Assembly: GCF_001940165.2 (NCBI RefSeq)
Contig: NZ_CP135162.1
Location: 2,013,501 to 2,077,500, forward strand
Length of the DNA: 64,000 nt
DNA from: Roseburia sp. 831b
Lineage (GTDB): Bacteria; Bacillota; Clostridia; Lachnospirales; Lachnospiraceae
Direction of reading: 5' to 3'
Shown: one piece after another, positions 1 to 64,000 of the stretch
Numbering within the stretch: position 1 is the stretch's first letter
Layout: each line of letters opens with the position of its first letter
The notes under the pieces: generated by a model
What the model saw: only the letters and a program-made list of their open reading frames with translations
Told to the model about the DNA's origin: nothing
The model's database searches: none
Program-made: the position numbers and the translations under genes

Positions 1-46
1 ATGCCACAAACACAGACAGAACCAAAATTAAAACATAACTATTCAT
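1..46 (-). CDS. SMR/EamA-like small transporter, second subunit (partial, 5' end only)
   Basis: Only the first 15 codons are inside the window; they read MNSYVLILVLSVFVA, the start of a hydrophobic helix. The ATG (44-46 on the plus strand) overlaps the last codons and TAG stop of the preceding small-transporter gene in another frame, an ATGAATAG overlap typical of translationally coupled subunits. Paired, overlapping SMR genes are the arrangement of heterodimeric flippases such as ArnE/ArnF, so this is inferred to be the partner subunit. No clear ribosome binding site is needed if coupling is used. Most of the gene lies outside the window, so the assignment rests on position and hydrophobicity only. 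Confidence 0.5.
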   Translation of the reverse strand, partial: MNSYVLILVLSVFVA

Positions 47-413
47 CTTCACTATTCACAATCATTGTCCCGATAATGACAATGATGACTCCTATCGCAT
101 TTTGTAAATTGATTTTTTCCTGAAAAAATACAGTGGCAAAAAGAAGCGTCCACAAAAGCCCAATCGCACGGTTTGCGTATGCGACCGAAATCGGGAAACA
201 CTTAATCATTTGCTGCCAAAGGATTGCATAAATGCCTAATATGCCAATCTCTACCGCATAAAGCAGTAAAAACTGCCAGCTTAAAAAGGTCTGTCTGGAT
301 GCAAATTTTGCCACAACCGTGGAAAACGAATAAATTGCCACAATTGCCTGAATTGCTATTATCTGAAGAAAAAATTCGAATTTCTTTTTCGTCTGTTTCA
401 CATCACTCACCAT
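39..413 (-). CDS. SMR/EamA-like small membrane transporter (ArnE-like flippase subunit)
   Basis: A 124-residue protein with four predicted membrane helices (about residues 15-35, 45-65, 78-97, 101-119) and short polar ends, the size and layout of the small multidrug resistance family. The third helix region AYANRAIGLLWT and the following FFQEKINLQNAIGVIIVIIG resemble EamA/SMR halves. The start overlaps the stop of the upstream aminotransferase/ATP-grasp gene at position 413, so it is in the same operon. In glycan loci such proteins flip undecaprenyl-phosphate sugars (ArnE/ArnF). The neighbouring ArnC-like and GT-C-like genes make that role likely here, but a drug or metabolite transporter cannot be excluded. 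Confidence 0.75.
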   Translation of the reverse strand: MVSDVKQTKKKFEFFLQIIAIQAIVAIYSFSTVVAKFASRQTFLSWQFLLLYAVEIGILGIYAILWQQMIKCFPISVAYANRAIGLLWTLLFATVFFQEKINLQNAIGVIIVIIGTMIVNSEDE

Positions 414-2719
414 TACATTTCATATTTCTCATCATCGTTTAGAAGCCACAAAAACTTGTCTTTCTTTTTGCAAGATAAGATATAATATCCTAATCTGCTT
501 GAGCTGTCAACAATTGCATGAGCACCTGGTTTTTCTAACTCACTCACAAAACGAATACTCTCTGGTGCCTCGCATTTCACACGCTCTAGATTCTGCAAAT
601 CTTTCTCGTCAAAAATGAAACGAATGATAGCATGCTCAGGCTCCTTTTTTCTGGAAAAATCCGGTTCTATTCCCATTGCTGCTTCAATTACCATCTTCAC
701 AAAATCATAGCCGGTTGACAGGTAAACCAGGTCGGAACCGATGCAGTCACCTCCCATTCTTGCCCCAATCTCAATGATACGGACTTCACCTTCCGGTGTG
801 ATTTTGAACTCGGAATGGGTTGCACTATCGGTAATCCCCAAGGCATCCAGTGCTTTTGTAAGTTCTGCCTTTATTTTTTGCATCATCTCATCCGAAAGCC
901 CCGCCGGCTCAATATGTCCATTTTCAATAAAATGTGGTGCACCTGTCGTGGATTTTCGTGTTGCAGTCAGAAAATGATGCGTTCCATGGTAAGTAATGCC
1001 TTCCATGCTGAATTCTTTTCCCTCGATATACTCTTCCACAATCGCTGCCTTTTCAAAAGAAACGGACATGGCAGCCTCTAGTGCCTGCTGCAACTCCTCT
1101 TTTCTTTCTACCTTCGTCACTGCCCTGCTTCCAGAACGATCCGTTGGTTTCACAATTACCGGAAATGTATTTATATTTGTCATTGCATCCTGAATATCAG
1201 AATACTTTTCAAATTTTGGTGTCGGAACGCCGGCCTTAAAAAATGCAGTTCTCATCAGAAACTTATTCGTGGATTTTTCTACACAGTCAAGTGAATTCCC
1301 CGGCAAATGCATCTTTTCTGCTACATAGTTTACCGTCACAGTTGCCAAATCTGATGCGATTGAGGTAATGCCATCAATTCCGATTTCCTGACACTTTTTT
1401 AAGATTTCTTCTTTTTCTATGATACTGATTGGATAAAAATAATCCGCTGTTTTTTCCCCGATATCTCCACATTTCCATGCAAAAACATGTGTCTCATAAC
1501 CTAGTTCTTTTGCTTTTAAAATCAACGGATTCTGGAAACTGTTTGCACCGATGATGGCAAGTTTTTTCTTCTGCTGTGGTCTTTGATTCTTTTTTTTATA
1601 AAAGTCACGAACTGTCTGAATTACTTTTTCACAGTCCTCTTCTTTCATTCCATAATACATCGGAAGACGAAGCAGACGTTCGCTTTCTCTCGTGGTGTAA
1701 ATATCTTCCCCGGCAAACCTGCCAAATTTCTTTCCTGCTTCCGAAGAATGCAATGGCACATAGTGGAATACTGCCTGTATTTCATGTTCCTTCAAATATG
1801 TAATAAGCGCCGTGCGCTCCTCTAGATCCTTTGCCTTTATGTAATACATATGGGCATTGTGCTCACAGCCTTCCGGAATATATGGTCTAGTAAGAAATCC
1901 TTCCTGCTCCAACTGTTCCAGACCCGCATGATAATGGTTCCAGGTTGCAAGACGGTTCTCATTGATTTCATCTGCGCAGTTAAGTTCCCCCCATAAATAT
2001 GCTGCATTAATTTCACTTGGCAGATAGGAAGAGCCCTGATTTACCCAGGTGTATTTATCCACCTGTCCACGGAAAAATTTACTACGGTTTGTCCCTTTTT
2101 CACGCAAAATCTCCGCCTGTTCCACATCGTCCTGATTGTGAAGCAGGATGGCTCCACCCTCTCCCATACTATAATTTTTCGTCTCATGGAAACTAAAACA
2201 GCCAATATCGCCAATGGTTCCAAGTGCTTTTCCTTTATAGGTTGACATAACACCTTGTGCTGCATCCTCTATTACAAGAAGGTGATGTTTCTTTGCAATT
2301 GCTAAAATGGTGTCCATCTCACATGCCACACCAGCGTAATGCACCGGAACAATTGCCTTCGTCCGCTCTGTAATTGCTGCCTCAATCTTAGTTTCATCTA
2401 GGTTCATTGTATCTGGGCGGATATCCACAAACACAATAGATGCACCACGAAGTACAAACGCATTTGCTGTGGACGTAAACGTAAAGGATGGCATAATCAC
2501 CTCGTCACCAGGCTTAATATCTGCAAGCAATGCTGCCATCTCCAGTGCCGATGAACCAGAAGTCGTAAGTAAGACTTTTTCACAGGAAAAACGCTTTTCC
2601 AGCCAGCCGCTGCATCTTTCCGTATAAGGTCCATCCCCACAAATCTTATGATGCTTAATTGCATCTTCCACATATTCTATCTCAGGTCCCACAAAAGGAG
2701 GGACATTAAACTCTATCAT
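413..2719 (-). CDS. Sugar aminotransferase (DegT/WecE-like) fused to ATP-grasp ligase
   Basis: A two-domain protein of 768 residues. Residues about 1-375 are a DegT/DnrJ/EryC1/StrS PLP aminotransferase closest in look to WecE/RffA (dTDP-4-keto-6-deoxyglucose to a 4-amino sugar), with the PLP lysine at about 181 in FHETKNYS and the VIEDAAQG motif before it. Residues about 385-760 are an ATP-grasp domain: Rossmann-like start KLAIIGANS, then IVKPTDRSGSRAV, EEYIEGKEFSMEG and the metal-binding end IIEIGARMGGDCIGSDL. ATP-grasp enzymes join a carboxylate to an amine, so the fusion may make a 4-amino sugar and then acylate it with an amino acid; this is inference. The first ATG (2728) sits one base from AAAGG, so Met4 at 2719, 10 nt downstream, is the better start. 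Only 15 nt follow the upstream gene. Confidence 0.88.
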   Translation of the reverse strand: MIEFNVPPFVGPEIEYVEDAIKHHKICGDGPYTERCSGWLEKRFSCEKVLLTTSGSSALEMAALLADIKPGDEVIMPSFTFTSTANAFVLRGASIVFVDIRPDTMNLDETKIEAAITERTKAIVPVHYAGVACEMDTILAIAKKHHLLVIEDAAQGVMSTYKGKALGTIGDIGCFSFHETKNYSMGEGGAILLHNQDDVEQAEILREKGTNRSKFFRGQVDKYTWVNQGSSYLPSEINAAYLWGELNCADEINENRLATWNHYHAGLEQLEQEGFLTRPYIPEGCEHNAHMYYIKAKDLEERTALITYLKEHEIQAVFHYVPLHSSEAGKKFGRFAGEDIYTTRESERLLRLPMYYGMKEEDCEKVIQTVRDFYKKKNQRPQQKKKLAIIGANSFQNPLILKAKELGYETHVFAWKCGDIGEKTADYFYPISIIEKEEILKKCQEIGIDGITSIASDLATVTVNYVAEKMHLPGNSLDCVEKSTNKFLMRTAFFKAGVPTPKFEKYSDIQDAMTNINTFPVIVKPTDRSGSRAVTKVERKEELQQALEAAMSVSFEKAAIVEEYIEGKEFSMEGITYHGTHHFLTATRKSTTGAPHFIENGHIEPAGLSDEMMQKIKAELTKALDALGITDSATHSEFKITPEGEVRIIEIGARMGGDCIGSDLVYLSTGYDFVKMVIEAAMGIEPDFSRKKEPEHAIIRFIFDEKDLQNLERVKCEAPESIRFVSELEKPGAHAIVDSSSRLGYYILSCKKKDKFLWLLNDDEKYEM

Positions 2720-2734
2720 ATCTATCATGCCTTT

Positions 2735-4132
2735 CTAAATTAAGTACAAATATTTTTTTAATAAAAATAGACAAAGTACCGGTCCAAGCATGCCACATAA
2801 CAGTATCACACGATATACAACATCACGTATTTTCTCTTTCGTTGAAATTTTTTCCATAATTCCCTTCGTCGTCACAAAATCCACGAAAGTACACCCGCCC
2901 GTTGTCACAAAATACATCAGTGGAATTAACATTGGCATGATGTATCTGCCCTGTGGCTGAAAATCGTTGTAATACGAATAATACACGCTTAAAAGAACCG
3001 GAATCACCATGTTGATTCCAAATGTCACCTCAAGTAAAATGCGCTTCTTATCCCGGATTCTTGTCTTTCGAAAAGAGGAACTTCCGTATTGTAAGAGGCA
3101 CATCAAGAGTGCGAATGCAATTGTAAAAATGTAGAGCCAGTACATTCTATTCAACGGAATAATTGCAAATGTACCCAATATACCAGAAAAGCTCATTAAT
3201 GTTGTCTTAATCCATCTTCTTGTAATCAGCATTTCTGGCAGAGACTCTCCCACATTTTCCGAGTTTTCCAACTGTGATGGCTTAAATCCATCCATTGCAT
3301 ACTCTTGTGCATACTCATTCTCTGTCTGCATTCCCAGAAAATCGCCGTCATAAGTCATCGCATTATGAACAAACCACCACCCTGCTATTGCAACTGCAAT
3401 TGCTGTGATTATAATACCTTTTTTCCAAAATGCATACCAATCTATATTTTTAGCGCCTTTTAAAAACCATGATACAATATATAAAATCACACTAGTAAGC
3501 AGGAATCCGTACGCATTATAATAGGATAATGCGCAGACTCCTATCCCCACTCCAAGCAAAATTACACTTTTCCAATTCCACTCACTCTCTAGCCCTGATA
3601 TCCATGCATAGATAATCACAGAAATTGAGAAAAGTGCAAGCGAGTCATTGTTTAAATAACTGCCAAGATACACCACCTGCGGCAACATTGTTGCAGAAAC
3701 AATAAATATCCATCTCTGCTTTGCACCGCAAAACAACTTATGACCAATTTTAATTACCATAACTGCCATTGCCGTTCCGCATAAAACACTCGTAAATCTT
3801 GCCGCCACATAAAGCGCCATCAAATCCGTTGTAAAATAAGATGCCATTTTCACAAAAACTGCGCTTATCATATAAGACAAAATTGGCATAAATGCATAGG
3901 ATATCCCCCATATTCCATTTCGAATGGACGGATCTCCGCCATGTGGCAGTTTATGATTCTCCACCAAATACCGACAGATGTCCATCTTCATTTCCTCATC
4001 CGGGGCTCCCATCGCTGGAATCGAACAGGACCATGCCAAAAGCAGACCAAATACAAACACGACAAATAATCTCTCTAGATACTTTTCCTTTTTCTGATAT
4101 TTTTTCATTTCAACAATATTTCCATTACCCAT
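2735..4132 (-). CDS. Polytopic GT-C-like membrane protein (DUF2142/GT39-like)
   Basis: A 465-residue protein with about 10-11 membrane helices. After the first helix there is an extracytoplasmic loop with the acidic motif GAPDEEMKMDI, and near the C-terminus the motif QPQGRYIMPMLIP; both are typical of the DUF2142 family and recall GT-C glycosyltransferases (GT39, ArnT), where acidic residues in the first outer loop bind the lipid-phosphate sugar donor. It is first in the operon leading to the aminotransferase fusion and the SMR pair, and lies next to a divergent GtrB/ArnC-like enzyme. The likely role is transfer of a polyprenyl-phosphate sugar to a surface glycan outside the membrane. Start at 4132 follows GGAG with 10 nt spacing. 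The substrate is unknown. Confidence 0.75.
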   Translation of the reverse strand: MGNGNIVEMKKYQKKEKYLERLFVVFVFGLLLAWSCSIPAMGAPDEEMKMDICRYLVENHKLPHGGDPSIRNGIWGISYAFMPILSYMISAVFVKMASYFTTDLMALYVAARFTSVLCGTAMAVMVIKIGHKLFCGAKQRWIFIVSATMLPQVVYLGSYLNNDSLALFSISVIIYAWISGLESEWNWKSVILLGVGIGVCALSYYNAYGFLLTSVILYIVSWFLKGAKNIDWYAFWKKGIIITAIAVAIAGWWFVHNAMTYDGDFLGMQTENEYAQEYAMDGFKPSQLENSENVGESLPEMLITRRWIKTTLMSFSGILGTFAIIPLNRMYWLYIFTIAFALLMCLLQYGSSSFRKTRIRDKKRILLEVTFGINMVIPVLLSVYYSYYNDFQPQGRYIMPMLIPLMYFVTTGGCTFVDFVTTKGIMEKISTKEKIRDVVYRVILLCGMLGPVLCLFLLKKYLYLI

Positions 4133-4240
4133 TTCACTCTATCTCCATACTTTACTACTTTCCTGCACCTCTAAGTATATATCCTTAATATGAAGAATTT
4201 TTTAAAATTTATATCTCATACTTTATCTCTATCTTTTTTG

Positions 4241-4249
4241 TGCTATAAT
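4241..4249 (+). promoter_or_regulatory. Extended -10 promoter of the GtrB-like gene
   Basis: TGCTATAAT at 4241-4249 is a perfect extended -10 element (TGnTATAAT). No good -35 is seen 17 nt upstream, which extended -10 promoters tolerate. The leader to the ATG at 4394 would be about 138 nt and AT-rich. Confidence 0.5.
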
Positions 4250-4262
4250 GCTACGGTGATAT

Positions 4263-4291
4263 ATTATAAAACAATAAATTTTTAATTACAA
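4263..4291 (-). promoter_or_regulatory. Promoter of the 4132-to-1 minus operon
   Basis: Reading the minus strand, TTGTAA (4286-4291) and TATAAT (4263-4268) are separated by exactly 17 nt, a good sigma-A match. It would give a leader of about 125 nt before the GT-C-like gene. It lies only 14 nt from the -10 box of the divergent promoter. Confidence 0.6.
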
Positions 4292-4393
4292 CAAACGATA
4301 TCTTAGTATTTTATTAAAATTATATGACAAAATGTTACATTTCATATTGTTATCGTTATTTATCATTATATTGTAAGGAGTCTCTAACTAATT

Positions 4394-5314
4394 ATGAAAA
4401 AATTATCTATTATTGTACCTGTTTACTATAATGCAGAAAATCTGCTTCCCCTATACAATGACCTCCGTGAAAAGGTCTTTGCGAAACTCACCTGGAATTA
4501 TGAGCTCGTTCTTGTCGACGACGGTTCGAAAGATGCTTCTTATTCCGTCATGCAGGAGCTTGCAAAATTAGATTCCAAGATTGTTCTGGTAAAATTATCC
4601 CGTAACTTTGGCGAACATGCCGCCATTCTTGCAGGCCTTTCGAAATGCAGCGGCGACTGTGCTGTCAGAAAAGCAGCTGACCTTCAGGAACCATCCGAAA
4701 TGATTCTTGACATGTTGGAAAAATATGAGACTGGAAATAAGGTCGTACTCGCAACACGTGCAGACCGCGATGAGCCAGCCACACAAAAGGCCCTCTCTTC
4801 ATTGTATGCGACCATCATGCAAAAAATTGCACTTCCAACCATGCCAAAAGGCGGATTCGACAGTTTCCTAATTGACCGTCAGATTATTGACCTTCTCGTT
4901 GATATGCAGGAAAAAAACACTTCCCTTATGGGACAGGTACTATGGAGCGGTTTTCAGACTGCAACCGTTCCATATACCAGAAGAAAGCGAACCATTGGGA
5001 CTTCAAGATGGACCTTTTCCAAAAAAGTGAAATTAGCGCTTGATTCCTTTTACGGTTTTTCCAGTTTTCCAATTAAGTTGGTCAGTGGCATCGGTATTCT
5101 AACTTCCTTTGCTTCTGTTATATTATTAATTGTAACCCTGGTTCATAAGTGCATGGGAATTATCACGGCGGAGGGCTATGCATCCTTACTTATCATTCTT
5201 TTGATGGGAATTGGACTTATTATGTTATCCCTTGGTGTTATTGGAGAGTATATCTGGCGAATCTATGATGCAACCAGGAAAAGACCTCCGTTTATTATTG
5301 ATGAACAGAAATAA
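4394..5314 (+). CDS. GtrB/ArnC-like polyprenyl-phosphate glycosyltransferase (GT2)
   Basis: A 306-residue GT2 enzyme of the DPM1/GtrB type: N-terminal GT-A domain (SIIVPVYYN, LVDDGSKD, LSRNFGEHAAI) and two C-terminal membrane helices (about 230-253 and 268-290) ending in GEYIWRIYDATRKRPPF, all family hallmarks. It should move a nucleotide-activated sugar onto undecaprenyl phosphate on the inner face of the membrane. The usual DxD of DADLQ reads AADLQ here (Ala94, Asp96), so the first Asp is replaced. It is on the opposite strand to its neighbours, has a clear AAGGAG site, its own promoter and a terminator, and faces GtrA convergently. GtrA and the GT-C-like protein would complete a three-component Gtr system. 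Confidence 0.88.
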   Translation: MKKLSIIVPVYYNAENLLPLYNDLREKVFAKLTWNYELVLVDDGSKDASYSVMQELAKLDSKIVLVKLSRNFGEHAAILAGLSKCSGDCAVRKAADLQEPSEMILDMLEKYETGNKVVLATRADRDEPATQKALSSLYATIMQKIALPTMPKGGFDSFLIDRQIIDLLVDMQEKNTSLMGQVLWSGFQTATVPYTRRKRTIGTSRWTFSKKVKLALDSFYGFSSFPIKLVSGIGILTSFASVILLIVTLVHKCMGIITAEGYASLLIILLMGIGLIMLSLGVIGEYIWRIYDATRKRPPFIIDEQK

Positions 5315-5316
5315 AA

Positions 5317-5354
5317 AAACGAGTTGCTGAAGGTTGTTCAGTAACTCGTTTTTC
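5317..5354. terminator. Bidirectional terminator between gtrB-like and gtrA-like genes
   Basis: Arms at 5319-5331 (ACGAGTTGCTGAA) and 5337-5349 (TTCAGTAACTCGT) pair over 12-13 positions with a GGTTG loop. T-rich tracts follow on both strands, so it can end both convergent transcripts. Confidence 0.9.
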
Positions 5355-5795
5355 TTATGCATTCTTTTTCTTAAAAATTAACAGCTTGCTTGCCACATAA
5401 TTTAAGACAATCACGATGACATTTGAAATAATCTTCATCCACATATCGTTGAACGACAGTACATCCACAAATACAAACATCAATGCAACATCTAGAAAAC
5501 CTGTCAGCAATCTGCAGCTGAAAAAAGAAACAATCTCCTGTATAATCACTCCAACATCTGTGCTTTTACTCTCAAATACCCAAATCTTGTTGGTAACATA
5601 GGCAAATAATACAGACAAAATCCAGGCTACACAGGTGCTTGCAACCGTATTGATTCTGAGTGGGTGTGCGCAGACATAATAGGCAATAATATTAATAACT
5701 GTTGTTCCTACACCAAAAACCAGATATAATACAAGTTCTTTATATTTTTTCCATAAATCTATCATTTTTTCTTTCATTTTTCTAATCCATTCCAT
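5355..5795 (-). CDS. GtrA-like membrane protein (predicted flippase of polyprenyl-phosphate sugar)
   Basis: A 146-residue protein with four membrane helices and a basic N-terminus, matching GtrA in length and layout; typical segments are LVLYLVFGVGTTVINIIAYYV and NVIVIVLNYVASKLLIFKK near the C-terminus. GtrA proteins are thought to flip the lipid-linked sugar made by GtrB, which is encoded convergently next door. The gene overlaps the 3' end of the upstream tandem glycosyltransferase by 14 nt, so translation is probably coupled and it belongs to the operon that starts at 10179. It ends just before a bidirectional terminator. Confidence 0.88.
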   Translation of the reverse strand: MEWIRKMKEKMIDLWKKYKELVLYLVFGVGTTVINIIAYYVCAHPLRINTVASTCVAWILSVLFAYVTNKIWVFESKSTDVGVIIQEIVSFFSCRLLTGFLDVALMFVFVDVLSFNDMWMKIISNVIVIVLNYVASKLLIFKKKNA

Positions 5796-7722
5796 TTAAA
5801 CTGTAATCATTTTTCACTCTTGAGAAGTTTGGATTATAATACGGATCTCCATATCTTAAAATATCGTTCCATTCTGTTCTCATATATTCAATCTCTGTCT
5901 GGAATCTTCGAACTTTTTCTTCGGAGTCTTCCTGTCCACGTGATTTTGACTCATAATGGTATGCTTCCACATATGGATCATATACAATGTCATATCCTGC
6001 TTTTCGCACTTTCAGGCACAAATCTACATCATTAAATGCAACAGACAGATACTCGGTAAAAGCACCAACCTCATCAAATACTGATTTGCGAATCATCATG
6101 CATGCAGCCGTCACCGCACTGTAATTCAATTGGATTGCTGCTTTATGAAGATACCCATCATGGATTCTACGACATCCCGTCAGCATGTTTGATGCTGCAC
6201 CTCTTGCATGTCCACCAATTCCCACTACAATTCCTGCATGCTGTATAGAATCATCCGGGTAATAAAGTCTTGCACCTACAATAGCAACCTCCGGCCTCTG
6301 ACAAGTTCCTAGCAATTCTTCCATCCAGTCTGGTGTCAAAATTTCAATATCATTATTTAATAAAATCAGATATTCTCCCTTTGCGAAACGTGCACCATAA
6401 TTATTAATTGCGGAATAGTTGAAAATACCATCCGATTCCCATGTCACAACCTTAACTGGCATCACACTTCCATCCTGACGGTAAAAGTACTCTTTTCCAG
6501 GTACTTCTTTATCGGTACGAATCTTCTCATAATAAGAAAATGTTTCTTCTTTTTCACTATTATTCTCAATTACAATCACTTCATAGTTATGGTAGTTAGA
6601 TTTTGCAATTGATTTCAGACATTTTTTTAAAGAATCGACTTCATCCTTACTCGGAATCAGAATTGAAATCATAGCTTCTTCCTTGACCGGATATTTTACA
6701 CGGTAAAATCCAAGATTTGGTGTCAGTTCAACTTTTCCTGGAACATTCATTCTGTTTAAATGAGCCTGAACCACCTCTTGCCCAGCATTAAATGCATAGG
6801 ATTTGCTGTCCTGGTTTGCTGCGGTAGAACCCTGATGCATTCTCCAATGATACAGGACTTTCGGAATATGCACCACCCTATGTGCCTGTTCTACACAGCG
6901 GAAAATAAAATCATAATCCTGTGCGCCATCAAACTCGCTGCGGAATCCTCCAACTTCTTGCACAATCTCCTTTTTTACTACAAAAAAGTGTGTAATATAA
7001 TTATTGGAACGCAATAAATCCAGGCTAAAATCCGGTTTGAAATGAGGTGCATAATACTCTGCTAAATTCTCCGTCACCTTATCTTCATCCGAATAAAGGA
7101 CATCTGGTGTACCTTTTTCTTCTAATTGAAAAGAACTAACCTCATTCCACTTCTGATTATAGGTCTCCCAATGAACACCAGACTGTACTATCTTTTCTGG
7201 TACAGTTATCGCTGATACCATTTCAAACAGTGCATTTGGAGCTAACAAATCATCATGGTCTAACAAGCCAATATAAGATCCTGTTGCAAGCTTGATTGCT
7301 TCATTTGTATTTTCTGCGATTCCGTCATTTTTTTCTAGCTTCTGATATTTGATTCTTGCATCTGTCTGTTGATATTTTTTTACATATTCTCCAACTTGCT
7401 TCTGATTGGACGCATCTGCAAGACATAACTCCCAGTTCGTGTAGGACTGATTCTGCACCGATTCTATCATCTGCGTCAAATATGTCTCCGGTGTGTTATA
7501 CAGTGGAACCACAATACTAATACGTGGTCTATCTTTCCAAGAATCCGATTTTTTTCTTTGTTTTTCCAGCTCTTCTTTTCCCATCGAATGTTTTTTCAGC
7601 CATTCCATATAAGAAATGTCTTCCGGCTCACTTTTTTCCTTTAATCGAATGAGAAACTCATGGAATCCATAATGCTTTAGATAGCGGATTCCTTTTAAAA
7701 TATTATATGGGGTTGGTTTCAT
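5782..7722 (-). CDS. Tandem GT2 glycosyltransferase (two GT-A domains)
   Basis: A 646-residue cytoplasmic protein with an N-terminal leader (about 1-65, including YLKHYGFHEF) and two GT2 domains. Domain one starts at RISIVVPLYNT (about 67) with DHDD at 155-158. Domain two starts at MISILIPSKDE (about 351) with NND at 456-458 and the acceptor-side motif FNDVDLCLKVRKAGYD. Such double GT2 proteins build repeating rhamnan-like backbones or side chains. It is a close paralogue of the protein at 7729-10179 and shares its leader with the plus-strand enzyme at 59064. Domain one carries an extra loop of about 40 residues (173-205, ITVPEKIVQSGVHWETYN and on) absent from the paralogues. Six nucleotides separate it from the upstream gene. 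Donor and linkage cannot be told from sequence. Confidence 0.88.
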   Translation of the reverse strand: MKPTPYNILKGIRYLKHYGFHEFLIRLKEKSEPEDISYMEWLKKHSMGKEELEKQRKKSDSWKDRPRISIVVPLYNTPETYLTQMIESVQNQSYTNWELCLADASNQKQVGEYVKKYQQTDARIKYQKLEKNDGIAENTNEAIKLATGSYIGLLDHDDLLAPNALFEMVSAITVPEKIVQSGVHWETYNQKWNEVSSFQLEEKGTPDVLYSDEDKVTENLAEYYAPHFKPDFSLDLLRSNNYITHFFVVKKEIVQEVGGFRSEFDGAQDYDFIFRCVEQAHRVVHIPKVLYHWRMHQGSTAANQDSKSYAFNAGQEVVQAHLNRMNVPGKVELTPNLGFYRVKYPVKEEAMISILIPSKDEVDSLKKCLKSIAKSNYHNYEVIVIENNSEKEETFSYYEKIRTDKEVPGKEYFYRQDGSVMPVKVVTWESDGIFNYSAINNYGARFAKGEYLILLNNDIEILTPDWMEELLGTCQRPEVAIVGARLYYPDDSIQHAGIVVGIGGHARGAASNMLTGCRRIHDGYLHKAAIQLNYSAVTAACMMIRKSVFDEVGAFTEYLSVAFNDVDLCLKVRKAGYDIVYDPYVEAYHYESKSRGQEDSEEKVRRFQTEIEYMRTEWNDILRYGDPYYNPNFSRVKNDYSLNGMD

Positions 7723-7728
7723 TTTTTC

Positions 7729-10179
7729 TTATTCCTTTAACGAAAAATCTGCCTTATCCAATGTCAAATTAGGATTATAGTACGGATCTCCTGCTTCTAA
7801 CTCCTTACTCCAACTTTCAATAAATCTTGCAACCTCAGAATTAAACCGTTCCACCTTCTCTGGTGTATCCTCTAATCCTCTTGACTTTGATTCATAATGA
7901 TATAATTCTGCTGCCGGGTTATACACAATTAATTTGCCTAATGTGCGAACCTTCATGCAAAAATCAATGTCATTAAAAGCGACACGATATTCCTCTGTCA
8001 AGCCGCCTACTGCCTCGAAAATCTCTTTTTTGACCATCATACATGCAGCTGTTACAGCTGACAAATCCTGTGCACAAATAATTCTCGAAAAATAGCCATC
8101 ATCAAATCTGGACAAACCTATGAATGCATGACCCGCCATTCCACCAAATCCAAGAATTACTCCTGCGTGCTGAATTGTATCATCCTCATAATATAATCTT
8201 GCTCCCACAATTCCCACATCATCGCGCATGCAATATCCTAGCATTTCTTTCAGACAATCTGGATTAATAATCTCTGTATCATTATTCAGGAGAAGAATAT
8301 ATTCTCCTTTAGCATTTTTTACACCATAATTATTAATTCTAGAAAAATTAAATTCACCTTCATAGTACAAAACTGTAACATTTTCTTTCTCTTCGATTTC
8401 TTTATAATAATCAAACGTTTCCTGTTCTGTACTATTGTTCTCAACAATAACGAACTCAAAATTTCGGTAGGTTGACTTTTCCTCTATTGAATCCATACAT
8501 TTTTTCAAATCATCAACATGATCTTTATTTGGAATAACAATAGATATTAATGGCTGTCCTTCCCATAAAAATTTTGTTTTGTACATTCCATAAAACTGTC
8601 CATGTTCCACTTCTGCCGGAATCCCAATCCTGTCGTAATGCTCCTGAACCGCTTTTCTTCCGGCTTCAAAGGCATACATCTTGCTCTCTGGATTGGAAGC
8701 CGTAGAATTAATATGACATCTCCAATGATATAAAATCTTTGGAATATGCTTTATATTCTTTGCCACCTCCGTGCAGCGCAAAATGAAATCATGATCCTGC
8801 GCGCCGTCAAATTCCGAACGGAGCATACCGACTTTCTCGATAATTTCTTTTTTTACGACAAACAAATGACAGATATAATTCATGCTACATAAAAGGTCTA
8901 TATTAAAATCAGATTTAAAATGTGGTTCAAAATATTTTTTCCCACTCATATCTACCTTGTCTTCATCTGAATAAATAATATCTATCGTAGCATCCTCATT
9001 TAATACTCTTGCACACTCAAACAGTGCATTTGCCGGCATAATATCATCATGGTCTGCTAACACGATAAACTCCCCTGCCGCCATTTCAATTGCAGCATTT
9101 GTATTCTTTGAAATTCCCTTATTCTCTTCTAATTCCTTGTATTCAATTCTTGAATCTTTCCGCGCGTACTCTTTCAAATATGGACTAAGTAAGCTTTTAT
9201 CTTCCGAAGCATCCGCAAGACAAAGCTGCCAATTGGTATAGGTCTGTCCTATAATGGAATCCACCATTTCTTTTAAATACTTTGGTCTTGTATTGTAAAG
9301 TGGAATAACGATACTGAATGTTGGCTGATAAGCAAATGTTGTATTTCTCTGTTCTTCCAATTCCTCTTGCTTTACCCCATACTTTTGAATCCACTCTTTA
9401 TATTTAAACTTTGCATCATCTACATCTTTTTCACCTAGCAATTTTGCCTTCGTTTTTATCAATGCAGCCGCCAATCCGTATCTTCTAAGGTAATTGATTC
9501 CTTTCACGAAAACACCTGGCTCTTTTCCATCTGCATTCAGACTGCGAATAGCTGTATCATATACAGATTCCTTCTCACCACACGACAAGAAAAGCTTTCC
9601 TCGATTAAATTTATTTACTGGTGCTTCAATTTTAAAACCACACATGTAATCATCATCAATCTCTTCAAATACAGCCTTTACATCTCTTCTGTAATTTCTA
9701 GTGATTTCATATTTAATCTCATTTCCTTTGTGATCTACCAGCCTATATTTTATCTCTCCATCTGCTACGGCCCAACCTGCCAGTATCAATTTTCCATCTA
9801 CGTATTGATCTGTCTCCACATAACACTCTATACTATCACGTCTTCTTTGCAGCCAGTCTGACTTCAAAGCCATCGTTAATACCTTTTTGTCACCATTGAC
9901 GCAGTAAATCCGTAATTCTTTTGCCTCTCTCCAGTTATCCGGCAAATGGACAATCCCCTGTATCTCCTCACTTACATTTGCCTTATAACGCAGGTACTTT
10001 TGTCTGACTGGTATTCCTGCCTGATTATGGTATTCTATTTCAAGTTTCTTTTTATCTAAAAATACTTCTAAGTATCTTTTTTCTGGGTTGTCATCACGAT
10101 ACCATCCAAAAAAGATAATCGTATTTTCTTCATATATATGAAATCTCAAATTTTCTAATATAAAATCGTAATTCTCCAT
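7729..10179 (-). CDS. Tandem GT2 glycosyltransferase with N-terminal beta-sandwich-like region
   Basis: An 816-residue protein. Residues 1-215 form an extra region with two similar beta-rich stretches (IIFFGWYRDD near 21 and LILAGWAVADGEIKYRLVD near 131), as seen in accessory domains of large Firmicute glycosyltransferases. After the family leader (INYLRRYGLAAALIKTKAK) come two GT2 domains: TFSIVIPLYNT with DHDD at 376-379, and LISIVIPNKDH at about 545 with LLLNNDTEI. It should add one or two kinds of sugar to a lipid-linked glycan on the inner membrane face. It is first of a three-gene operon with the shorter paralogue and GtrA, and has an extended -10 promoter in the divergent region. The linkage is unknown. 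Confidence 0.88.
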   Translation of the reverse strand: MENYDFILENLRFHIYEENTIIFFGWYRDDNPEKRYLEVFLDKKKLEIEYHNQAGIPVRQKYLRYKANVSEEIQGIVHLPDNWREAKELRIYCVNGDKKVLTMALKSDWLQRRRDSIECYVETDQYVDGKLILAGWAVADGEIKYRLVDHKGNEIKYEITRNYRRDVKAVFEEIDDDYMCGFKIEAPVNKFNRGKLFLSCGEKESVYDTAIRSLNADGKEPGVFVKGINYLRRYGLAAALIKTKAKLLGEKDVDDAKFKYKEWIQKYGVKQEELEEQRNTTFAYQPTFSIVIPLYNTRPKYLKEMVDSIIGQTYTNWQLCLADASEDKSLLSPYLKEYARKDSRIEYKELEENKGISKNTNAAIEMAAGEFIVLADHDDIMPANALFECARVLNEDATIDIIYSDEDKVDMSGKKYFEPHFKSDFNIDLLCSMNYICHLFVVKKEIIEKVGMLRSEFDGAQDHDFILRCTEVAKNIKHIPKILYHWRCHINSTASNPESKMYAFEAGRKAVQEHYDRIGIPAEVEHGQFYGMYKTKFLWEGQPLISIVIPNKDHVDDLKKCMDSIEEKSTYRNFEFVIVENNSTEQETFDYYKEIEEKENVTVLYYEGEFNFSRINNYGVKNAKGEYILLLNNDTEIINPDCLKEMLGYCMRDDVGIVGARLYYEDDTIQHAGVILGFGGMAGHAFIGLSRFDDGYFSRIICAQDLSAVTAACMMVKKEIFEAVGGLTEEYRVAFNDIDFCMKVRTLGKLIVYNPAAELYHYESKSRGLEDTPEKVERFNSEVARFIESWSKELEAGDPYYNPNLTLDKADFSLKE

Positions 10180-10221
10180 CTTTTACCCTTTTCCATTCTT
10201 TTAAGCTAAGTTACGAGGATT

Positions 10222-10250
10222 ATTCTAACATAAAAGTTGTATAAAGTCTA
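10222..10250 (-). promoter_or_regulatory. Promoter of the tandem-GT2/gtrA operon
   Basis: On the minus strand TAGACT (10245-10250), a 17-nt spacer, then TAGAAT (10222-10227) preceded by TG one base upstream, giving an extended -10. The leader would be about 35 nt. A second TATAAT at 10309-10314 on the same strand has no matching -35. Confidence 0.55.
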
Positions 10251-10326
10251 TTTGCGCATATGATTTAATCTAAATAGCCGTTTTTCTCCATTTTTTTCCT
10301 GTTTTCGTATTATACCTGGATATCTT

Positions 10327-10355
10327 TTGAATCCCCACACATTCTGTGTTAAAAT
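10327..10355 (+). promoter_or_regulatory. Promoter of the DUF5722-type secreted protein gene
   Basis: TTGAAT at 10327-10332, a 17-nt spacer and TAAAAT at 10350-10355, with TGT before the -10 (extended). This places the transcript start near 10362, so translation must begin at the ATG at 10393, not further upstream. Confidence 0.7.
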
Positions 10356-10392
10356 TAGTTGTAAATATTTAATAAATTTAGGAGGACGAGTT

Positions 10393-12435
10393 ATGCACAA
10401 ATTAAAACGTTTCTATGCATTATGCCTTACATTTATAATGTTCTTTTCATTATTTATTCCTGCACATAATGTATACGCATCTGATTCAGAAAATGAAACA
10501 GTTCCAATAGAGAACGATGCTTCCGAAACAGAAGACACTGTTTCTACCCCATCTGATGATATCAGTAATTTGAATGAAAATACTGCAGATGAGAGCTCAA
10601 CTCAAATCATTTCAAAAGGAGCTTCCCAACACGCAACAACAGTAGTTTCATCTCCAACTGGGAAAAAAGGAATTATCGCATCTTATTGGACAGACCCTGG
10701 CACACCATACTACGATGATCCAATCGAACTTGGTGTTGATCACGCATTATTTAACATTGATGTAACTGAATTAGTCAGTACAAACGGCACTGGAGAGCCT
10801 TTCGTATACAATGGGAAAACCTACTACTATAACAATTACGAAGGACAACAGTTATACTATACATTCTTAAGAATGCAAGAAATTCGTGATAAAGGGATTA
10901 CTTTAACAGCACAGGTAAACATGAGCTGGTCTGATGACCCTGCTCTGCAACAGCTTATTTTCCCTTCTGGTAGAGAAGCCGGCCATAATTATTATGCATT
11001 AAATACATCAACAGCAGAATCCCAGGAAATTCTTGCTGCAGCATTCCATTACCTTGTGACCAAGTGTCCTTATGTAAATAACTGGATTGTTGGCTGTGAG
11101 ATTAACAGTCCTGAACAATGCAATTACTGTGGAACTATTGATGTCACAACAAATGTAATTATTGCTGCGCAAACCTACAACTTGATGTATAATGCCATTC
11201 AGGATGTAAATCCTTCTGCAAAAAATTATGTTTGTTTAGATAATATTTGGAACTTTGACAATGGAACCGGCATCCCATCCAAAACATTTCTAGAAGAATT
11301 TGCTAAATATGAAACAGATAAGAACTGGAACCTTGCTTTTCATCCATATCCTGTTCCATACGGCTCCACTGACAACCCATCTGATTGGCTTATGTGGTCA
11401 GAAAAATCTTCCCAAAATGGATATTTAACTCACAATGAATACACCGGTTTCCTTACTGGTGCAAACCTTGAAGTTTTGTCAAATTTTGTAAAAGACAACT
11501 ATGGTTCCTCTCACCGTATCATATTAACAGAATTTGGATATGACTCAAGAGCTGGTGAAGCTAATCAGGCTGCATCCTTATATTACACATACAAGGCTGC
11601 AGAACGAGACAGTATGATCGACGCATGCATTTATCAACCATGGACCGACACTGGCTGGGATTTTAGAGAAATGGGAATTCTCGCTAAAGATGGTACCAAA
11701 CGTCAAATTTATAACGTATTTAAATATATGGACAGCAATCCAGCCCTTGCCTCTGAAAGCTATTATTTAAATGTTCTTGGTATTTCAAATTGGACCGATA
11801 ATATTATTTATAATTATTCAAGTACTACAAATGGTCCTGTCACTATCTCTGGCGTTTATATTCCAGACGATGACGGCAAACAAATAAGAGCTGGTGCTGT
11901 AATTGATACAAACAGTGAAGATCTAACCTATGAATGTACCGTAATTGACTATGATTATGCTGCTTATGGTACCTCTCCTTATCCAGAGGTAAAAACAACC
12001 AAAAACAAATATGATAACTGGATGACATATACACCATCCCACCCAGGAATGTATGGTTTTTGCTGGCGAGCTTATCGTAATGGTTCCATTGTTGCGGAGG
12101 CCGGTGCAACTCATGCATTTGGTACACCAAACGTCATCTCAAGTGCTAAAATTTATGTCCCTGATCGCAATGCTAATACCTTGAGATTTGGAATGGTATA
12201 TGATGCATTAGATAGACAAAATGTAAGAATTCAATGGTTCTTATATCGCCCAGATGATAATGTTTACGAGGCAATTCTTGCAGATGGATTAGTAAAAGAT
12301 TTAGGTGAATGGCAAGAATGGACAAAGAAACCTGGCCGATACTGGATTATGTGTAGAGTTACAGCCATCAATAACCCAAGTTCAAGCCTCTGTTGGGGAG
12401 TTGAAGTTCGTGACGGAGTTGTAATTGATCCGTAA
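10393..12435 (+). CDS. Secreted DUF5722-type glycoside-hydrolase-like protein with shared C-terminal module
   Basis: A 680-residue exported protein. The start is ATG 10393, 7 nt after GGAGG. The signal peptide is residues 1-29 (cleavage likely after NVYA), followed by an acidic linker of about 60 residues. Residues about 90-450 look like the TIM-barrel domain of DUF5722 proteins: Glu236 in VGCEINSP and Glu380 in LTEFGYDS sit where clan GH-A enzymes carry acid/base and nucleophile, and HPYP and YQPWTDTGWDF are typical barrel-end motifs. Residues 485-680 are a duplicated module shared with the GH25 and transglutaminase-like proteins encoded next to it. It likely cleaves or binds a surface or mucosal glycan outside the cell. 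Substrate unknown; catalytic roles are inferred. Confidence 0.8.
   Translation: MHKLKRFYALCLTFIMFFSLFIPAHNVYASDSENETVPIENDASETEDTVSTPSDDISNLNENTADESSTQIISKGASQHATTVVSSPTGKKGIIASYWTDPGTPYYDDPIELGVDHALFNIDVTELVSTNGTGEPFVYNGKTYYYNNYEGQQLYYTFLRMQEIRDKGITLTAQVNMSWSDDPALQQLIFPSGREAGHNYYALNTSTAESQEILAAAFHYLVTKCPYVNNWIVGCEINSPEQCNYCGTIDVTTNVIIAAQTYNLMYNAIQDVNPSAKNYVCLDNIWNFDNGTGIPSKTFLEEFAKYETDKNWNLAFHPYPVPYGSTDNPSDWLMWSEKSSQNGYLTHNEYTGFLTGANLEVLSNFVKDNYGSSHRIILTEFGYDSRAGEANQAASLYYTYKAAERDSMIDACIYQPWTDTGWDFREMGILAKDGTKRQIYNVFKYMDSNPALASESYYLNVLGISNWTDNIIYNYSSTTNGPVTISGVYIPDDDGKQIRAGAVIDTNSEDLTYECTVIDYDYAAYGTSPYPEVKTTKNKYDNWMTYTPSHPGMYGFCWRAYRNGSIVAEAGATHAFGTPNVISSAKIYVPDRNANTLRFGMVYDALDRQNVRIQWFLYRPDDNVYEAILADGLVKDLGEWQEWTKKPGRYWIMCRVTAINNPSSSLCWGVEVRDGVVIDP
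11845..12432 (+). repeat. Shared C-terminal module, copy 1 (inverted relative to copies 2 and 3)
   Basis: Encodes about 196 residues from ISGVYIPDDD to GVVIDP. It is strongly similar, in protein and DNA, to 12511-13093 and 14030-14611, which lie in the opposite direction. Inside it, two units of about 95 residues match each other: YIPDDDxxxIRAGAVIDT with PGMYGFCWRAY, and YVPDRNANTLRFGMVYDA with PGRYWIMCRVTA. Confidence 0.85.
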
Positions 12436-12462
12436 ACTTTTATAATATTATTAGATAATATC

Positions 12463-12505
12463 AAAAAAGCCTGTACAGATGTAACCATCTGCACAGGCTT
12501 TTTTT
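12463..12505. terminator. Bidirectional terminator between DUF5722-type and GH25 genes
   Basis: Arms 12469-12481 (GCCTGTACAGATG) and 12486-12498 (CATCTGCACAGGC) pair with a single internal mismatch around a TAAC loop. T7 follows on the plus strand and A6 precedes it, giving T6 on the minus strand. Confidence 0.92.
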
Positions 12506-12507
12506 CA

Positions 12508-14007
12508 CTAATCAATTACCTTCCCATCTCGAATCTCAACTCCCCAACACATTGTTGAAGCCGGATTATTTGTAGCTGTAACTCTACACATAATCCAATA
12601 TCTACCGGATTTCTTTGTCCATTTTTGACATACTCCAATATTTTTTACTAAATCGTCCGCAAGAATTGATTCGTATACCCCTTCATCTGGCTTATACACA
12701 AACCACTGAATTCTTACATTTTCTTTATCCGTTGCACTAAACACCATTCCAAAGTCCAGCGTCTGTGCATTTCTGTCTGGCACATATATCATTGCATTAG
12801 ATATCTGATTACCAGCAAAATAATGCGTTGCACCATATTCTGATATAATTTTACCATTCTTATAGGCTCTCCAACAGAAACCATACATTCCTGGATGAGA
12901 TGGTGTATATGTCATCCAATTGTCTGTTTTGTCTGCTGTTGTCTTTACTGCTGGAAAAAACGCCGTACCATATGTTGCATAATCATAATCTATCACGGTA
13001 CATTCATATGTAATATCAGAATCATCCGTGTTTATTATTGCTCCCGCTCTTATATTAATAGCGTCATCATCTGGTATGTAAACTCCTGTAATTATTGCAT
13101 CATCTGAAGAATCATACCAAAAATCACAATCCACATTTCCTGTAATACCATCTACTTTTCCGCTCTCAGTATACTGCCAGTATTCATAATCACCTGCATA
13201 TGTCGTCTGTTTTGTATAGTTTGCCAACCAGATTTTATGTGGAATGTTTCCCGCATTTAAGCTATCCTCCAACATACTCTTATTTGCATAAACCATTGGC
13301 GTATATCCTGCCTGCTGGATCCTATCGCAGAATGCATTCACAATAGCCGTTGCTTGCTCTCTTGACAAATTCGCATTTTGCAATCTTCCCGCCTTTACAT
13401 ATTCATAATCAATTACAATAGGCATTGTAATATCGTACCCCGAAATCTTAGACAATGCAAAATCCGCTTCCTCAATTGCTTCGGCCTCCGTAATCGCCTG
13501 GGAGAATATATATGCACCAACCTTCATTCCGGCATTTAAGGCGTTCTGTATATTATCTTTTCCACTTGAATCCTCAACGAGATTTCCTCCGGAATATCCT
13601 CTATAACCAACTCTTATAAATGCATACTCCATTCCGGAATTATTGACACTATTCCAATTTATATTTCCCTGGTAACGGGATACATCTACACCATTTCTTA
13701 TTTTGCAGTCTTTAAACTTATCATTATGTGTATAACCTTCATATGAAAATGCTTCATATCTTGGTGAATAAAAATCTGCCATCCGCTCCTCTAAAAGCTT
13801 TACATATTCCGGATCATCCGGCAACGATTCTATTCCATTCATAAGGCTTTTTTCAAGTTCCTTTGAATCCATTTCGTCTTGATTATTTAACACTTCACTT
13901 GCATCTGTCTCTAATTGAGTGTCTGGCACCTCACTTGCGTGCGTAAGAACCGTGGCAAAATTTAAGATACCAATACAACCAAATATAAAAATTATTTTTC
14001 GTTTCAT
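12508..14007 (-). CDS. Secreted GH25 lysozyme-like muramidase with shared C-terminal module
   Basis: A 499-residue protein. ATG 14007 follows AAGGAAGG by 6 nt, so it is preferred over the in-frame ATG at 14034, which has no site. The signal peptide is residues 1-24 (ends LTHA). Residues about 104-300 are a GH25 domain: NGVDVSRYQG (Asp108), YAFIRVGYRG, and the catalytic Asp200/Glu202 in IVIDYEY, ending in DCDFWYD. GH25 enzymes cut the MurNAc-GlcNAc bond of peptidoglycan. Residues about 306-499 are the shared module. It follows the transglutaminase-like gene by 19 nt and is probably cotranscribed with it, so the IS66 insertion upstream may affect it too. No sortase or choline-binding signal is seen, so the module may hold the enzyme on the wall. 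Confidence 0.92.
   Translation of the reverse strand: MKRKIIFIFGCIGILNFATVLTHASEVPDTQLETDASEVLNNQDEMDSKELEKSLMNGIESLPDDPEYVKLLEERMADFYSPRYEAFSYEGYTHNDKFKDCKIRNGVDVSRYQGNINWNSVNNSGMEYAFIRVGYRGYSGGNLVEDSSGKDNIQNALNAGMKVGAYIFSQAITEAEAIEEADFALSKISGYDITMPIVIDYEYVKAGRLQNANLSREQATAIVNAFCDRIQQAGYTPMVYANKSMLEDSLNAGNIPHKIWLANYTKQTTYAGDYEYWQYTESGKVDGITGNVDCDFWYDSSDDAIITGVYIPDDDAINIRAGAIINTDDSDITYECTVIDYDYATYGTAFFPAVKTTADKTDNWMTYTPSHPGMYGFCWRAYKNGKIISEYGATHYFAGNQISNAMIYVPDRNAQTLDFGMVFSATDKENVRIQWFVYKPDEGVYESILADDLVKNIGVCQKWTKKSGRYWIMCRVTATNNPASTMCWGVEIRDGKVID
12511..13093 (-). repeat. Shared C-terminal module, copy 2
   Basis: Encodes the last about 194 residues of the GH25 protein, from ITGVYIPDDDAINIRAG to EIRDGKVID. 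It is a direct repeat of 14030-14611 and an inverted repeat of 11845-12432. Confidence 0.85.
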
Positions 14008-14026
14008 ATTTACCTTCCTTTTATTT

Positions 14027-15652
14027 CTAATCAATTACTACTCCATTTCTCACTTCAACCCCCCAACACATTGACGATGCCGGATTATTTACAGCTGTAA
14101 CTCTACACATAATCCAATAACGACCTGACTTCTTAGTCCAGCTTTGCCATTCTCCAATATTTTGTACCAAATCGTCTGCAAGAATTGCTTCATATACATT
14201 GTCATCTGGTCTATATAAAAACCATTGTATTCTTACATTTTCCCTTGTCGTTGCATCAAATACCATTCCAAAATTAAGTGTATCTACATTCCTGTCAGGA
14301 ACATATATCATCGCACTGTTAATTTGGTTACCTGCAAAATAATGTGTTGCACCATATTCTGAAACAATTTCCCCATTTCTATAAGCTCTCCAACAAAATC
14401 CATACATTCCCGGATGGGATGGTGTGTATGTCATCCAATTGTCCGTTTTATCCTGCGTTCTCTTCACCTCTGGGAAATATGCTGTGCCATATGTTGCATA
14501 GTCATAATCTATCACGGTACACTCATATGTAACATCTGTTAATTTTGTATCAATGACTGCACCTGCCCGTATATTAACAGCATCGTCATCTGGTATATAT
14601 ACTCCCGTGATAGATACTGTTTCTTCTGGCATTACAACAGTATCTAAATTACATTCTGGAATTGATGTATAAATTGTCCAAATATTTTCTGGATTGTGAC
14701 TTGAATTTCCTTGTGCCACTCTGCTATCGCTAATATTAAGGTATGAATAGGAACTATCCGATGCGTTTCCAACATCATCCCACGTACAGTCAACATTATA
14801 CCAGTTTCCGTACAAATACACCTTGTTCCACTCATGGTCGCTGCTTGTAACTGCTATTGTCTCTATTCCAGCACCGTTACATAGTAACTGCATCGCCTGC
14901 GCATATCCTGCGCATACTGATTTTCCTTCTAAAAAAACGCTTACACAACTTTGATCATATTCACATGTAGAATATATAGTGTTATCCATAATCAAATCAT
15001 ATGCTGCTTTTTCTTTCTCTAAATCTGTTTCATTCCTATTAATAATGTCCATCCAGCTATTTATAACCGTTTGAAATTCATTTCTATAATTAGCCCTTTG
15101 TGCACCACTAACCATATCCATATACATACCGATACACATGTATCCTTGACCATTGACTATATAGTTTCCATACTCACTTGACAGGAAAAAATATTGTGGA
15201 TTAGAATTTCTAAAAATCTGCGCAATAACAAACGCCTCATCCTTTTCCAATCCCTCGTATGACACATAATTTGTATACCCAGACACATTGTTTCCAGAGG
15301 TATCTTGTCTGTAATTGGCATCATTCGAGGATACCAAATAATTCATACATACACTATCTAATCTATCGTAAAACGCCTTCTGCTGCGAATTCAATTGATT
15401 ATAAAAATATGAGTTACTATAATCCTTCCATGATGAAATTTCTGCTGTTGATGCATAATTCTTCTCAATCTGGTCTACTTGTCCATCTGTCGCCTCATAA
15501 AGAACTGCCTGCTGATAGCCATTCTTTTGCTCCGTATTCACTTCATCTGCAAACACCACATTCCCTGTATCTGCTGTTACCAGTGTAAATACAATCAATG
15601 CAAATGCCAGAAATTGTCTTCTTATTCGTTTCACTTTTTCACAAAATAACAT
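14027..15652 (-). CDS. Secreted transglutaminase-like protein with shared C-terminal module
   Basis: A 541-residue exported protein: signal peptide residues 1-35 (ends NVVFA), a helical region, then a transglutaminase-core fold with the triad Cys247 (EGKSVCAGYA), His273 (SDHEWNKV) and Asp288 (YNVDCTWDD). Such bacterial proteins may be cysteine proteases, peptidoglycan-peptide hydrolases or crosslinkers; the sequence does not say which. Residues 348-541 are the duplicated module shared with the GH25 and DUF5722-type proteins. AAAGGAG lies 9 nt before the ATG. An IS66 element now sits 30 nt upstream and separates the gene from its promoter, which is found on the far side at 18509-18537. The downstream GH25 gene follows after 19 nt. 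Confidence 0.85.
   Translation of the reverse strand: MLFCEKVKRIRRQFLAFALIVFTLVTADTGNVVFADEVNTEQKNGYQQAVLYEATDGQVDQIEKNYASTAEISSWKDYSNSYFYNQLNSQQKAFYDRLDSVCMNYLVSSNDANYRQDTSGNNVSGYTNYVSYEGLEKDEAFVIAQIFRNSNPQYFFLSSEYGNYIVNGQGYMCIGMYMDMVSGAQRANYRNEFQTVINSWMDIINRNETDLEKEKAAYDLIMDNTIYSTCEYDQSCVSVFLEGKSVCAGYAQAMQLLCNGAGIETIAVTSSDHEWNKVYLYGNWYNVDCTWDDVGNASDSSYSYLNISDSRVAQGNSSHNPENIWTIYTSIPECNLDTVVMPEETVSITGVYIPDDDAVNIRAGAVIDTKLTDVTYECTVIDYDYATYGTAYFPEVKRTQDKTDNWMTYTPSHPGMYGFCWRAYRNGEIVSEYGATHYFAGNQINSAMIYVPDRNVDTLNFGMVFDATTRENVRIQWFLYRPDDNVYEAILADDLVQNIGEWQSWTKKSGRYWIMCRVTAVNNPASSMCWGVEVRNGVVID
14030..14611 (-). repeat. Shared C-terminal module, copy 3
   Basis: Encodes the last about 194 residues of the transglutaminase-like protein, from ITGVYIPDDDAVNIRAG to EVRNGVVID. 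It runs in the same direction as copy 2 about 1.5 kb away. Confidence 0.85.
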
Positions 15653-15674
15653 ACCCCATATCTCCTTTCCATTT

Positions 15675-15682
15675 ATATGTTC
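15675..15682. repeat. 8-bp target-site duplication, left
   Basis: ATATGTTC directly abuts the left inverted repeat of the IS66 element; the identical octamer lies at 18501-18508. Eight bases is the usual IS66 duplication length. Confidence 0.95.
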
Positions 15683-15717
15683 GTAAACGCACCATAGTCG
15701 GTACTAATACTTGATTA

Positions 15718-15735
15718 GCCGCTCCAAAGAGCGGC
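15718..15735. other. Subterminal GC hairpin of the IS66 element
   Basis: GCCGCTC, loop CAAA, GAGCGGC: a perfect 7-bp stem between the tnpC stop and the left inverted repeat. No T tract follows on the minus strand, so it is not a classic terminator for tnpC. A partly T-rich stretch follows on the plus strand, where it might block inward transcription. Confidence 0.6.
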
Positions 15736-15742
15736 GTTGGTT

Positions 15743-17344
15743 TTAAAGTTGCTTTCTGCATTCCTTTGGTAGCTTGTCTGACCAAGGAAGCAGATCTTCA
15801 CAAAAACTTGCATCATGGTCATCCATGTGCTTTGGAATCTCTGTCAGAAGATATTCAAAGTAATTATAAGGTTTTAGATCGTTAGCCTTTGCAGTTTCTG
15901 CAATGCTGTAAATGATTGCACTTGCTTCTGCCCCTGCGATGGTATCAATCATAACCCAGTTTTTCTTGCCTACACAGAATGGCCGAATTGCCTGTTCTGC
16001 CGAATTGTTATCGATTGGCACTTCTCCATCTTCAAGGAATGTTCTCAAATACTTTTCCTGATTCAAGGAGTAAGTAAATCCATTTGCTGTCTTACTCTTC
16101 GGCGGAACAGACATGAGATTCTGTTTTGCCCATGCAAAATAAGCATCCACCAGTGGCTTTACAGTCAACTGACGATGTTTCAGGCGTTCATCCGGATTCA
16201 TGTCCCCAAGCTTGTTCTCCTCGCGATAGATTGCTTGGATTTGCTTCAATGCCAGATATGCAAGAGACATTTTCTGGTTTGCCTTTGGTAGAGCCTTAAC
16301 AGCCTCATCGAAGCGACGTCTTGCATGTGCCCAGCACCCAGCGATTTTCAGGTCTTCGCGTTCTTTTTCAATCGTATGGTAGACCTGATAGCCATCCGTC
16401 AGACAAATTCCTTGAAAATCTTTAAGAAAAGCTCGTGGATGACTGGCATTACGAGATGGTTGGTACTCGTACAAGATGATCTGCTTATTCAGATACATCT
16501 TTCCTGTACGGTATACCCACATGTAATGCTTATTTCCGGTAGTTCTGTTTTCTTTTGAAACAAGAACCGGAGTCTCATCTGCTTGTAAGACATGATAGTC
16601 ATACATTTTCTCGTGCAGATAATCATAAAAGATTGAGAGATATCTCTCTGCACATAGAATGGTCCAATGAGCCATATCCGCGCGATCGATGTTAAGACCC
16701 ATTCTTTGGAATTCCTGTTCCTGACGATAAAGAGGTGCTGCATTAACATATTTGGCATTCCAAATGCCTGCTAGCAAAGATGGTGAAACAAGACTGTTTC
16801 TTAGTAAATAAGCAGGATGATCTGCCTTTTTGAAATGATTGTCCTTTTTAGATTTATACACGCCAACGTGATGTTCTTCGATTTCAATCTTCATTGGGGT
16901 AAAACGATAGCGATGGTATACTTCATCTTCAAGCTGATACCAGCCATCTTCTCCGAATTCGTCGATTAACTCGTCTTCCGTCATCTTGTGTTCAACCGGA
17001 ACGATTGGAAGACCTTTGATGTCAGCAGCGCGTTTCCCCTTTTTCTTTTTACTATGAGGTTTCGATGTTTCTTCTTCCTCTGAGCATTCAAGGGCTGCAA
17101 CAGCTTCTGCTTCATTAAAATAAACGATATTGCCATCAACCTCTAAGAAGCTGATCTGGTTATCTACATCAAGTTTCTCAGATGACTTCCCAAAACGGTT
17201 ATTGTTCAATACAGCGACCTGTTCCAACAACAGTTGCAGTTTCCGATCAATATCTTTGAGTTGTGATTGTTGTGCCAAAAACAGTTGAATAAGGGTAGCC
17301 TTGTCAAAATTATTCAATTGTTCTTCTGTATATTCCATCGCCAT
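15743..17344 (-). CDS. tnpC: IS66 family transposase TnpC
   Basis: A 533-residue DDE transposase of IS66: N-terminal leucine-rich coiled-coil (about 10-50), the family motif NNRFGKSSEKLD, a middle region with HxxHxY-like residues, and the catalytic core with LQADETPVLV, ICLTDGYQVYH, GCWAHARRRFDEA and the late Glu in NNSAEQAIRPF. The C-terminal piece with LLPWSDKLP is the IS66 C-terminal element. Full family length, no frameshift. The start ATG is 6 nt after GAGGT. It is separated from tnpB by 279 nt, wider than usual, and TATAAT at 17368-17373 with TCGCAA 17 nt upstream could give it a separate promoter. Confidence 0.97.
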   Translation of the reverse strand: MAMEYTEEQLNNFDKATLIQLFLAQQSQLKDIDRKLQLLLEQVAVLNNNRFGKSSEKLDVDNQISFLEVDGNIVYFNEAEAVAALECSEEEETSKPHSKKKKGKRAADIKGLPIVPVEHKMTEDELIDEFGEDGWYQLEDEVYHRYRFTPMKIEIEEHHVGVYKSKKDNHFKKADHPAYLLRNSLVSPSLLAGIWNAKYVNAAPLYRQEQEFQRMGLNIDRADMAHWTILCAERYLSIFYDYLHEKMYDYHVLQADETPVLVSKENRTTGNKHYMWVYRTGKMYLNKQIILYEYQPSRNASHPRAFLKDFQGICLTDGYQVYHTIEKEREDLKIAGCWAHARRRFDEAVKALPKANQKMSLAYLALKQIQAIYREENKLGDMNPDERLKHRQLTVKPLVDAYFAWAKQNLMSVPPKSKTANGFTYSLNQEKYLRTFLEDGEVPIDNNSAEQAIRPFCVGKKNWVMIDTIAGAEASAIIYSIAETAKANDLKPYNYFEYLLTEIPKHMDDHDASFCEDLLPWSDKLPKECRKQL

Positions 17345-17623
17345 AATGTACCTCTTTTCTAAGGTCTATTATAGCGGATATGGACTTAAATTGCGAATGT
17401 TGTTCGTTTCAAAATTCGGCAAATTGCCTATGCCTGTAAGCTCCCACAAGGGATTTGTAGACCTTGTAAATGCAGAGTTTTCAAAACAATGGATATAAAT
17501 TACAATTACCTAAAAGCGCAATAACACGCTAATAATGCAGAATACTGGACTTACAGATGATTGTAATTACCATATTAGAACCCAGGAATGATGCCCCTGA
17601 AATTTCTACCTTTTGCACAATCA
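17345..17623 (-). other. 279-bp spacer between tnpB and tnpC in the IS66 element
   Basis: No protein of recognisable family is encoded on either strand. On the minus strand a possible promoter (TCGCAA 17391-17396, 17 nt, TATAAT 17368-17373) lies 24 nt before tnpC. In most IS66 elements tnpB and tnpC are nearly adjacent, so this spacer is unusual. Confidence 0.5.
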
Positions 17624-17986
17624 TTATGCCATATGTTCTGGCGGTCGGATCTCTTGAACCGTTTTCTTTGGAAAAATTGTTAGACCTTCCATGAGCCAAC
17701 GAAATTGCTGACTGGTAAGTGCTCGTACTTCGGATTCATTTCTTGGCCACACGAAGTTCCCTTTCTCTAGGCGCTTATACAAGAGCAAGAATCCGTCCTT
17801 TTCCCACACCAATCCTTTGATTCTGTCAGTCTTGCGACCACAGAAAAGGTAAAGCGTATCAGGAACGTACGGGCTACTTCCTGTTTTGGATTCGATGATA
17901 GAAGCTAATGAATCCAAGCCAAAACGGAGATCCGTGTAGCCGCAAACGATATAAATCTGTTTAAAACAAGTGGCATCATTCAACAT
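17624..17986 (-). CDS. tnpB: IS66 accessory protein TnpB
   Basis: A 120-residue protein of the IS66 Orf2 family: MLNDATCFKQIYIVCGYTD, LYLFCGRKTDRIKGLVWEK, and GFLLLYKRLEKGNFVWP are its hallmarks. The start at 17986 overlaps the tnpA stop in an 11-nt ATGTTGAATGA overlap, the usual coupled arrangement; an ATG further upstream would lie well inside tnpA. It is needed with TnpA for IS66 transposition, but its biochemical role is not settled. Confidence 0.95.
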   Translation of the reverse strand: MLNDATCFKQIYIVCGYTDLRFGLDSLASIIESKTGSSPYVPDTLYLFCGRKTDRIKGLVWEKDGFLLLYKRLEKGNFVWPRNESEVRALTSQQFRWLMEGLTIFPKKTVQEIRPPEHMA

Positions 17987-18365
17987 GGGCAAGCACCCCA
18001 AGAACTTTTGATAAAAGTGAAGATGATGTGTTTTCTGTAACACGAAGAGTCACACCATGCGCTGAAAGTTCAATAAATGATTCATCGCACTCTTGATTTG
18101 TTTCTGCAAAAGAATAATTACCATTTGTCATTAGATTGGTAGGAACAGGAACAATCGCTTGTTCAACAACCTCGCTTGGAAGCGAATCCAAACAGGCTTT
18201 GCGAACCTGAGTCATTCGGTAATAATAGTTTGCGGTGGTAATAGAATGTTCCTGACACCATTCGCTGACAGACATTCCAACAGGCCGATTGTTACAATCT
18301 TGAATCATTTGAGCCCATTCTTGTATACGACAATTGCGTGATGCTATAGATGTTTGAGATTTCAT
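17976..18365 (-). CDS. tnpA: IS66 accessory protein TnpA
   Basis: A 129-residue protein with an N-terminal helix-turn-helix region typical of IS66 TnpA (RIQEWAQMIQDCNNRPVGMS, then WCQEHSITTANYYYRMTQVR). It probably binds the element ends. AAGGAGGG lies 8 nt before the ATG. The leader contains a repeated and inverted AAAAAGTTTAG motif (18387-18425) that can fold into a hairpin followed by T6 and may act as an attenuator. It is the first gene of the element and may be read from the host promoter just outside. Confidence 0.93.
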   Translation of the reverse strand: MKSQTSIASRNCRIQEWAQMIQDCNNRPVGMSVSEWCQEHSITTANYYYRMTQVRKACLDSLPSEVVEQAIVPVPTNLMTNGNYSFAETNQECDESFIELSAHGVTLRVTENTSSSLLSKVLGVLAHVE

Positions 18366-18386
18366 AATAGAAGCCCTCCTTGTGTC

Positions 18387-18425
18387 AAAAAAGTTTAGAC
18401 TAAACTTTTTAGACTAAACTTTTTT
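18387..18425 (-). promoter_or_regulatory. Repeated and inverted motif upstream of tnpA (possible attenuator)
   Basis: On the minus strand AAAAAGTTTAGTCT occurs twice in tandem and is followed by its inverse CTAAACTTTTTT. Either copy can pair with the last one, and the stem ends in T6, like an intrinsic terminator with two alternative folds. It sits 22 nt before the tnpA start codon. Confidence 0.5.
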
Positions 18426-18500
18426 GATGAATATTAATTGTTGGGTCTATTTTCTCAAATTTTCATAGCGCAATCTATATACGCACTATGGTGCGTTTAC

Positions 18501-18508
18501 ATATGTTC
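18501..18508. repeat. 8-bp target-site duplication, right
   Basis: ATATGTTC next to the right inverted repeat, identical to 15675-15682. Confidence 0.95.
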
Positions 18509-18537
18509 ATTCTACCGTCTCTGCCTCATTTTTGCAA
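18509..18537 (-). promoter_or_regulatory. Promoter originally serving the transglutaminase-like/GH25 genes, now cut off by IS66
   Basis: On the minus strand TTGCAA (18532-18537), a 17-nt spacer, TAGAAT (18509-18514). The -10 touches the target duplication at 18508, so the expected start of transcription falls inside the duplicated octamer. Removing the IS66 element would leave a leader of about 30 nt to the ATG at 15652. It now reads into tnpA. Confidence 0.75.
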
Positions 18538-18541
18538 TACA

Positions 18542-18569
18542 AAAAAGGCCGCTAACAAATTAGCGACCC
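18542..18569 (-). terminator. Terminator of the amidase/glucosaminidase gene
   Basis: Arms 18548-18556 and 18561-18569 pair over 9 positions (one G-U) around a 4-nt loop. On the minus strand the stem is followed by T6. It lies just before the gene stop at 18576 in plus coordinates, that is directly downstream of the coding region. Confidence 0.9.
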
Positions 18570-18575
18570 ATTTTA

Positions 18576-21500
18576 TTAATATAGCATCAATTTTGCAATA
18601 TAATCATTTTTTAAGCTATAACCATAATTTTTAGCTGACGCCCACCCCTTGCCATAAGGATTTTCCTGAATTCCAAGCCACTCAACATAAGGTGCACAGC
18701 CTCTTGATACATAGGAAAACCTATTATCAACACAAGGATTATTCAGTGGTTCCGTAGATGCATAAGCTTTCAAATGTTGTACCTGTGCTCGAATTCCCTC
18801 TCGCACACTACTATAACTATTTCCCGGTACTCCACCTGTTGCCCCCAGTCCAGCAAAATTGTACTGTGTAATGCTCACATCTCCACCAAATCGCAAAAAT
18901 CCTGTTTCTTTCATTGCTTGACAAAATGCAACTTCTGCCTTTATTCCTTCTGCGTTACATTCCTCCAGATATATCTGGCAGAAATTCTCAATTGATGGTG
19001 CATCTGACCCTGCATAGTATCCTGGATATGCAGCGTTACTATTATAATAGGCCAACATTTGAGCTAATGTTATTGCTGAGGATCCGACTATATTATAATA
19101 TCCAGACACAGATGTCACGGCGCAACTGGTTTCACCAACCATTTTGCTAATACCTGCTTTATCTGACACATATACATTTACCTTGTAATTTCCAAGGTTA
19201 TTTTTATGATTTGCCGGGTCTACATACACACTATAATTTCCACCCGATGTTTTCGTCGGTGTATACCATACTAAATCGCTTTGATCTGCTGCACTCCATA
19301 TAGGAACCATAACAGATGTTATATCTGCCCCCGATGCTACACCTGATATATTTACCTGAAATGTACCACTTGATGCATTCTGATTTACAATTTCAATTTT
19401 TTTCTCACTAGGTCCTGTTACAACAAATGAAGTGGTTCCTACATTAACCATAGCCCCGCTCTTGTATGTTGCATACGCATGCACATAATACATCCCCTCT
19501 GTTCTATGATTACTTAACGGAACATTCGCATACCATGTATCCCCAGAAAGTGTCCCTTGATAAAACACTAAATCATCCTGGCCATTCGTATCACTCCACA
19601 CAGCGAACTGTACACCTGCAAGACTTTCTCCTAATGTTCCTGGTATATGCCAGCCAGATATAGAGAATATGCTACCATCGCCATTTGGTGATGCAGACAC
19701 CTGAGCTGAAGGTGCGCTCATATTTACTGTCTGCATATTTACACATTCTAATGTTCCGTTTTGACTCAAAACATATGTATGGACGTTATATTTGCCAAAT
19801 CTACTGTTGTGATTTGCGACATCAAAATGTGCTTTATATGTGCCATCTGCCTGTGCTGTTGCTGAATACCATCTGATATCACTTTGATCTGAAGCACTCC
19901 AGATAGCATAACGCACATCTCTTATTAAACCACTCGCATTCACACCAGACGATACGACATCAAATGTTCCTGATACCGTGTTTACATTTTGGATTTTTAC
20001 ATTTTTCACTGATACTTCTGGAACAACAAATGATGTGCATCCTACGTACTGCATATTTCCAGTAATATCTGTTGCATATGCGTGAACATAATAGGTACCT
20101 GTTGTTTTATGATTCGCAATTGGAATATTAGCAATCCACTTATCTTGACTTAAGGATGCATCATAAAACACCAAATCATCCTGTCCATTTTTGTCACTCC
20201 ATACTGCATATTGTACTTTCGCCAAACTTTTTCCTAAAGTTCCTGGTATATGCCAACCGGTTACTGTATAGTTAGCATTTACATTATCTGATATGTTACT
20301 TACTGTTGCCTGTGGTCTTGGAATCTTTACTGTGAATGGATTGCTTACACTTTCCATTCCACTTACACCATTTTGTACATACACATACACCTGATATGTT
20401 CCAAAATTGCAATTGTGATTTGCAATATCAACATGTGCTACATATGTTCCATCCGCCTGTTTTGTTGCAAAATACCAATGCATATCACTTCGATCTTCTT
20501 TACTCCAAACAGGTACTACAACATTTGATACACCTGCAATTGCCTTTGGATTTGACACTACAACATCAAATGTTCCTGATACTGTATTTATATTCTGTAC
20601 ATATGCATTATCAACTCTTGCTGCCTCAACATCAATTGTATTTTCTGCAACTTTTTCACGAACTCCATTGGCATATGTCGCATAAGTATGAATATAGTAT
20701 TTTCCCAATGTTTTGTGGTTAAATAACGGAACATTCATCTCCCATCTGTCACCTTTAAGGCCTGCTGTGTAAAATACGAGGTCATCCTGACCACCTTCTG
20801 CACTCCATACTGCATACTCAACTTTACTTAAACTTGCGCCAAGCGTTCCAGGTATATGCCAGCCAGATACCTGGATATTTGTTTCAGACGCATCAATACT
20901 CACAGAAACATCTGATTCACATTTTTTAATATTTACAGATGTTGTCCCAATACAACTTGATACTCCTACGCTATCATAGATATATGCATGCACCTGATAA
21001 GTTCCATATTTACATCCATGATTTGCAATATCAACATTAGCAGTATAAGAACCATCACTTTGTAACTGTGCTGTATACCAAACAATATCGCTCTGGTCTG
21101 CTGCACTCCATACTGGTATCCGAACGGTTGAAACCGAATAATTCGAGTGTATTCCAGATACTCTTACCTCAAATGTTCCCGACACATTATTTACGTTATC
21201 AACACTTAAACTTGCACTCACAGCCTCCGCTACATTAAATGAGGTATCGCCCATATAATAGGAAGAACCATCCGTTTTCATTACATAAGCATGAACCGCA
21301 TACGCCCCTAAAGTTTTATGATTGCTTAATGGTACTGTTGCTTTCCAATCCCCATTACTATCCTTAGATGCTGTATACCAGACAAGATCATCTGCACCAT
21401 TTGAAACACTCCATACTGCATATTGTACACCATATACATCTGGAATATTTGATGCATTTATTTCACACGTTCCATTTGCATTTAACACCGCTGATAAATT

Positions 21501-22979
21501 TGCTGTTCCTGCTGGATAGTCAACATAACTTCCCTTTTTTTTCACTCCATAATAAGATGCGATTCCAGTTGCATCTGCTATTCCCAAACGTTGTAACTTT
21601 TCATCACTATTTAAGAAATTATTAGCATCTGATGCATTTGAAATAAAAGCATGTTCTACAATAATTCCCGTAAATCCTGATTTTTTGCTATTTCGAATAA
21701 CAGAATAGTAATCTGCCAGGGAGCCATCATCATAAGTTGAACCATTTTCTGAATTTTTTATTTTTGTCCCTCTATTACCGAGACCAAGCGCTGTTAGGTT
21801 ATTTAAAATTGAACTTGCAATTCCACCTCCTACAACTCCTGCTGTTGGAACATAATTAGAATTAGGATAATACACTTCCGCTCCAGATGGTCCATCTGTT
21901 GAATGTGAATTGATATGAATACTTACAAATACGTCTGCCCCGACACTTTTAGCGTACGCAACCCTATCTTCCAGTCCAACATATGTATCTGATGTCCTGG
22001 TCATATAAACATCAATACCCTGATATGTTTCCAATTCTGCTTTACAATACTGCGCAATTTTTAATGTTAAATTCTTTTCTGACAAACCATTTCCATTTGC
22101 CCCTGAATCATTTCCACCATGTCCAGGATCCAAAACTACAACAATATTGCCATTTGCCGACTTTCCATATGATTTTCCAACAAAATCCTGCTGTTCCTTG
22201 ACATCCTCAATTGCTTCCTGTATTGAATTCTGTGATGTCACATTTCCCTCTTGATCCATGGTCACAACATCGTACTTTACTTCATCCGAATCGTCGTCAT
22301 CATCAGTCACTATCGCATCTGGTGCTGTTGTAACTTCTGTATTTACACCATATGTGATATCAATCCCAATATCTTTTAACGTAATCGTGTTAAATCCATC
22401 CTCATATGTACATTCCAGTGAATCCAAGGAATATGTTCCTGTCTGTGTTGCATCCTGATATTCTATCGTAAACCGGATTCCTTCATCAATAATTTCTGAT
22501 GCATTTACCTCAAACTGTTCCCCGGTCTCATTGCAATGGTATACTAATTTTGCCGATGTAATCACTTTTCCCGATGTATCAAAACCGACAATCACATTTT
22601 GTGAATCAGGAGTCTGAATGTATGGCTGATCTAATACTACATATTTTAAAAGAAAATCTGCATCCGTATCTTCATTAACTACATTCTCTTCATCCGTTAC
22701 TGCCTCTCCCTCTACACTCTGTTGCAGATTCTCTTCTGTTTCAACGGATTCTGATTCTAACTGTACATTATCAATATTCTCCGTATCTTCCGATATTTCC
22801 TCTTGAATGTCTGAAGATACTTCTGCAGTAGTGTCGTCCACACATTCTGTAGAATTCTCTTCTTCCACTCCTTCCTCTGTGTAAGCCTCCATTGCAAACA
22901 CATTTTCCAATGGCATACTCATAAAAACTATCATAAATGCCATTAGAAACGCTGTAATGCGCTTTGCAAGTTTCTTCAT
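18576..22979 (-). CDS. Secreted bifunctional peptidoglycan hydrolase: amidase_3, eight GBS-Bsp-like repeats, glucosaminidase
   Basis: A 1467-residue exported protein. ATG 22979 lies 8 nt after GGAGG; the signal peptide is residues 1-29 (ends NVFA). An acidic linker and an Ig-like region (110-215) come first. Residues about 279-478 are a zinc N-acetylmuramoyl-L-alanine amidase: His287 (DPGHGG), Glu301, His355 (SIHINSH) and catalytic Glu442 (VEHAFISN). Residues about 484-1285 hold eight repeats of about 100 residues in two alternating types, one with GWHIPGTLG and GQDDLVFY, the other with SGTF and VWSxxDQSD. The last about 180 residues are a GH73-like glucosaminidase domain (AFCQAMKETGF, YNFAGLGATGG). 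It cuts both stem peptide and glycan strand and probably acts in wall turnover or cell separation. It has its own terminator. Confidence 0.95.
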   Translation of the reverse strand: MKKLAKRITAFLMAFMIVFMSMPLENVFAMEAYTEEGVEEENSTECVDDTTAEVSSDIQEEISEDTENIDNVQLESESVETEENLQQSVEGEAVTDEENVVNEDTDADFLLKYVVLDQPYIQTPDSQNVIVGFDTSGKVITSAKLVYHCNETGEQFEVNASEIIDEGIRFTIEYQDATQTGTYSLDSLECTYEDGFNTITLKDIGIDITYGVNTEVTTAPDAIVTDDDDDSDEVKYDVVTMDQEGNVTSQNSIQEAIEDVKEQQDFVGKSYGKSANGNIVVVLDPGHGGNDSGANGNGLSEKNLTLKIAQYCKAELETYQGIDVYMTRTSDTYVGLEDRVAYAKSVGADVFVSIHINSHSTDGPSGAEVYYPNSNYVPTAGVVGGGIASSILNNLTALGLGNRGTKIKNSENGSTYDDGSLADYYSVIRNSKKSGFTGIIVEHAFISNASDANNFLNSDEKLQRLGIADATGIASYYGVKKKGSYVDYPAGTANLSAVLNANGTCEINASNIPDVYGVQYAVWSVSNGADDLVWYTASKDSNGDWKATVPLSNHKTLGAYAVHAYVMKTDGSSYYMGDTSFNVAEAVSASLSVDNVNNVSGTFEVRVSGIHSNYSVSTVRIPVWSAADQSDIVWYTAQLQSDGSYTANVDIANHGCKYGTYQVHAYIYDSVGVSSCIGTTSVNIKKCESDVSVSIDASETNIQVSGWHIPGTLGASLSKVEYAVWSAEGGQDDLVFYTAGLKGDRWEMNVPLFNHKTLGKYYIHTYATYANGVREKVAENTIDVEAARVDNAYVQNINTVSGTFDVVVSNPKAIAGVSNVVVPVWSKEDRSDMHWYFATKQADGTYVAHVDIANHNCNFGTYQVYVYVQNGVSGMESVSNPFTVKIPRPQATVSNISDNVNANYTVTGWHIPGTLGKSLAKVQYAVWSDKNGQDDLVFYDASLSQDKWIANIPIANHKTTGTYYVHAYATDITGNMQYVGCTSFVVPEVSVKNVKIQNVNTVSGTFDVVSSGVNASGLIRDVRYAIWSASDQSDIRWYSATAQADGTYKAHFDVANHNSRFGKYNVHTYVLSQNGTLECVNMQTVNMSAPSAQVSASPNGDGSIFSISGWHIPGTLGESLAGVQFAVWSDTNGQDDLVFYQGTLSGDTWYANVPLSNHRTEGMYYVHAYATYKSGAMVNVGTTSFVVTGPSEKKIEIVNQNASSGTFQVNISGVASGADITSVMVPIWSAADQSDLVWYTPTKTSGGNYSVYVDPANHKNNLGNYKVNVYVSDKAGISKMVGETSCAVTSVSGYYNIVGSSAITLAQMLAYYNSNAAYPGYYAGSDAPSIENFCQIYLEECNAEGIKAEVAFCQAMKETGFLRFGGDVSITQYNFAGLGATGGVPGNSYSSVREGIRAQVQHLKAYASTEPLNNPCVDNRFSYVSRGCAPYVEWLGIQENPYGKGWASAKNYGYSLKNDYIAKLMLY
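18980..21540 (-). repeat. Eight tandem GBS-Bsp-like protein repeats in A-B alternation
   Basis: Each unit encodes about 100 residues with WS...W/FY, ANH or SNH, and G-Y-V-H-Y/A positions. Odd and even units form two subfamilies, so the array reads as four A-B pairs of about 600 bp. Boundaries are approximate. Confidence 0.85.
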
Positions 22980-23013
22980 TTCATTTTCCTCCAATTGTAA
23001 TTTTATATACCTT

Positions 23014-23022
23014 ATATTAGCA
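23014..23022 (-). promoter_or_regulatory. Possible extended -10 of the amidase gene
   Basis: TGCTAATAT on the minus strand (-10 TAATAT at 23014-23019) with no convincing -35. It would give a leader of about 30 nt. Weak evidence. Confidence 0.3.
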
Positions 23023-23066
23023 CCTTTTTTCTTATTTATCTACGGTATAACCCCTAATTAAGAAAA

Positions 23067-23098
23067 ATATAAGGGGAATACAAATATTCCCCTTATAT
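23067..23098 (-). terminator. Terminator of the acyltransferase gene
   Basis: Perfect 14-bp arms 23067-23080 and 23085-23098 around a CAAA loop. On the minus strand it starts at the last base of the stop codon and runs into TATTTTTCTT. Confidence 0.88.
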
Positions 23099-24123
23099 CA
23101 TGCCTCATTTTTTACTTTTTGAAACCATAACATACATCTGTCATTTGCAACATATAGAATTTTTGCAAATAAAGCTATAACAACACAACATGTTATAAAC
23201 AAAATATAACTTCCTGTTCTTGTTAGTGTTGCCAAATCAAAGGTTGCTGTCATCCTGTCGATAATTACATGATGCACTAAAAATATTGCATATGAGTATT
23301 TACTGATACATGCACAACTTTTTCTTACCGCTCTAAAATCTAAATACCTTGAAATAAATACAAGAACACAGAACGATGCAATTCCAACATATGTTGTCTG
23401 AAAACTTGCTAACCATGACGGTGCAAATATTGTATTCAAAACCAATACACATACTGAAGCAAGCAGAACTGGTATATTTATTTTCTTAATATATTTTACA
23501 AAATACATACCAAACAAAATTTCCGGCAGTCTTGTTGTAATCAATTCTACTCTGTTAAGAGTGCCATTATAAATCCATACGCTCCAAATATATAGTAAAA
23601 AAGCTATAATTGCACAACCTATTGGATGTTTCTTTACTCCCCATCTCAATAATGGAAAAACGAGATATATTAAAACAATACACCCCAAAAACCATTCGCC
23701 CAATATATAAAAATTAGGTACAATACCGGTCAGATAACCATCAAATCCTATAATTGTATAAATAATATTTCTTTTTGGAATTGTGGTATCAAAGCCCTTA
23801 TTTACATAAAATAAATATATAAAGCCCACAAAATATGCCAGCCAGAACATAGGATATATAGCCAAAAAGCGCTTTTTATAAAATGTCTTCAATTCAAGTT
23901 TTTCATCATATACATGCATGAGCGCAGCCCCAGAGACTATGAAAAATAAAGCCACACCAAAATCCCCTATGTATAAATTGCATACTTTGTATGTTACCAC
24001 AATCTTGTCCCATGCTTCTGGCGGATACGAAATAAGATATACTGCATTAAAGTGCGTAAGCAATATTGCCACTACAGCAATTGCACGTATAAAATCTAAA
24101 TAAAATAGTCGTTCTTTTTTCAT
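23098..24123 (-). CDS. Acyltransferase family 3 membrane O-acyltransferase (first of two)
   Basis: A 341-residue protein with about ten membrane helices. The N-terminus RLFYLDFIRAIAVVAILLTH carries the Arg and the key His of the acyltransferase-3 family (OatA, WecH, OafA relatives). There is no SGNH domain, so it is the short form. It probably takes acetyl or another acyl group across the membrane and places it on a surface sugar. GGGAG lies 5 nt upstream of the ATG. A strong terminator follows. It is 33 nt after a second member of the same family, and both are likely in one transcript with the membrane protein at 25191. Confidence 0.88.
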   Translation of the reverse strand: MKKERLFYLDFIRAIAVVAILLTHFNAVYLISYPPEAWDKIVVTYKVCNLYIGDFGVALFFIVSGAALMHVYDEKLELKTFYKKRFLAIYPMFWLAYFVGFIYLFYVNKGFDTTIPKRNIIYTIIGFDGYLTGIVPNFYILGEWFLGCIVLIYLVFPLLRWGVKKHPIGCAIIAFLLYIWSVWIYNGTLNRVELITTRLPEILFGMYFVKYIKKINIPVLLASVCVLVLNTIFAPSWLASFQTTYVGIASFCVLVFISRYLDFRAVRKSCACISKYSYAIFLVHHVIIDRMTATFDLATLTRTGSYILFITCCVVIALFAKILYVANDRCMLWFQKVKNEA

Positions 24124-24156
24124 TATTACTCCCTAAAAGTCCTTATTATAATGGTC

Positions 24157-25146
24157 TCATAAATTAAGACACTTTTTCCTCCTTTGAATTCTCTCCTCTA
24201 TATAATAGTGCATTACCATAGCTGTCAAAACACTCACAACAACTGTAAGAACCGATAGTATCCAAAATTGTTGTATACATTCCATAAACTTAATCAATAC
24301 CACATAATGCACTAAGTAAACAGGATAACTTATTTTTCCAATCTTTTTTAATAGCTGGCATTTTTCAAGTATATCCTTACTTCTGCTCCCTGACTCAATT
24401 AATATTATTATACAACACCATATAAAAGCAATTAACAAATACTTATTTTGCAGCCACCCTGACGGGGAAACATCAAAAATAATCTTTTTCATAAATGGAG
24501 TAAGCATAAAAATAATACCGAAGCAGGCAACAACCCCCATATCTGCAATCCAATATCTTCTTCGTTTCTCTGTTATCCTCTTCACCACTGTTGCCAAACA
24601 AATTCCCATTCCAAATACAGGTATATACCATCTAATTGAAATTGAATTCTCTATATAGCGACTATATGGAAACATGAATTCAAACAATGCCGAAAACAAT
24701 ACTATTGTTAACAAATAAACAGAATCTTTCTTAATTGATTTTCTAATCAAAATAAACAAAGGAAAAATTATATATAGCTTTATAATGACCGGCATATACC
24801 AAAAATGTCCAATCCCTTCTACAATAAAGATATGTGCCAATAGCTGCCGTCCCGACGTAATAAAGCCACTTAAATATGCTCCCACTAAAACCAAAAGATA
24901 ACACGGATAAATTCTCAATAATTTTTGTGAATAGAACCTTAGAATCTTGAATTGCTTATCTCTATTTTTTTCATATGGATATATCATGAGAAAGCTACTT
25001 AAAATCATAAATAGCCACACACCTATCTTTCCACATCCCGATACATAACTTCCTACTTCGGACACAGAAACAATATGTGCAATAAGCACGAATAAACATG
25101 CTATGCCTCTTAAGGAATCAATATACCCCACTCTTTTTTGATCCAT
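24157..25146 (-). CDS. Acyltransferase family 3 membrane O-acyltransferase (second of two)
   Basis: A 329-residue protein with about ten membrane helices and the family start GYIDSLRGIACLFVLIAH. The motif FWYMPVIIKLYIIFPLF in the middle and SYPVYLVHYVVL near the end match acyltransferase-3 proteins. It differs clearly from the gene at 23098, so the two are not a recent duplication and may modify different sugars or positions. GAGG lies 8 nt before the ATG. It follows the membrane protein gene at 25191 by 44 nt. Confidence 0.88.
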   Translation of the reverse strand: MDQKRVGYIDSLRGIACLFVLIAHIVSVSEVGSYVSGCGKIGVWLFMILSSFLMIYPYEKNRDKQFKILRFYSQKLLRIYPCYLLVLVGAYLSGFITSGRQLLAHIFIVEGIGHFWYMPVIIKLYIIFPLFILIRKSIKKDSVYLLTIVLFSALFEFMFPYSRYIENSISIRWYIPVFGMGICLATVVKRITEKRRRYWIADMGVVACFGIIFMLTPFMKKIIFDVSPSGWLQNKYLLIAFIWCCIIILIESGSRSKDILEKCQLLKKIGKISYPVYLVHYVVLIKFMECIQQFWILSVLTVVVSVLTAMVMHYYIEERIQRRKKCLNL

Positions 25147-25190
25147 TTCTTTGCCTCGTTCAAAAATTTCTCCATTCCTATATGCTTTCT

Positions 25191-26951
25191 CTACTCTTGC
25201 GCACCATCAACATTCAATTTATAAACTGTATAGATATCTGTTTCAGCAATAACCGTAGCCCCCATATCTTTTAACTCATTTAAAGCATTTTCATCTTTGT
25301 TCCAAACTAAATATTCAAATGCATTTTCTTTCATATAGGAAAGAACATCGTCTAAACTCTCTCCTTGATAAATATACCCTATTCTAAACTGTGCACTGTA
25401 CTGCTGCATATAAAGATATGTTGTCAAATCTGCAACAAGCCATGTATCCTCACTTGTATATTCGCTAATTGCATCGCCTAAATCAACCGTCTGAGCAGGC
25501 AATTTATAGATATTATTAAACCATGAATACTGACCAATTTTCCAGTATGGTTCTCCGCAACAAACAATCATTATAGATGCTACCAAGATTCCTATATACT
25601 GCTTCCATCTAATTTTCAAATCCTCAAGTACACATGTCAATGCATAGGCCATAAAAATTTCAACAAATAATATATAATACAATCTTACATACACACAAGA
25701 CGCTTCTAACAAGCCATATGATATATAAAATACAATCGGATTGAAAATGAAAATATATAAACAAATAATATATTTTTTCAAAAATGAGTGTTCATCATTC
25801 TTTTTCTTTCTGAATAGAATATATAACAAACATGGATAATATAACCACTGCATTTTTGAATGACTCCAATATACATTGTATGTTTCTAGTGCCATATCAA
25901 CTGCATTCGGGAACAATTTTGAAATGTTTTCTGGACGAAAACTATCAAGCAACGATAACTGCATTCCATAAAATACAGCTATCATTGCAAAACATAGTAT
26001 CATAATAACAAGAGGAATCTTCTTTTTTACCTTTTCCTCATTTAATATAATACTTGCTAAAATCATTAAGATTGACAGACCTACTCCCATCAAGCTCATC
26101 GAGATTGTTGCTATTACGATAAGTGCCAGACCAAATACCTGCTTTTTTCCATATCTGCTTGTGCAAATCAGATAATAAAATAAAAACGGCAGCATAATTG
26201 ATGCCATTACAGCTTTTCCATGCCAGACACATATTGCAAGCCGAAGTGTCAAAACATACCATGAATATCCGCCAAAAATAATTAAAACACACATCCAGAA
26301 TACAAAAACCGCTGTTTTCTTTTGATTATTCTGAAACAGTTTTCTTCCAAGCAACGTATACACCATATATGCCATTGGTACAAGCCACACGGGCAATATC
26401 GTATGTGCAATTGCCGCAACGTGAATTCCTGTTATCTTTCCTAAAAAGGCTATATAATAATTCCATGAGGTTAATAAAAGTTTCCAATTCCCCTGTATAA
26501 ACTGATTTTTCTGAACGGCATACTGTGATGCACTTATGTATGTTGTATCATCAGCTCCATTATATGTTAAACCAAAGATGTATGTAAAAACCTGAAGTAA
26601 TATAATCGAAATTATCACAACATCATACAATGTTATATTAACCTTTAGTTCTAATAAGCTATTCTTTATTACTTGGAATTTTCTTGCAAATATCACCGCC
26701 AACATTCCAACAATGATTACTCCGTAAATAAGAACTAATGTATTAAAACTTGCATTTGCCAAATCCAATGGGACACATATTATTTGAAACAATGTCCATA
26801 AGATAATATTTCCCCACATATACTTTTCAGCAAAGCTTTTCTCTCTATTTCCCTTTACTAGTTCTGTACCCATAATTCCAATACATGTAGGAACCACAGC
26901 TAAATAGCCTGCTAAAATTACAAGACCTATTACTAATCTAATTTTTTCCAT
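25191..26951 (-). CDS. Polytopic membrane protein, GT-C-like (DUF6077-like)
   Basis: A 586-residue protein with about 13 membrane helices and a C-terminal outer region of about 110 residues (from IGQYSWFNNIYKL). The first large loop holds NGADDTTYISAS, and the aspartates resemble the donor-binding acidic motif of GT-C glycosyltransferases. It resembles Lachnospiraceae membrane proteins grouped as DUF6077, which are found in polysaccharide loci and have no proven function. Its position ahead of two O-acyltransferase genes suggests a role in modifying or building an exported glycan. Start: AGAGAGG about 12 nt upstream of the ATG, an acceptable but long spacing. Confidence 0.65.
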   Translation of the reverse strand: MEKIRLVIGLVILAGYLAVVPTCIGIMGTELVKGNREKSFAEKYMWGNIILWTLFQIICVPLDLANASFNTLVLIYGVIIVGMLAVIFARKFQVIKNSLLELKVNITLYDVVIISIILLQVFTYIFGLTYNGADDTTYISASQYAVQKNQFIQGNWKLLLTSWNYYIAFLGKITGIHVAAIAHTILPVWLVPMAYMVYTLLGRKLFQNNQKKTAVFVFWMCVLIIFGGYSWYVLTLRLAICVWHGKAVMASIMLPFLFYYLICTSRYGKKQVFGLALIVIATISMSLMGVGLSILMILASIILNEEKVKKKIPLVIMILCFAMIAVFYGMQLSLLDSFRPENISKLFPNAVDMALETYNVYWSHSKMQWLYYPCLLYILFRKKKNDEHSFLKKYIICLYIFIFNPIVFYISYGLLEASCVYVRLYYILFVEIFMAYALTCVLEDLKIRWKQYIGILVASIMIVCCGEPYWKIGQYSWFNNIYKLPAQTVDLGDAISEYTSEDTWLVADLTTYLYMQQYSAQFRIGYIYQGESLDDVLSYMKENAFEYLVWNKDENALNELKDMGATVIAETDIYTVYKLNVDGAQE

Positions 26952-27039
26952 GAATACATCAATCCTCTCTAAATTTTTGACATCACCTTTTTCAGACTCA
27001 TTCTTATTTCGTACCTACTTTAAACTCGCTCTTTAAACA

Positions 27040-27415
27040 TTAATATTCAAATTTCTTTACAAATTCCCGTTCCAATTCTATCTCCGTATACACATATACA
27101 TCCATAAATACATATTCTTTTAAACGCTGCATGAAGATTGGCGTATACTTTTCTTTTTTTAGTCTGTGATTTCGTATCTGATTCACAACATTCGGATTAT
27201 TGTTTGAATTACAGACTAAATTCAATCAAAAACCACTGATTATCCTTATTAATCACAAATCCATCCGCCGTATTCACAATATCATCTTTTGTATCTTCAA
27301 ATTCTTCCAATACCCTTGCTCCCCGATATGGCTTTTTTGCAATCTCATCCATATCAAGAACCGGCATCTCTTCCCCATTATAAAAATAGGTTAACGGTAC
27401 TTTTTCCCGTATCAT
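27040..27415 (-). pseudogene. Frameshifted remnant of a small unknown protein
   Basis: Two short overlapping frames, 27209-27415 (68 residues, to NKDNQWFLIEFSL) and 27040-27225 (61 residues, VCNSNNNPNVVNQIRNH to FVKKFEY), read as one protein only if a frameshift near 27215-27225 is assumed. The second has no ATG; it opens with TTG inside the first. The N-terminal part, YFYNGEEMPVLDMDEIAKK, runs out of frame from the AAA ATPase remnant. I do not recognise the family with certainty. The block looks like decayed leftovers between two glycan-gene groups. Confidence 0.45.
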
Positions 27416-27497
27416 TTAATCCCGCAATCACTGTTATTCCATCCAACTGAATCTCAGCTTCTTTTATTTTTGCAAAATTTTCAATCCTTAATTTCAT
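27378..27497 (-). pseudogene. N-terminal remnant of an AAA/SMC-like ATPase
   Basis: Thirty-nine codons read MKLRIENFAKIKEAEIQLDG, then ITVIAGLNDTGKST (Walker A, with GxxxxGKST), then a stop at 27378-27380. This is the usual start of RecF/SMC-like AAA ATPases found in Firmicute defence or hypothetical operons, cut off right after the P-loop. AAGGA lies 7 nt before the ATG and TTGTCA-16-TATAAA (27528-27555) lies upstream, so the 5' end and its signals survive while the body is deleted. Confidence 0.65.
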
Positions 27498-27685
27498 CTT
27501 ACCATCCTTCGGATATAGATATGCCTTTTTATATCGTTCTCATTTTCAATGACAAGTATACCATTTTCTATTATTAGTTGTCTAGAATGTCTCTTCGGAT
27601 TAATTTGACACCTTTTAGCTTTCTTATGTTTTTTTCAACAAGATAACCACAATTTAGCAACTACCATTTAATTCCCTACATTTTC
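27498..27685. other. Intergenic region with a possible promoter for the ATPase remnant
   Basis: AT-rich, no coding frame seen. On the minus strand TTGTCA (27550-27555), 16 nt, TATAAA (27528-27533). No terminator hairpin is seen after the Wzz-like gene that ends at 27686. Confidence 0.4.
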
Positions 27686-29155
27686 TTACAGACAAATTCC
27701 TCCCAGGATCCGCACGTTCTGTTCCTTAAGCATCTTAATCTCTCCAGAAATCTCGTCATAAATAGACTGACCGCTCTGTTCAATCAAAACCGCTGTTCCG
27801 ATTTCTACTGCTTCGCGCAACGCTGCTGCCGAATAACAAACATTTTCTCCGTAAACGACTTCAATTCCCACATTCTGCATCTTCTCTGTAAATGCTGTAA
27901 TCCATGCTTTCTCTACATGTTCAATCTCCGTTCCTGTCAGGAATATTTTCTGAATGTTTTCTGCCCTGCATGCAAGTTCCAGATTGGAAACAAGAATATT
28001 CTCTGACGCTTCCCTGGATATTTTCTTTCTCTTACGGTTTTTCAGGTTCAACAGGAATTCATCTACCTTTGAAACCTTTTCTTCTTTTCTGATGCATCCT
28101 AGTAAACGCACTCCGTACAGGTCTGATAACTCTTCACTGTTTTGTAATGTACTTGAGAAAACTACTTTTGCGCACACCCACAATACCACAAAAAATACAC
28201 CAACAACAAAACCAAGAATCAGATATTTCATACTGAAGGATGGTTTCGTCGGAGGCGCCTGAACTACTACTTCAGTATCTGCTTCCTCCCCTTCCTCTAA
28301 TGTGTCTGCTGCAACCGTTATGTCCAATTCCGACAGTTGTTCTTCTGACATCGCATTGGTCAATACATTTAACTGATATCGATAATCGCTTAATTGCGTC
28401 TGTGCCACACTCTGCTTCGATGCAAGATCACTATCTGTCTGTGTAATTACATTCTCCGATAACAATTTTAATCTATGGCTGCCTACTGTATCGGAAATCA
28501 CCGAGGTCTGTCCTTCGATGCAATTTTCTACTACTGCTGCCATCTCCTTTAAAGTTTCTTCGTCTGTATAAACCACCTGCACAGAAAGAATGCTATTCGA
28601 CTTTATTTCTGCTTCCAAATCATCTACTGAAATCAATTCTTCGATATATTTTTCATCCAGATCAAGTCCAAGTTCATTTTTTATTTCAGATGTAATTGCA
28701 CCACTCTTAATATATTCTGCATATGCCGCCGTCACTGCTGTGGTGTAGTCTGATTCGATATTCTCGTTAATATTCCATGAATAATCAGAATCTATGTAAT
28801 ACTGCATTACTAATGCCTTTTCCTGGTATGGATCAATATTCATCAACACAGAATTTTTCAAATACTTCCGGCTTTTTTCCATTGCCTTTTTTATACTTTT
28901 GGCATCCTGTATCTGTTGTAACTCGTCTTTTGTAAAATCAGTTGAACTACTTGCTTCAACTTCTTCTGTTAACTCCTCCGCTGCCTTTTGCTGCGCAACT
29001 TCCGCATGATATGTTTTCATTCCTTTTACATAATGCATACCTGAAATTAAAACAGCGAAAATAATTCCGCTTATTATCCAGAAACGCCATGCCATTACAA
29101 TCTGCCAAAATAACTCTCTTAAAGATATCTCCTTCTCAAATTCTTGTCTTTCCAT
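27686..29155 (-). CDS. Wzz/CpsC-like chain-length regulator with degenerate kinase-like tail
   Basis: A 489-residue protein: first membrane helix at about 24-44, a long outer coiled region (about 45-305), PPTKPSFSMKYLILGFVVGV with the Pro-rich motif leading into the second helix (about 308-330), then about 160 cytoplasmic residues. This is the polysaccharide co-polymerase layout. The tail resembles the BY-kinase CpsD fold (start of the fold at KIFLTGTEIEH, end at KEQNVRILGGICL) but has no Walker A GKS/T, so it should not bind ATP normally. ATG 29155 lies 8 nt after GAAGG; an in-frame ATG at 29212 lies inside the upstream gene with no site. It probably sets the length of the Wzy-made polymer. 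Confidence 0.85.
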   Translation of the reverse strand: MERQEFEKEISLRELFWQIVMAWRFWIISGIIFAVLISGMHYVKGMKTYHAEVAQQKAAEELTEEVEASSSTDFTKDELQQIQDAKSIKKAMEKSRKYLKNSVLMNIDPYQEKALVMQYYIDSDYSWNINENIESDYTTAVTAAYAEYIKSGAITSEIKNELGLDLDEKYIEELISVDDLEAEIKSNSILSVQVVYTDEETLKEMAAVVENCIEGQTSVISDTVGSHRLKLLSENVITQTDSDLASKQSVAQTQLSDYRYQLNVLTNAMSEEQLSELDITVAADTLEEGEEADTEVVVQAPPTKPSFSMKYLILGFVVGVFFVVLWVCAKVVFSSTLQNSEELSDLYGVRLLGCIRKEEKVSKVDEFLLNLKNRKRKKISREASENILVSNLELACRAENIQKIFLTGTEIEHVEKAWITAFTEKMQNVGIEVVYGENVCYSAAALREAVEIGTAVLIEQSGQSIYDEISGEIKMLKEQNVRILGGICL

Positions 29156-29172
29156 AATGATAACCTTCTCCT

Positions 29173-30696
29173 CTACTTTTTTATCTTCTTTTTTAATATC
29201 CCTATTACCCATAGTATTTCTTCACATCTAAGTATTATTAGCATTATACTATAAACCAATAATCCAACTATGGTTGCGGAAACGAACCTGACAATCGCAG
29301 AATAATCAACTAATACCGTTTGCATTCCCATAAGCACCATACCAGTTACAATTGCTGCCAACAACATTTTTACCAATTTTATTTTCATGTCTCCCAATCT
29401 AAGTGTCCCTATTTTTTGATGCAGGAAAAACATATTCAAACCTACGGACACTATTTCCGCAATTACCGTTCCTAATATAATTCCTGCAAATCCTATAAAC
29501 TGTACACAAAGAATACTAAATACAATGTTAACAACTACTGACAAAATACTTATTACCATTGGTAGCTTTGTATCTCCAAATGCCAAAAAAGCCTTTGTAA
29601 ATAATCTTTCTATATTTATTGCTATCCAACATGCTGCATACAGAATAATTGCAACTGTTGTCAATGACAACGCTTTACTATCAAAAGCCCCCCTAAAATA
29701 AACAATCTTCACAATATCTTCTCCAAATATAACAGTAATGATACTAATTGGTAATAATAGCAAACATAATACTGCTATTCCCTGCTTTATTGTACCCTTT
29801 ATAGCATCTACATTTCCTTTTACAGCTTCATTTGAAAATTCAGTAAAAAATACTGTTATCAAGGATTCAGAGATTATACTTACTACCAAATCGCTTAAAT
29901 TTGAGCTATATGAAAGTGCCGATACAGCTCCTTCCGTAGTTCCCGAAGCAAGCATTCTATCCACTAGCTGATTAATTTCTACTGTTGTATTACTGAGCAG
30001 AACGGGAATCGCAACTTTAATTAGCGTTATCACGTCATTGTCATGAACATCAAATTGCACCCGAATTTTTACACTCTTTCTTGTTCTATATGCCAAGAAA
30101 ACAAACTGTAAAAAATAAGCGACAGGAATTGCAATAAGTAATGACATAACTCCCCATGAAGCATGAAATCCAATTGCAAAAACAATCGTTGTAACACTAT
30201 ATATGATTCCGGAAAATGCCCCATAACCATATATCTGTTCTGCATCCAATATGCTCTTCAACAATCTTGCTAATAATGAGAAAACCATCCCCAGTGACAA
30301 AATTCTTAAATACAATGCTACTTGTTGTAATTGTTCCCCTTTATATCCAGGAGCCGTAACTTTTGCTAGCAACGGTGCTCCCAATAAAACAATAACACTT
30401 ATCACCAACGCAGCCACAGTCGTTACCGTAAGAACCTTTGAAGAGAAATCCGATGCCTCCTTTTCTCCACGGTTAACTTTTTTTTCAATATAACGTGGCA
30501 AAAAAGCTAACGCAACAGCGGTTGATAACGCATATAGCACATTAAGTACAAATCCATTCGCTAAATTATACGCATCCATTGTACTATCTGCACCGAATAG
30601 ATATGCAATAACAATTGTTCTTAAAAATCCTATTATTTTTCCTAAAATAGTTAATATACTAATTAATAAAGCTGATTTTATAACTTTTTCTTTCAT
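29173..30696 (-). CDS. MurJ/MviN-like polysaccharide flippase (Wzx role)
   Basis: A 507-residue protein with 13-14 membrane helices. The start KSALLISILTILGKIIGFLRTIVIAYLFGA and ALSTAVALAFLPRYIEKK are characteristic of the MurJ (MviN) branch of the MOP superfamily. In glycan loci MurJ-like proteins serve as Wzx flippases for lipid-linked repeat units. It stands directly between Wzy and Wzz genes, which supports this role over lipid II transport. The stop is 17 nt before the Wzz-like start. Confidence 0.87.
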   Translation of the reverse strand: MKEKVIKSALLISILTILGKIIGFLRTIVIAYLFGADSTMDAYNLANGFVLNVLYALSTAVALAFLPRYIEKKVNRGEKEASDFSSKVLTVTTVAALVISVIVLLGAPLLAKVTAPGYKGEQLQQVALYLRILSLGMVFSLLARLLKSILDAEQIYGYGAFSGIIYSVTTIVFAIGFHASWGVMSLLIAIPVAYFLQFVFLAYRTRKSVKIRVQFDVHDNDVITLIKVAIPVLLSNTTVEINQLVDRMLASGTTEGAVSALSYSSNLSDLVVSIISESLITVFFTEFSNEAVKGNVDAIKGTIKQGIAVLCLLLLPISIITVIFGEDIVKIVYFRGAFDSKALSLTTVAIILYAACWIAINIERLFTKAFLAFGDTKLPMVISILSVVVNIVFSILCVQFIGFAGIILGTVIAEIVSVGLNMFFLHQKIGTLRLGDMKIKLVKMLLAAIVTGMVLMGMQTVLVDYSAIVRFVSATIVGLLVYSIMLIILRCEEILWVIGILKKKIKK

Positions 30697-30707
30697 GTCC
30701 TAAGTAA

Positions 30708-31907
30708 CTAATCTCCTACATATCTTTCCTGCGTATTCAAATATCTCTTTTTCCCCATATAGGATTGTCCAATAACAATTCCCATGCATATATATAACGT
30801 AGGATTCTGCAAAAATGTTCCAGAAATTATCAATCCTGCTGCATTTGCCAGGTAAATACATAACAACATACGCTCTGTTTTTCTACTATTACGAAACATA
30901 GCAAAAACTCCCAGAGCAAGAATTAACAATATCCCACCACCGACAATGCTTCCAAATGAGATTAGAATCTCAATAACAATATTATGTGGATAATTTCCAC
31001 CATCCGGCCACATTCCGCAAACTCCCCAGCCTGCAAAAGGTCTCTCCTGAAACAACTCAAAATAATAACTATATAAACTGTTACGTCCCTCAGATTTCAG
31101 GAACTCTCCACTCAACAACTTTTGAATCCCACGGAACCGAATTGTTCTACTCGTATCAATTCCACTATTTACAACCAATAAAAGTACTATAACTCCTATT
31201 CCCACCAATAGCATTCCCACAAAAATCAAAGAATACCTCTTCGTATCAGGCTTTATGTCCCAAAGTACCTTGCATACTAAAAATAAAGCAAAACACACAT
31301 TTGCGCCCCTGCACCCATATAAAATATTTACTCCCACTCCTGCCATAAGACATACAATATCTTTCAAACAGGCATGTTCAAATACCTCATTACATAATAT
31401 GGTACATGATAAAAGCATTGCATACGAGAGTGCCATATCATATTCTCCAAGATATACATGCCACACCTTAAACTCAAGGACATAAGTTACAAATAAAATT
31501 GTTACTGCCGGTTTTGCTAATTTATATAACCATGTATAAATTTTCTTTCTATCCCTAATTCCTCCGAATGCATATCCTAGCGGAATACATACTCCCATCA
31601 GCCAAATCATATTATATAGCAAAACCGAGGTTTGTGCATACCCGTAAAGATAACTGCATAAAAAAACAACTAAAGCACCTAATTCTCCAAGCATGAATTT
31701 CGCTGTTTCTCTTTGCACATAACACATACAAATCATTCCTATTGCAAATGCCAATACTCCATAATTTGCAATTAGCAAAATCTTATTACCAAACAATCCT
31801 TTCTGAATAAACAAATTCAGTATCTGCCAAACATAGTATAATATAATTGCCAAACAAAATATATCATCTCTATCCTGTAAAATTTTGTGCTTTAATTTAA
31901 TCTTCAA
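30708..31907 (-). CDS. O-antigen ligase/polymerase family membrane protein (Wzy role)
   Basis: A 399-residue protein with about 10-12 membrane helices and one large outer loop. The loop contains RPFAGWGVCGMWPDGGNYPHN followed by IVIEILISFG, the O-antigen ligase/Wzy motif (FxGxG...HN...E). It would polymerise repeat units on the outer membrane face. The start codon is TTG at 31907, preceded by GGAGTAGG; no in-frame ATG lies near. It sits between a GT4 gene and the MurJ-like flippase gene. Confidence 0.82.
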   Translation of the reverse strand: MKIKLKHKILQDRDDIFCLAIILYYVWQILNLFIQKGLFGNKILLIANYGVLAFAIGMICMCYVQRETAKFMLGELGALVVFLCSYLYGYAQTSVLLYNMIWLMGVCIPLGYAFGGIRDRKKIYTWLYKLAKPAVTILFVTYVLEFKVWHVYLGEYDMALSYAMLLSCTILCNEVFEHACLKDIVCLMAGVGVNILYGCRGANVCFALFLVCKVLWDIKPDTKRYSLIFVGMLLVGIGVIVLLLVVNSGIDTSRTIRFRGIQKLLSGEFLKSEGRNSLYSYYFELFQERPFAGWGVCGMWPDGGNYPHNIVIEILISFGSIVGGGILLILALGVFAMFRNSRKTERMLLCIYLANAAGLIISGTFLQNPTLYICMGIVIGQSYMGKKRYLNTQERYVGD

Positions 31908-31923
31908 TACAACCTACTCCGCT

Positions 31924-33018
31924 TCATATCTCATATACTTTGTCCAAAACTTTTACTGCTTCTTCCCATTTATATGTACTGCTGATTTGTAACATATTTT
32001 CTCTAAACTGGTGACATTTCTTTTCATTTTCTTTTAAAAACAAAACTGCCTTTTTTACATCCTCAGCTTCTCTTGTGTCTGCAGTAATTCCTATCTGCAT
32101 TTTGCGCACCTTATCACCCATTCCAAGGGATGCTGTCATTATCATAGGTGTTCCTGTAACAATTGCCTCGTAAAACTTCACAACTTCAGCATCTCCCTGG
32201 TAATTAGGATTATTAGGATTGTAGCCACAGTATAACACATCTGTGTTTTGATATAATCGATTTGACTCACTCATCCCGTCATATGGACCGTGTACAAATA
32301 CATTATCGTATTTTTCCTGCAGTCTATTTAATTCCTCTAAATCAATTCCACCTCCATTAATATCAATCCTAACATCCGGCATATCCTTACACGCCTCAAA
32401 CAATGCCTTAAATTCTGGTATTTGACCACGTACGCAACCATGATACCCTATTCTGAATATTTCAGACGGCGTTTTGTCTAGAGGTTGCAGACATTTTTCA
32501 TCTGGATAATTTTTTAAAGGAAGTAAATGGTTCGTAACATCTGTAGGATATAATTTTAAATACCCATCATTCTCATATAAAGAATAGTGACTATTCTTTA
32601 TAAAATATCCTACTAACCCTTTTATGATTTTCTGTTTGAACTTACCACCACATATGTAATATTCATGCATATCAAAAACATATGGTTTTCTTTTTCCACA
32701 TATCTGATATGCCATCATTCCATCTAAATCATTACAATGAACATAATCAGTTTGATGTTCTTTCAAATACTTTTTGCATTTTAAGGCATATCTTAGGAAA
32801 GCACCAGCCTGTTTATATCCCGAACCTGCTACGGATGGCTCCTTGAAACGGACAATGTCTATATCATCCTTCGAATCCATTGCTTTTAATTTTGAATCTT
32901 TATTTCTATCCCAACACAAAATCGTTACTCTATTGCCTTGTTCAATCAGATAACGTGCCTCTTTATATACACGCACATCCATTTCGAATGCATTTGTAAG
33001 CAGCATTGTAATATTCAT
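31924..33018 (-). CDS. GT4 family glycosyltransferase
   Basis: A 364-residue GT-B enzyme. The N-terminal half starts MNITMLLTNAFEMDVRVYKE and has HCNDLDGMM and FDMHEYY; the C-terminal half has RIGYHGCVRGQIPE and the donor-binding region VVKFYEAIVTGTPMI, the Glu-containing motif of GT4 retaining enzymes. It adds a sugar to the lipid-linked repeat unit in the cytoplasm. Its ATG begins at the base after the stop of the oxidoreductase gene (33019), so the two are tightly coupled. Its specific sugar is not evident. Confidence 0.85.
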   Translation of the reverse strand: MNITMLLTNAFEMDVRVYKEARYLIEQGNRVTILCWDRNKDSKLKAMDSKDDIDIVRFKEPSVAGSGYKQAGAFLRYALKCKKYLKEHQTDYVHCNDLDGMMAYQICGKRKPYVFDMHEYYICGGKFKQKIIKGLVGYFIKNSHYSLYENDGYLKLYPTDVTNHLLPLKNYPDEKCLQPLDKTPSEIFRIGYHGCVRGQIPEFKALFEACKDMPDVRIDINGGGIDLEELNRLQEKYDNVFVHGPYDGMSESNRLYQNTDVLYCGYNPNNPNYQGDAEVVKFYEAIVTGTPMIMTASLGMGDKVRKMQIGITADTREAEDVKKAVLFLKENEKKCHQFRENMLQISSTYKWEEAVKVLDKVYEI

Positions 33019-34092
33019 TTAAAATTCTCCCTGCATATCAATACTTGCAAAATCTTCTAATGGTAATTTCACCGGTGCTCCTGTTTTCTGACTTTTATAT
33101 ATTGCTAAAATCATTTCCAAAGCATTTCTTCCTGCAACTGCATCCACATATGGTTTTCTGTCATTCTTAATTGCATCTATCATATCTGCAAATAAGCTTG
33201 TATGACCATTGCCATATACATTACAGGTTTCCTCTTCTAATCCCTTATTTTTTTCGTCTGCTTCTGATTCATCTGCAAAATCCCATACGTCAATATTATT
33301 TGTTGATTTTCCACCTAGCTTAACGGTTCCTTTTTCTCCAAATAAATATAATGTTTCTTCTAGATTTTTAGGAAATACATTCGTAGTTCCCTCAATTGTT
33401 GCAATTGCGCCATTTTTAAATTTGACAACTGCCATTCCAATATCTTCTGCCTCTAAATAGTCATGAAGCTGCTGTCTGGTAACACCATAAACCTCTTCCA
33501 CTTCATCTCCTAACATCCAGCGTAAAAGGTCAATCCCATGAATGCACTGATTCATTAGTGCTCCACCATCCTGCGCCCATGTACCACGCCATGGGGCCTG
33601 TGTATAGTATTCTTTATTACGATTCCATCTTACATGAATAGAACCATGTGATAATTTTCCAAAACGTCCACTTTCAACTGCCTTTCTCATTTCCTGAACT
33701 GCAATATTAAATCTATTCTGGTGACATGCAGATACCTTAACATGTTTTTCATTTGAACGTCTTATAATTTCATTTGCATCTGCAATACTCATTGCCATTG
33801 GTTTTTCAATAATGACATTAACTCCATGATCAATGCAGTATAAAGCAATTTCTGCATGTAACCCACTCTCTGTCGCAATACTAACCAATTCAAGTTCATT
33901 CTCATCTATCATTTTCTTATAATCAGTATATTTTTTAATACTTTGGTCTTTTTCAAGTCCATGTTTTTCCATTAAGGCAGTAATATGGTCTTGCTTTACA
34001 TCGCACATTGCCACTAATTCTAGTCCATTATTTAATACTGCCTTTATATGATTTGTAGCTATTCTTCCACATCCAATTAATGCATATTTCAT
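33019..34092 (-). CDS. Gfo/Idh/MocA oxidoreductase (WlbA/WbpB-like sugar 3-dehydrogenase)
   Basis: A 357-residue NAD(P)-dependent oxidoreductase: Rossmann motif ALIGCGRIATNH at the N-terminus, EKPMA with Lys97, the His185/Asp188 pair in MNQCIHGIDLLRW, and a C-terminal beta-sheet domain. WlbA/WbpB relatives oxidise C3 of a UDP-uronic acid, giving the ketone that a DegT enzyme then aminates. Next to it are a DegT aminotransferase, an acyltransferase and a UDP-sugar 6-dehydrogenase, which is the whole enzyme set for a 3-acylamino uronic acid. Only 4 nt separate it from the acyltransferase gene. Confidence 0.87.
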   Translation of the reverse strand: MKYALIGCGRIATNHIKAVLNNGLELVAMCDVKQDHITALMEKHGLEKDQSIKKYTDYKKMIDENELELVSIATESGLHAEIALYCIDHGVNVIIEKPMAMSIADANEIIRRSNEKHVKVSACHQNRFNIAVQEMRKAVESGRFGKLSHGSIHVRWNRNKEYYTQAPWRGTWAQDGGALMNQCIHGIDLLRWMLGDEVEEVYGVTRQQLHDYLEAEDIGMAVVKFKNGAIATIEGTTNVFPKNLEETLYLFGEKGTVKLGGKSTNNIDVWDFADESEADEKNKGLEEETCNVYGNGHTSLFADMIDAIKNDRKPYVDAVAGRNALEMILAIYKSQKTGAPVKLPLEDFASIDMQGEF

Positions 34093-34096
34093 CTTA

Positions 34097-34996
34097 TTAT
34101 ATACCTCTTCTACTGTTTTCTTTTATCTGCTCTATAAACTTTCTATGTTCAATCGCAAAATTTCCTGTAACTGTCATATCTTGCTCAACGTCTTTTGTTA
34201 CAACTGCCCCTAAGCTAACTCTGGCATTTTCGCCTATTTTAAGACGGTTAGATACCGTTGCATTTATTCCAACCCATGCGTTATCACCTATTCTGGTATT
34301 ACCTCCAATAACTGCCCCGGCTGCTATTAATACACTATTTCCAATAGACACTCCATGACCAATATGACACATTGCATCTATTCTAGAATTTTCACCTATA
34401 TGTGTAATATCATCTTTCCATATTCCCTGTGCAATATGTGTCCCTGACATAATTTCCACGTTCTTTTCAATCACAGTATTTCCCATATTATCAAGTCCAC
34501 ACATTTCACCATTCCTACTTCTTGCCTCTGAAAAACTTCTTCCTCCAATGACAACATTAGAATGTATTATACATCCATCCTCGATGGTAACATTCTCATT
34601 TACCATAACAAATGGTTCAATCGTAACATTATCCCCTATAATAACATTGTTCTCTGCCACAACAGCCATTGGACTTATTTTACAGTTTTGACCTATATGT
34701 GTCTTCTTGTCCTCTTTCACTCTATTCTGATTCATTTTATGAAACAATTTATGAAAACAAAACTTAGGTTCTTCTGATATAAAAATCCCCCTTATATGTT
34801 CCGGCAATCTATCCTTAAGTTCTTCAGTACAAATAATGCATGTAACATATGGACTTATTTTTTCAACAAATTTAGGATTTTCCATAAAGGTCAAGAAGTC
34901 TTTTTCAACCTCTGCTGTGCAATAGTTCATTTCCTCAAACTCACCATCAGCTATCAGTTTTCCATCAATTTCTTCCACTATTTTTGAAAGTTTCAT
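34097..34996 (-). CDS. LpxD-like hexapeptide-repeat N-acyltransferase
   Basis: A 299-residue protein. Residues 1-100 resemble the uridine-binding N-terminal domain of LpxD (FLTFMENPKFVEKI). From about 100 on, [LIV]-G-x4 hexapeptide repeats form a left-handed beta-helix (IGQNCKISPMAVV, IGHGVSIGNSVLIAAGAVIG, VSLGAVV), with a candidate catalytic His in MCHIGHGVS. LpxD acylates UDP-3-acyl-glucosamine in lipid A synthesis, which Gram-positives lack; here it is more likely the N-acyl- or N-acetyltransferase for the 3-amino sugar made by the neighbours, like WlbB/WbpD but longer. The acyl donor is unknown. Confidence 0.82.
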   Translation of the reverse strand: MKLSKIVEEIDGKLIADGEFEEMNYCTAEVEKDFLTFMENPKFVEKISPYVTCIICTEELKDRLPEHIRGIFISEEPKFCFHKLFHKMNQNRVKEDKKTHIGQNCKISPMAVVAENNVIIGDNVTIEPFVMVNENVTIEDGCIIHSNVVIGGRSFSEARSRNGEMCGLDNMGNTVIEKNVEIMSGTHIAQGIWKDDITHIGENSRIDAMCHIGHGVSIGNSVLIAAGAVIGGNTRIGDNAWVGINATVSNRLKIGENARVSLGAVVTKDVEQDMTVTGNFAIEHRKFIEQIKENSRRGI

Positions 34997-35005
34997 AACC
35001 TATTT

Positions 35006-36181
35006 TCACCCTTCAAAATTATTAATTACGTCAATAACTTTCTTTCTTTCTTCCTCTGTTAATTCAGCAAACATCGGTATTGCAAGACTATGTGCTGCCA
35101 AATATTCTGCATTAGGCATATCACCTGCTTTATATCCTAAATCCTCAAATACTCTCTGCAAATGAAGTGGCACTGGAAAATATACTCCAGTTGCAATCCC
35201 TGCTTCCTTCATTGCATCTCGCAACTCATCTCTTTTTTCTGTCACAATTACATATACATAATAAATGTGTAGATTTTCGTTTTTGCAAACCGGTTTCAAA
35301 ATTACAGGGTTATTAATTTTCTCATTATATTCCTCTGCATACTTTCTTCTCGTCTCATTCCACTCTTCCAAATGAGGTAGTTTTACCCGAAGCAGCGCAG
35401 CCTGTAACGCATCCAAACGAGAATTATGGCCTAATACAAAATTATAGTATTTTGGTAAATTTCCGTTAAAATCAACTTTTTCCTCCGAAACCTCAATATT
35501 TTTTCTTTTACCATATGTAAATAAACCATTTAATCCACTTCCATGAACTCTCAATGCCAAACACTGCTTGTAAATTTCTTCATTGTCTGTCGTAATGATT
35601 CCACCATCTCCAGCACAGCCAAGATTTTTTGTAGGGAAAAAAGAAAAACATCCTACATCTCCGAGCGAGCCCGCTTTTTTCCCATTGTATTCTGCACCTG
35701 CTGCCTGTGCTGCATCTTCAATCACCATTAAATTGTGTTTCTTAGCGATTTCTCTTACCTTATCCATATTTGCACACTGTCCATACAAATGAATCGGAAT
35801 AATCGCTTTTGTCTTATCTGTAATTTTCTCTTCAATTGCATCTACATCAATCAGATAGGTGTCTTTTGTACAATCTACAAATACTGGCTTTGCCCCAACA
35901 ACTCCTACCGCTTCTGCCGTGGCAAAGAAACTCATCGCACATGTAATAACCTCATCACCAGCTTTTACTCCACAGGCCTGTAACGCAATCACAAGTGCAT
36001 CTGTTCCATTGCCAACTCCTACCGCATATTTTACACCACAATATGCTGCAAATTCTTTTTCAAACTCTGTTACTTCCTCTCCTAATATATAATTACCCGA
36101 GTGAAGTACTTTTAAAGCTGCCGCATCCAGCTTCTCCTGTAAATTTGCATATTGTCTGTCTAAATTCATCAAAGGTATCAT
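35006..36181 (-). CDS. DegT/DnrJ/EryC1 sugar aminotransferase (3-keto-sugar type)
   Basis: A 391-residue PLP aminotransferase. PLP lysine is Lys185 in FFPTKNLGCAGDGG, a signature shared by WlbC, FdtB and QdtB enzymes that aminate C3; VIEDAAQAAGAEYNGKKAGS precedes it. Together with the Gfo/Idh/MocA oxidoreductase and LpxD-like acyltransferase it should produce a 3-amino and then 3-acylamino nucleotide sugar. Genes are spaced 9 nt (to the acyltransferase) and 11 nt (from Ugd), consistent with one operon. The exact substrate is inferred from context. Confidence 0.87.
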   Translation of the reverse strand: MIPLMNLDRQYANLQEKLDAAALKVLHSGNYILGEEVTEFEKEFAAYCGVKYAVGVGNGTDALVIALQACGVKAGDEVITCAMSFFATAEAVGVVGAKPVFVDCTKDTYLIDVDAIEEKITDKTKAIIPIHLYGQCANMDKVREIAKKHNLMVIEDAAQAAGAEYNGKKAGSLGDVGCFSFFPTKNLGCAGDGGIITTDNEEIYKQCLALRVHGSGLNGLFTYGKRKNIEVSEEKVDFNGNLPKYYNFVLGHNSRLDALQAALLRVKLPHLEEWNETRRKYAEEYNEKINNPVILKPVCKNENLHIYYVYVIVTEKRDELRDAMKEAGIATGVYFPVPLHLQRVFEDLGYKAGDMPNAEYLAAHSLAIPMFAELTEEERKKVIDVINNFEG

Positions 36182-36192
36182 TTTTCTTCCTC

Positions 36193-37407
36193 CTAATTCG
36201 CACCGTAAATATCTCTTGTATATACTTTTTCTTCTACTTGTTCTAATTTTTCATCCATACGATTCGCAATAATGCAATCACACTTATCGCAAAATTCCAC
36301 AAAATCCTGCACAACAGGAACTCCATCGAAATCCGCCTTCTTTAACGTTGGTTCGTAAATTACAACTTCCACACCATGATTTAAGAGATTTTCCATAACC
36401 CCTTGTACAGCCGATTCTCTAAAGTTGTCGGAGTTTGCTTTCATAATCAATCGATATATTCCAATTACTACATCTTTTTTTTCTGGATAACCAGCTTTTT
36501 TCAGAACCTGTTCTGTTACAAATGCCTTTCGTGTCTGATTAGCATTTACAATAGCCTTGATTATATCATTTGGTACATCCTCAAAATTTGCAAGCATCTG
36601 CTTTGTATCCTTTGGTAAACAATAACCACCATATCCAAAAGATGGATTATTATAATGTTTTCCAATTCGAGGATCAAGGCTCATTCCCTCAATAATCTGT
36701 TTTGCATTTAATCCTTTGCTCTCGGCATATGTATCAAGCTCATTAAAGAAAGAAACTCGCATAGCAAGATATGTGTTAGCAAACAACTTCACAGCCTCTG
36801 CCTCCGTTGTATGTGTGTACAATACTTCAACATCTTGTTTAATTGCGCCCTGTTTCAATAAACTTGCAAACAATTCTGCCTTCTCCTGAAGTGCTTTCTC
36901 TCCTTCTGGTACTCCAATTACGATTCTACTTGGATACAAGTTGTCATATAATGCTTTTCCTTCTCTTAAAAACTCCGGCGAGAATATGATATTAGAATAA
37001 TTTAGTCTTTCACACACCATTTTTGTATATCCAACCGGAATTGTAGATTTAATTACAATAGTTGCCTTTGGATTCACCCTTTTTACTATATTGATTACAC
37101 TCTCAACAGATGAAGTGTCAAAATAGTTTCTCTTTACATCATAATTTGTTGGTGTAGCAATGACTACAAATTCTGCTTTTGCATAAGCTGCCTCAGCGTC
37201 TAACGTTGCTGTTAAATCAAGTTTCTTTTCCTTAAGATACTCTTCAATCTCTTTGTCCACGATAGGTGACTTTTTTTCATTTATCATTTGCACTTTATCT
37301 GCAATGACATCAACCGCATACACCTCATTATGCTGTGCCAGCAAAATAGAATTTGATAACCCTACGTATCCAGTCCCTGCAACTGCAATTATATGTTTTT
37401 TGCTCAT
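36193..37407 (-). CDS. ugd: UDP-glucose 6-dehydrogenase
   Basis: A 404-residue enzyme with the NAD motif GTGYVG (11-16), the catalytic Cys263 in [40 protein letters not shown] and [10 protein letters not shown]. These are the marks of the short Ugd class like that of E. coli, rather than the WbpA/WbpO class acting on UDP-GlcNAc/GalNAc. It oxidises UDP-glucose to UDP-glucuronic acid using two NAD+. It sits directly before the three genes for 3-acylamino sugar synthesis, so UDP-GlcA may be both a polymer sugar and the starting point of that branch. Confidence 0.93.
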
Positions 37408-37422
37408 ATCTCTTCTCCTCTT

Positions 37423-38691
37423 CTACTTACCCTTTTTTTCTGTCAAAATAACTATAATCTGTATTAGTTTATCTGTCAGTACACTAAAATCAAATTGTTT
37501 TGCCGTTTTTCTTGCATTATCTCCATATTTTTTTCTGGCATCTTCTGACATTCGGCAAATATCAGTCATATCCTTTGCAAAATCTTTTGGTGTACGACCT
37601 GATGCTTCAATTCCGCACTGCTCGTTTTTTATGATACTATATCCAACATGCACTGTTGAATATATTGGCCGTCCCGCAGCCAGATATTCGAACATTTTAT
37701 TATAGCTACAACCATATTTCAATGTATCCATATCATTCCAATGAATAATGTTAACATCACTTTTCTGTAAAATCCCCGGAACTTGGCTTTTTTTCACAAC
37801 ACCCTTATATTTTACATTTGTAATTTTTTCAGATTCAATCCGTTTTTGTATTGATTCCACATAATCCCCTGCACCCCATAACAAAATCTGAATATTTTTA
37901 TCTTGGAGTTCCTTTGCAGCATCTAATAATGTGTCAATTTGATTTGTTCTGCGGATTGAACCTGTATAGACAAAATTAAACTTCTCTACATTATCCAAAT
38001 CTCCATCTGTAAATGGATATTTTTTAGCATTTTCCTCAAATGCACTTACGTCTACACCATTGTTAATGTAATAAATTTTATTAAGATCTATATTTCCACC
38101 ATTTTGCACATCCCATTTGTGATCACGGATATATTGCTTTCCACCTTCCATTGTAAAAACAACCGCATCTGCTTTTGTATAAATCCACTTTTCTAATTTG
38201 TATAATACCTTTGACACTAGATGTTGTTCTGTCAGTGCTCCCATATCTATCAGCTCTTTTGGCCACAAATCCCTAATTTCAGCTATGCAAGGACATTTCA
38301 TTTTTTTCCCAAGCTGGATTCCTGCCACACTGGTAAGCGGATGAACACTTGAAGCCAATATTATGTCTGGATTTCCTTTCTCTTTTGCATATTGTACTGC
38401 AACTTTTTTTGCATTTCTGTAAAAACTCAATATATTCTTTATTCTGCTTATTCCATTTCCAACATAGGGACTTGTTTTTACTATAACAAATGTAATGCCA
38501 TCCTGTTCCTGAATTCCATATCTATCCTTTATCTCTATGGATTTTTCTGAATTATGTACCACATCCGCACAAAAAATAATTGGATGATAGCCCTTTTTTA
38601 ACAGCTCTTTTGCCATCCAATAATGGCGTCCGCCTTTTTGTTCCAACATGGTTGCTGCATAATGATTTAATATCCAAACCTTTTTTTTCAT
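37423..38691 (-). CDS. GT4 family glycosyltransferase (WbuB-like)
   Basis: A 422-residue GT-B enzyme. The N-terminal GGRHYWMAKELLKKGY, the EIRDLWPKELIDMGAL motif and the donor site KMFEYLAAGRPIYS (Glu in the GT4 retaining motif) match the WbuB/amino-sugar transferase branch. These enzymes often use UDP-acylamino sugars as donors, which fits the locus. GGAG lies 8 nt before the ATG. It is followed 15 nt later by ugd. Confidence 0.85.
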   Translation of the reverse strand: MKKKVWILNHYAATMLEQKGGRHYWMAKELLKKGYHPIIFCADVVHNSEKSIEIKDRYGIQEQDGITFVIVKTSPYVGNGISRIKNILSFYRNAKKVAVQYAKEKGNPDIILASSVHPLTSVAGIQLGKKMKCPCIAEIRDLWPKELIDMGALTEQHLVSKVLYKLEKWIYTKADAVVFTMEGGKQYIRDHKWDVQNGGNIDLNKIYYINNGVDVSAFEENAKKYPFTDGDLDNVEKFNFVYTGSIRRTNQIDTLLDAAKELQDKNIQILLWGAGDYVESIQKRIESEKITNVKYKGVVKKSQVPGILQKSDVNIIHWNDMDTLKYGCSYNKMFEYLAAGRPIYSTVHVGYSIIKNEQCGIEASGRTPKDFAKDMTDICRMSEDARKKYGDNARKTAKQFDFSVLTDKLIQIIVILTEKKGK

Positions 38692-38737
38692 TCTCTATTC
38701 TCCAAATATTCTTTTTCTTAACATTCTCTGAAATCAG

Positions 38738-39256
38738 CTATTTTAATTCTGATGCTAAATAGCATAATAATTGCTCATAGTTTTCCATCATGAAAATCGG
38801 GTTGCGATTTCTTATCGTAACAGAATCCATATACACTTTTTTCCCTTCATCATCGAATGGAAATTTAGATACTGTATAAGCATACGCTTTTGATATCTCA
38901 TCATTTTCTGTGCAAAACGCCCAATAGCCCATCAAAAATTCAGAGGATTGCTGATACGGTCCGTACCCAATTTGATCTGTGTGATATTCATAACGATAAA
39001 ATCCATTTCTTCCATCCATATAATTGGTCAATCTATAATACGGACATTCATCTGTTGGTTTTTTCAACACCTTATCTATGAATGTTTTCGATATACCATT
39101 TGATAATTTTTCATAACAGGATATTTTTTCCTTTTTTATGTGATTAAAATCTGACAGTAGAACATTAACTTTATACTGTTTTTCTAGCAGTTCCATGATT
39201 GGTTCTAATCGCTTTTCAAACCAATCAAAACAACTAATCAATATTGCTTTTTTCAT
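38738..39256 (-). CDS. Unrecognised 172-residue protein with glycosyltransferase-like N-terminus
   Basis: The start is ATG 39256, 6 nt after AAAGGAG. The first about 45 residues (MKKAILISCFDWFEKRLEPI and on to VNVLLSDFNHIKKE) look like the first strand-helix-strand of a GT-B glycosyltransferase. The remaining 125 residues (GFYRYEYHTDQIGYGPYQQS and on) do not continue that fold in any way I recognise. It could be a cut-down glycosyltransferase joined to another sequence, or a genuine small family. It is in the operon between the ATP-grasp and GT4 genes, with 46 nt after it. No function is proposed. Confidence 0.6.
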   Translation of the reverse strand: MKKAILISCFDWFEKRLEPIMELLEKQYKVNVLLSDFNHIKKEKISCYEKLSNGISKTFIDKVLKKPTDECPYYRLTNYMDGRNGFYRYEYHTDQIGYGPYQQSSEFLMGYWAFCTENDEISKAYAYTVSKFPFDDEGKKVYMDSVTIRNRNPIFMMENYEQLLCYLASELK

Positions 39257-39424
39257 CACAGACTCCTTTCGTTTATAAGGAAAAAAGCATACTATTTCCA
39301 CCAATTCTCAGACTTCCAGTACTTAAGTTTAAACTAGAAATTTTCTTCTATCTCCAAAATCTAAAAGAAACAGTTTTTTCTGATTCTTATAAAAAATCCA
39401 GCTTAATACTTTATCAACTGTCTT

Positions 39425-40399
39425 TTATATACTATCTATTTTTTGAATTACAACGCTATCGTACATCATCATTACTACATTATCATCATAGTTTCCAAAA
39501 CATGGTTGATTTTCTATTCCATTAACATTATTGTTAATCAGCTTTACAAAATCAACTCCAGCACCATATGCATGTAAATATCCCCCTCCAAAACGAGGAT
39601 TGATTTCTGAAAGATAATATTCTCCGTTTCGATACCATAAATCCATATCCATAGGACCGTTAAATTGAAAATGTTTTAGTGCTTCAACAACAAAATCATT
39701 TAACTTTTCATCTTTAAATGATATGGTTTTACTTGCACCACCGATTTTAGTTTCCAATTTTCTTTTACTAAATAACGAAACTACTTTTTTGCTGATAGTA
39801 TCGACATAAATATCCGCATCTATGTCCAATGCATCGCCCATAAATTCCTGAATAATTAAAGTTGGATCTGCATTAAATGCTTTCTCTAGATTATTCATAT
39901 CTGATATCTTACGAGCGCCCACTGAACCGCTTCCTCTTCTTGGTTTAACAAATACCGGAAACTCAATTTTGTTTTCCGTCAACCCTTTTTTAAATGATCC
40001 GATATCCCCATAGGTTAATACAGTTTTTATTTTCTGATTCTGTAAGTATCGAAACATTTCAAATTTATCAAAGCATATTTCTGCTGTTTCTTTATAAGGA
40101 GCCAATACTTCTACGCCTATGGCTTCAAATTCACTTCTATGTTCTGCAAGTAGCATAATTTCTGGATCAATCAATGTAGTAACCATTTGTATTTCTTCTT
40201 TTTTACAAATTTCAAGAATTGTTGGAATATATATATCATCCGTTATTTTGGGAACAATATAAAATTTATCTGCCATATATATAGCTGGTGCAATTACACT
40301 CATATCAGTTGCAATTATTTTTGAATTTTCTGACATACTATTTTTAAAATCTTTCAATAATTCTCCACGTCTACCTACACTACACATTAAAATATTCAT
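39425..40399 (-). CDS. ATP-grasp carboxylate-amine ligase
   Basis: A 324-residue stand-alone ATP-grasp enzyme: N-terminal Rossmann-like part (MNILMCSVGRRGELLKDF), the ATP clamp VFVKPRRGSGSVGAR, IIQEFMGDALDIDADIYVD, and the metal/phosphate site YYLSEINPRFGGGYLHAYGAG. It resembles the carbamoyl-phosphate-synthase-like ATP-grasp group in glycan and natural-product loci. It directly follows a PLP amino acid decarboxylase-like gene (6 nt gap), so it may join the amine made there, or an amino acid, to a sugar carboxylate such as glucuronic acid. The substrate pair is inference. Confidence 0.87.
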   Translation of the reverse strand: MNILMCSVGRRGELLKDFKNSMSENSKIIATDMSVIAPAIYMADKFYIVPKITDDIYIPTILEICKKEEIQMVTTLIDPEIMLLAEHRSEFEAIGVEVLAPYKETAEICFDKFEMFRYLQNQKIKTVLTYGDIGSFKKGLTENKIEFPVFVKPRRGSGSVGARKISDMNNLEKAFNADPTLIIQEFMGDALDIDADIYVDTISKKVVSLFSKRKLETKIGGASKTISFKDEKLNDFVVEALKHFQFNGPMDMDLWYRNGEYYLSEINPRFGGGYLHAYGAGVDFVKLINNNVNGIENQPCFGNYDDNVVMMMYDSVVIQKIDSI

Positions 40400-40405
40400 C
40401 TTAAA

Positions 40406-41578
40406 TCATCTCCTTGTATTACTATGAATGTTATAATAATCATCTACAGTTACTTGTTTTCTCACACATTCAACTTTTTTAGAATCAGATACGTAAACAT
40501 CAGGATAATAACGAATAAACATTCCTCCAAATGTCATCGTATAAGCTCCTACTCTGTGATAAATTATTTTATCACCTATTGATAATTCCTTCTCATTCTC
40601 AATTACCATTAAGCGATCATGATCCATACAAGTATATCCGCATATTATTTGCCTATTATTTATTGTTTCCCTTTGAGTTTCTAATGAGTACATATATCCC
40701 TTTTTAATCCATAATGGATCTATATGTATCCTACTTCCATCTGTAGTAACAATTCTCGCATTTGCCGTATTTTTAACATCTATTACGGATGTAACTAAGT
40801 CTACTACTGAACCAATAATTGCTGATCCCGGTTCAACATATAACTTTGTTTTCCTTACATCAACTATAGGCTCAAATATTTGTTTAATAGCATTAATGTA
40901 TTCAGCCTGAGTTGTTTTTCCTGGTACACCTCCAAAGAATCCTCCTCCCATATCAATGTATGAAATATTTAATTTATATTTTTTTATAACATTCACGGCA
41001 TATTTCGCTAACGATATGTATACATCTTTACTTCTAGTTATACTGTTACAATGTAGATGTAATCCTACTGAATCACTTTTAGTTTGTACTATTTTTATAG
41101 CCCGCTCTAATTCTTCGTTATCATCAGAAAAGCCAAATCTGAAACCATCCTCGACATATTCAATATCTTTTTTATCAAATATCTTTGGATTTGGGTTTAC
41201 TCTAATTCCAATGTTACTTTCCGAAGTTTTATTAATTTCATTAATTAATTTTAAATCATTTTTAGAATCAATATTTACAATAGCACCTTTTTCCAATGCC
41301 TGTATAAATAAATCATTCCCTTTAATAGGTCCGTTATAAATGATTTGATCATCACTAAAACCACATTTTAGAGCCAGACGATATTCTTCGTCAGAAACCA
41401 CTTCAGCATATACATTTTTTGAATGTAAATATTCTATCAACCACGGTAATGAATTAGTTTTAACGGAATAAGCGAGCTGAGAATTTGGCCATATAGCATT
41501 TAAAGCTTGCTCAAAATCATTAATATTTTTATCTAATTTCTCCTTATCTATCCTAAAATAAGGTGTTTTAAGCTCCAT
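40406..41578 (-). CDS. PLP-dependent decarboxylase, alanine-racemase fold (Orn/DAP decarboxylase family)
   Basis: A 390-residue enzyme of the type III PLP fold: PLP Lys40 in LAYSVKTNS, phosphate-binding YIDMGGGFFGG, the EPGSAIIG motif, and the C-terminal beta domain with GYTCMDHD and YHRVGAYTMTFGG, matching ornithine/diaminopimelate decarboxylases. In a polysaccharide operon it likely makes an amine or decarboxylated amino acid for attachment rather than serving lysine or polyamine supply. ATG 41578 lies 8 nt after AGGAGG, whose bases overlap the stop of the priming transferase gene. It is paired with an ATP-grasp ligase gene immediately downstream. Confidence 0.86.
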   Translation of the reverse strand: MELKTPYFRIDKEKLDKNINDFEQALNAIWPNSQLAYSVKTNSLPWLIEYLHSKNVYAEVVSDEEYRLALKCGFSDDQIIYNGPIKGNDLFIQALEKGAIVNIDSKNDLKLINEINKTSESNIGIRVNPNPKIFDKKDIEYVEDGFRFGFSDDNEELERAIKIVQTKSDSVGLHLHCNSITRSKDVYISLAKYAVNVIKKYKLNISYIDMGGGFFGGVPGKTTQAEYINAIKQIFEPIVDVRKTKLYVEPGSAIIGSVVDLVTSVIDVKNTANARIVTTDGSRIHIDPLWIKKGYMYSLETQRETINNRQIICGYTCMDHDRLMVIENEKELSIGDKIIYHRVGAYTMTFGGMFIRYYPDVYVSDSKKVECVRKQVTVDDYYNIHSNTRR

Positions 41579-41591
41579 ATAACGTACCTCC

Positions 41592-42242
41592 TTAGTTTGT
41601 CCCATCAAAATCTTCCATTGTTTCAGAAGTGTCTGAACTAATACCTTCTCTTTTCACCACAGTTCGTATAGTCTGGAATATAATTTTCCAGTCACCCAGA
41701 AAGGAAATATGATCAACATAATATACATCTTTATCAAATTTATCTTCCCAAGTAATTGAATTTCTGCCATGTACTTGTGCATATCCGGTAAACCCAGGTC
41801 TCACCTCATGCCGTCTTGCTTGATGTTCATTGTATAATCCCAAATATTTAACTAATAATGGTCTTGGTCCAACAACAGCCATATCTCCTTTTATAATGTT
41901 TATTAATTCTAATAGTTCATCAAGACTTGTAGAGCGCAACATCTTACCAAATCTTGTTAATCTTTGATCATCTGGTAATAGATTTCCACCTTTATCTTTT
42001 TTATCAGTCATTGTTCTAAATTTATACAAAACAAATATTTTTCCATTAAGTCCTGGTCTTTCCTGTTTAAAAATAACAGGAGAACCCAGCTTAATTCTAA
42101 CTAAAACAGCTGTTATTAAAATCACTGGTGATAATATGATTAATGCCAGCAAAGCACATATAAAATCTTGTGGGCGCTTTATATATTTTTCATAAATACC
42201 TTGCTTATGTTTTCTTTTATCCTGCTTTTTCTTATCATTCAT
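41592..42242 (-). CDS. PglC-like monotopic phosphoglycosyl transferase (priming enzyme)
   Basis: A 216-residue bacterial sugar transferase: short basic N-terminus, one re-entrant hydrophobic helix ([20 protein letters not shown]), the KFRTM motif, the catalytic Asp-Glu pair in [25 protein letters not shown] and [14 protein letters not shown]. It is the compact PglC form without the extra N-terminal helices of WcaJ. It loads a sugar phosphate onto undecaprenyl phosphate and starts the repeat unit. Upstream dehydratase and 4-aminotransferase genes suggest a UDP-4-amino-6-deoxy-HexNAc substrate. Start is ATG 42242, 6 nt after AGGAAG. Confidence 0.92.
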
Positions 42243-42266
42243 ATCCAACTTCCTACCATTAATTGT

Positions 42267-43541
42267 CTATTCAAAACAAGTTCTGATCACTTCAATAATT
42301 CTGTCCTGCTGCTCCGGTGTCATTTTGTTATCACTTGGCAGGCATAATCCTCTGTTAAAAATATCCATACTTATATCCAATGGCAGCCCATCTTTCTCGC
42401 TGACTGCACCACCCGCTATATATGCATTCGTTTTCGCTCTTCCATTACCTTCTCTTGTTACAAATCCATTCATACGATAAATCGGCTGCATATGCATTGG
42501 CTTCCAGATTGGACGCCCCTCAGCATTGATACTGCTAATCGTCTCTAATATCTCTGTCGGACAGCTTTTTCCATGCTCCGGAAGATAAAGTGACTCTTGT
42601 TCGCCTCGGACCTGTCTGCACATTGCATCCCTATCAATCAGCATACAGCTAAGCCAGAAATTCGGCACACTGTTTTCGGCATCAAACGGATTCATTGTTA
42701 CCGGTAATCCTTCAAACCCCTTCTGGTAACGCTCATAGATTGCTTTTTTCTGAGCAATATGCTCTTCAAGGTATGGAAACTGTCCTCTCACAACTCCCGC
42801 AATCACATTACTCATTCTGTAATTATAGCCAACTTCCTCATGCTGATACCACGGTGCGTTCTCTCTTGCCTGTGTCGACCACTTTCTTACTTTCTCTGCA
42901 TCCTCTTTGCTGTCTGTCAAAAACATTCCTCCGGCTGAACCGGTAATTATTTTATTTCCGTTAAATGAAATCGCATTAAAGTTTCCAAATGTTCCCGTCT
43001 GTTGTCCTTTATAGGACGCACCTAACGATTCCGCCGCATCTTCAATAATCTTTGCACCATGCCTGTCTGCAACCGCTTTGATTTGCTCTATCTTTCCCGG
43101 TGTTCCATATAAATGGGCAACTACAACCACTTTTACATCTGGATAAAGTTCAAACCCTTTTTCCAATGCCACAGGATCCATATTCCAGGTATCATATTCT
43201 GTATCAACAAATACAGGCTCTCCGCCTTCATATACAACCGGATTCACCGTTGCGGAAAATGTCATGTCAGAGCAAAATACCTTATCTCCCGGTTTTACTC
43301 CGGCAAGTTTTACAGCCATATGAAGCGCCGCTGTTCCTGCCGACAATGCCACTGCATATTTACAGCCCACCTTTTCACAGGCAAGACGTTCCACCTCGTT
43401 GATATTTTTCCCTACCGTAGACATCCAGTTTGTCTCATAGGCTTCTTTCACGTACTCCAACTCATCTCCATGCATGGTCGGAGACGATAACCATACTTTC
43501 TGTTCCAATGGTTTTACTGTATTTGTTTCTTTTTCTAACAT
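42267..43541 (-). CDS. PglE-like UDP-4-keto-6-deoxy-GlcNAc aminotransferase
   Basis: A 424-residue DegT-family PLP aminotransferase with N-terminal WLSSPTMHGDELEYVKEA, PLP Lys197 in SFNGNKIITGSAGGM, and IIEDAAESLGASYKG, typical of PglE. The Asn-Gly-Asn-Lys form of the lysine motif separates it from the WecE- and WlbC-like enzymes elsewhere in the window. An insertion of about 30 residues near 310-350 (HGKSCPTEILETISSINAEG) makes it longer than usual. It uses the product of the CapD/PglF-like enzyme upstream (3-nt stop to stop-proximal spacing plus leader) and feeds the PglC-like enzyme. ATG 43541 lies 7 nt after GAGGG. Confidence 0.9.
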   Translation of the reverse strand: MLEKETNTVKPLEQKVWLSSPTMHGDELEYVKEAYETNWMSTVGKNINEVERLACEKVGCKYAVALSAGTAALHMAVKLAGVKPGDKVFCSDMTFSATVNPVVYEGGEPVFVDTEYDTWNMDPVALEKGFELYPDVKVVVVAHLYGTPGKIEQIKAVADRHGAKIIEDAAESLGASYKGQQTGTFGNFNAISFNGNKIITGSAGGMFLTDSKEDAEKVRKWSTQARENAPWYQHEEVGYNYRMSNVIAGVVRGQFPYLEEHIAQKKAIYERYQKGFEGLPVTMNPFDAENSVPNFWLSCMLIDRDAMCRQVRGEQESLYLPEHGKSCPTEILETISSINAEGRPIWKPMHMQPIYRMNGFVTREGNGRAKTNAYIAGGAVSEKDGLPLDISMDIFNRGLCLPSDNKMTPEQQDRIIEVIRTCFE

Positions 43542-43564
43542 TTCAGAACCCTCTTTTATCATCT

Positions 43565-45427
43565 TTATAAATTCATCGGTGTATAAGTCGGAACGATTCT
43601 CTGTACCCAGTCTCTAATATCATCCGGCTCCTCTACCACGTACTCTTTTAATTCTTCTAACTGCTCCATAAATTTGTCTTCATCCATCTTGATTGGCTTT
43701 CCAATATGAATCAGCTTATTCTCTGTATCCTGCATGCCCTCTTCTGCCATCAGCATCTCTTCATACAGTTTTTCTCCCGGTCTTAATCCGGTAAATTCTA
43801 TTTTGATGTCATCATCCGGTCTGTGTCCCGATAAAAGAATCAGATTGCGTGCAAGGTCTACGATCTTAACCGGCTCTCCCATATCAAGGACAAATATCTC
43901 TCCACCCTTTGCGTAAGCTCCCGCCTGCAATACAAGCGAAACAGCCTCCGGAATCGTCATGAAATACCGGATGATATCCGGATGTGTCACCGTCACAGGT
44001 CCTCCTGCTTCAATCTGCTTTTTAAACAGCGGGATTACACTGCCGTTGCTTCCCAATACATTTCCAAAACGAACTGCAACAAATTCTGTCTCGGAACGGT
44101 TGTTGTAGGTCTGAATAATCATCTCGCAGATTCTCTTGGTTGCACCCATAATATTGGTCGGGTTTACCGCTTTGTCTGTTGAAATCATCACAAAACGCTT
44201 TACCTTCCATTTATCCGCTGCCTGAACTACCTTCCATGTTCCCAGAACATTATTTTTAACAGCCTCATTTGGACTATCTTCCATAAGTGGAACATGTTTA
44301 TGTGCTGCAGCATGATAAATAATATCCGGTCTGTATTTTTCAAATATCTGATCTATTCTTTTCGTATTACGCACAGATGCAATTAATACCACCAAGTTTA
44401 AATCTGGATAATTATGACGTAATTCATTCTGTATATCGTATGTAGTATTTTCATATATATCGATAATAACAAGCTGCTTTGGCTGATGTGCTGCAATTTG
44501 GCGGCATAATTCACTTCCTATGGAGCCACCTCCACCTGTTACAAGAATCACTTTTCCAGATACATAGTCCATAATTGAATCCAAATCGACCTGAATCTGT
44601 TCCCTTCCAAGTAAATCGCTGACATCCACATCTTTTAATTTACTTACACTTACATCACCATTTACAAGCTGATACATTCCAGGCAATCTCTTCAATTCAC
44701 ATCCTGTATCTTTACATATATCAAGTATTTCCTTAATTTCAGAAACCTTTGCCGATGGCATTGCGACAATAATCTCTTCTACCCGAAGTTCTTCTACATT
44801 TTGAATGATTGTAGAACGATTTCCCACAACTTTCACACCATGTATATAATTTCCTATCTTCGCCTTATTATCATCTATTACACCTACCACAGTCATATTG
44901 ATGTATTTGCTGTTTTTTATTTCACGGATTAGCGCATCTCCCGCATCTCCCGCACCAATTATAAGTACTCTCTTTTTGCCTCTTTCCTTTACACGTTTGC
45001 GCATAACTGCACGTACTGCACGGTACATATATCGGCTTACAAAAATGAAGCCTATTAAAGTAACTGTATAGACAACACAAAAACTTCTTGGTAACGGAAC
45101 CGTAATCTTTCTAAATGAGAGCATAGCAACTAAAGTATAAACAAATCCTGCTGTTATTCCTGCTCCACATATATTCACTAATTCCATAGCACCCGCATAA
45201 GTCCACAGGCTAGAATATAACCTAAAGCAGAAAAATATAAATATTGTAATAACTATATTCCATGGCAGCATCTGCCATACTCTTACCTCATATTCATTCG
45301 GTATTGTAGAAAGAGAGAAATCAAATCGAACCAAAAGAGCTACATAACTTGCTACCACCACCGCTATTGCATCATATATAATTAAAATCATGCGTTTTAT
45401 CCATAATGATTTATCAAACTTCTCCAT
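43565..45427 (-). CDS. Membrane UDP-GlcNAc 4,6-dehydratase (PglF/CapD/WbpM-like)
   Basis: A 620-residue protein: four membrane helices (about 10-120), a CoA-binding-like Rossmann domain (VLIIGAGDAGDALIREI), then an extended SDR dehydratase domain with TGGGGSIGSELCRQI and the catalytic region MISTDKAVNPTNIMGATKR, where Met replaces the usual Tyr as in PglF/FlaA1. EFTGLRPGEKLYEE is the C-terminal family signature. It turns UDP-GlcNAc into the 4-keto-6-deoxy sugar used by the PglE-like enzyme. AAGGAG lies 5 nt before the ATG. It is the first of the bacillosamine-type gene trio. Confidence 0.95.
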   Translation of the reverse strand: MEKFDKSLWIKRMILIIYDAIAVVVASYVALLVRFDFSLSTIPNEYEVRVWQMLPWNIVITIFIFFCFRLYSSLWTYAGAMELVNICGAGITAGFVYTLVAMLSFRKITVPLPRSFCVVYTVTLIGFIFVSRYMYRAVRAVMRKRVKERGKKRVLIIGAGDAGDALIREIKNSKYINMTVVGVIDDNKAKIGNYIHGVKVVGNRSTIIQNVEELRVEEIIVAMPSAKVSEIKEILDICKDTGCELKRLPGMYQLVNGDVSVSKLKDVDVSDLLGREQIQVDLDSIMDYVSGKVILVTGGGGSIGSELCRQIAAHQPKQLVIIDIYENTTYDIQNELRHNYPDLNLVVLIASVRNTKRIDQIFEKYRPDIIYHAAAHKHVPLMEDSPNEAVKNNVLGTWKVVQAADKWKVKRFVMISTDKAVNPTNIMGATKRICEMIIQTYNNRSETEFVAVRFGNVLGSNGSVIPLFKKQIEAGGPVTVTHPDIIRYFMTIPEAVSLVLQAGAYAKGGEIFVLDMGEPVKIVDLARNLILLSGHRPDDDIKIEFTGLRPGEKLYEEMLMAEEGMQDTENKLIHIGKPIKMDEDKFMEQLEELKEYVVEEPDDIRDWVQRIVPTYTPMNL

Positions 45428-45466
45428 TTTTTCTCCTTTGCATTCTTCACATTTTCTTCGAATTTA

Positions 45467-46702
45467 CTAGCGATGAAATACTCGTGCTATCTTTGCTATC
45501 GCCCTCCACCGTTTTGAATTAACAATTGCGCTATATTGTTCTCTACTTTCCATAAGCATTGTCTCAATATTTTTAATATGTGTATCCTTATCTGATACGC
45601 ATTGCTCTAAAAATACCACACGCTGCTCCAGTGTTTTTTTGTCTTGTAAAATCCGTTCATTTTCTTTCTGCAATAAAACCGGTTCTCTATTCTTTGCACA
45701 ACTGTCTTTCCAGTACTGCGCTAACTTGGCATTTTCATGCAGTAAATCATCTATTTTATAATTTAAATTTTTATTGTCAAGTTCTAACCTGTCCTGCACC
45801 TTATTCTTTTGGTCTATTATTGCATTTAAATTGTCTTTTTCTGACACCAATGCCTGAATTTGTTTATTTAAGCGATCATTTTCTTCACAGCTTCCCTGCC
45901 AGTTTTTCGCTGTCTTCTCCCATTCACTCCGCACATATTGTATTTCATCACGCATATCACTAATCTTTTTTATCTCTTGAAGACATTCAAATTTCTTTTC
46001 TGCAAAGCAAATATCATTTTTCTCTTCTATTACATTTTTATAAAAATTTTGATAAAATTCCCTCATCTTCTCTATCGGAGTGAATACACGGAGAATATGC
46101 ATTGCCTCTTGCAGTGGAACGAATTTTTCAAGGTTTTCAAGATGAAGATATGCATCTCCTATACAATGAAAAACAGCTAAATCCGTCGGTATTCCACAAT
46201 CAAACACCCATTCATAATCAATAAAGCTAATATTATCGCCTACCACAATATTGCTTGGTGTAGCATCAAAATTGGCAATCTTAAGAGATGGTTTTCCATT
46301 AAATTCTCTCATATTTCCAAACCATTTTTTTGTCTCTTCGCTTTCCTCAAAAATCCCCTTATTATCCTCTGCACCACATATCATCTGGTAATGTTTTTCT
46401 AACAGTTCAAAAAATGCTTCCTTATCATCTAAATTCATGCATCTTTCATACTCATCTAACAGTAAATGACCCTCTATATAATCAAATACAATTTTATCCT
46501 TCTCAAATTTCACCGGACAAATTTTAATATCTGGATAAGCCTTTTCTAACATATCCTGATAAGTACATATATTTTTTATATGCTCTATTCCTTCTGGATA
46601 TATAGGGGTTTTTTCAACAAACTTATTGCCATTTTTCTCTACTATCGTTGTTTGAATACTATATTTTTTATTTCTTTCATCACTGAATTTATAATACTGC
46701 AT
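45467..46702 (-). CDS. Kinase-like protein with C-terminal coiled coil (WbdD kinase/ruler-like)
   Basis: A 411-residue protein. Residues about 20-230 have an aminoglycoside/choline-kinase-like fold: the catalytic-loop motif NFDATPSN (Asp146, Asn151) and the metal-binding IDYEWVF (Asp162), with IVFDYIEGHLLLDEY before them. Residues about 240-390 are a long heptad-rich coiled coil (EKDNLNAIIDQKNKVQDRLE and similar). The end KRWRAIAKIARVF is basic and amphipathic and may touch the membrane. Kinase followed by coiled coil is the layout of WbdD, which caps and measures ABC-exported O-polysaccharides; the methyltransferase part is the adjacent gene 3 nt upstream. The role here is inferred. Confidence 0.75.
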   Translation of the reverse strand: MQYYKFSDERNKKYSIQTTIVEKNGNKFVEKTPIYPEGIEHIKNICTYQDMLEKAYPDIKICPVKFEKDKIVFDYIEGHLLLDEYERCMNLDDKEAFFELLEKHYQMICGAEDNKGIFEESEETKKWFGNMREFNGKPSLKIANFDATPSNIVVGDNISFIDYEWVFDCGIPTDLAVFHCIGDAYLHLENLEKFVPLQEAMHILRVFTPIEKMREFYQNFYKNVIEEKNDICFAEKKFECLQEIKKISDMRDEIQYVRSEWEKTAKNWQGSCEENDRLNKQIQALVSEKDNLNAIIDQKNKVQDRLELDNKNLNYKIDDLLHENAKLAQYWKDSCAKNREPVLLQKENERILQDKKTLEQRVVFLEQCVSDKDTHIKNIETMLMESREQYSAIVNSKRWRAIAKIARVFHR

Positions 46703-46705
46703 GAA

Positions 46706-47623
46706 TTATTCTTCCCCCTTAATTGCTTCCACTAAAAATGAGTTTGCAAGCATTTTTACTTCTTCCGCCCCCTCTAAGCTTTGGAACGCCTTTGTTTGGT
46801 CAAATCCGACATATACTGGCAAATCATAGTTACTATGAGATGCGAAATCTATTTTCTGTGTTAATATACTTGTTTCATCATAAATTACAGTTGGTAATTT
46901 ATAATCTGGAAATGGGTAAAAGAATTCTGTACTGGAAAATCCATTTTCTAACAAAAGCTTTTTTAGCTGGCTTCTGCTAAAAGTCTTTACCTTGTCACTC
47001 TTTTTATATCCCTCTATGCCAACATATGGTTTACCAAGATGATCTTCATGAAAACCTGCTATATATTTCATTCCTAATTTGTTTTCAATAGCAACATACA
47101 GTTTTCCATTTGGTTTTAGTGAATTCGATACCTTTCTGATAAAATCCTCATATGGATGCTCACTATTGATATAATGAAATGCATATTCAAGTACACCAAT
47201 CAATGTTATAACATCATATTTCTTTGTAATCTCTATGTCCTGAAAATTTCCAACAAAAATTTCAATATTGTTTAAGTCTTTATGACGGTTTGCGTTGACT
47301 AAAGATCTTCTTTTTGATAATTCGATGCAATCTACTTTTCTACATTTTCTTGCAATTGCACCTGTTACCGCTCCCATTCCGGCACCAATCTCTAGTACTT
47401 CATCATCTTTTGCAATTTCCATAGGTGTAACAATATTCTCTCTTTGTCTACTCAGATGATATAATACTGCCCAATTGTTATAATCTGGATGTGCATAATC
47501 ATATCCATTATCATTTTTTACAATTTCAAGAATACGATTTTCAATCGCATCTCCATCGCTATACAAATCCTCACCCGAATAGTACTGATAATTTAATGTC
47601 ACTCCACCTATTTTCTCATTCAT
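46706..47623 (-). CDS. SAM-dependent methyltransferase (WbdD methyltransferase-like)
   Basis: A 305-residue class I methyltransferase with the SAM motif VLEIGAGMGAVTGAI (residues 76-90), the acidic loop DCIELSKRR, and VITLIGVLEYAFHYI. The C-terminal 100 residues (from TFSRSQLKKLLLENGF) likely bind substrate. Its stop (46706) overlaps the ribosome binding site of the kinase/coiled-coil gene, so the two products are probably made together, in the same order as the domains of WbdD. It may methylate the non-reducing end of a rhamnan-like chain, giving the end mark read by Wzt. Confidence 0.83.
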   Translation of the reverse strand: MNEKIGGVTLNYQYYSGEDLYSDGDAIENRILEIVKNDNGYDYAHPDYNNWAVLYHLSRQRENIVTPMEIAKDDEVLEIGAGMGAVTGAIARKCRKVDCIELSKRRSLVNANRHKDLNNIEIFVGNFQDIEITKKYDVITLIGVLEYAFHYINSEHPYEDFIRKVSNSLKPNGKLYVAIENKLGMKYIAGFHEDHLGKPYVGIEGYKKSDKVKTFSRSQLKKLLLENGFSSTEFFYPFPDYKLPTVIYDETSILTQKIDFASHSNYDLPVYVGFDQTKAFQSLEGAEEVKMLANSFLVEAIKGEE

Positions 47624-47651
47624 CTTTCTTCCTCACACTAAACCTTATTTC

Positions 47652-49409
47652 TTATTTTGCTTCAAATTCATTTTTCTTTATTCTATCAACGACAATTGAA
47701 TGATAACTTGGTCCATATTTTTCAAAAGCGACTTTATTCAATTCTCGCATTCGATAATCGCTATTTGTAATCGAGACCGGCGCATAATCTGTATTATAAG
47801 CTGTCCCTATATAAAACCCTGCATTTTGAATCAAAAATGGAATTGTTAATAATGTTTCCTTTTCATCTTCCATACTCGCCAGACAATTAAAATCTGTTTT
47901 ATTTCCTTTAAGGGTTTCTGTCTTTAACCAAAAGCTTCCTCCTATTGGTGTTCTAGGCTCATCTTCCCTCTTTATGCTTACTCCAATGTCCATTTTTTCC
48001 AAAAAATGTTTTACACTATCGTATTTTCCATACCATCCGTCCTGTGCATTTGCAAACAAAGTTCCAAAATTAGGAATCGGCGGTATTAACATTCCCAAGC
48101 GTTCGTTTTCCCGTAATGTCTGTATAATATTATTTACATATGCCTTTGATGCCATTACATTTTTCCAGTCACTGTACTGCCATGACACTGCATTACTGTA
48201 TGGCTGCTCCTTTTCGCAGTCTTTCATCTCCAAAATTCCAACGTACTCAGCTTTTTCTTTTACGCTTTCTAGGATTTCACACAGCATCTGCGCATATGTA
48301 CCACCCTCCCATATTTTATAGATGAATTTTTCTTTCTGTAAAAAGGGATTTTTCTTAATTTGTTCCAGTTCCTTTGATTCTCCAACTATTACGCAGGATG
48401 TATGATCGTCAATTTCTGATAAATATTTCTCATACTCTATCATATGCTTTGCAGATTGCACATAAATTATGATTGCAACTTTGTGTTCTGCCACATATTC
48501 TTTTTGGCATTCACTCTCTGGGAGCATATAATTAAGCTGCATCGCTCTGCTTATTTCCGTCATATTTTCAAGACGAAGTAAATTGTCCCATATTAAATTC
48601 AAATCATATAAATTATTTTCCTTTAAGTATTCATATACTTCTGCTGTTGTTTCCCCGCATGAGTTCAACATAAAATCCTGATAATTTGTAAAGAATGAGC
48701 GTCTCTTTATTATCGGACATCTTTTAGATATCAGCATGTCCTTGAGACGAAACATTACTGGATTGTATACATATCCTTCATACTCTTTTTCATCACAGTA
48801 CAAATCTCCAACAAATCCCAAATCCTCAAAATGCTTTCTAAATATAGATTCGTAATCACATATCGATTCTATATATGATCTTGGATTTCTCATATTTATT
48901 ATAAAATCCTTGTACTCACTGCTCAAAAAAAGACTTCTTCTTAATACAAGAAAATGTGACTGAATATGTTCTGGCAAATACCCATATCTATTCTGCCCAT
49001 ACGGGTCTGGCTCAACTTTAAAATGCCCTGTTATTCCCCAAAAATCAACATCACGATTGCTCATATCATCAAACATTTCTTCAAATGGGTAAATCGGTCC
49101 GAAAAATGTATAATTTAACATGATAAGTTCATCATAACTTTGTAATTTTTGGAACCCGTAGTAAAATAATCCTTCTCTATATCCCCCAACATCAAACCCC
49201 GCATTATCGCGAACTAATATATCTTGCGTTATCGTCCTAAATTTCCGTTCGCTTTCTTCTGGAATCCTGCCATTGCACACTACAAGAATATTATCTACAT
49301 TTTTCTTTAATTCTTTTAATAAATACACTACATAATCATCAACAATGCCATCTCGATCGTAAAACAAAAAAATCGCACAGCGCTTTATGTCATCTTTAAT
49401 TAATTTCAT
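47652..49409 (-). CDS. RgpF-like rhamnan synthesis protein (copy 1)
   Basis: A 585-residue protein of the RgpF family (rhamnan synthesis F): N-terminal FLFYDRDGIVDDYVVYLLKELK, VRDNAGFDVGGYREGL, LMLNYTFFGPIYPFEEMF-like region, RRSLFLSSEYKDF, and CPIIKRRSFFTNY are family motifs. A second, diverged half starts near 310 (VAIIIYVQSAKHMIEY). RgpF works with RgpA and RgpB in rhamnose-glucose polysaccharide synthesis in streptococci. GGGAG lies 6 nt before the ATG. It is a paralogue of the next gene (17 nt upstream), but its second half is shorter and more diverged. Confidence 0.87.
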   Translation of the reverse strand: MKLIKDDIKRCAIFLFYDRDGIVDDYVVYLLKELKKNVDNILVVCNGRIPEESERKFRTITQDILVRDNAGFDVGGYREGLFYYGFQKLQSYDELIMLNYTFFGPIYPFEEMFDDMSNRDVDFWGITGHFKVEPDPYGQNRYGYLPEHIQSHFLVLRRSLFLSSEYKDFIINMRNPRSYIESICDYESIFRKHFEDLGFVGDLYCDEKEYEGYVYNPVMFRLKDMLISKRCPIIKRRSFFTNYQDFMLNSCGETTAEVYEYLKENNLYDLNLIWDNLLRLENMTEISRAMQLNYMLPESECQKEYVAEHKVAIIIYVQSAKHMIEYEKYLSEIDDHTSCVIVGESKELEQIKKNPFLQKEKFIYKIWEGGTYAQMLCEILESVKEKAEYVGILEMKDCEKEQPYSNAVSWQYSDWKNVMASKAYVNNIIQTLRENERLGMLIPPIPNFGTLFANAQDGWYGKYDSVKHFLEKMDIGVSIKREDEPRTPIGGSFWLKTETLKGNKTDFNCLASMEDEKETLLTIPFLIQNAGFYIGTAYNTDYAPVSITNSDYRMRELNKVAFEKYGPSYHSIVVDRIKKNEFEAK

Positions 49410-49425
49410 ATCTATCTCCCATTTC

Positions 49426-51213
49426 TTAGGATAAGTTCTTTACTCTCTCTAACAACTCTCTAAAATCGCAATAACCAACTTTTTCAAACATTGCCTTTTC
49501 AAGTTCACGATTTATAAATTCCCAGTTTGTAAGTTCTATCTTTGCAAACCAATCTGACATAAGCCACCCTGGATAATATCCCTCATGTTGTACAACAAAT
49601 GGGTATATTCTCTCTATCGCATGCAAGACAGTTGCATCTGTCTGAATTGGTTCTTCCGGGAATTCTCTATACTGCCAATCATGTGCAAATAATGCTTTCA
49701 AAGCCTTTGTTCTTACCCAAAACATGGAACCTAACGGGGCAATTGGTTCTTTCTCCTCATTCATGTCAACTTGCAACCCAAGTTGTATTGCCAATTCCTT
49801 TGCAACTTTGAAGTTGTCACCCCATTCTCCTTTTCCAGTTGTAGGATAATATGCTCCATGTTTTGGAACTGGAGGCGTTAACATTCCAAGATATTTTTTT
49901 TCTTCAAATAGTGTAATTACATTTTCAACAAATATCTGATTTCTCAATAAGTTCTCGTAACACTCTGTTTGCCAGGAAGCCCCAATTGACATTGGCATAA
50001 TCTGATACACTTTTTTATCATGCACTTTACAAATCAAATCGTATTTGTCAATAATATCTTTACATCCAACCAAAAATGGTGCTACATCACGCCCTATATT
50101 GCCAACAATTCTATACTCTATATTATAATCATCCAAACCTGTAAACTCATTTTTGACAATTTCTGCTTTTTCTTCGTTTGGAACTGTAACATATACATCT
50201 GTTCCCTTAGGCATAGATGTAACATATGAAGCACAGAATTTTGCCAGTTCAGTATAATATATATGAATCACAAGCGCTACCGTAAGCTTCTGTGACCCAC
50301 TCTCTTTCTTTCTGACTTTAGAAGAAAGCACATAATTCCAATGCATTCTCTTCTTAAGGTCTGCCTGATTCTGTAATCTAAGCAAATTTTTATAAATCAA
50401 ACCCGTATCATAATCCAGATTATTTTCTATATATTCCAATGCCTCTTTTGCTGCTTCTCCGCCGCTTCTTGAAAGTGCCTCTGAATATTCATGAAAAAAA
50501 GATCTTCGTTTTATAATTGGGCAACGTTTTCGCTCTATCATATATCTAGGGAAATCTCTAAGTCCCTCATATGTATATCCCTCTAATTCATCTGTATTTG
50601 CATACACATCCCACTTGTATCCCTTATCAGCAAAATCTTTTGTGAATACCGTTTCATGAAAACCTACAGCTTCCTCGTAAGAATGAATTACCGGCAACTC
50701 TTTCCAATAATTTTTAAAATCATCTGTTAAAAATAAAGATTTACGGAATACCATAAAATAAGATTGAATATGCTTTGGAATATACCCATATTTGATTGTT
50801 CCAAATGGATCAAAAGGTACTTCATGAAATTGTGTAATTCCCCAAAAATCCAAATCCTTTCTTGCCATACAATCAAACATTTCCGAAAATGGGTATAGAG
50901 GACCAAAGCTTGTAGAATTTAATACCATTATCTCATCATACTTGCTGAGTTCCTCATACCCATAATACTCTATACCAATTTTATACGCTGTAATATCAAA
51001 TCCCTCATTCGGTCGTACAATTACTTCATCCGCTATTTTTTTGAACTTTTGAAGTCCCTCTTCATTTATTTCTCCATTGCATATAATCAGAAGTCTAGAA
51101 AGATTCTTTTTCAAATCATTCAAAAAAACTTCGTTGTATTCATCTACTATTCCATTCTTATCATAGAATACATATACCGCATACCTTTTTGCAGAATCTG
51201 TCTGTATAACCAT
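49426..51213 (-). CDS. RgpF-like rhamnan synthesis protein (copy 2)
   Basis: A 595-residue RgpF family member: VYVFYDKNGIVDEYNEVFLNDL, VRPNEGFDITAYKIGIEYYG, FWGITQFHEVPFDPFG, IIKRRSFFHEYSEAL. The second half has the typical VALVIHIYYTELAKF, GNIGRDVAPFLVG and KVHDKKVYQIMP motifs, closer to classic RgpF than copy 1. It probably transfers rhamnose or a side-chain sugar in the cytoplasm. AAGGAG lies 5 nt before the ATG. It directly follows the Wzt gene (13 nt), linking it to the ABC export route. Confidence 0.9.
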   Translation of the reverse strand: MVIQTDSAKRYAVYVFYDKNGIVDEYNEVFLNDLKKNLSRLLIICNGEINEEGLQKFKKIADEVIVRPNEGFDITAYKIGIEYYGYEELSKYDEIMVLNSTSFGPLYPFSEMFDCMARKDLDFWGITQFHEVPFDPFGTIKYGYIPKHIQSYFMVFRKSLFLTDDFKNYWKELPVIHSYEEAVGFHETVFTKDFADKGYKWDVYANTDELEGYTYEGLRDFPRYMIERKRCPIIKRRSFFHEYSEALSRSGGEAAKEALEYIENNLDYDTGLIYKNLLRLQNQADLKKRMHWNYVLSSKVRKKESGSQKLTVALVIHIYYTELAKFCASYVTSMPKGTDVYVTVPNEEKAEIVKNEFTGLDDYNIEYRIVGNIGRDVAPFLVGCKDIIDKYDLICKVHDKKVYQIMPMSIGASWQTECYENLLRNQIFVENVITLFEEKKYLGMLTPPVPKHGAYYPTTGKGEWGDNFKVAKELAIQLGLQVDMNEEKEPIAPLGSMFWVRTKALKALFAHDWQYREFPEEPIQTDATVLHAIERIYPFVVQHEGYYPGWLMSDWFAKIELTNWEFINRELEKAMFEKVGYCDFRELLERVKNLS

Positions 51214-51226
51214 AATTGCTCCTTAT

Positions 51227-52492
51227 CTAATGAGTTAATATTTTTATCTCAGAATTCATATCATAAAATCCTACCGTGTTTTTATCTGAAATTACATTTA
51301 TATTACATACATCATATAATCTATGATATACATTAAACCTATTATTGTGAAAACCAACACACCCTAGTGCAAGTAAATAGTTTCTTCCTTGCAAGTTCAT
51401 CACCTGTTTAAACTCTGCTACTCGAATATCACCTTCCTCCACCGTTCCTGTATCAATTCTTTCATACATGGTGTTGGTCCCGGTAACCTCTGTTCCCTGT
51501 AAGTCTTTAATTGTAAACGCAAAAATTGGCTCTTGCATTTTTTTATTAAACTTAACCTTCATCTTTATTGTAAATTCGGTATTTTTTTGTATATTTGAAG
51601 TGATATCACCTTTATCATCAATAATTGCAAAATCAATAATCTCAGCCTGTTTTTCTCCATACTCAATCAATGATGGATTTAACTTTAATTTGCTTTTCCA
51701 AACAACATCATCTCTCTGCTCTATTGTACTACTCTGTACATCAAGTGGCATGTCGTCATGTTTTACAAGTATCTGTTTATATTCATCTACGATTTCTTTC
51801 GGTTTTCCCTCAGATATCTTTTCTCCTTTATTTAATAAAATAACCCTATCACAGTATTTACTGATACTTCCTAGGTCATGGCTGACGAACAATATCGTTT
51901 TCCCCATTTTTTTAAATTCTTCAAACTTATGATAGCATTTTACCTGAAAGAAAACATCTCCGACGGACAATGCCTCGTCCACTATCAGTATATCCGGTTC
52001 AATATTAATGGAAACTGCAAATGCCAATCGTACAAACATACCACTTGAATACGTCTTTACCGGCTGATACACGAAATCTCCGATATCTGCAAATGACAAG
52101 ATATCATCCATTTTTTTATCAATTTCTTCCTTCGAAAATCCCATCATCGTACCATTCAGGTAAATATTTTCAATACCAGTATATTCCATGTTAAAACCGG
52201 CGCCAAGCTCCAACAATGCTGAAATACGCCCCTGTATCTGGACATCTCCATCAGAAGGATTTAAAACACCTGTTATAATTTTAAGCATAGTGGACTTACC
52301 GGAACCATTTGTTCCGATAATTCCCACTGTTTCTCCTCTGTGCACATCAAATGAAACATTCTTCAAAGCATAATGTTCCTTGTACATCTTTTTTCTTGAT
52401 AAACCCAATGACTCTTTCAAACGGTCCATTGGCTTATCGTATAATTTATATAATTTACTAACGTTGTTTACACGTATTGCAACCTCACTCAT
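51227..52492 (-). CDS. wzt: Polysaccharide ABC exporter ATPase with C-terminal glycan-binding domain (Wzt/RgpD-like)
   Basis: A 421-residue protein. The ATPase has Walker A GTNGSGKST (60-68), signature TYSSGMFVRLAFA (about 148-159), Walker B DILIVDEALSVGD and the switch His in LFVSHD. Residues about 255-421 form a beta-sandwich like the Wzt C-terminal domain (ITSNIQKNTEFTIKMKVKFN, FAFTIKDLQGTEVTGTNT), which in E. coli O9a Wzt binds the capped end of the chain. Presence of this domain fits the adjacent WbdD-like capping genes. It pairs with the permease gene 17 nt upstream. Confidence 0.93.
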   Translation of the reverse strand: MSEVAIRVNNVSKLYKLYDKPMDRLKESLGLSRKKMYKEHYALKNVSFDVHRGETVGIIGTNGSGKSTMLKIITGVLNPSDGDVQIQGRISALLELGAGFNMEYTGIENIYLNGTMMGFSKEEIDKKMDDILSFADIGDFVYQPVKTYSSGMFVRLAFAVSINIEPDILIVDEALSVGDVFFQVKCYHKFEEFKKMGKTILFVSHDLGSISKYCDRVILLNKGEKISEGKPKEIVDEYKQILVKHDDMPLDVQSSTIEQRDDVVWKSKLKLNPSLIEYGEKQAEIIDFAIIDDKGDITSNIQKNTEFTIKMKVKFNKKMQEPIFAFTIKDLQGTEVTGTNTMYERIDTGTVEEGDIRVAEFKQVMNLQGRNYLLALGCVGFHNNRFNVYHRLYDVCNINVISDKNTVGFYDMNSEIKILTH

Positions 52493-52508
52493 ACTGTAAC
52501 CTTTCTAC

Positions 52509-53909
52509 TTATAGCACGTCTGCAAAATGCACCTTTAATCTTCTGAACACAAAACTTCCTGCTCCAAAAAGGAGTGCTGTAACAATCCAAAAATAAATTG
52601 TCAATTGGGCATTCTCCCAAAACCATGCCTTATTAATCAATGCATCTCTATATCCTGCCACAATATAATACATTGGATTCAATTTGAATATCGTAAGCAA
52701 TGTTGGGCTTAAATCCATCGCATCTATGTTCCACATAATTGGGGTCATCCAAATTCCAATCTGTAAAATAATATTTATAATCTGTGTCAAATCCTTGAAG
52801 AAAACGACAATCGAACATGTTATATACACAATTCCTAATACATAAATAATCATGCAAAATGTATAGTATAGTATTTGCAATGTATATAGGTCAGGATAAT
52901 AGTGATAGCATGCATACAAGACCAATGTAAAAGCAATAAAAAACAGATGTACAAATAAAGCTGACATTACTTTTACAATTGGAAGAATACTTATTTTAAA
53001 CACAACCTTTTTTACCAAGTAACTATATTGAACCAGAGCATTCGTTCCACCATTAAGTGCATCCTGAAAGAAAAACCATGGTACAATACCTGCAATCAAC
53101 CACATTACAAACGGAACCTGTATTCCAGCTCTTGTGTTAATTCCTCCCGCCTTTAAACCTTTCTCAAAAACAAACCAATAAACAAGCACAGTAACAATCG
53201 GTTGAACAAATGCCCATATTATTCCTAAATAAGAGCCTGCAAACTGTGTCTTAAAATCGTTTTTCGCAAGATTAAAAATCAGCTTTCTGTTCTGAAACAA
53301 TTCTATTGGCAACATTGCAATTTTTTTAATATTAATCAAAGTATATATCACCATCAAATCAATAATTAAACATGCAAGCACTTTTAATGCTGTTGATTTC
53401 ATAAGTGAACCCTGATATGCTACATCTGCAATGTTCCATGTCGAAGCATTCCATGTAATAAACGGATCCTCAGAATTGGCATTTACCTTTACATATCCAT
53501 CCTGTTCCTGTACTTTGGCTTCATTTACTGACATTAACGAGCACAACTCTTTCGATGTGATTGTACGTTCTACTTTACCACATCTCAACACAATTTTTTC
53601 TACAATGTTGGATGATTTTCCGCTTGCAAAATCAAGTCTTAACATTGTAGTGTCACTCGGAATCTGATATGTTAGCGTAGCATCTTTATCTGGAACTTCA
53701 TATTTGACTATCTGGCTGTTTTGTATAGTAAAACCTTCCTGCGAATTTACCTCTGCATAGAAAAATTGAAACTCCGTTGAAACATCAGATTTCACTGTAA
53801 CATCGACATCTATATTTTTTGCAGGAAATTTCATGCAAATTATTCCAATATTTATCAATACTGCGACAAGTAAAACTAAGACTCTCACCGCAAGTTTTTT
53901 CTTTGACAT
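52509..53909 (-). CDS. wzm: Polysaccharide ABC exporter permease (Wzm/RgpC-like) with extra N-terminal outer domain
   Basis: A 466-residue protein. The C-terminal 265 residues are a normal ABC-2 polysaccharide permease with six helices (NLAKNDFKTQFAGSYLGIIWAF, VPWFFFQDALNGGTNALVQY, YSYLVKKVVFKISILPI). In front are a membrane helix (about 8-26), an outer beta-rich domain (about 30-165, with FQFFYAEVNSQEGF and SDTTMLRLDFASG), and a second helix (about 175-195). Standard Wzm proteins are about 260-270 residues, so the extra 190 are unusual and suggest handling of the emerging chain outside the membrane. AAGGAG lies 7 nt before the ATG. Confidence 0.92.
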   Translation of the reverse strand: MSKKKLAVRVLVLLVAVLINIGIICMKFPAKNIDVDVTVKSDVSTEFQFFYAEVNSQEGFTIQNSQIVKYEVPDKDATLTYQIPSDTTMLRLDFASGKSSNIVEKIVLRCGKVERTITSKELCSLMSVNEAKVQEQDGYVKVNANSEDPFITWNASTWNIADVAYQGSLMKSTALKVLACLIIDLMVIYTLINIKKIAMLPIELFQNRKLIFNLAKNDFKTQFAGSYLGIIWAFVQPIVTVLVYWFVFEKGLKAGGINTRAGIQVPFVMWLIAGIVPWFFFQDALNGGTNALVQYSYLVKKVVFKISILPIVKVMSALFVHLFFIAFTLVLYACYHYYPDLYTLQILYYTFCMIIYVLGIVYITCSIVVFFKDLTQIINIILQIGIWMTPIMWNIDAMDLSPTLLTIFKLNPMYYIVAGYRDALINKAWFWENAQLTIYFWIVTALLFGAGSFVFRRLKVHFADVL

Positions 53910-53950
53910 TTTTTCACTCCTTTAATTGTCACCACTTTTTCACAATTTCA

Positions 53951-54790
53951 TTAAGCATTCTGCATAATTTTATCAATTTTTGATGGATTTCCCCAAATTC
54001 CTGGAGAATCATACTTTCGTTCTGGATAAACTCCATACTGTAATTTTATATTATATCCATGATTTTTTATAAAGCTTTCAACTTCATCTGCCAATGATAC
54101 AGGTTTTCCGGTACAACAATTAATGATTCCCGTCACTTCTTTTTGTAATGCAACTGAACTGATCTGCTTTGCCAGTTCTTCCACTTCTATAAAATCATAC
54201 AAATTTTTCCCTGTTGTAAATGGGAATGTCGTCTTACCCTCCTCAGCCGCCTGAACAATTTTCGAAAATATGGAATTGCTTCTCAAATCATCACCAATTA
54301 TATAAAATCCTCTGGTCCATTGCAAAATAGTTCCATGCTCTTTTGCAACAAGTTCTACCAATTGACGTAAAGAATTTTTCGCAATTGCATATAATGACAT
54401 TGGATTCGTTGGTGTATTTTCATCAATAGCACCTTCCCAGTATCCAACCTCATGCATACTTCCCATCACTACTAACTGTGGGAGTCCTCCCTCTATCATA
54501 TGTTTTAAAAATGTATAGTGATTCGGCAAGTCTGTTATATGTGTCTCTGCATTATGGATAAAACCGTTTCTCCATGCCAAATGTATACATACATCTGGCT
54601 TACCTAATTGTTCGTATATTGTTTCATCACCACTAAATATTTCCACAGGAACTTGATGTACCCTGTTGTCAATTCCATCAAATCGCAAATCGCAGGCATA
54701 CACCTCGCAGTTTCTATTAAGGAGTTCATTCACAACATGTCTGCCAATATAGCCATTTGCTCCTGTCACAAGAACTCTTTTTTTCACCAT
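53951..54790 (-). CDS. NAD-dependent dTDP-4-keto-6-deoxysugar reductase (Tll-like, 6-deoxy-talose/rhamnose type)
   Basis: A 279-residue extended SDR enzyme with TGANGYIGRHVV, VVMGSMHEVGYWEGAIDENT and the catalytic YAIAKNS (YxxxK). Motifs HLAWRNGFIHNAETH and GNPSKIDKIM recall Tll, the dTDP-6-deoxy-L-talose 4-dehydrogenase, more than RmlD. It stands where rmlD would be in a dTDP-rhamnose operon (after rfbA and rfbC). The product could be dTDP-L-rhamnose or dTDP-6-deoxy-L-talose; sequence alone does not settle this. ATG 54790 is 6-8 nt after AGGGGTG; the in-frame GTG at 54799 overlaps that site. Confidence 0.78.
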   Translation of the reverse strand: MVKKRVLVTGANGYIGRHVVNELLNRNCEVYACDLRFDGIDNRVHQVPVEIFSGDETIYEQLGKPDVCIHLAWRNGFIHNAETHITDLPNHYTFLKHMIEGGLPQLVVMGSMHEVGYWEGAIDENTPTNPMSLYAIAKNSLRQLVELVAKEHGTILQWTRGFYIIGDDLRSNSIFSKIVQAAEEGKTTFPFTTGKNLYDFIEVEELAKQISSVALQKEVTGIINCCTGKPVSLADEVESFIKNHGYNIKLQYGVYPERKYDSPGIWGNPSKIDKIMQNA

Positions 54791-54801
54791 TATGTTCACC
54801 C

Positions 54802-55380
54802 CTATTTTTCTTTTCTGGCAATGTACTCTTTTATTCCACCATGTACTTTATCTTTTTCGGATAAGATTAAATCCTTTTCTGTCATTCCTTCTGGCATTGG
54901 CCATTCCACTCCAATTTCAGGATCATTCCACATAAGTCCGCCCTCATCATTTGGGTGATAGAAGTCTGTTACTTTATAGCAGAATTCTGCATAATCACTT
55001 AGTACAATAAATCCATGTGCAAAATCTTTTGGAATAAAGAACTGCTTCTTATTTTCAGCAGTCAGTTCCACACCAAACCATTTTCCAAATGTTTCAGAGC
55101 CTTCTCTTAAGTCCACAGCCACGTCAAATACTCTACCATTTACAACTCGAACAAGCTTATCCTGTGGATAGTTAATCTGAAAATGAAGTCCTCTTAAGAC
55201 ACCTTTCTTAGATGCAGACTGATTGTCCTGTACAAACTCACAATCAATTCCTGCTTCTTTAAAATCATTGTAGTTATATGTTTCCATGAAGTATCCTCTC
55301 TCATCACCGAATACTGCAGGTTCAATTACTTTTAATCCTTTAATTCCATTACAATCGTTTGTTACTTTAATTTTTCCCAT
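54802..55380 (-). CDS. rfbC: dTDP-4-dehydrorhamnose 3,5-epimerase
   Basis: A 192-residue cupin enzyme: PAVFGDERGYFMETYNYNDF, VQDNQSASKKGVLRGLHFQ, the catalytic-type His in GLHFQI and FIPKDFAHGFIVLSDYAEFCYK. Length and motifs are those of RmlC. It converts dTDP-4-keto-6-deoxyglucose to the L-lyxo form, second last step to dTDP-L-rhamnose. The C-terminal VEWPMPEGMTEKDLILSEKD is typical of Firmicute members. AGAGG lies 8 nt before the ATG. A 108-nt gap with a hairpin separates it from rfbA. Confidence 0.96.
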   Translation of the reverse strand: MGKIKVTNDCNGIKGLKVIEPAVFGDERGYFMETYNYNDFKEAGIDCEFVQDNQSASKKGVLRGLHFQINYPQDKLVRVVNGRVFDVAVDLREGSETFGKWFGVELTAENKKQFFIPKDFAHGFIVLSDYAEFCYKVTDFYHPNDEGGLMWNDPEIGVEWPMPEGMTEKDLILSEKDKVHGGIKEYIARKEK

Positions 55381-55429
55381 TTTAATTTCCTCTTTTCTTT
55401 TTCAGCTTAATTAATATAGATGCAAAGAA

Positions 55430-55469
55430 GCTAAATAAATCTATTATTTAGAACAATAGTTTATTTAGC
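55430..55469 (-). other. Hairpin in the rfbA-rfbC intergenic gap
   Basis: Arms GCTAAATAAA (55430-55439) and TTTATTTAGC (55460-55469), plus inner CTATT/AATAG, give 15 bp with one bulge and a 9-nt loop. No T tract follows on the minus strand. It may be an RNA processing or stability element. Confidence 0.5.
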
Positions 55470-55488
55470 CATACTCTTGCCTTTTATT

Positions 55489-56367
55489 TTATAATCCTTC
55501 TGCGATTTCCATTAAATACTTACCATAATCTGTTTTCAATAACGGCTGTGCTAATTTTACAAGCTGTTCCTTATCAATAAATCCTCTCTTATAAGCAATC
55601 TCCTCGATACAGGAAACATACAATCCCTGACGTTTTTGAATTGCAGATACAAAATCTGCTGCTGCAAGAAGCATGTCATGATTTCCAGTATCAAGCCATG
55701 CGAATCCACGTCCTAATGTCTCTACGCTTAATGTTCCTTTATCTAAATATGCATTATTAACACTTGTAATTTCAATCTCACCACGAGCAGATGGTTTTAC
55801 ATTCTTAGCAATCTCTACTACACTGTTATCATAGAAGTAAAGACCTGGTACTGCGTAATTTGATTTTGGTTCTGCTGGTTTTTCTTCAATAGACAATGCT
55901 TTACCATTCTCATCAAATTCTACAACACCATACTCTCTTGGGTCTCTTACATAATATCCAAAGATGGTTGCACCACCTTCATTTTCGACACGCTCTGCAG
56001 CACTTCTCAACACTTTTGAGAAACTCTGTCCATAGAAAATATTATCTCCTAGTACTAATGCCACAGCATCATTTCCAATGAACTCTTCACCAATAATAAA
56101 AGCATCAGCAAGTCCTCTTGGGCTCTCCTGTACTGCATATTCAATGTGCATACCAAGCTGACTTCCATCTTCTAATAATTCCTTAAATACAGGAAGATCT
56201 CTTGGTGTTGAAATAATAAGAACCTCTCTGATTCCTGCCAGCATTAAAGTTGACAATGGATAGTAAATCATTGGCTTGTCATAAACCGGCATAATCTGCT
56301 TTGAAATCGCTTTTGTTAATGGGTAAAGTCTGGTGCCAGATCCTCCAGCAAGAATAATTCCCTTCAT
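55489..56367 (-). CDS. rfbA: Glucose-1-phosphate thymidylyltransferase
   Basis: A 292-residue nucleotidyltransferase: [72 protein letters not shown], and [16 protein letters not shown], all RmlA motifs, with full family length. It joins glucose-1-phosphate and dTTP to dTDP-glucose, the entry to dTDP-rhamnose and dTDP-amino sugars. ATG 56367 lies 8 nt after GGAGG; a TTG 15 nt further upstream is part of that site. It is the first gene of the long minus-strand series and has its own promoter. Confidence 0.97.
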
Positions 56368-56401
56368 ATATAATACCTCCAAATTTGTTTTTTTCCTTAT
56401 T

Positions 56402-56419
56402 TAGGCATAAACATGCCTA
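56402..56419. promoter_or_regulatory. Inverted repeat in the rfbA leader (possible operator or leader hairpin)
   Basis: TAGGCAT, AAAC, ATGCCTA: a perfect 7-bp dyad between the rfbA promoter and its ribosome binding site. It could be a DNA site or a leader hairpin. No regulator gene is seen nearby. Confidence 0.4.
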
Positions 56420-56431
56420 TGAAACCAATTC

Positions 56432-56460
56432 ATTATATCACATCTATTTGTAGTTTTCAT
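56432..56460 (-). promoter_or_regulatory. Promoter of the rfbA operon
   Basis: On the minus strand ATGAAA (56455-56460), a 17-nt spacer, TATAAT (56432-56437) preceded by TGA, a perfect extended -10. It probably drives the 28-kb gene series from rfbA to the Wzz-like gene. Confidence 0.7.
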
Positions 56461-56470
56461 CTTTTTTTTC

Positions 56471-56500
56471 TTGACGAATGATGTATAATATGGATATTAA
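56471..56500 (+). promoter_or_regulatory. Promoter region of the plus-strand GT2 gene
   Basis: TATAAT at 56484-56489 and TTGACG at 56471-56476 are both present but too close to form one promoter. TTGACG could pair with TATTAA (56495-56500, 18-nt spacing), or TATAAT may act with a poor -35. Either way translation must start downstream, at 56526. Confidence 0.45.
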
Positions 56501-56525
56501 TAAAAACTTAAGGAGATTTACCGAA

Positions 56526-57455
56526 ATGAATATACCAAAAGTTAATATACTTCTAGCTACATATAATGGTAATAAATACCTAAAAGCTCAATTGGATAGT
56601 CTTATTGCACAAACCTACCCTAATATTAACATCTATATTCGTGATGATGTCTCAACTGATAATACCCTTGACATTATAAATGAATATATTAAAAATAACA
56701 GTTCTAATAAAAATATTATTCTTCTAGACAACAAGGGAAGCAATCTACGTCCTCCACGTTCGTTTTATCAAATTTTAACAGAATGCGATAGCGCCGACTA
56801 TTATGCATTCTGTGATCAGGATGACATCTGGCATCCTGACAAAATCAAATGGGCCGTAGAAGAACTAGAGAAAAAAAGAGACTTGCAAAAACCTCTCGTT
56901 TATTTCTCTTCATATGATTATTATACGGATGATGGTACCTTTATCCGACACTCCCCGATACAAAAGGAACATATTTCCCTGAATGATGTTCTCTATTATA
57001 CACCTGCCTCTGGTTTTCTGCTTGTATTCAATAACATGGCCAGGCAACAATTTTTCCTTGATGTAGATCCAGGCACCGAGATGCATGATAGATGGCTCCT
57101 CCGATGTTGTGCATGCTTTGGTGATACCATCTATGATCATAGATGTTCTGCTTATCATATTCGCCATGCAGAAGCCGTTACTTCCGAAGATTCTGGTACC
57201 ATTAACCTTTTAAAAGGTTTTATTCAAAAAGAGCTATTAGGTTCAGCAAGCATTGAAGCAAAAAAGCACCTACATTATTTTTACAAAACTTTTTCCAATC
57301 AGTTCACAACGAATCAAAATCATGTTTTGCATTTATTTACAAGAAAAAATTCTGTTTTCACCCAATTAAAAAAGCTATTCTACCCTCATTCCCTTCGTGC
57401 GAGAATACCTGGAGAAATAGCTTTAAGAATTCTGTTTTTGCTAGGGAGAGCTTAA
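56526..57455 (+). CDS. GT2 family glycosyltransferase (RgpB-like rhamnosyltransferase type)
   Basis: A 309-residue GT-A enzyme: VNILLATYNGNKYLKAQLDSL, RDDVSTDNTLDII, and DxDD in FCDQDDIWHPDKI (97-100) are typical of the rhamnosyltransferase branch including RgpB. WLLRCC near 205 and a basic C-terminus follow. ATG 56526 is 10 nt after AGGAG; an ATG at 56478 lies inside the promoter. The gene points against its neighbours and ends in a terminator whose stem spans its stop codon. It probably adds rhamnose to the chain exported by Wzm/Wzt. Confidence 0.87.
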   Translation: MNIPKVNILLATYNGNKYLKAQLDSLIAQTYPNINIYIRDDVSTDNTLDIINEYIKNNSSNKNIILLDNKGSNLRPPRSFYQILTECDSADYYAFCDQDDIWHPDKIKWAVEELEKKRDLQKPLVYFSSYDYYTDDGTFIRHSPIQKEHISLNDVLYYTPASGFLLVFNNMARQQFFLDVDPGTEMHDRWLLRCCACFGDTIYDHRCSAYHIRHAEAVTSEDSGTINLLKGFIQKELLGSASIEAKKHLHYFYKTFSNQFTTNQNHVLHLFTRKNSVFTQLKKLFYPHSLRARIPGEIALRILFLLGRA

Positions 57456-57470
57456 TCCCTAGCTTTTTTT
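57440..57470 (+). terminator. Terminator of the plus-strand GT2 gene
   Basis: Arms GCTAGGG (57440-57446) and CCCTAGC (57457-57463), a 10-nt loop, then T7. It works in the plus direction only; there is no T tract on the other strand. Confidence 0.85.
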
Positions 57471-58888
57471 ATTCCACCTTTTAATATTTCAATCACTTTC
57501 ACAAATTGTGGTTTAAAACAGATTACACATATTAAAAGTGCTAAAACTGCATAAACAAAAAATGATACTATTGTCTCTACTTTCAGTAAGGCATAAAATG
57601 CTATTAAACAGAAAACAATGCATACATATCTTCTCACACATCCATTTAATGGTATATTTAATCTCCTAATAAAGATCCAATCTGTTACCACATACCATAT
57701 AATGAATGAAATCAGACTTGCAATGGCAATATAGATATAATCATGAAAAAATAAATATGCTAATAAATCTAACAAAAATGAGATGCAAATTGCAAACACA
57801 TTATTCTGTGTGTATTCCTTAATCATTTTTAATACCTTAAAATAGTTACCGCATACAAGCATAATTAAGGATCGGAATATAACTGTTCCAAATAAAATTG
57901 CAGTAATTGCAATACTCTCCGTATACTTGTCCAGCCATATATCTATAATGAACTTTGCGACATAAAATGCAAGCAGAGAAAATATTGAAATCACAGATAG
58001 CACATCACTCATCAAACAATAGTATTCTGCATATCTATTTTCATCAACCCGTACCAAATAAGGATATATCAGATTTGAAACGGTACTAATCATTGTATAT
58101 ATAACTGTAATAATAGATACTGCAAATGAATACATCGCAAATTCTTCAATACTAAATAAGTTCTGAACAAAAATACTATCGATTCCGAGAATAATGATTC
58201 CAACAAATTCACTTAACATCAGGAAAAATCCACTCTTAATCAAACCAACGCATTCTTCTTTCACATTAAGTATTGATTTTCCCCACACAATGTTCTTATT
58301 CTGCCACATGACAATAACCATGCAAACCGCATTAATAGCTGTTGTAAAAATAAGAAGCACTTCAAAATAGTACCAATGTGTCACTACAATGCAGATAACC
58401 ATAAGTAATGTCAATATATTTTGTAAATAGGTAACATAGCTGTCTATTACAAACCTTTTGGTAAACTGATTTATGGAAGAATAGAACCATTTTATATTAA
58501 TCAACGGTATATTGATAATAATAAACGCATACGCAATCACATTGTTACTATCCATTTTTCTAAATGTAAGTAACAAAATCACTGCAAGTAAAGCAACCAC
58601 AATTCCTTGCATTGCAAACATAATTTTACTGAACTTTCGGAACTTATCGATTGGAAGTTCATCTTCATTGTATTTTCCATACTTTAAATAGATTCCATTC
58701 ACAAATCCAAAATGTAAAAATCCTGCATAGGCAATATATAACATATATACATGATAATATGCATAATCCGCTACACTCAATTGTTTTGGAATTACAAACC
58801 CGGTAAACAAAGCAATCAGTATTGTCAAGAGATTACTTGATATTACCATGAACACATTCTTGGTATTTTCATTTTTTATCTTTTTCAT
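57452..58888 (-). CDS. Wzx-like oligosaccharide flippase (MOP superfamily)
   Basis: A 478-residue protein with 14 predicted membrane helices, beginning NVFMVISSNLLTILIALFTGFVIPKQLSVADYAYY, a typical polysaccharide transporter start. It differs from the MurJ-like protein at 29173, so the locus carries two MOP flippases. ATG 58888 is chosen because the promoter (TTGCAA-17-TATAAT at 58934-58962) lies across the in-frame ATG at 58954; the ribosome site, AAGAGATG, is weak. Its stop overlaps the convergent GT2 gene by 4 nt. It likely moves a lipid-linked side-chain or repeat unit across the membrane. Confidence 0.86.
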   Translation of the reverse strand: MKKIKNENTKNVFMVISSNLLTILIALFTGFVIPKQLSVADYAYYHVYMLYIAYAGFLHFGFVNGIYLKYGKYNEDELPIDKFRKFSKIMFAMQGIVVALLAVILLLTFRKMDSNNVIAYAFIIINIPLINIKWFYSSINQFTKRFVIDSYVTYLQNILTLLMVICIVVTHWYYFEVLLIFTTAINAVCMVIVMWQNKNIVWGKSILNVKEECVGLIKSGFFLMLSEFVGIIILGIDSIFVQNLFSIEEFAMYSFAVSIITVIYTMISTVSNLIYPYLVRVDENRYAEYYCLMSDVLSVISIFSLLAFYVAKFIIDIWLDKYTESIAITAILFGTVIFRSLIMLVCGNYFKVLKMIKEYTQNNVFAICISFLLDLLAYLFFHDYIYIAIASLISFIIWYVVTDWIFIRRLNIPLNGCVRRYVCIVFCLIAFYALLKVETIVSFFVYAVLALLICVICFKPQFVKVIEILKGGIKKARD

Positions 58889-58933
58889 ATTATTTCTAAC
58901 ATCTCTTTTCTGTTTATTATTTCTGTGTCTGCT

Positions 58934-58962
58934 ATTATACATTAGGAAAAACATTATTGCAA
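58934..58962 (-). promoter_or_regulatory. Promoter of the Wzx-like gene
   Basis: On the minus strand TTGCAA (58957-58962), exactly 17 nt, TATAAT (58934-58939). This is one of the best sigma-A matches in the window and it fixes the translation start downstream. Confidence 0.8.
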
Positions 58963-58972
58963 TTTAAATACG

Positions 58973-59001
58973 CCTGTTTTTACTTTTCATGCGAAAACAG
59001 G
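58973..59001. promoter_or_regulatory. Inverted repeat between divergent promoters
   Basis: CCTGTTTT (58973-58980) and AAAACAGG (58994-59001) are perfect 8-bp arms separated by 13 nt, lying between the -35 boxes of the divergent Wzx-like and GT2 promoters. It could be an operator, or a terminator-like hairpin leading into a T-rich stretch on the plus strand. Confidence 0.4.
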
Positions 59002-59030
59002 TTGTTCTTTTTCCCTAGCTATTGTATGAT
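59002..59030 (+). promoter_or_regulatory. Promoter of the plus-strand tandem-GT2 gene
   Basis: TTGTTC (59002-59007), a 17-nt spacer, TATGAT (59025-59030). The leader would be about 27 nt, with AGGAG just before the ATG at 59064. Confidence 0.6.
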
Positions 59031-59063
59031 AGATAAGAAAATTTTATTATTTAGGAGATAATT

Positions 59064-60698
59064 ATGAGTTTAAAATCACAAATGCCTTATGGCATTTCTT
59101 TGCTAAAACACTATGGTTTCCATGACTTTATGCTACGATTTATGGAATGGTTCGACACCAAGAAAAGGGATTCCTATTACCAAAAACACCTAGATTTATT
59201 TTTCCCTAGCGAGGCTGAACTAGACATACAGCGGAAAACATCATTTTCTTATGAACCACTTATCAGCATTGTTGTTCCTGCATATGAAACACCAGCTAAT
59301 TTTTTAAAACAATTGGTTGACAACGTTCTTTCTCAAACATATTCAAAGCTTGAATTATGTATTGCTGACGGAAGTAAAACATCTCTTGTTTACGATACAC
59401 TGAACGAATACTCTGATTCCCGTATCAAATACATTAAATTATCAAAAAATGCCGGTATCTCTGAAAATACCAATGAAGGTTTTGAACATACTACCGGTGA
59501 TTACATTGCGTTATTAGATCATGATGATCTATTAACACCAAATGCCCTGTTTGAGATGGTTCAGGCTTTGAACTCCTATGAATCCATTCCAGATATGGTG
59601 TACTCCGATGAAGACAAGATTATTGCAGACACAAATGTTTTAAGTAACCCTACCTTTAAATCTGATTTAAACGAAGAATTTTTACGGCATACAAATTATA
59701 TCTGCCATTTTCTTATTTTTTCCAAAAAACTTTTGAATAAAGTCGGTGGTTTGGATTCTTCTTATGATGGCGCACAAGATTTTGAATTCGTACTTCGTTG
59801 TAATGCTTCTGGAGCAGTAATTAAGCATGTTCCAAAGATTCTTTATCATTGGCGCATTCATCCTGCTTCAACTGCTGCAAACCCAGAAAGTAAACTATAT
59901 GCCTTTGAAAATGGTAGTAAGGCAATTGAAAAATATCTTGCAGAGAAAAATGAAACCGGAACAGCTTCTTTGACAAAAGATCTTGGTTTTTACCAAATTG
60001 ATTATGCTTTGCAGGGGGACTACAACGTTACTGTTCTTGCATATACAGAAGAACAGATTCGTGAAATGAAAAAAATGCAGGCAGAACGCCAAAATCTTCA
60101 TATCACGTACAAGCTTATCGACAGATTAACAAATGACTTATTATTGTCTCTTACCGATGATTATATTGTCATTTCCCAACCGGACATCATACCAACCACA
60201 CCAAACTGGATTGAAGAATTTTTAAAACATTGTCAATGGTCCCGTATCGGTATTGTTGGTGTAAAAACCCTTAACCGCCATAATCGAATTGAAAACTGTG
60301 GATTTACATACAATCAAAATGGTCAGATTTTTAGCCTATTTTACAATTTACCTTCCATTTATAGAGGTTACTGTCATCGTGCAGATTCTCCACAAAATGT
60401 TTGTGGTGTGTCTTTTTCTCTTTCAATGGTAAGACGTGACGCTTTACATGCCGCTAATGGAATTAATGAAACTTTCACTTTTCCATACCAAGATTTAGAT
60501 TTTTGTTTTAAATTATCTGCTCTTGATTATGAGATTATATTAAATACAGATATTCATGCTTTATGCAGGAAAACATTCTTATATCCTGCTAAGACTGATG
60601 AAATCTTTTTGAACTCATGGAAACTCAAATTAGAAAAACCAAATCCATATTATAACTCTAATCTAGCTGCTAAAAATGGAAATTTTGTTTTAAAATAA
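59064..60698 (+). CDS. Tandem-GT2-type glycosyltransferase with degenerate second domain
   Basis: A 544-residue member of the same family as the enzymes at 5782 and 7729: shared leader ISLLKHYGFHDFMLRF, first GT2 domain LISIVVPAYETP with DHDD at 152-155, YSDEDK, DGAQDFEFVLRC and LYHWRIHPASTAANPES. The second domain keeps its tail (TFPYQDLDFCFKLSALDYE, NPYYNSN) but has lost its start and the NND metal motif, which reads ISQPDIIP. So it probably has one active site. It has its own promoter and a terminator, and points against its neighbours. It likely adds a sugar to a lipid-linked or exported glycan precursor. Confidence 0.87.
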   Translation: MSLKSQMPYGISLLKHYGFHDFMLRFMEWFDTKKRDSYYQKHLDLFFPSEAELDIQRKTSFSYEPLISIVVPAYETPANFLKQLVDNVLSQTYSKLELCIADGSKTSLVYDTLNEYSDSRIKYIKLSKNAGISENTNEGFEHTTGDYIALLDHDDLLTPNALFEMVQALNSYESIPDMVYSDEDKIIADTNVLSNPTFKSDLNEEFLRHTNYICHFLIFSKKLLNKVGGLDSSYDGAQDFEFVLRCNASGAVIKHVPKILYHWRIHPASTAANPESKLYAFENGSKAIEKYLAEKNETGTASLTKDLGFYQIDYALQGDYNVTVLAYTEEQIREMKKMQAERQNLHITYKLIDRLTNDLLLSLTDDYIVISQPDIIPTTPNWIEEFLKHCQWSRIGIVGVKTLNRHNRIENCGFTYNQNGQIFSLFYNLPSIYRGYCHRADSPQNVCGVSFSLSMVRRDALHAANGINETFTFPYQDLDFCFKLSALDYEIILNTDIHALCRKTFLYPAKTDEIFLNSWKLKLEKPNPYYNSNLAAKNGNFVLK

Positions 60699-60702
60699 TT
60701 CA

Positions 60703-60748
60703 AAAGAACGGATCCTCGCTCAACGTGAAGACCCGTTCTTTCTTTTTC
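60703..60748. terminator. Bidirectional terminator between convergent genes
   Basis: Arms AAAGAACGG (60703-60711) and CCGTTCTTT (60733-60741) pair perfectly, with an imperfect inner stem. TCTTTTT follows on the plus strand and a T-rich run on the minus strand. Confidence 0.85.
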
Positions 60749-60749
60749 C

Positions 60750-62783
60750 CTATTTTGAATATTCTTTTTTGCACAAAATCAATTTTTCAATTACAATCTC
60801 AAACATCTTTACAATAGATATTGACCAGCTTGCAATCAGTAGTGCATAACCAGAACTTAGATACATATAATTTATTGCTGGTGTTTCGTCTAATTGTGTT
60901 TTCGCAATTCCAAAACATAAAACCGCAACACTCAAAAACAAACCTGTAATAACAAGCCAAGGATTTACCAAATCATACCTCTTCTTTGTCAGTTCATATA
61001 TCATAAAACAGGTGATAACTGCGTAAGCGAAAAATCCAAAACGATACGCCGTCAATCCAATCTTTTGGTATAAGGTACTAATCATATTAAGTCTGTTTAT
61101 TACGCTATTTGCAGTATCATACTTTGCATTATCCATATCTGAGGTATAATAAATATCCTCGTTGCCATATATCTGAACATTATCTTCGTTCTCGTAGGAA
61201 CCTTGCAATATCTTTACTTTACCAACAGTCTTGCCTTCTTGATATGCCACAAAATAATAATCTGTCTCTGAATTTTCTGATAATTTATTCCATGAAACTT
61301 TATAACGACACTTATCTGCCCATGGATAATCACCCTTGTCTTTGACTGCCTCTACCACGTCCTTACTTTTTATAAAATTTACTTTCGTATATTGATTTCC
61401 TGCATTATCCTCAATATACACTTGCATATTACTCATATCATAATCCGTAAAGAGAAGCCAGCCTTCTACATAAAAATCATCCTGTGAATACCGATACAAC
61501 GCATTATCATTTGTGAGATTTTCAAATGACCATACACCAAGTCCTCCATCATACTCACTTTCTAGTGCAACTGCGTTTGCATCATTGAAGCTCGCCATAT
61601 ATTGTATCGCTGTCTTAATTGTACTAAATAATTCCTGTCTACGTTCTCCAGTATCTAAATGATATTTTTGCATTGTCGTCTCTTGTTTTTTTGAGATTTC
61701 ACCTGTAGCATATGCATCCTCAAGTTCCTCATATACAGCTTTATAAAATTCGTTTGCATCTTTACAGCTATCATAATATCCTGCTTCTTTTACTGCGTCA
61801 ACAAGAGCCCAACCGAACCATCCATCATCTACATTTCCGTCATCCGGAGCTGTATCATATACACCATAAACATCCATCTTATCCTGCATTTCATCCCATA
61901 TCGAATTGAGTGTTGGAGATACATCACACAGTTTTTTTAACGATTTTCTCGATATGCTGACTGTATCAGTAGCATCATCCGCAATATAACCTGTTATATC
62001 ACTAATCGCAGGACCATAATATTCAACCCCCTTATAGCCATATGTTTGAACATTAAAGTAATCTTTGATGCCAGAAAATAACAAAATCCCTATAATTGGA
62101 GTTAACAACATTACATATCTAGGGATACTTTTTTTGATTCTCATTTTGAACACAAGAATCCCAGCACTAATAATCATAACCACTAGCGTAAGTGGCAATA
62201 GCCAAATTGTATCATTTTTTGTCACCCACAAATACCCTATTGATAATCCAGATAGAACAGACCATATCATAGGTATTTTTGTATTTTTATCTAAAAGTGT
62301 AAAATAAAAATTTAATAAACATCCAACAAAAAACAATGCAAGTGCCAACGCAAATCCATTTCTATATACTCTTTGCAACGTCTGTAAAGAAAAGGAAACT
62401 GGATTAAAAAGCACAAATATATATACAATATATACCACCCATGATTTTTTTATCACTTTTTTTATTGCGTAAGCAAATACGATTGCAGCAATTGAATACA
62501 GCAATGTTGTTGTCATAATATACGATAAATGCAACCTATAACATACTGCAAGATAAAAGCTAAAACCCGGATCTTTTAGAAAGATATAACTAGTAAATGG
62601 TCCCGTCCACTCAAGTCTCGATAATGAATATGCCCAATCCCTCATTAGCTGATCATCACATGCAGCAGCAGGAATTGCATAAATAGTTAGTCCATGAATC
62701 AAAATTTGCTTCACTATTGCAGTTAAAATAACCGCTATCAGGAACATATGAGACATCACTTTTTCTTTTACAAATTGTTTCAT
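60750..62783 (-). CDS. Large GT-C-like membrane protein with outer domain
   Basis: A 677-residue protein: about nine membrane helices in the N-terminal 260 residues, an outer domain of about 320 residues (about 265-585), then three to four C-terminal helices. The first loop has AACDDQLMRDWAYSLSR, the paired acidic residues expected of a GT-C donor site. The outer domain ends in a beta-rich part (SQDDFYVEGWLLFTDYDMSN). It probably transfers a lipid-phosphate sugar to surface glycan, but has no close family I can name. ATG 62783 is 5 nt after GGAGG. A perfect 10-bp hairpin sits in the leader just upstream. Confidence 0.68.
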   Translation of the reverse strand: MKQFVKEKVMSHMFLIAVILTAIVKQILIHGLTIYAIPAAACDDQLMRDWAYSLSRLEWTGPFTSYIFLKDPGFSFYLAVCYRLHLSYIMTTTLLYSIAAIVFAYAIKKVIKKSWVVYIVYIFVLFNPVSFSLQTLQRVYRNGFALALALFFVGCLLNFYFTLLDKNTKIPMIWSVLSGLSIGYLWVTKNDTIWLLPLTLVVMIISAGILVFKMRIKKSIPRYVMLLTPIIGILLFSGIKDYFNVQTYGYKGVEYYGPAISDITGYIADDATDTVSISRKSLKKLCDVSPTLNSIWDEMQDKMDVYGVYDTAPDDGNVDDGWFGWALVDAVKEAGYYDSCKDANEFYKAVYEELEDAYATGEISKKQETTMQKYHLDTGERRQELFSTIKTAIQYMASFNDANAVALESEYDGGLGVWSFENLTNDNALYRYSQDDFYVEGWLLFTDYDMSNMQVYIEDNAGNQYTKVNFIKSKDVVEAVKDKGDYPWADKCRYKVSWNKLSENSETDYYFVAYQEGKTVGKVKILQGSYENEDNVQIYGNEDIYYTSDMDNAKYDTANSVINRLNMISTLYQKIGLTAYRFGFFAYAVITCFMIYELTKKRYDLVNPWLVITGLFLSVAVLCFGIAKTQLDETPAINYMYLSSGYALLIASWSISIVKMFEIVIEKLILCKKEYSK

Positions 62784-62798
62784 TTTTTCCTCCAAACA

Positions 62799-62831
62799 GA
62801 ATGCCATGCGAATCTTGTTCACATGGCATTC
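62799..62831 (-). promoter_or_regulatory. Leader hairpin before the GT-C-like gene
   Basis: GAATGCCATG (62799-62808) and CATGGCATTC (62822-62831) are perfect 10-bp arms around a 13-nt loop, ending 10 nt before the GGAGG of the gene. No T tract follows, so it is more likely an RNA leader element or a DNA operator than a terminator. Confidence 0.5.
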
Positions 62832-62870
62832 CACTTTATTCCAAGATATTTTGCAATATCTCCATATATC

Positions 62871-63956
62871 TTATTTATTGCTATACATATCCTGATAATA
62901 TTTCTGATAATCGCCACTTGTTACATTCTTCATCCAATCTTCGTGTTCAAAGAACCATGCGATTGTCTTCTTGATACCTTCTGCAAACATTGTCTCAGGT
63001 TCCCAGCCAATCTCTGCTTTAATTTTATCTGGAGCAATAGCATAACGTCTGTCATGACCTTTTCTATCCTCTACATAAGTAATTAAATCCTTGCTAACAT
63101 TTGCTCTTCTAGGATCATTCTCTGGTAACATTTCAAGTAATGTATCAATAATAATATTGATGATTTCAATGTTACGTTTCTCGTTATGTCCACCAATGTT
63201 ATAAGTTTCGCCAAGACGACCTTTTTCCTGAACCATGTCGATTCCCTTTGCATGATCATCTACATATAACCAATCACGGATGTTCATACCATCGCCATAT
63301 ACCGGTAATTTTTTGCCCTGTAATGCATTGTTGATGATAAGTGGAATCAATTTTTCTGGGAACTGGTAAGGTCCATAGTTGTTAGAACAGTTTGTAATAT
63401 TAGCAGGGAAATGATAAGTATCAATATATGCCTTTACCAAAAAGTCTGAGGATGCCTTACTTGCAGAGTATGGGCTGTGTGGGGAATATGGTGTTGTCTC
63501 GTAGAAATAGCTTGTACCATCATCTTCCAAAGAACCATATACTTCATCTGTTGATACATGTAAAAATTTCTTACCTTCTTTGAATGTACCATCTGGCAAT
63601 TCCCATGCAGCTTTTGCGCAGTTTAGCATAACAGCTGTACCAAGTACGTTTGTCTTTACAAATACTTCTGGGTTCTTGATACTTCTGTCAACATGACTTT
63701 CTGCAGCAAAATGAACGACACGATCGATATCGTTCTCAGCAAAGATTTTGCTGATTGCTTCGCTGTCTGTGATATCGGCTTTTATGAATGTATAATTGTC
63801 TCTATCTTCGATATCTTTTAAGTTTTCTAAGTTACCTGCGTATGTCAGAACGTCAACGTTAATAATTCTGATTTCGTTGTCATATTTTCTGAACATGTAG
63901 TGAATGTAGTTAGATCCAATAAATCCAGCTCCACCAGTTACTAAATAAGTTCTCAT
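62871..63956 (-). CDS. rfbB: dTDP-glucose 4,6-dehydratase
   Basis: A 361-residue extended SDR enzyme: TGGAGFIGSNYIHYMF, HFAAESHVDRSI, VSTDEVYGSLEDDG, the catalytic YSASKASSDF (YxxxK) and NCSNNYGPYQFPEKLIPL are RmlB signatures. Full length. It makes dTDP-4-keto-6-deoxyglucose, which feeds rfbC and the reductase at 53951, and probably the WecE-like aminotransferase fusion at 413. AGGAGG lies 9 nt before the ATG. It is separated from rfbA/rfbC by 6.5 kb of glycosyltransferase and flippase genes, so the dTDP genes are split into two units. Confidence 0.97.
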   Translation of the reverse strand: MRTYLVTGGAGFIGSNYIHYMFRKYDNEIRIINVDVLTYAGNLENLKDIEDRDNYTFIKADITDSEAISKIFAENDIDRVVHFAAESHVDRSIKNPEVFVKTNVLGTAVMLNCAKAAWELPDGTFKEGKKFLHVSTDEVYGSLEDDGTSYFYETTPYSPHSPYSASKASSDFLVKAYIDTYHFPANITNCSNNYGPYQFPEKLIPLIINNALQGKKLPVYGDGMNIRDWLYVDDHAKGIDMVQEKGRLGETYNIGGHNEKRNIEIINIIIDTLLEMLPENDPRRANVSKDLITYVEDRKGHDRRYAIAPDKIKAEIGWEPETMFAEGIKKTIAWFFEHEDWMKNVTSGDYQKYYQDMYSNK

Positions 63957-63973
63957 TTATATTTTCCTCCTTA

Positions 63974-63998
63974 TATAAAAACGCATCTGCGCTTTTCA
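63974..63998 (-). other. Small hairpin upstream of rfbB
   Basis: On the minus strand AAAAGCGCA, then TGCGTTTTT, pair with one mismatch and end in T5, 30 nt before the rfbB start codon. It could terminate an upstream transcript outside the window or shape the rfbB leader. Short and weak. Confidence 0.35.
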
Positions 63999-64000
63999 CA

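Follow-up and report, generated by a model that had tools for sequence, protein, structure and literature searches.

The genes MT and KIN of Roseburia sp. 831b probably encode, as two separate proteins, a chain terminator of the type described for the Klebsiella pneumoniae O7 antigen. It would provide a rhamnose-containing wall glycan with a methyl-phosphate cap and a heptad-quantised ruler, the matching reader being the C-terminal domain (Wzt_C) of the exporter ATPase. In the window, that is, the whole analysed stretch of 64,000 nucleotides, the genes of the locus are read from the minus strand in the order RmlA, RmlC, epimerase/dehydratase, Wzm, Wzt, two RgpF-like genes, MT, KIN (Table 1). 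The initial annotation had described a methyltransferase gene followed, 3 nt on, by a kinase and coiled-coil gene, in an operon with a Wzt carrying a C-terminal glycan-binding domain and with two RgpF-like proteins. All this is confirmed (PF14524, PF05045); the two RgpF genes sit between Wzt and MT, and the presence of Wzt_C is as expected for a CBM-dependent Wzm-Wzt exporter. Its further suggestion, that a cap-and-measure terminator operates here in a Gram-positive bacterium, is most probably right, but not by descent from WbdD, as was assumed.

Table 1. Features of the MT-KIN locus, in reading order (positions in the window)
Feature	Position	Strand	Evidence
RmlA	55489..56382	-	TIGR01207 above cut-off
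RmlC	54802..55380	-	TIGR01221 above cut-off
NAD-dependent epimerase/dehydratase, possibly RmlD step	53951..54799	-	PF01370 9e-24; weak RmlD match
Wzm, ABC exporter membrane subunit, 200-residue N-terminal extension	52509..53909	-	ABC2_membrane, residues 211-424
Wzt, ABC exporter ATPase with C-terminal glycan-binding domain	51227..52492	-	ABC_tran and Wzt_C (PF14524 9e-41)
Wzt_C domain, MT-KIN-associated subtype	51257..51664	-	142.5 bits; own-subtype profile 256 bits; tree
RgpF-like glycosyltransferase 2	49426..51213	-	PF05045 9e-206
RgpF-like glycosyltransferase 1	47652..49409	-	PF05045 3e-119
MT, class I SAM methyltransferase, 305 aa	46706..47623	-	Pfam Methyltransf_12 1e-10
Purine-rich stretch, putatively of ribosome-binding type, within MT 3' end, before KIN start codon	46711..46720	-	sequence reading
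KIN, kinase, coiled coil and tail, 411 aa	45467..46702	-	AlphaFold model, fold search, conservation
KIN kinase domain, residues 1-242, aminoglycoside-phosphotransferase-like	45977..46702	-	AlphaFold model, fold search
KIN coiled coil, residues 247-394, proposed ruler	45521..45964	-	single predicted helix; heptad period, 0/500 shuffles
KIN tail NSKRW...R, residues 395-411, proposed membrane or polymerase anchor	45470..45520	-	NS-x-x-W-like motif

The initial annotation regarded such systems as known in Gram-negatives, which overlooks WsaE of Geobacillus stearothermophilus. This enzyme 2-O-methylates the terminal rhamnose of the S-layer rhamnan, for which export by Wzm/Wzt was predicted (PMC2943079), so that end-capping tied to Wzm/Wzt had already been proposed for a Gram-positive, and the type of organism does not by itself make the present case new. 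WsaE resembles the proposed system in the type of organism, the rhamnan, the capped chain end and the predicted exporter; it differs in that the cap is a methyl ether without phosphate, there is no kinase, and the methyltransferase is fused to two glycosyltransferases.

The KIN gene has no Pfam family, and as a single sequence it yielded no kinase in searches against Pfam, NCBIfam and PDB; hence its fold was taken from AlphaFold. The model features an aminoglycoside-phosphotransferase-like kinase, a helix of 148 residues and a short basic tail. Since the kinase ends at residue 242 and the helix begins at 247, the model has no CBM between them. Most of the 15 KIN relatives read by eye have a domain in this place, whereas the coil clade of the window protein has none. 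The catalytic residues of the kinase are invariant in the alignment of the KIN family, and the window KIN has all of them. The NS-x-x-W-like motif of the tail is found in 23 of 27 coil-clade proteins. A scan of viral contigs with a part of KIN produced one pattern match and zero relatives.

ORF6-O7 of K. pneumoniae O7, described in 2024, comprises a CgnL-like methyltransferase, an unannotated AmiN-like domain, a CBM, a coiled coil and two GT2 modules (PMC11231755). NMR and in vitro assays demonstrated that the enzyme adds a phosphate at O-3 of the terminal alpha-1,3-linked rhamnose and then methylates it, the second step being incomplete in vitro; kinase activity is abolished by D441A, and the necessity of the CBM was left unclear (PMC11231755). 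The orthologues listed in the available sections of that paper come from alpha- and gammaproteobacteria, cyanobacteria and Methanoculleus, with no Gram-positive among them, and the term "Gram-positive" is absent from the main text. On the other hand, the termination strategy is described there as widespread across the bacterial kingdom, which lowers the novelty of the terminator.

In our comparisons ORF6-O7 was represented by a stand-in, a protein of Pseudomonas asturiensis (1457 aa), the link being the published residue numbers matched in it. The SAM-site residues of ORF6-O7 are Y28, Y66, G91, G93, E112 and Y158 (PMC11231755), and the Pseudomonas protein has Tyr28, Tyr66, Gly91, Gly93, Glu112 and Tyr158, that is, six of six; its Asp443 is two residues away from the catalytic Asp441 of ORF6-O7. 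A tblastn search of plasmids with a fused MT-KIN relative gave two records, P. asturiensis and Citrobacter braakii, both Gram-negative, and in each the match immediately follows the genes of an ABC permease and of an ABC ATPase that carries Wzt_C. Among the 120 of 1249 protein records listed, all entries naming an organism are from Pseudomonas. The six SAM-site residues are all present in the window MT as Y21, Y55, G80, G82, E101 and Y147, and D146 of KIN aligns with the column of Pseudomonas D443, the counterpart of the catalytic D441. The window MT is thus predicted from its sequence to methylate a terminal sugar phosphate.

Profile comparison leads to the same family. The Gram-negative O7-type profile (A8), whose first member is the P. 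asturiensis protein, was matched by the profile of fused MT-KIN proteins (A4) with hhalign Prob 100 and E 2e-64 over 493 columns, covering both MT and the kinase. The kinase profile including the window protein (A6) matched it with Prob 97.4 and E 1e-11, and the kinase-domain-coil-tail profile (A9) with Prob 98.8 over 412 columns, across the stretch between the kinase and the coil. The match of the window's own KIN subfamily (A3) is weaker, Prob 89. The scores of single proteins with the kinase HMM are low, 18 bits for the best domain in Pseudomonas and less than 4 in Citrobacter. The Pseudomonas kinase has His in place of the Lys invariant in the KIN family, and in the DYEW motif of the Citrobacter kinase Glu replaces Asp. 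The window MT is 37% identical to the Pseudomonas O7-type MT over 294 aa (E 9e-57). At the level of sequence, MT-KIN belongs to the O7-type terminator family and not to that of WbdD.

The pair shares with the N-terminal part of ORF6-O7 (PMC11231755) a methyltransferase, a kinase other than that of WbdD (the closest fold being amicoumacin kinase) and a coiled coil following it, as well as the context of an ABC-exporter pathway and, probably, a rhamnose-containing chain. However, ORF6-O7 is a single polypeptide that also carries a CBM and, at the C-terminus, two GT2 modules, and it serves a Gram-negative O antigen, whereas the window has two genes, a KIN with neither a CBM nor a fused glycosyltransferase, RgpF-like partners and a Gram-positive host.

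We surveyed 150 genomes of the family of the window, the Lachnospiraceae, each from a different genus. In 94 of them there were 113 matches to Wzt_C, and 82 had KIN, at 86 loci after fragments had been merged. The MT profile alone matches 149 of 150 genomes, many matches being short and covering the general SAM core, and since it is unspecific, linkage was counted with KIN. In 73 of 86 cases KIN follows Wzt_C on the same strand at a distance of at most 6 kb, mostly of about 1 kb, which is the length of MT; the other 13 loci are outside this interval. Hence the pair is not common in loci without an ABC exporter, which would have spoken against the initial annotation. Co-occurrence of the pair with a Wzt having a C-terminal domain, which it had suggested as a check, is seen with the strong Wzt_C matches, those scoring at least 120 bits: KIN follows within 6 kb in 72 of 77 of them, compared to none of 36 weaker ones (Fisher 2e-24). 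The cut-off was chosen after viewing the table, in which the natural gap lies between 134 and 121 bits. The genomes of all five strong exceptions do have a KIN, either at another place or on the opposite side. Wzt lies at most 500 nt upstream of MT-KIN in 71 of the 80 named loci.

That an MT would be met by chance at any Wzt_C locus was considered and rejected: in 20 fetched loci out of the 36 weak ones, the fetched DNA contained no match to the MT or KIN profile. One downstream-side gene, the next or the next but one, was considered in each of ten weak loci; these are five other methyltransferases, three plain glycosyltransferases, a Mur ligase and YfhO. One of the five methyltransferases is fused to two GT2 domains, as in WsaE. 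Beyond the family KIN is rare, with matches in 18 of 291 genomes at the class level and 9 of 249 at the phylum level, the genomes of its own family included. In the genus of the window it was found in 29 of 62 genomes.

Among the loci listed, MT is situated just upstream of KIN in 82 of 86. In 48 of these 82 the two form one open frame (in one of them, G145, there is a stop inside the MT match), and in 34 the frames are separate. The 80 named loci comprise 64 fused and 16 split ones. The length of the separate KIN frames is at most 600 aa in 17 loci and more than 900 aa in 16, out of 34. Three of the long ones were scanned; two contain two GT2 modules each (L067, L099), and the third an RgpF domain (L069). 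An explanation of the split by a frameshift was considered and rejected. Since the arrangements vary, the split pair is best seen as one end of a modular range, from one frame to MT plus KIN and to MT plus a KIN-glycosyltransferase fusion. Thus the description of the terminator as two separate proteins holds for the window, but as one of several arrangements.

The Wzt_C domains linked to MT-KIN form a distinct subtype. The subtype profile was constructed from 72 Wzt_C domains of MT-KIN loci, with the window domain left out. Its score is 256 bits for the window Wzt_C, 78 and 71 for the two O7-type Gram-negative domains, 56 for E. coli HS, and 16-53 for 19 unlinked members from the family. In the tree of 41 Wzt_C domains, those linked to MT-KIN group in a single clade (100/97), and a branch (95/80) separates them, together with the O7-type and E. 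coli O9-type (HS) domains, from all 19 unlinked domains. This signal does not depend on the kinase, and it is suggestive only, because of the long branches, including that of E. coli.

The length of the coil, measured from the end of the kinase to the tail motif, was determined in 23 of 31 aligned KIN proteins; of the eight dropped, four have no motif as written and four are outside the coil clade. The shortest stretch has 74 residues and the longest 174. Taken modulo 7, the 15 different lengths are clustered (3,0,0,6,1,0,5; chi-square p 0.006, simulation 0.002, the kinship of these related sequences being ignored). The same lengths show no clustering modulo 5, 6 or 8-11. Further, tandem DNA arrays with a period that is a multiple of 21 bp are present in 9 of 110 KIN frames, as compared to 2 of the 293 frames taken from these loci as controls (Fisher 2e-4). 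Eight of the nine arrays are beyond the kinase domain and one is inside it; the printed stretches of six are long charged repeats of the coiled-coil type. Thus some coils are encoded by tandem repeats of 21 or 63 bp: in one locus (L093) a unit of 21 residues, that is, three heptads, is repeated 5.6 times, and another (L135) has eight copies of 21 bp. The window KIN, whose coil has the heptad period, was searched for such an array, and none was found. Lengths stepped by heptads and repeats of this kind fit the expectation for a register-keeping rod whose length matters. By analogy with WbdD (PMC5082667) and ORF6-O7 (PMC11231755), this rod would be the ruler of the terminator.

The proposed mechanism is the following. 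The glycosyltransferases of the operon, the RgpF-like proteins being candidates, would polymerise a glycan, probably rhamnose-containing, in the cytoplasm on a lipid carrier. KIN would phosphorylate its non-reducing terminal sugar, most likely at O-3 of a rhamnose, and MT would methylate the terminal phosphate, so that growth stops. The coil, with its basic tail anchored at the membrane or the polymerase, may keep the kinase at a fixed distance, so that only chains long enough to reach it would be capped. Finally, the Wzt_C subtype would recognise the methyl-phosphate end and thereby license export by Wzm-Wzt.

Several steps of this scheme have competing explanations. MT and KIN might modify internal residues or a precursor, as a decoration or on a sugar nucleotide, and indeed many small molecules serve as substrates of methyltransferases and of aminoglycoside-phosphotransferase-like kinases. 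We nevertheless consider this improbable, given the homology of both domains to the family of a proven end-capping enzyme, ORF6-O7, and the tight linkage to one subtype of Wzt_C, C-terminal domains of this kind being known to read caps (PMC9445017). A less radical possibility is that the pair does cap chains with methyl-phosphate but measures nothing, the coil serving to oligomerise KIN or to dock it to the polymerase or the exporter, and the length being set elsewhere. Capping independent of chain length has been observed in vitro for WsaE (PMC2943079), and some fused relatives (e.g. L084, L116) have, as judged by eye, little or no coil after the kinase. However, coils differing in length by whole heptads, and tandem repeats that comprise whole heptads, are consistent with selection for a rod of a set length, and the coil of WbdD acts as a ruler in E. 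coli O9a (PMC5082667); a terminator without measuring hence seems rather unlikely to us, and the capping ruler is preferred.

The remaining alternative, that MT-KIN is a true WbdD cut in two, was the reading of the initial annotation. The order of methyltransferase, kinase and coil is indeed that of E. coli O9a WbdD (PMC3482155), as is the coil followed by a tail, S-x-S-W-R in WbdD; the presumed functions are analogous, and the genes of the relatives occupy the same position after wzt in the wzm-wzt operon as in E. coli HS. In E. coli O9a the chain is capped with methyl-phosphate. The reference was the WbdD sequence from E. coli HS, which matches PDB entries 4azs, 4azt, 4azv, 4azw and 4uw0, and the family profile (A5) contained 29 sequences. 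The KIN tail aligns weakly with the WbdD tail S-R-S-W-R-M-T (hhalign Prob 47). Against common descent, the kinase profiles have no recognisable sequence match (A6 against WbdD: hhalign Prob 6.7, HMM score -1.1 bits), and A4 matches WbdD in the SAM-binding core only (Prob 65, E 6e-5). By fold both are kinases, that of WbdD being protein-kinase-like, and its absence from the 50 matches listed for each fold search carries no weight either way. Methylation by WbdD requires H132 and H133 (PMC3482155), which align with Glu and Tyr in the first sequence of A4, R203, likewise of the phosphate site, being outside the aligned stretch; blastp of the window MT against WbdD gave nothing significant, compared with its clear similarity to the O7-type MT of Pseudomonas. 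Finally, WbdD is one protein. Descent by splitting of WbdD is thus rejected, being contradicted already by the sequences, and we consider it extremely improbable, the true relatives being the O7-type proteins.

As far as the open-access literature shows, a family of methyl-phosphate terminators in Gram-positives, spread through one gut family, is new, and so are its division between two proteins, its tight association with a single Wzt_C subtype and a coil whose length steps by heptads. No description of length control of a wall or surface glycan in this family was found in that literature, most subscription papers being outside the search. If the proposal is correct, methyl-phosphate end-capping with a coiled-coil ruler is no speciality of Gram-negative O antigens, the terminator governs a wall or surface glycan in one of the commonest gut families, and chain-length control in Gram-positives becomes testable, with rulers varying by heptads as a natural experiment. 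The KIN gene, found in 82 of 150 sampled genera, would obtain a likely function. A wider reading, which we hold as possible rather than probable, is that in most Lachnospiraceae genera with this exporter type a coil changing by whole heptads, in some lineages through 21- or 63-bp repeats, sets the length of a rhamnose-containing wall glycan, so that repeat slippage could shift the surface-polymer length of a strain, and that a single Wzt_C lineage, extending from Gram-positives to the O9 types of E. coli, reads the methyl-phosphate cap irrespective of the kinase that made it.

The proposal would also correct the annotation of Gram-negative proteins. In the Pseudomonas syringae group, an operon of wzm, wzt and a "likely wbdD" has been described (PMC12608077), which resembles the window in joining the exporter genes to a putative terminator gene. 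The P. syringae-group proteins listed in our searches are about 1400-1650 aa long and contain MT and GT2 domains, and at least one of them is included in A8. We infer that the operon holds the same gene. Such proteins are annotated as glycosyltransferase or WbdD, whereas by the present profiles they are of the O7 type.

Fusion of the kinase-coiled-coil protein (KIN) to a polymerase is seen in the surveyed locus L069, where a single protein of 1419 aa combines KIN, an RgpF domain and further sequence. It resembles the O7-type terminator (the family of Klebsiella pneumoniae ORF6-O7) in joining terminator and polymerase, here in a Gram-positive. O7-type proteins of about 1400–1650 aa are common in Pseudomonas, including the P. 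syringae group, and are annotated as glycosyltransferases. A passage in the literature names one gene of a P. syringae-group wzm-wzt operon 'likely wbdD' (PMC12608077); it is likely the gene for this O7-type protein.

The DNA encoding the coil in L135, L102, L093 and L106 consists of near-identical tandem repeats of 21 or 63 bp, through which slippage might switch the length of the ruler.

KIN frames, alone or following the methyltransferase MT, have no match to the glycan-binding domain Wzt_C close by in G137, G071, G151, L054 and L057; in G151 this may be due to a contig edge. Weak-group Wzt_C loci (matches below 120 bits, no KIN downstream) have methyltransferases other than MT adjoining the exporter (L164, L162, L165, L159, L160), possibly producing methyl-ether caps; one is fused to two GT2 domains and in this resembles Geobacillus WsaE.

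The window's Wzm has 466 aa, of which about 200 at the N-terminus have no Pfam match. Wzm is of similar size, 453–471 aa, in L066, L068, L069, L087 and L135, and has about 270 aa in many other surveyed loci. Another glycan locus, of a different export type, adjoins the Wzm-Wzt locus.

Coordinates of the features (L, surveyed loci)
Feature	Sequence	Position	Strand	Size
Wzm	window	52509-53909	minus	466 aa
KIN-RgpF fusion protein	L069	8925-13181		
O7-type terminator protein	L145	11920-16293		
Coil repeat array	L135	10096-10264		
Coil repeat array	L102	10183-10267		
Weak-group Wzt_C locus entry	L164	3152-6631		
Second glycan locus: MurJ-like flippase; Wzy_C-like protein; glycosyltransferases; UDP-glucose dehydrogenase; two DegT aminotransferases; sugar transferase (Bac_transf); PylC-like ATP-grasp adjoining an ornithine/arginine-decarboxylase-like protein	window	29173-43562
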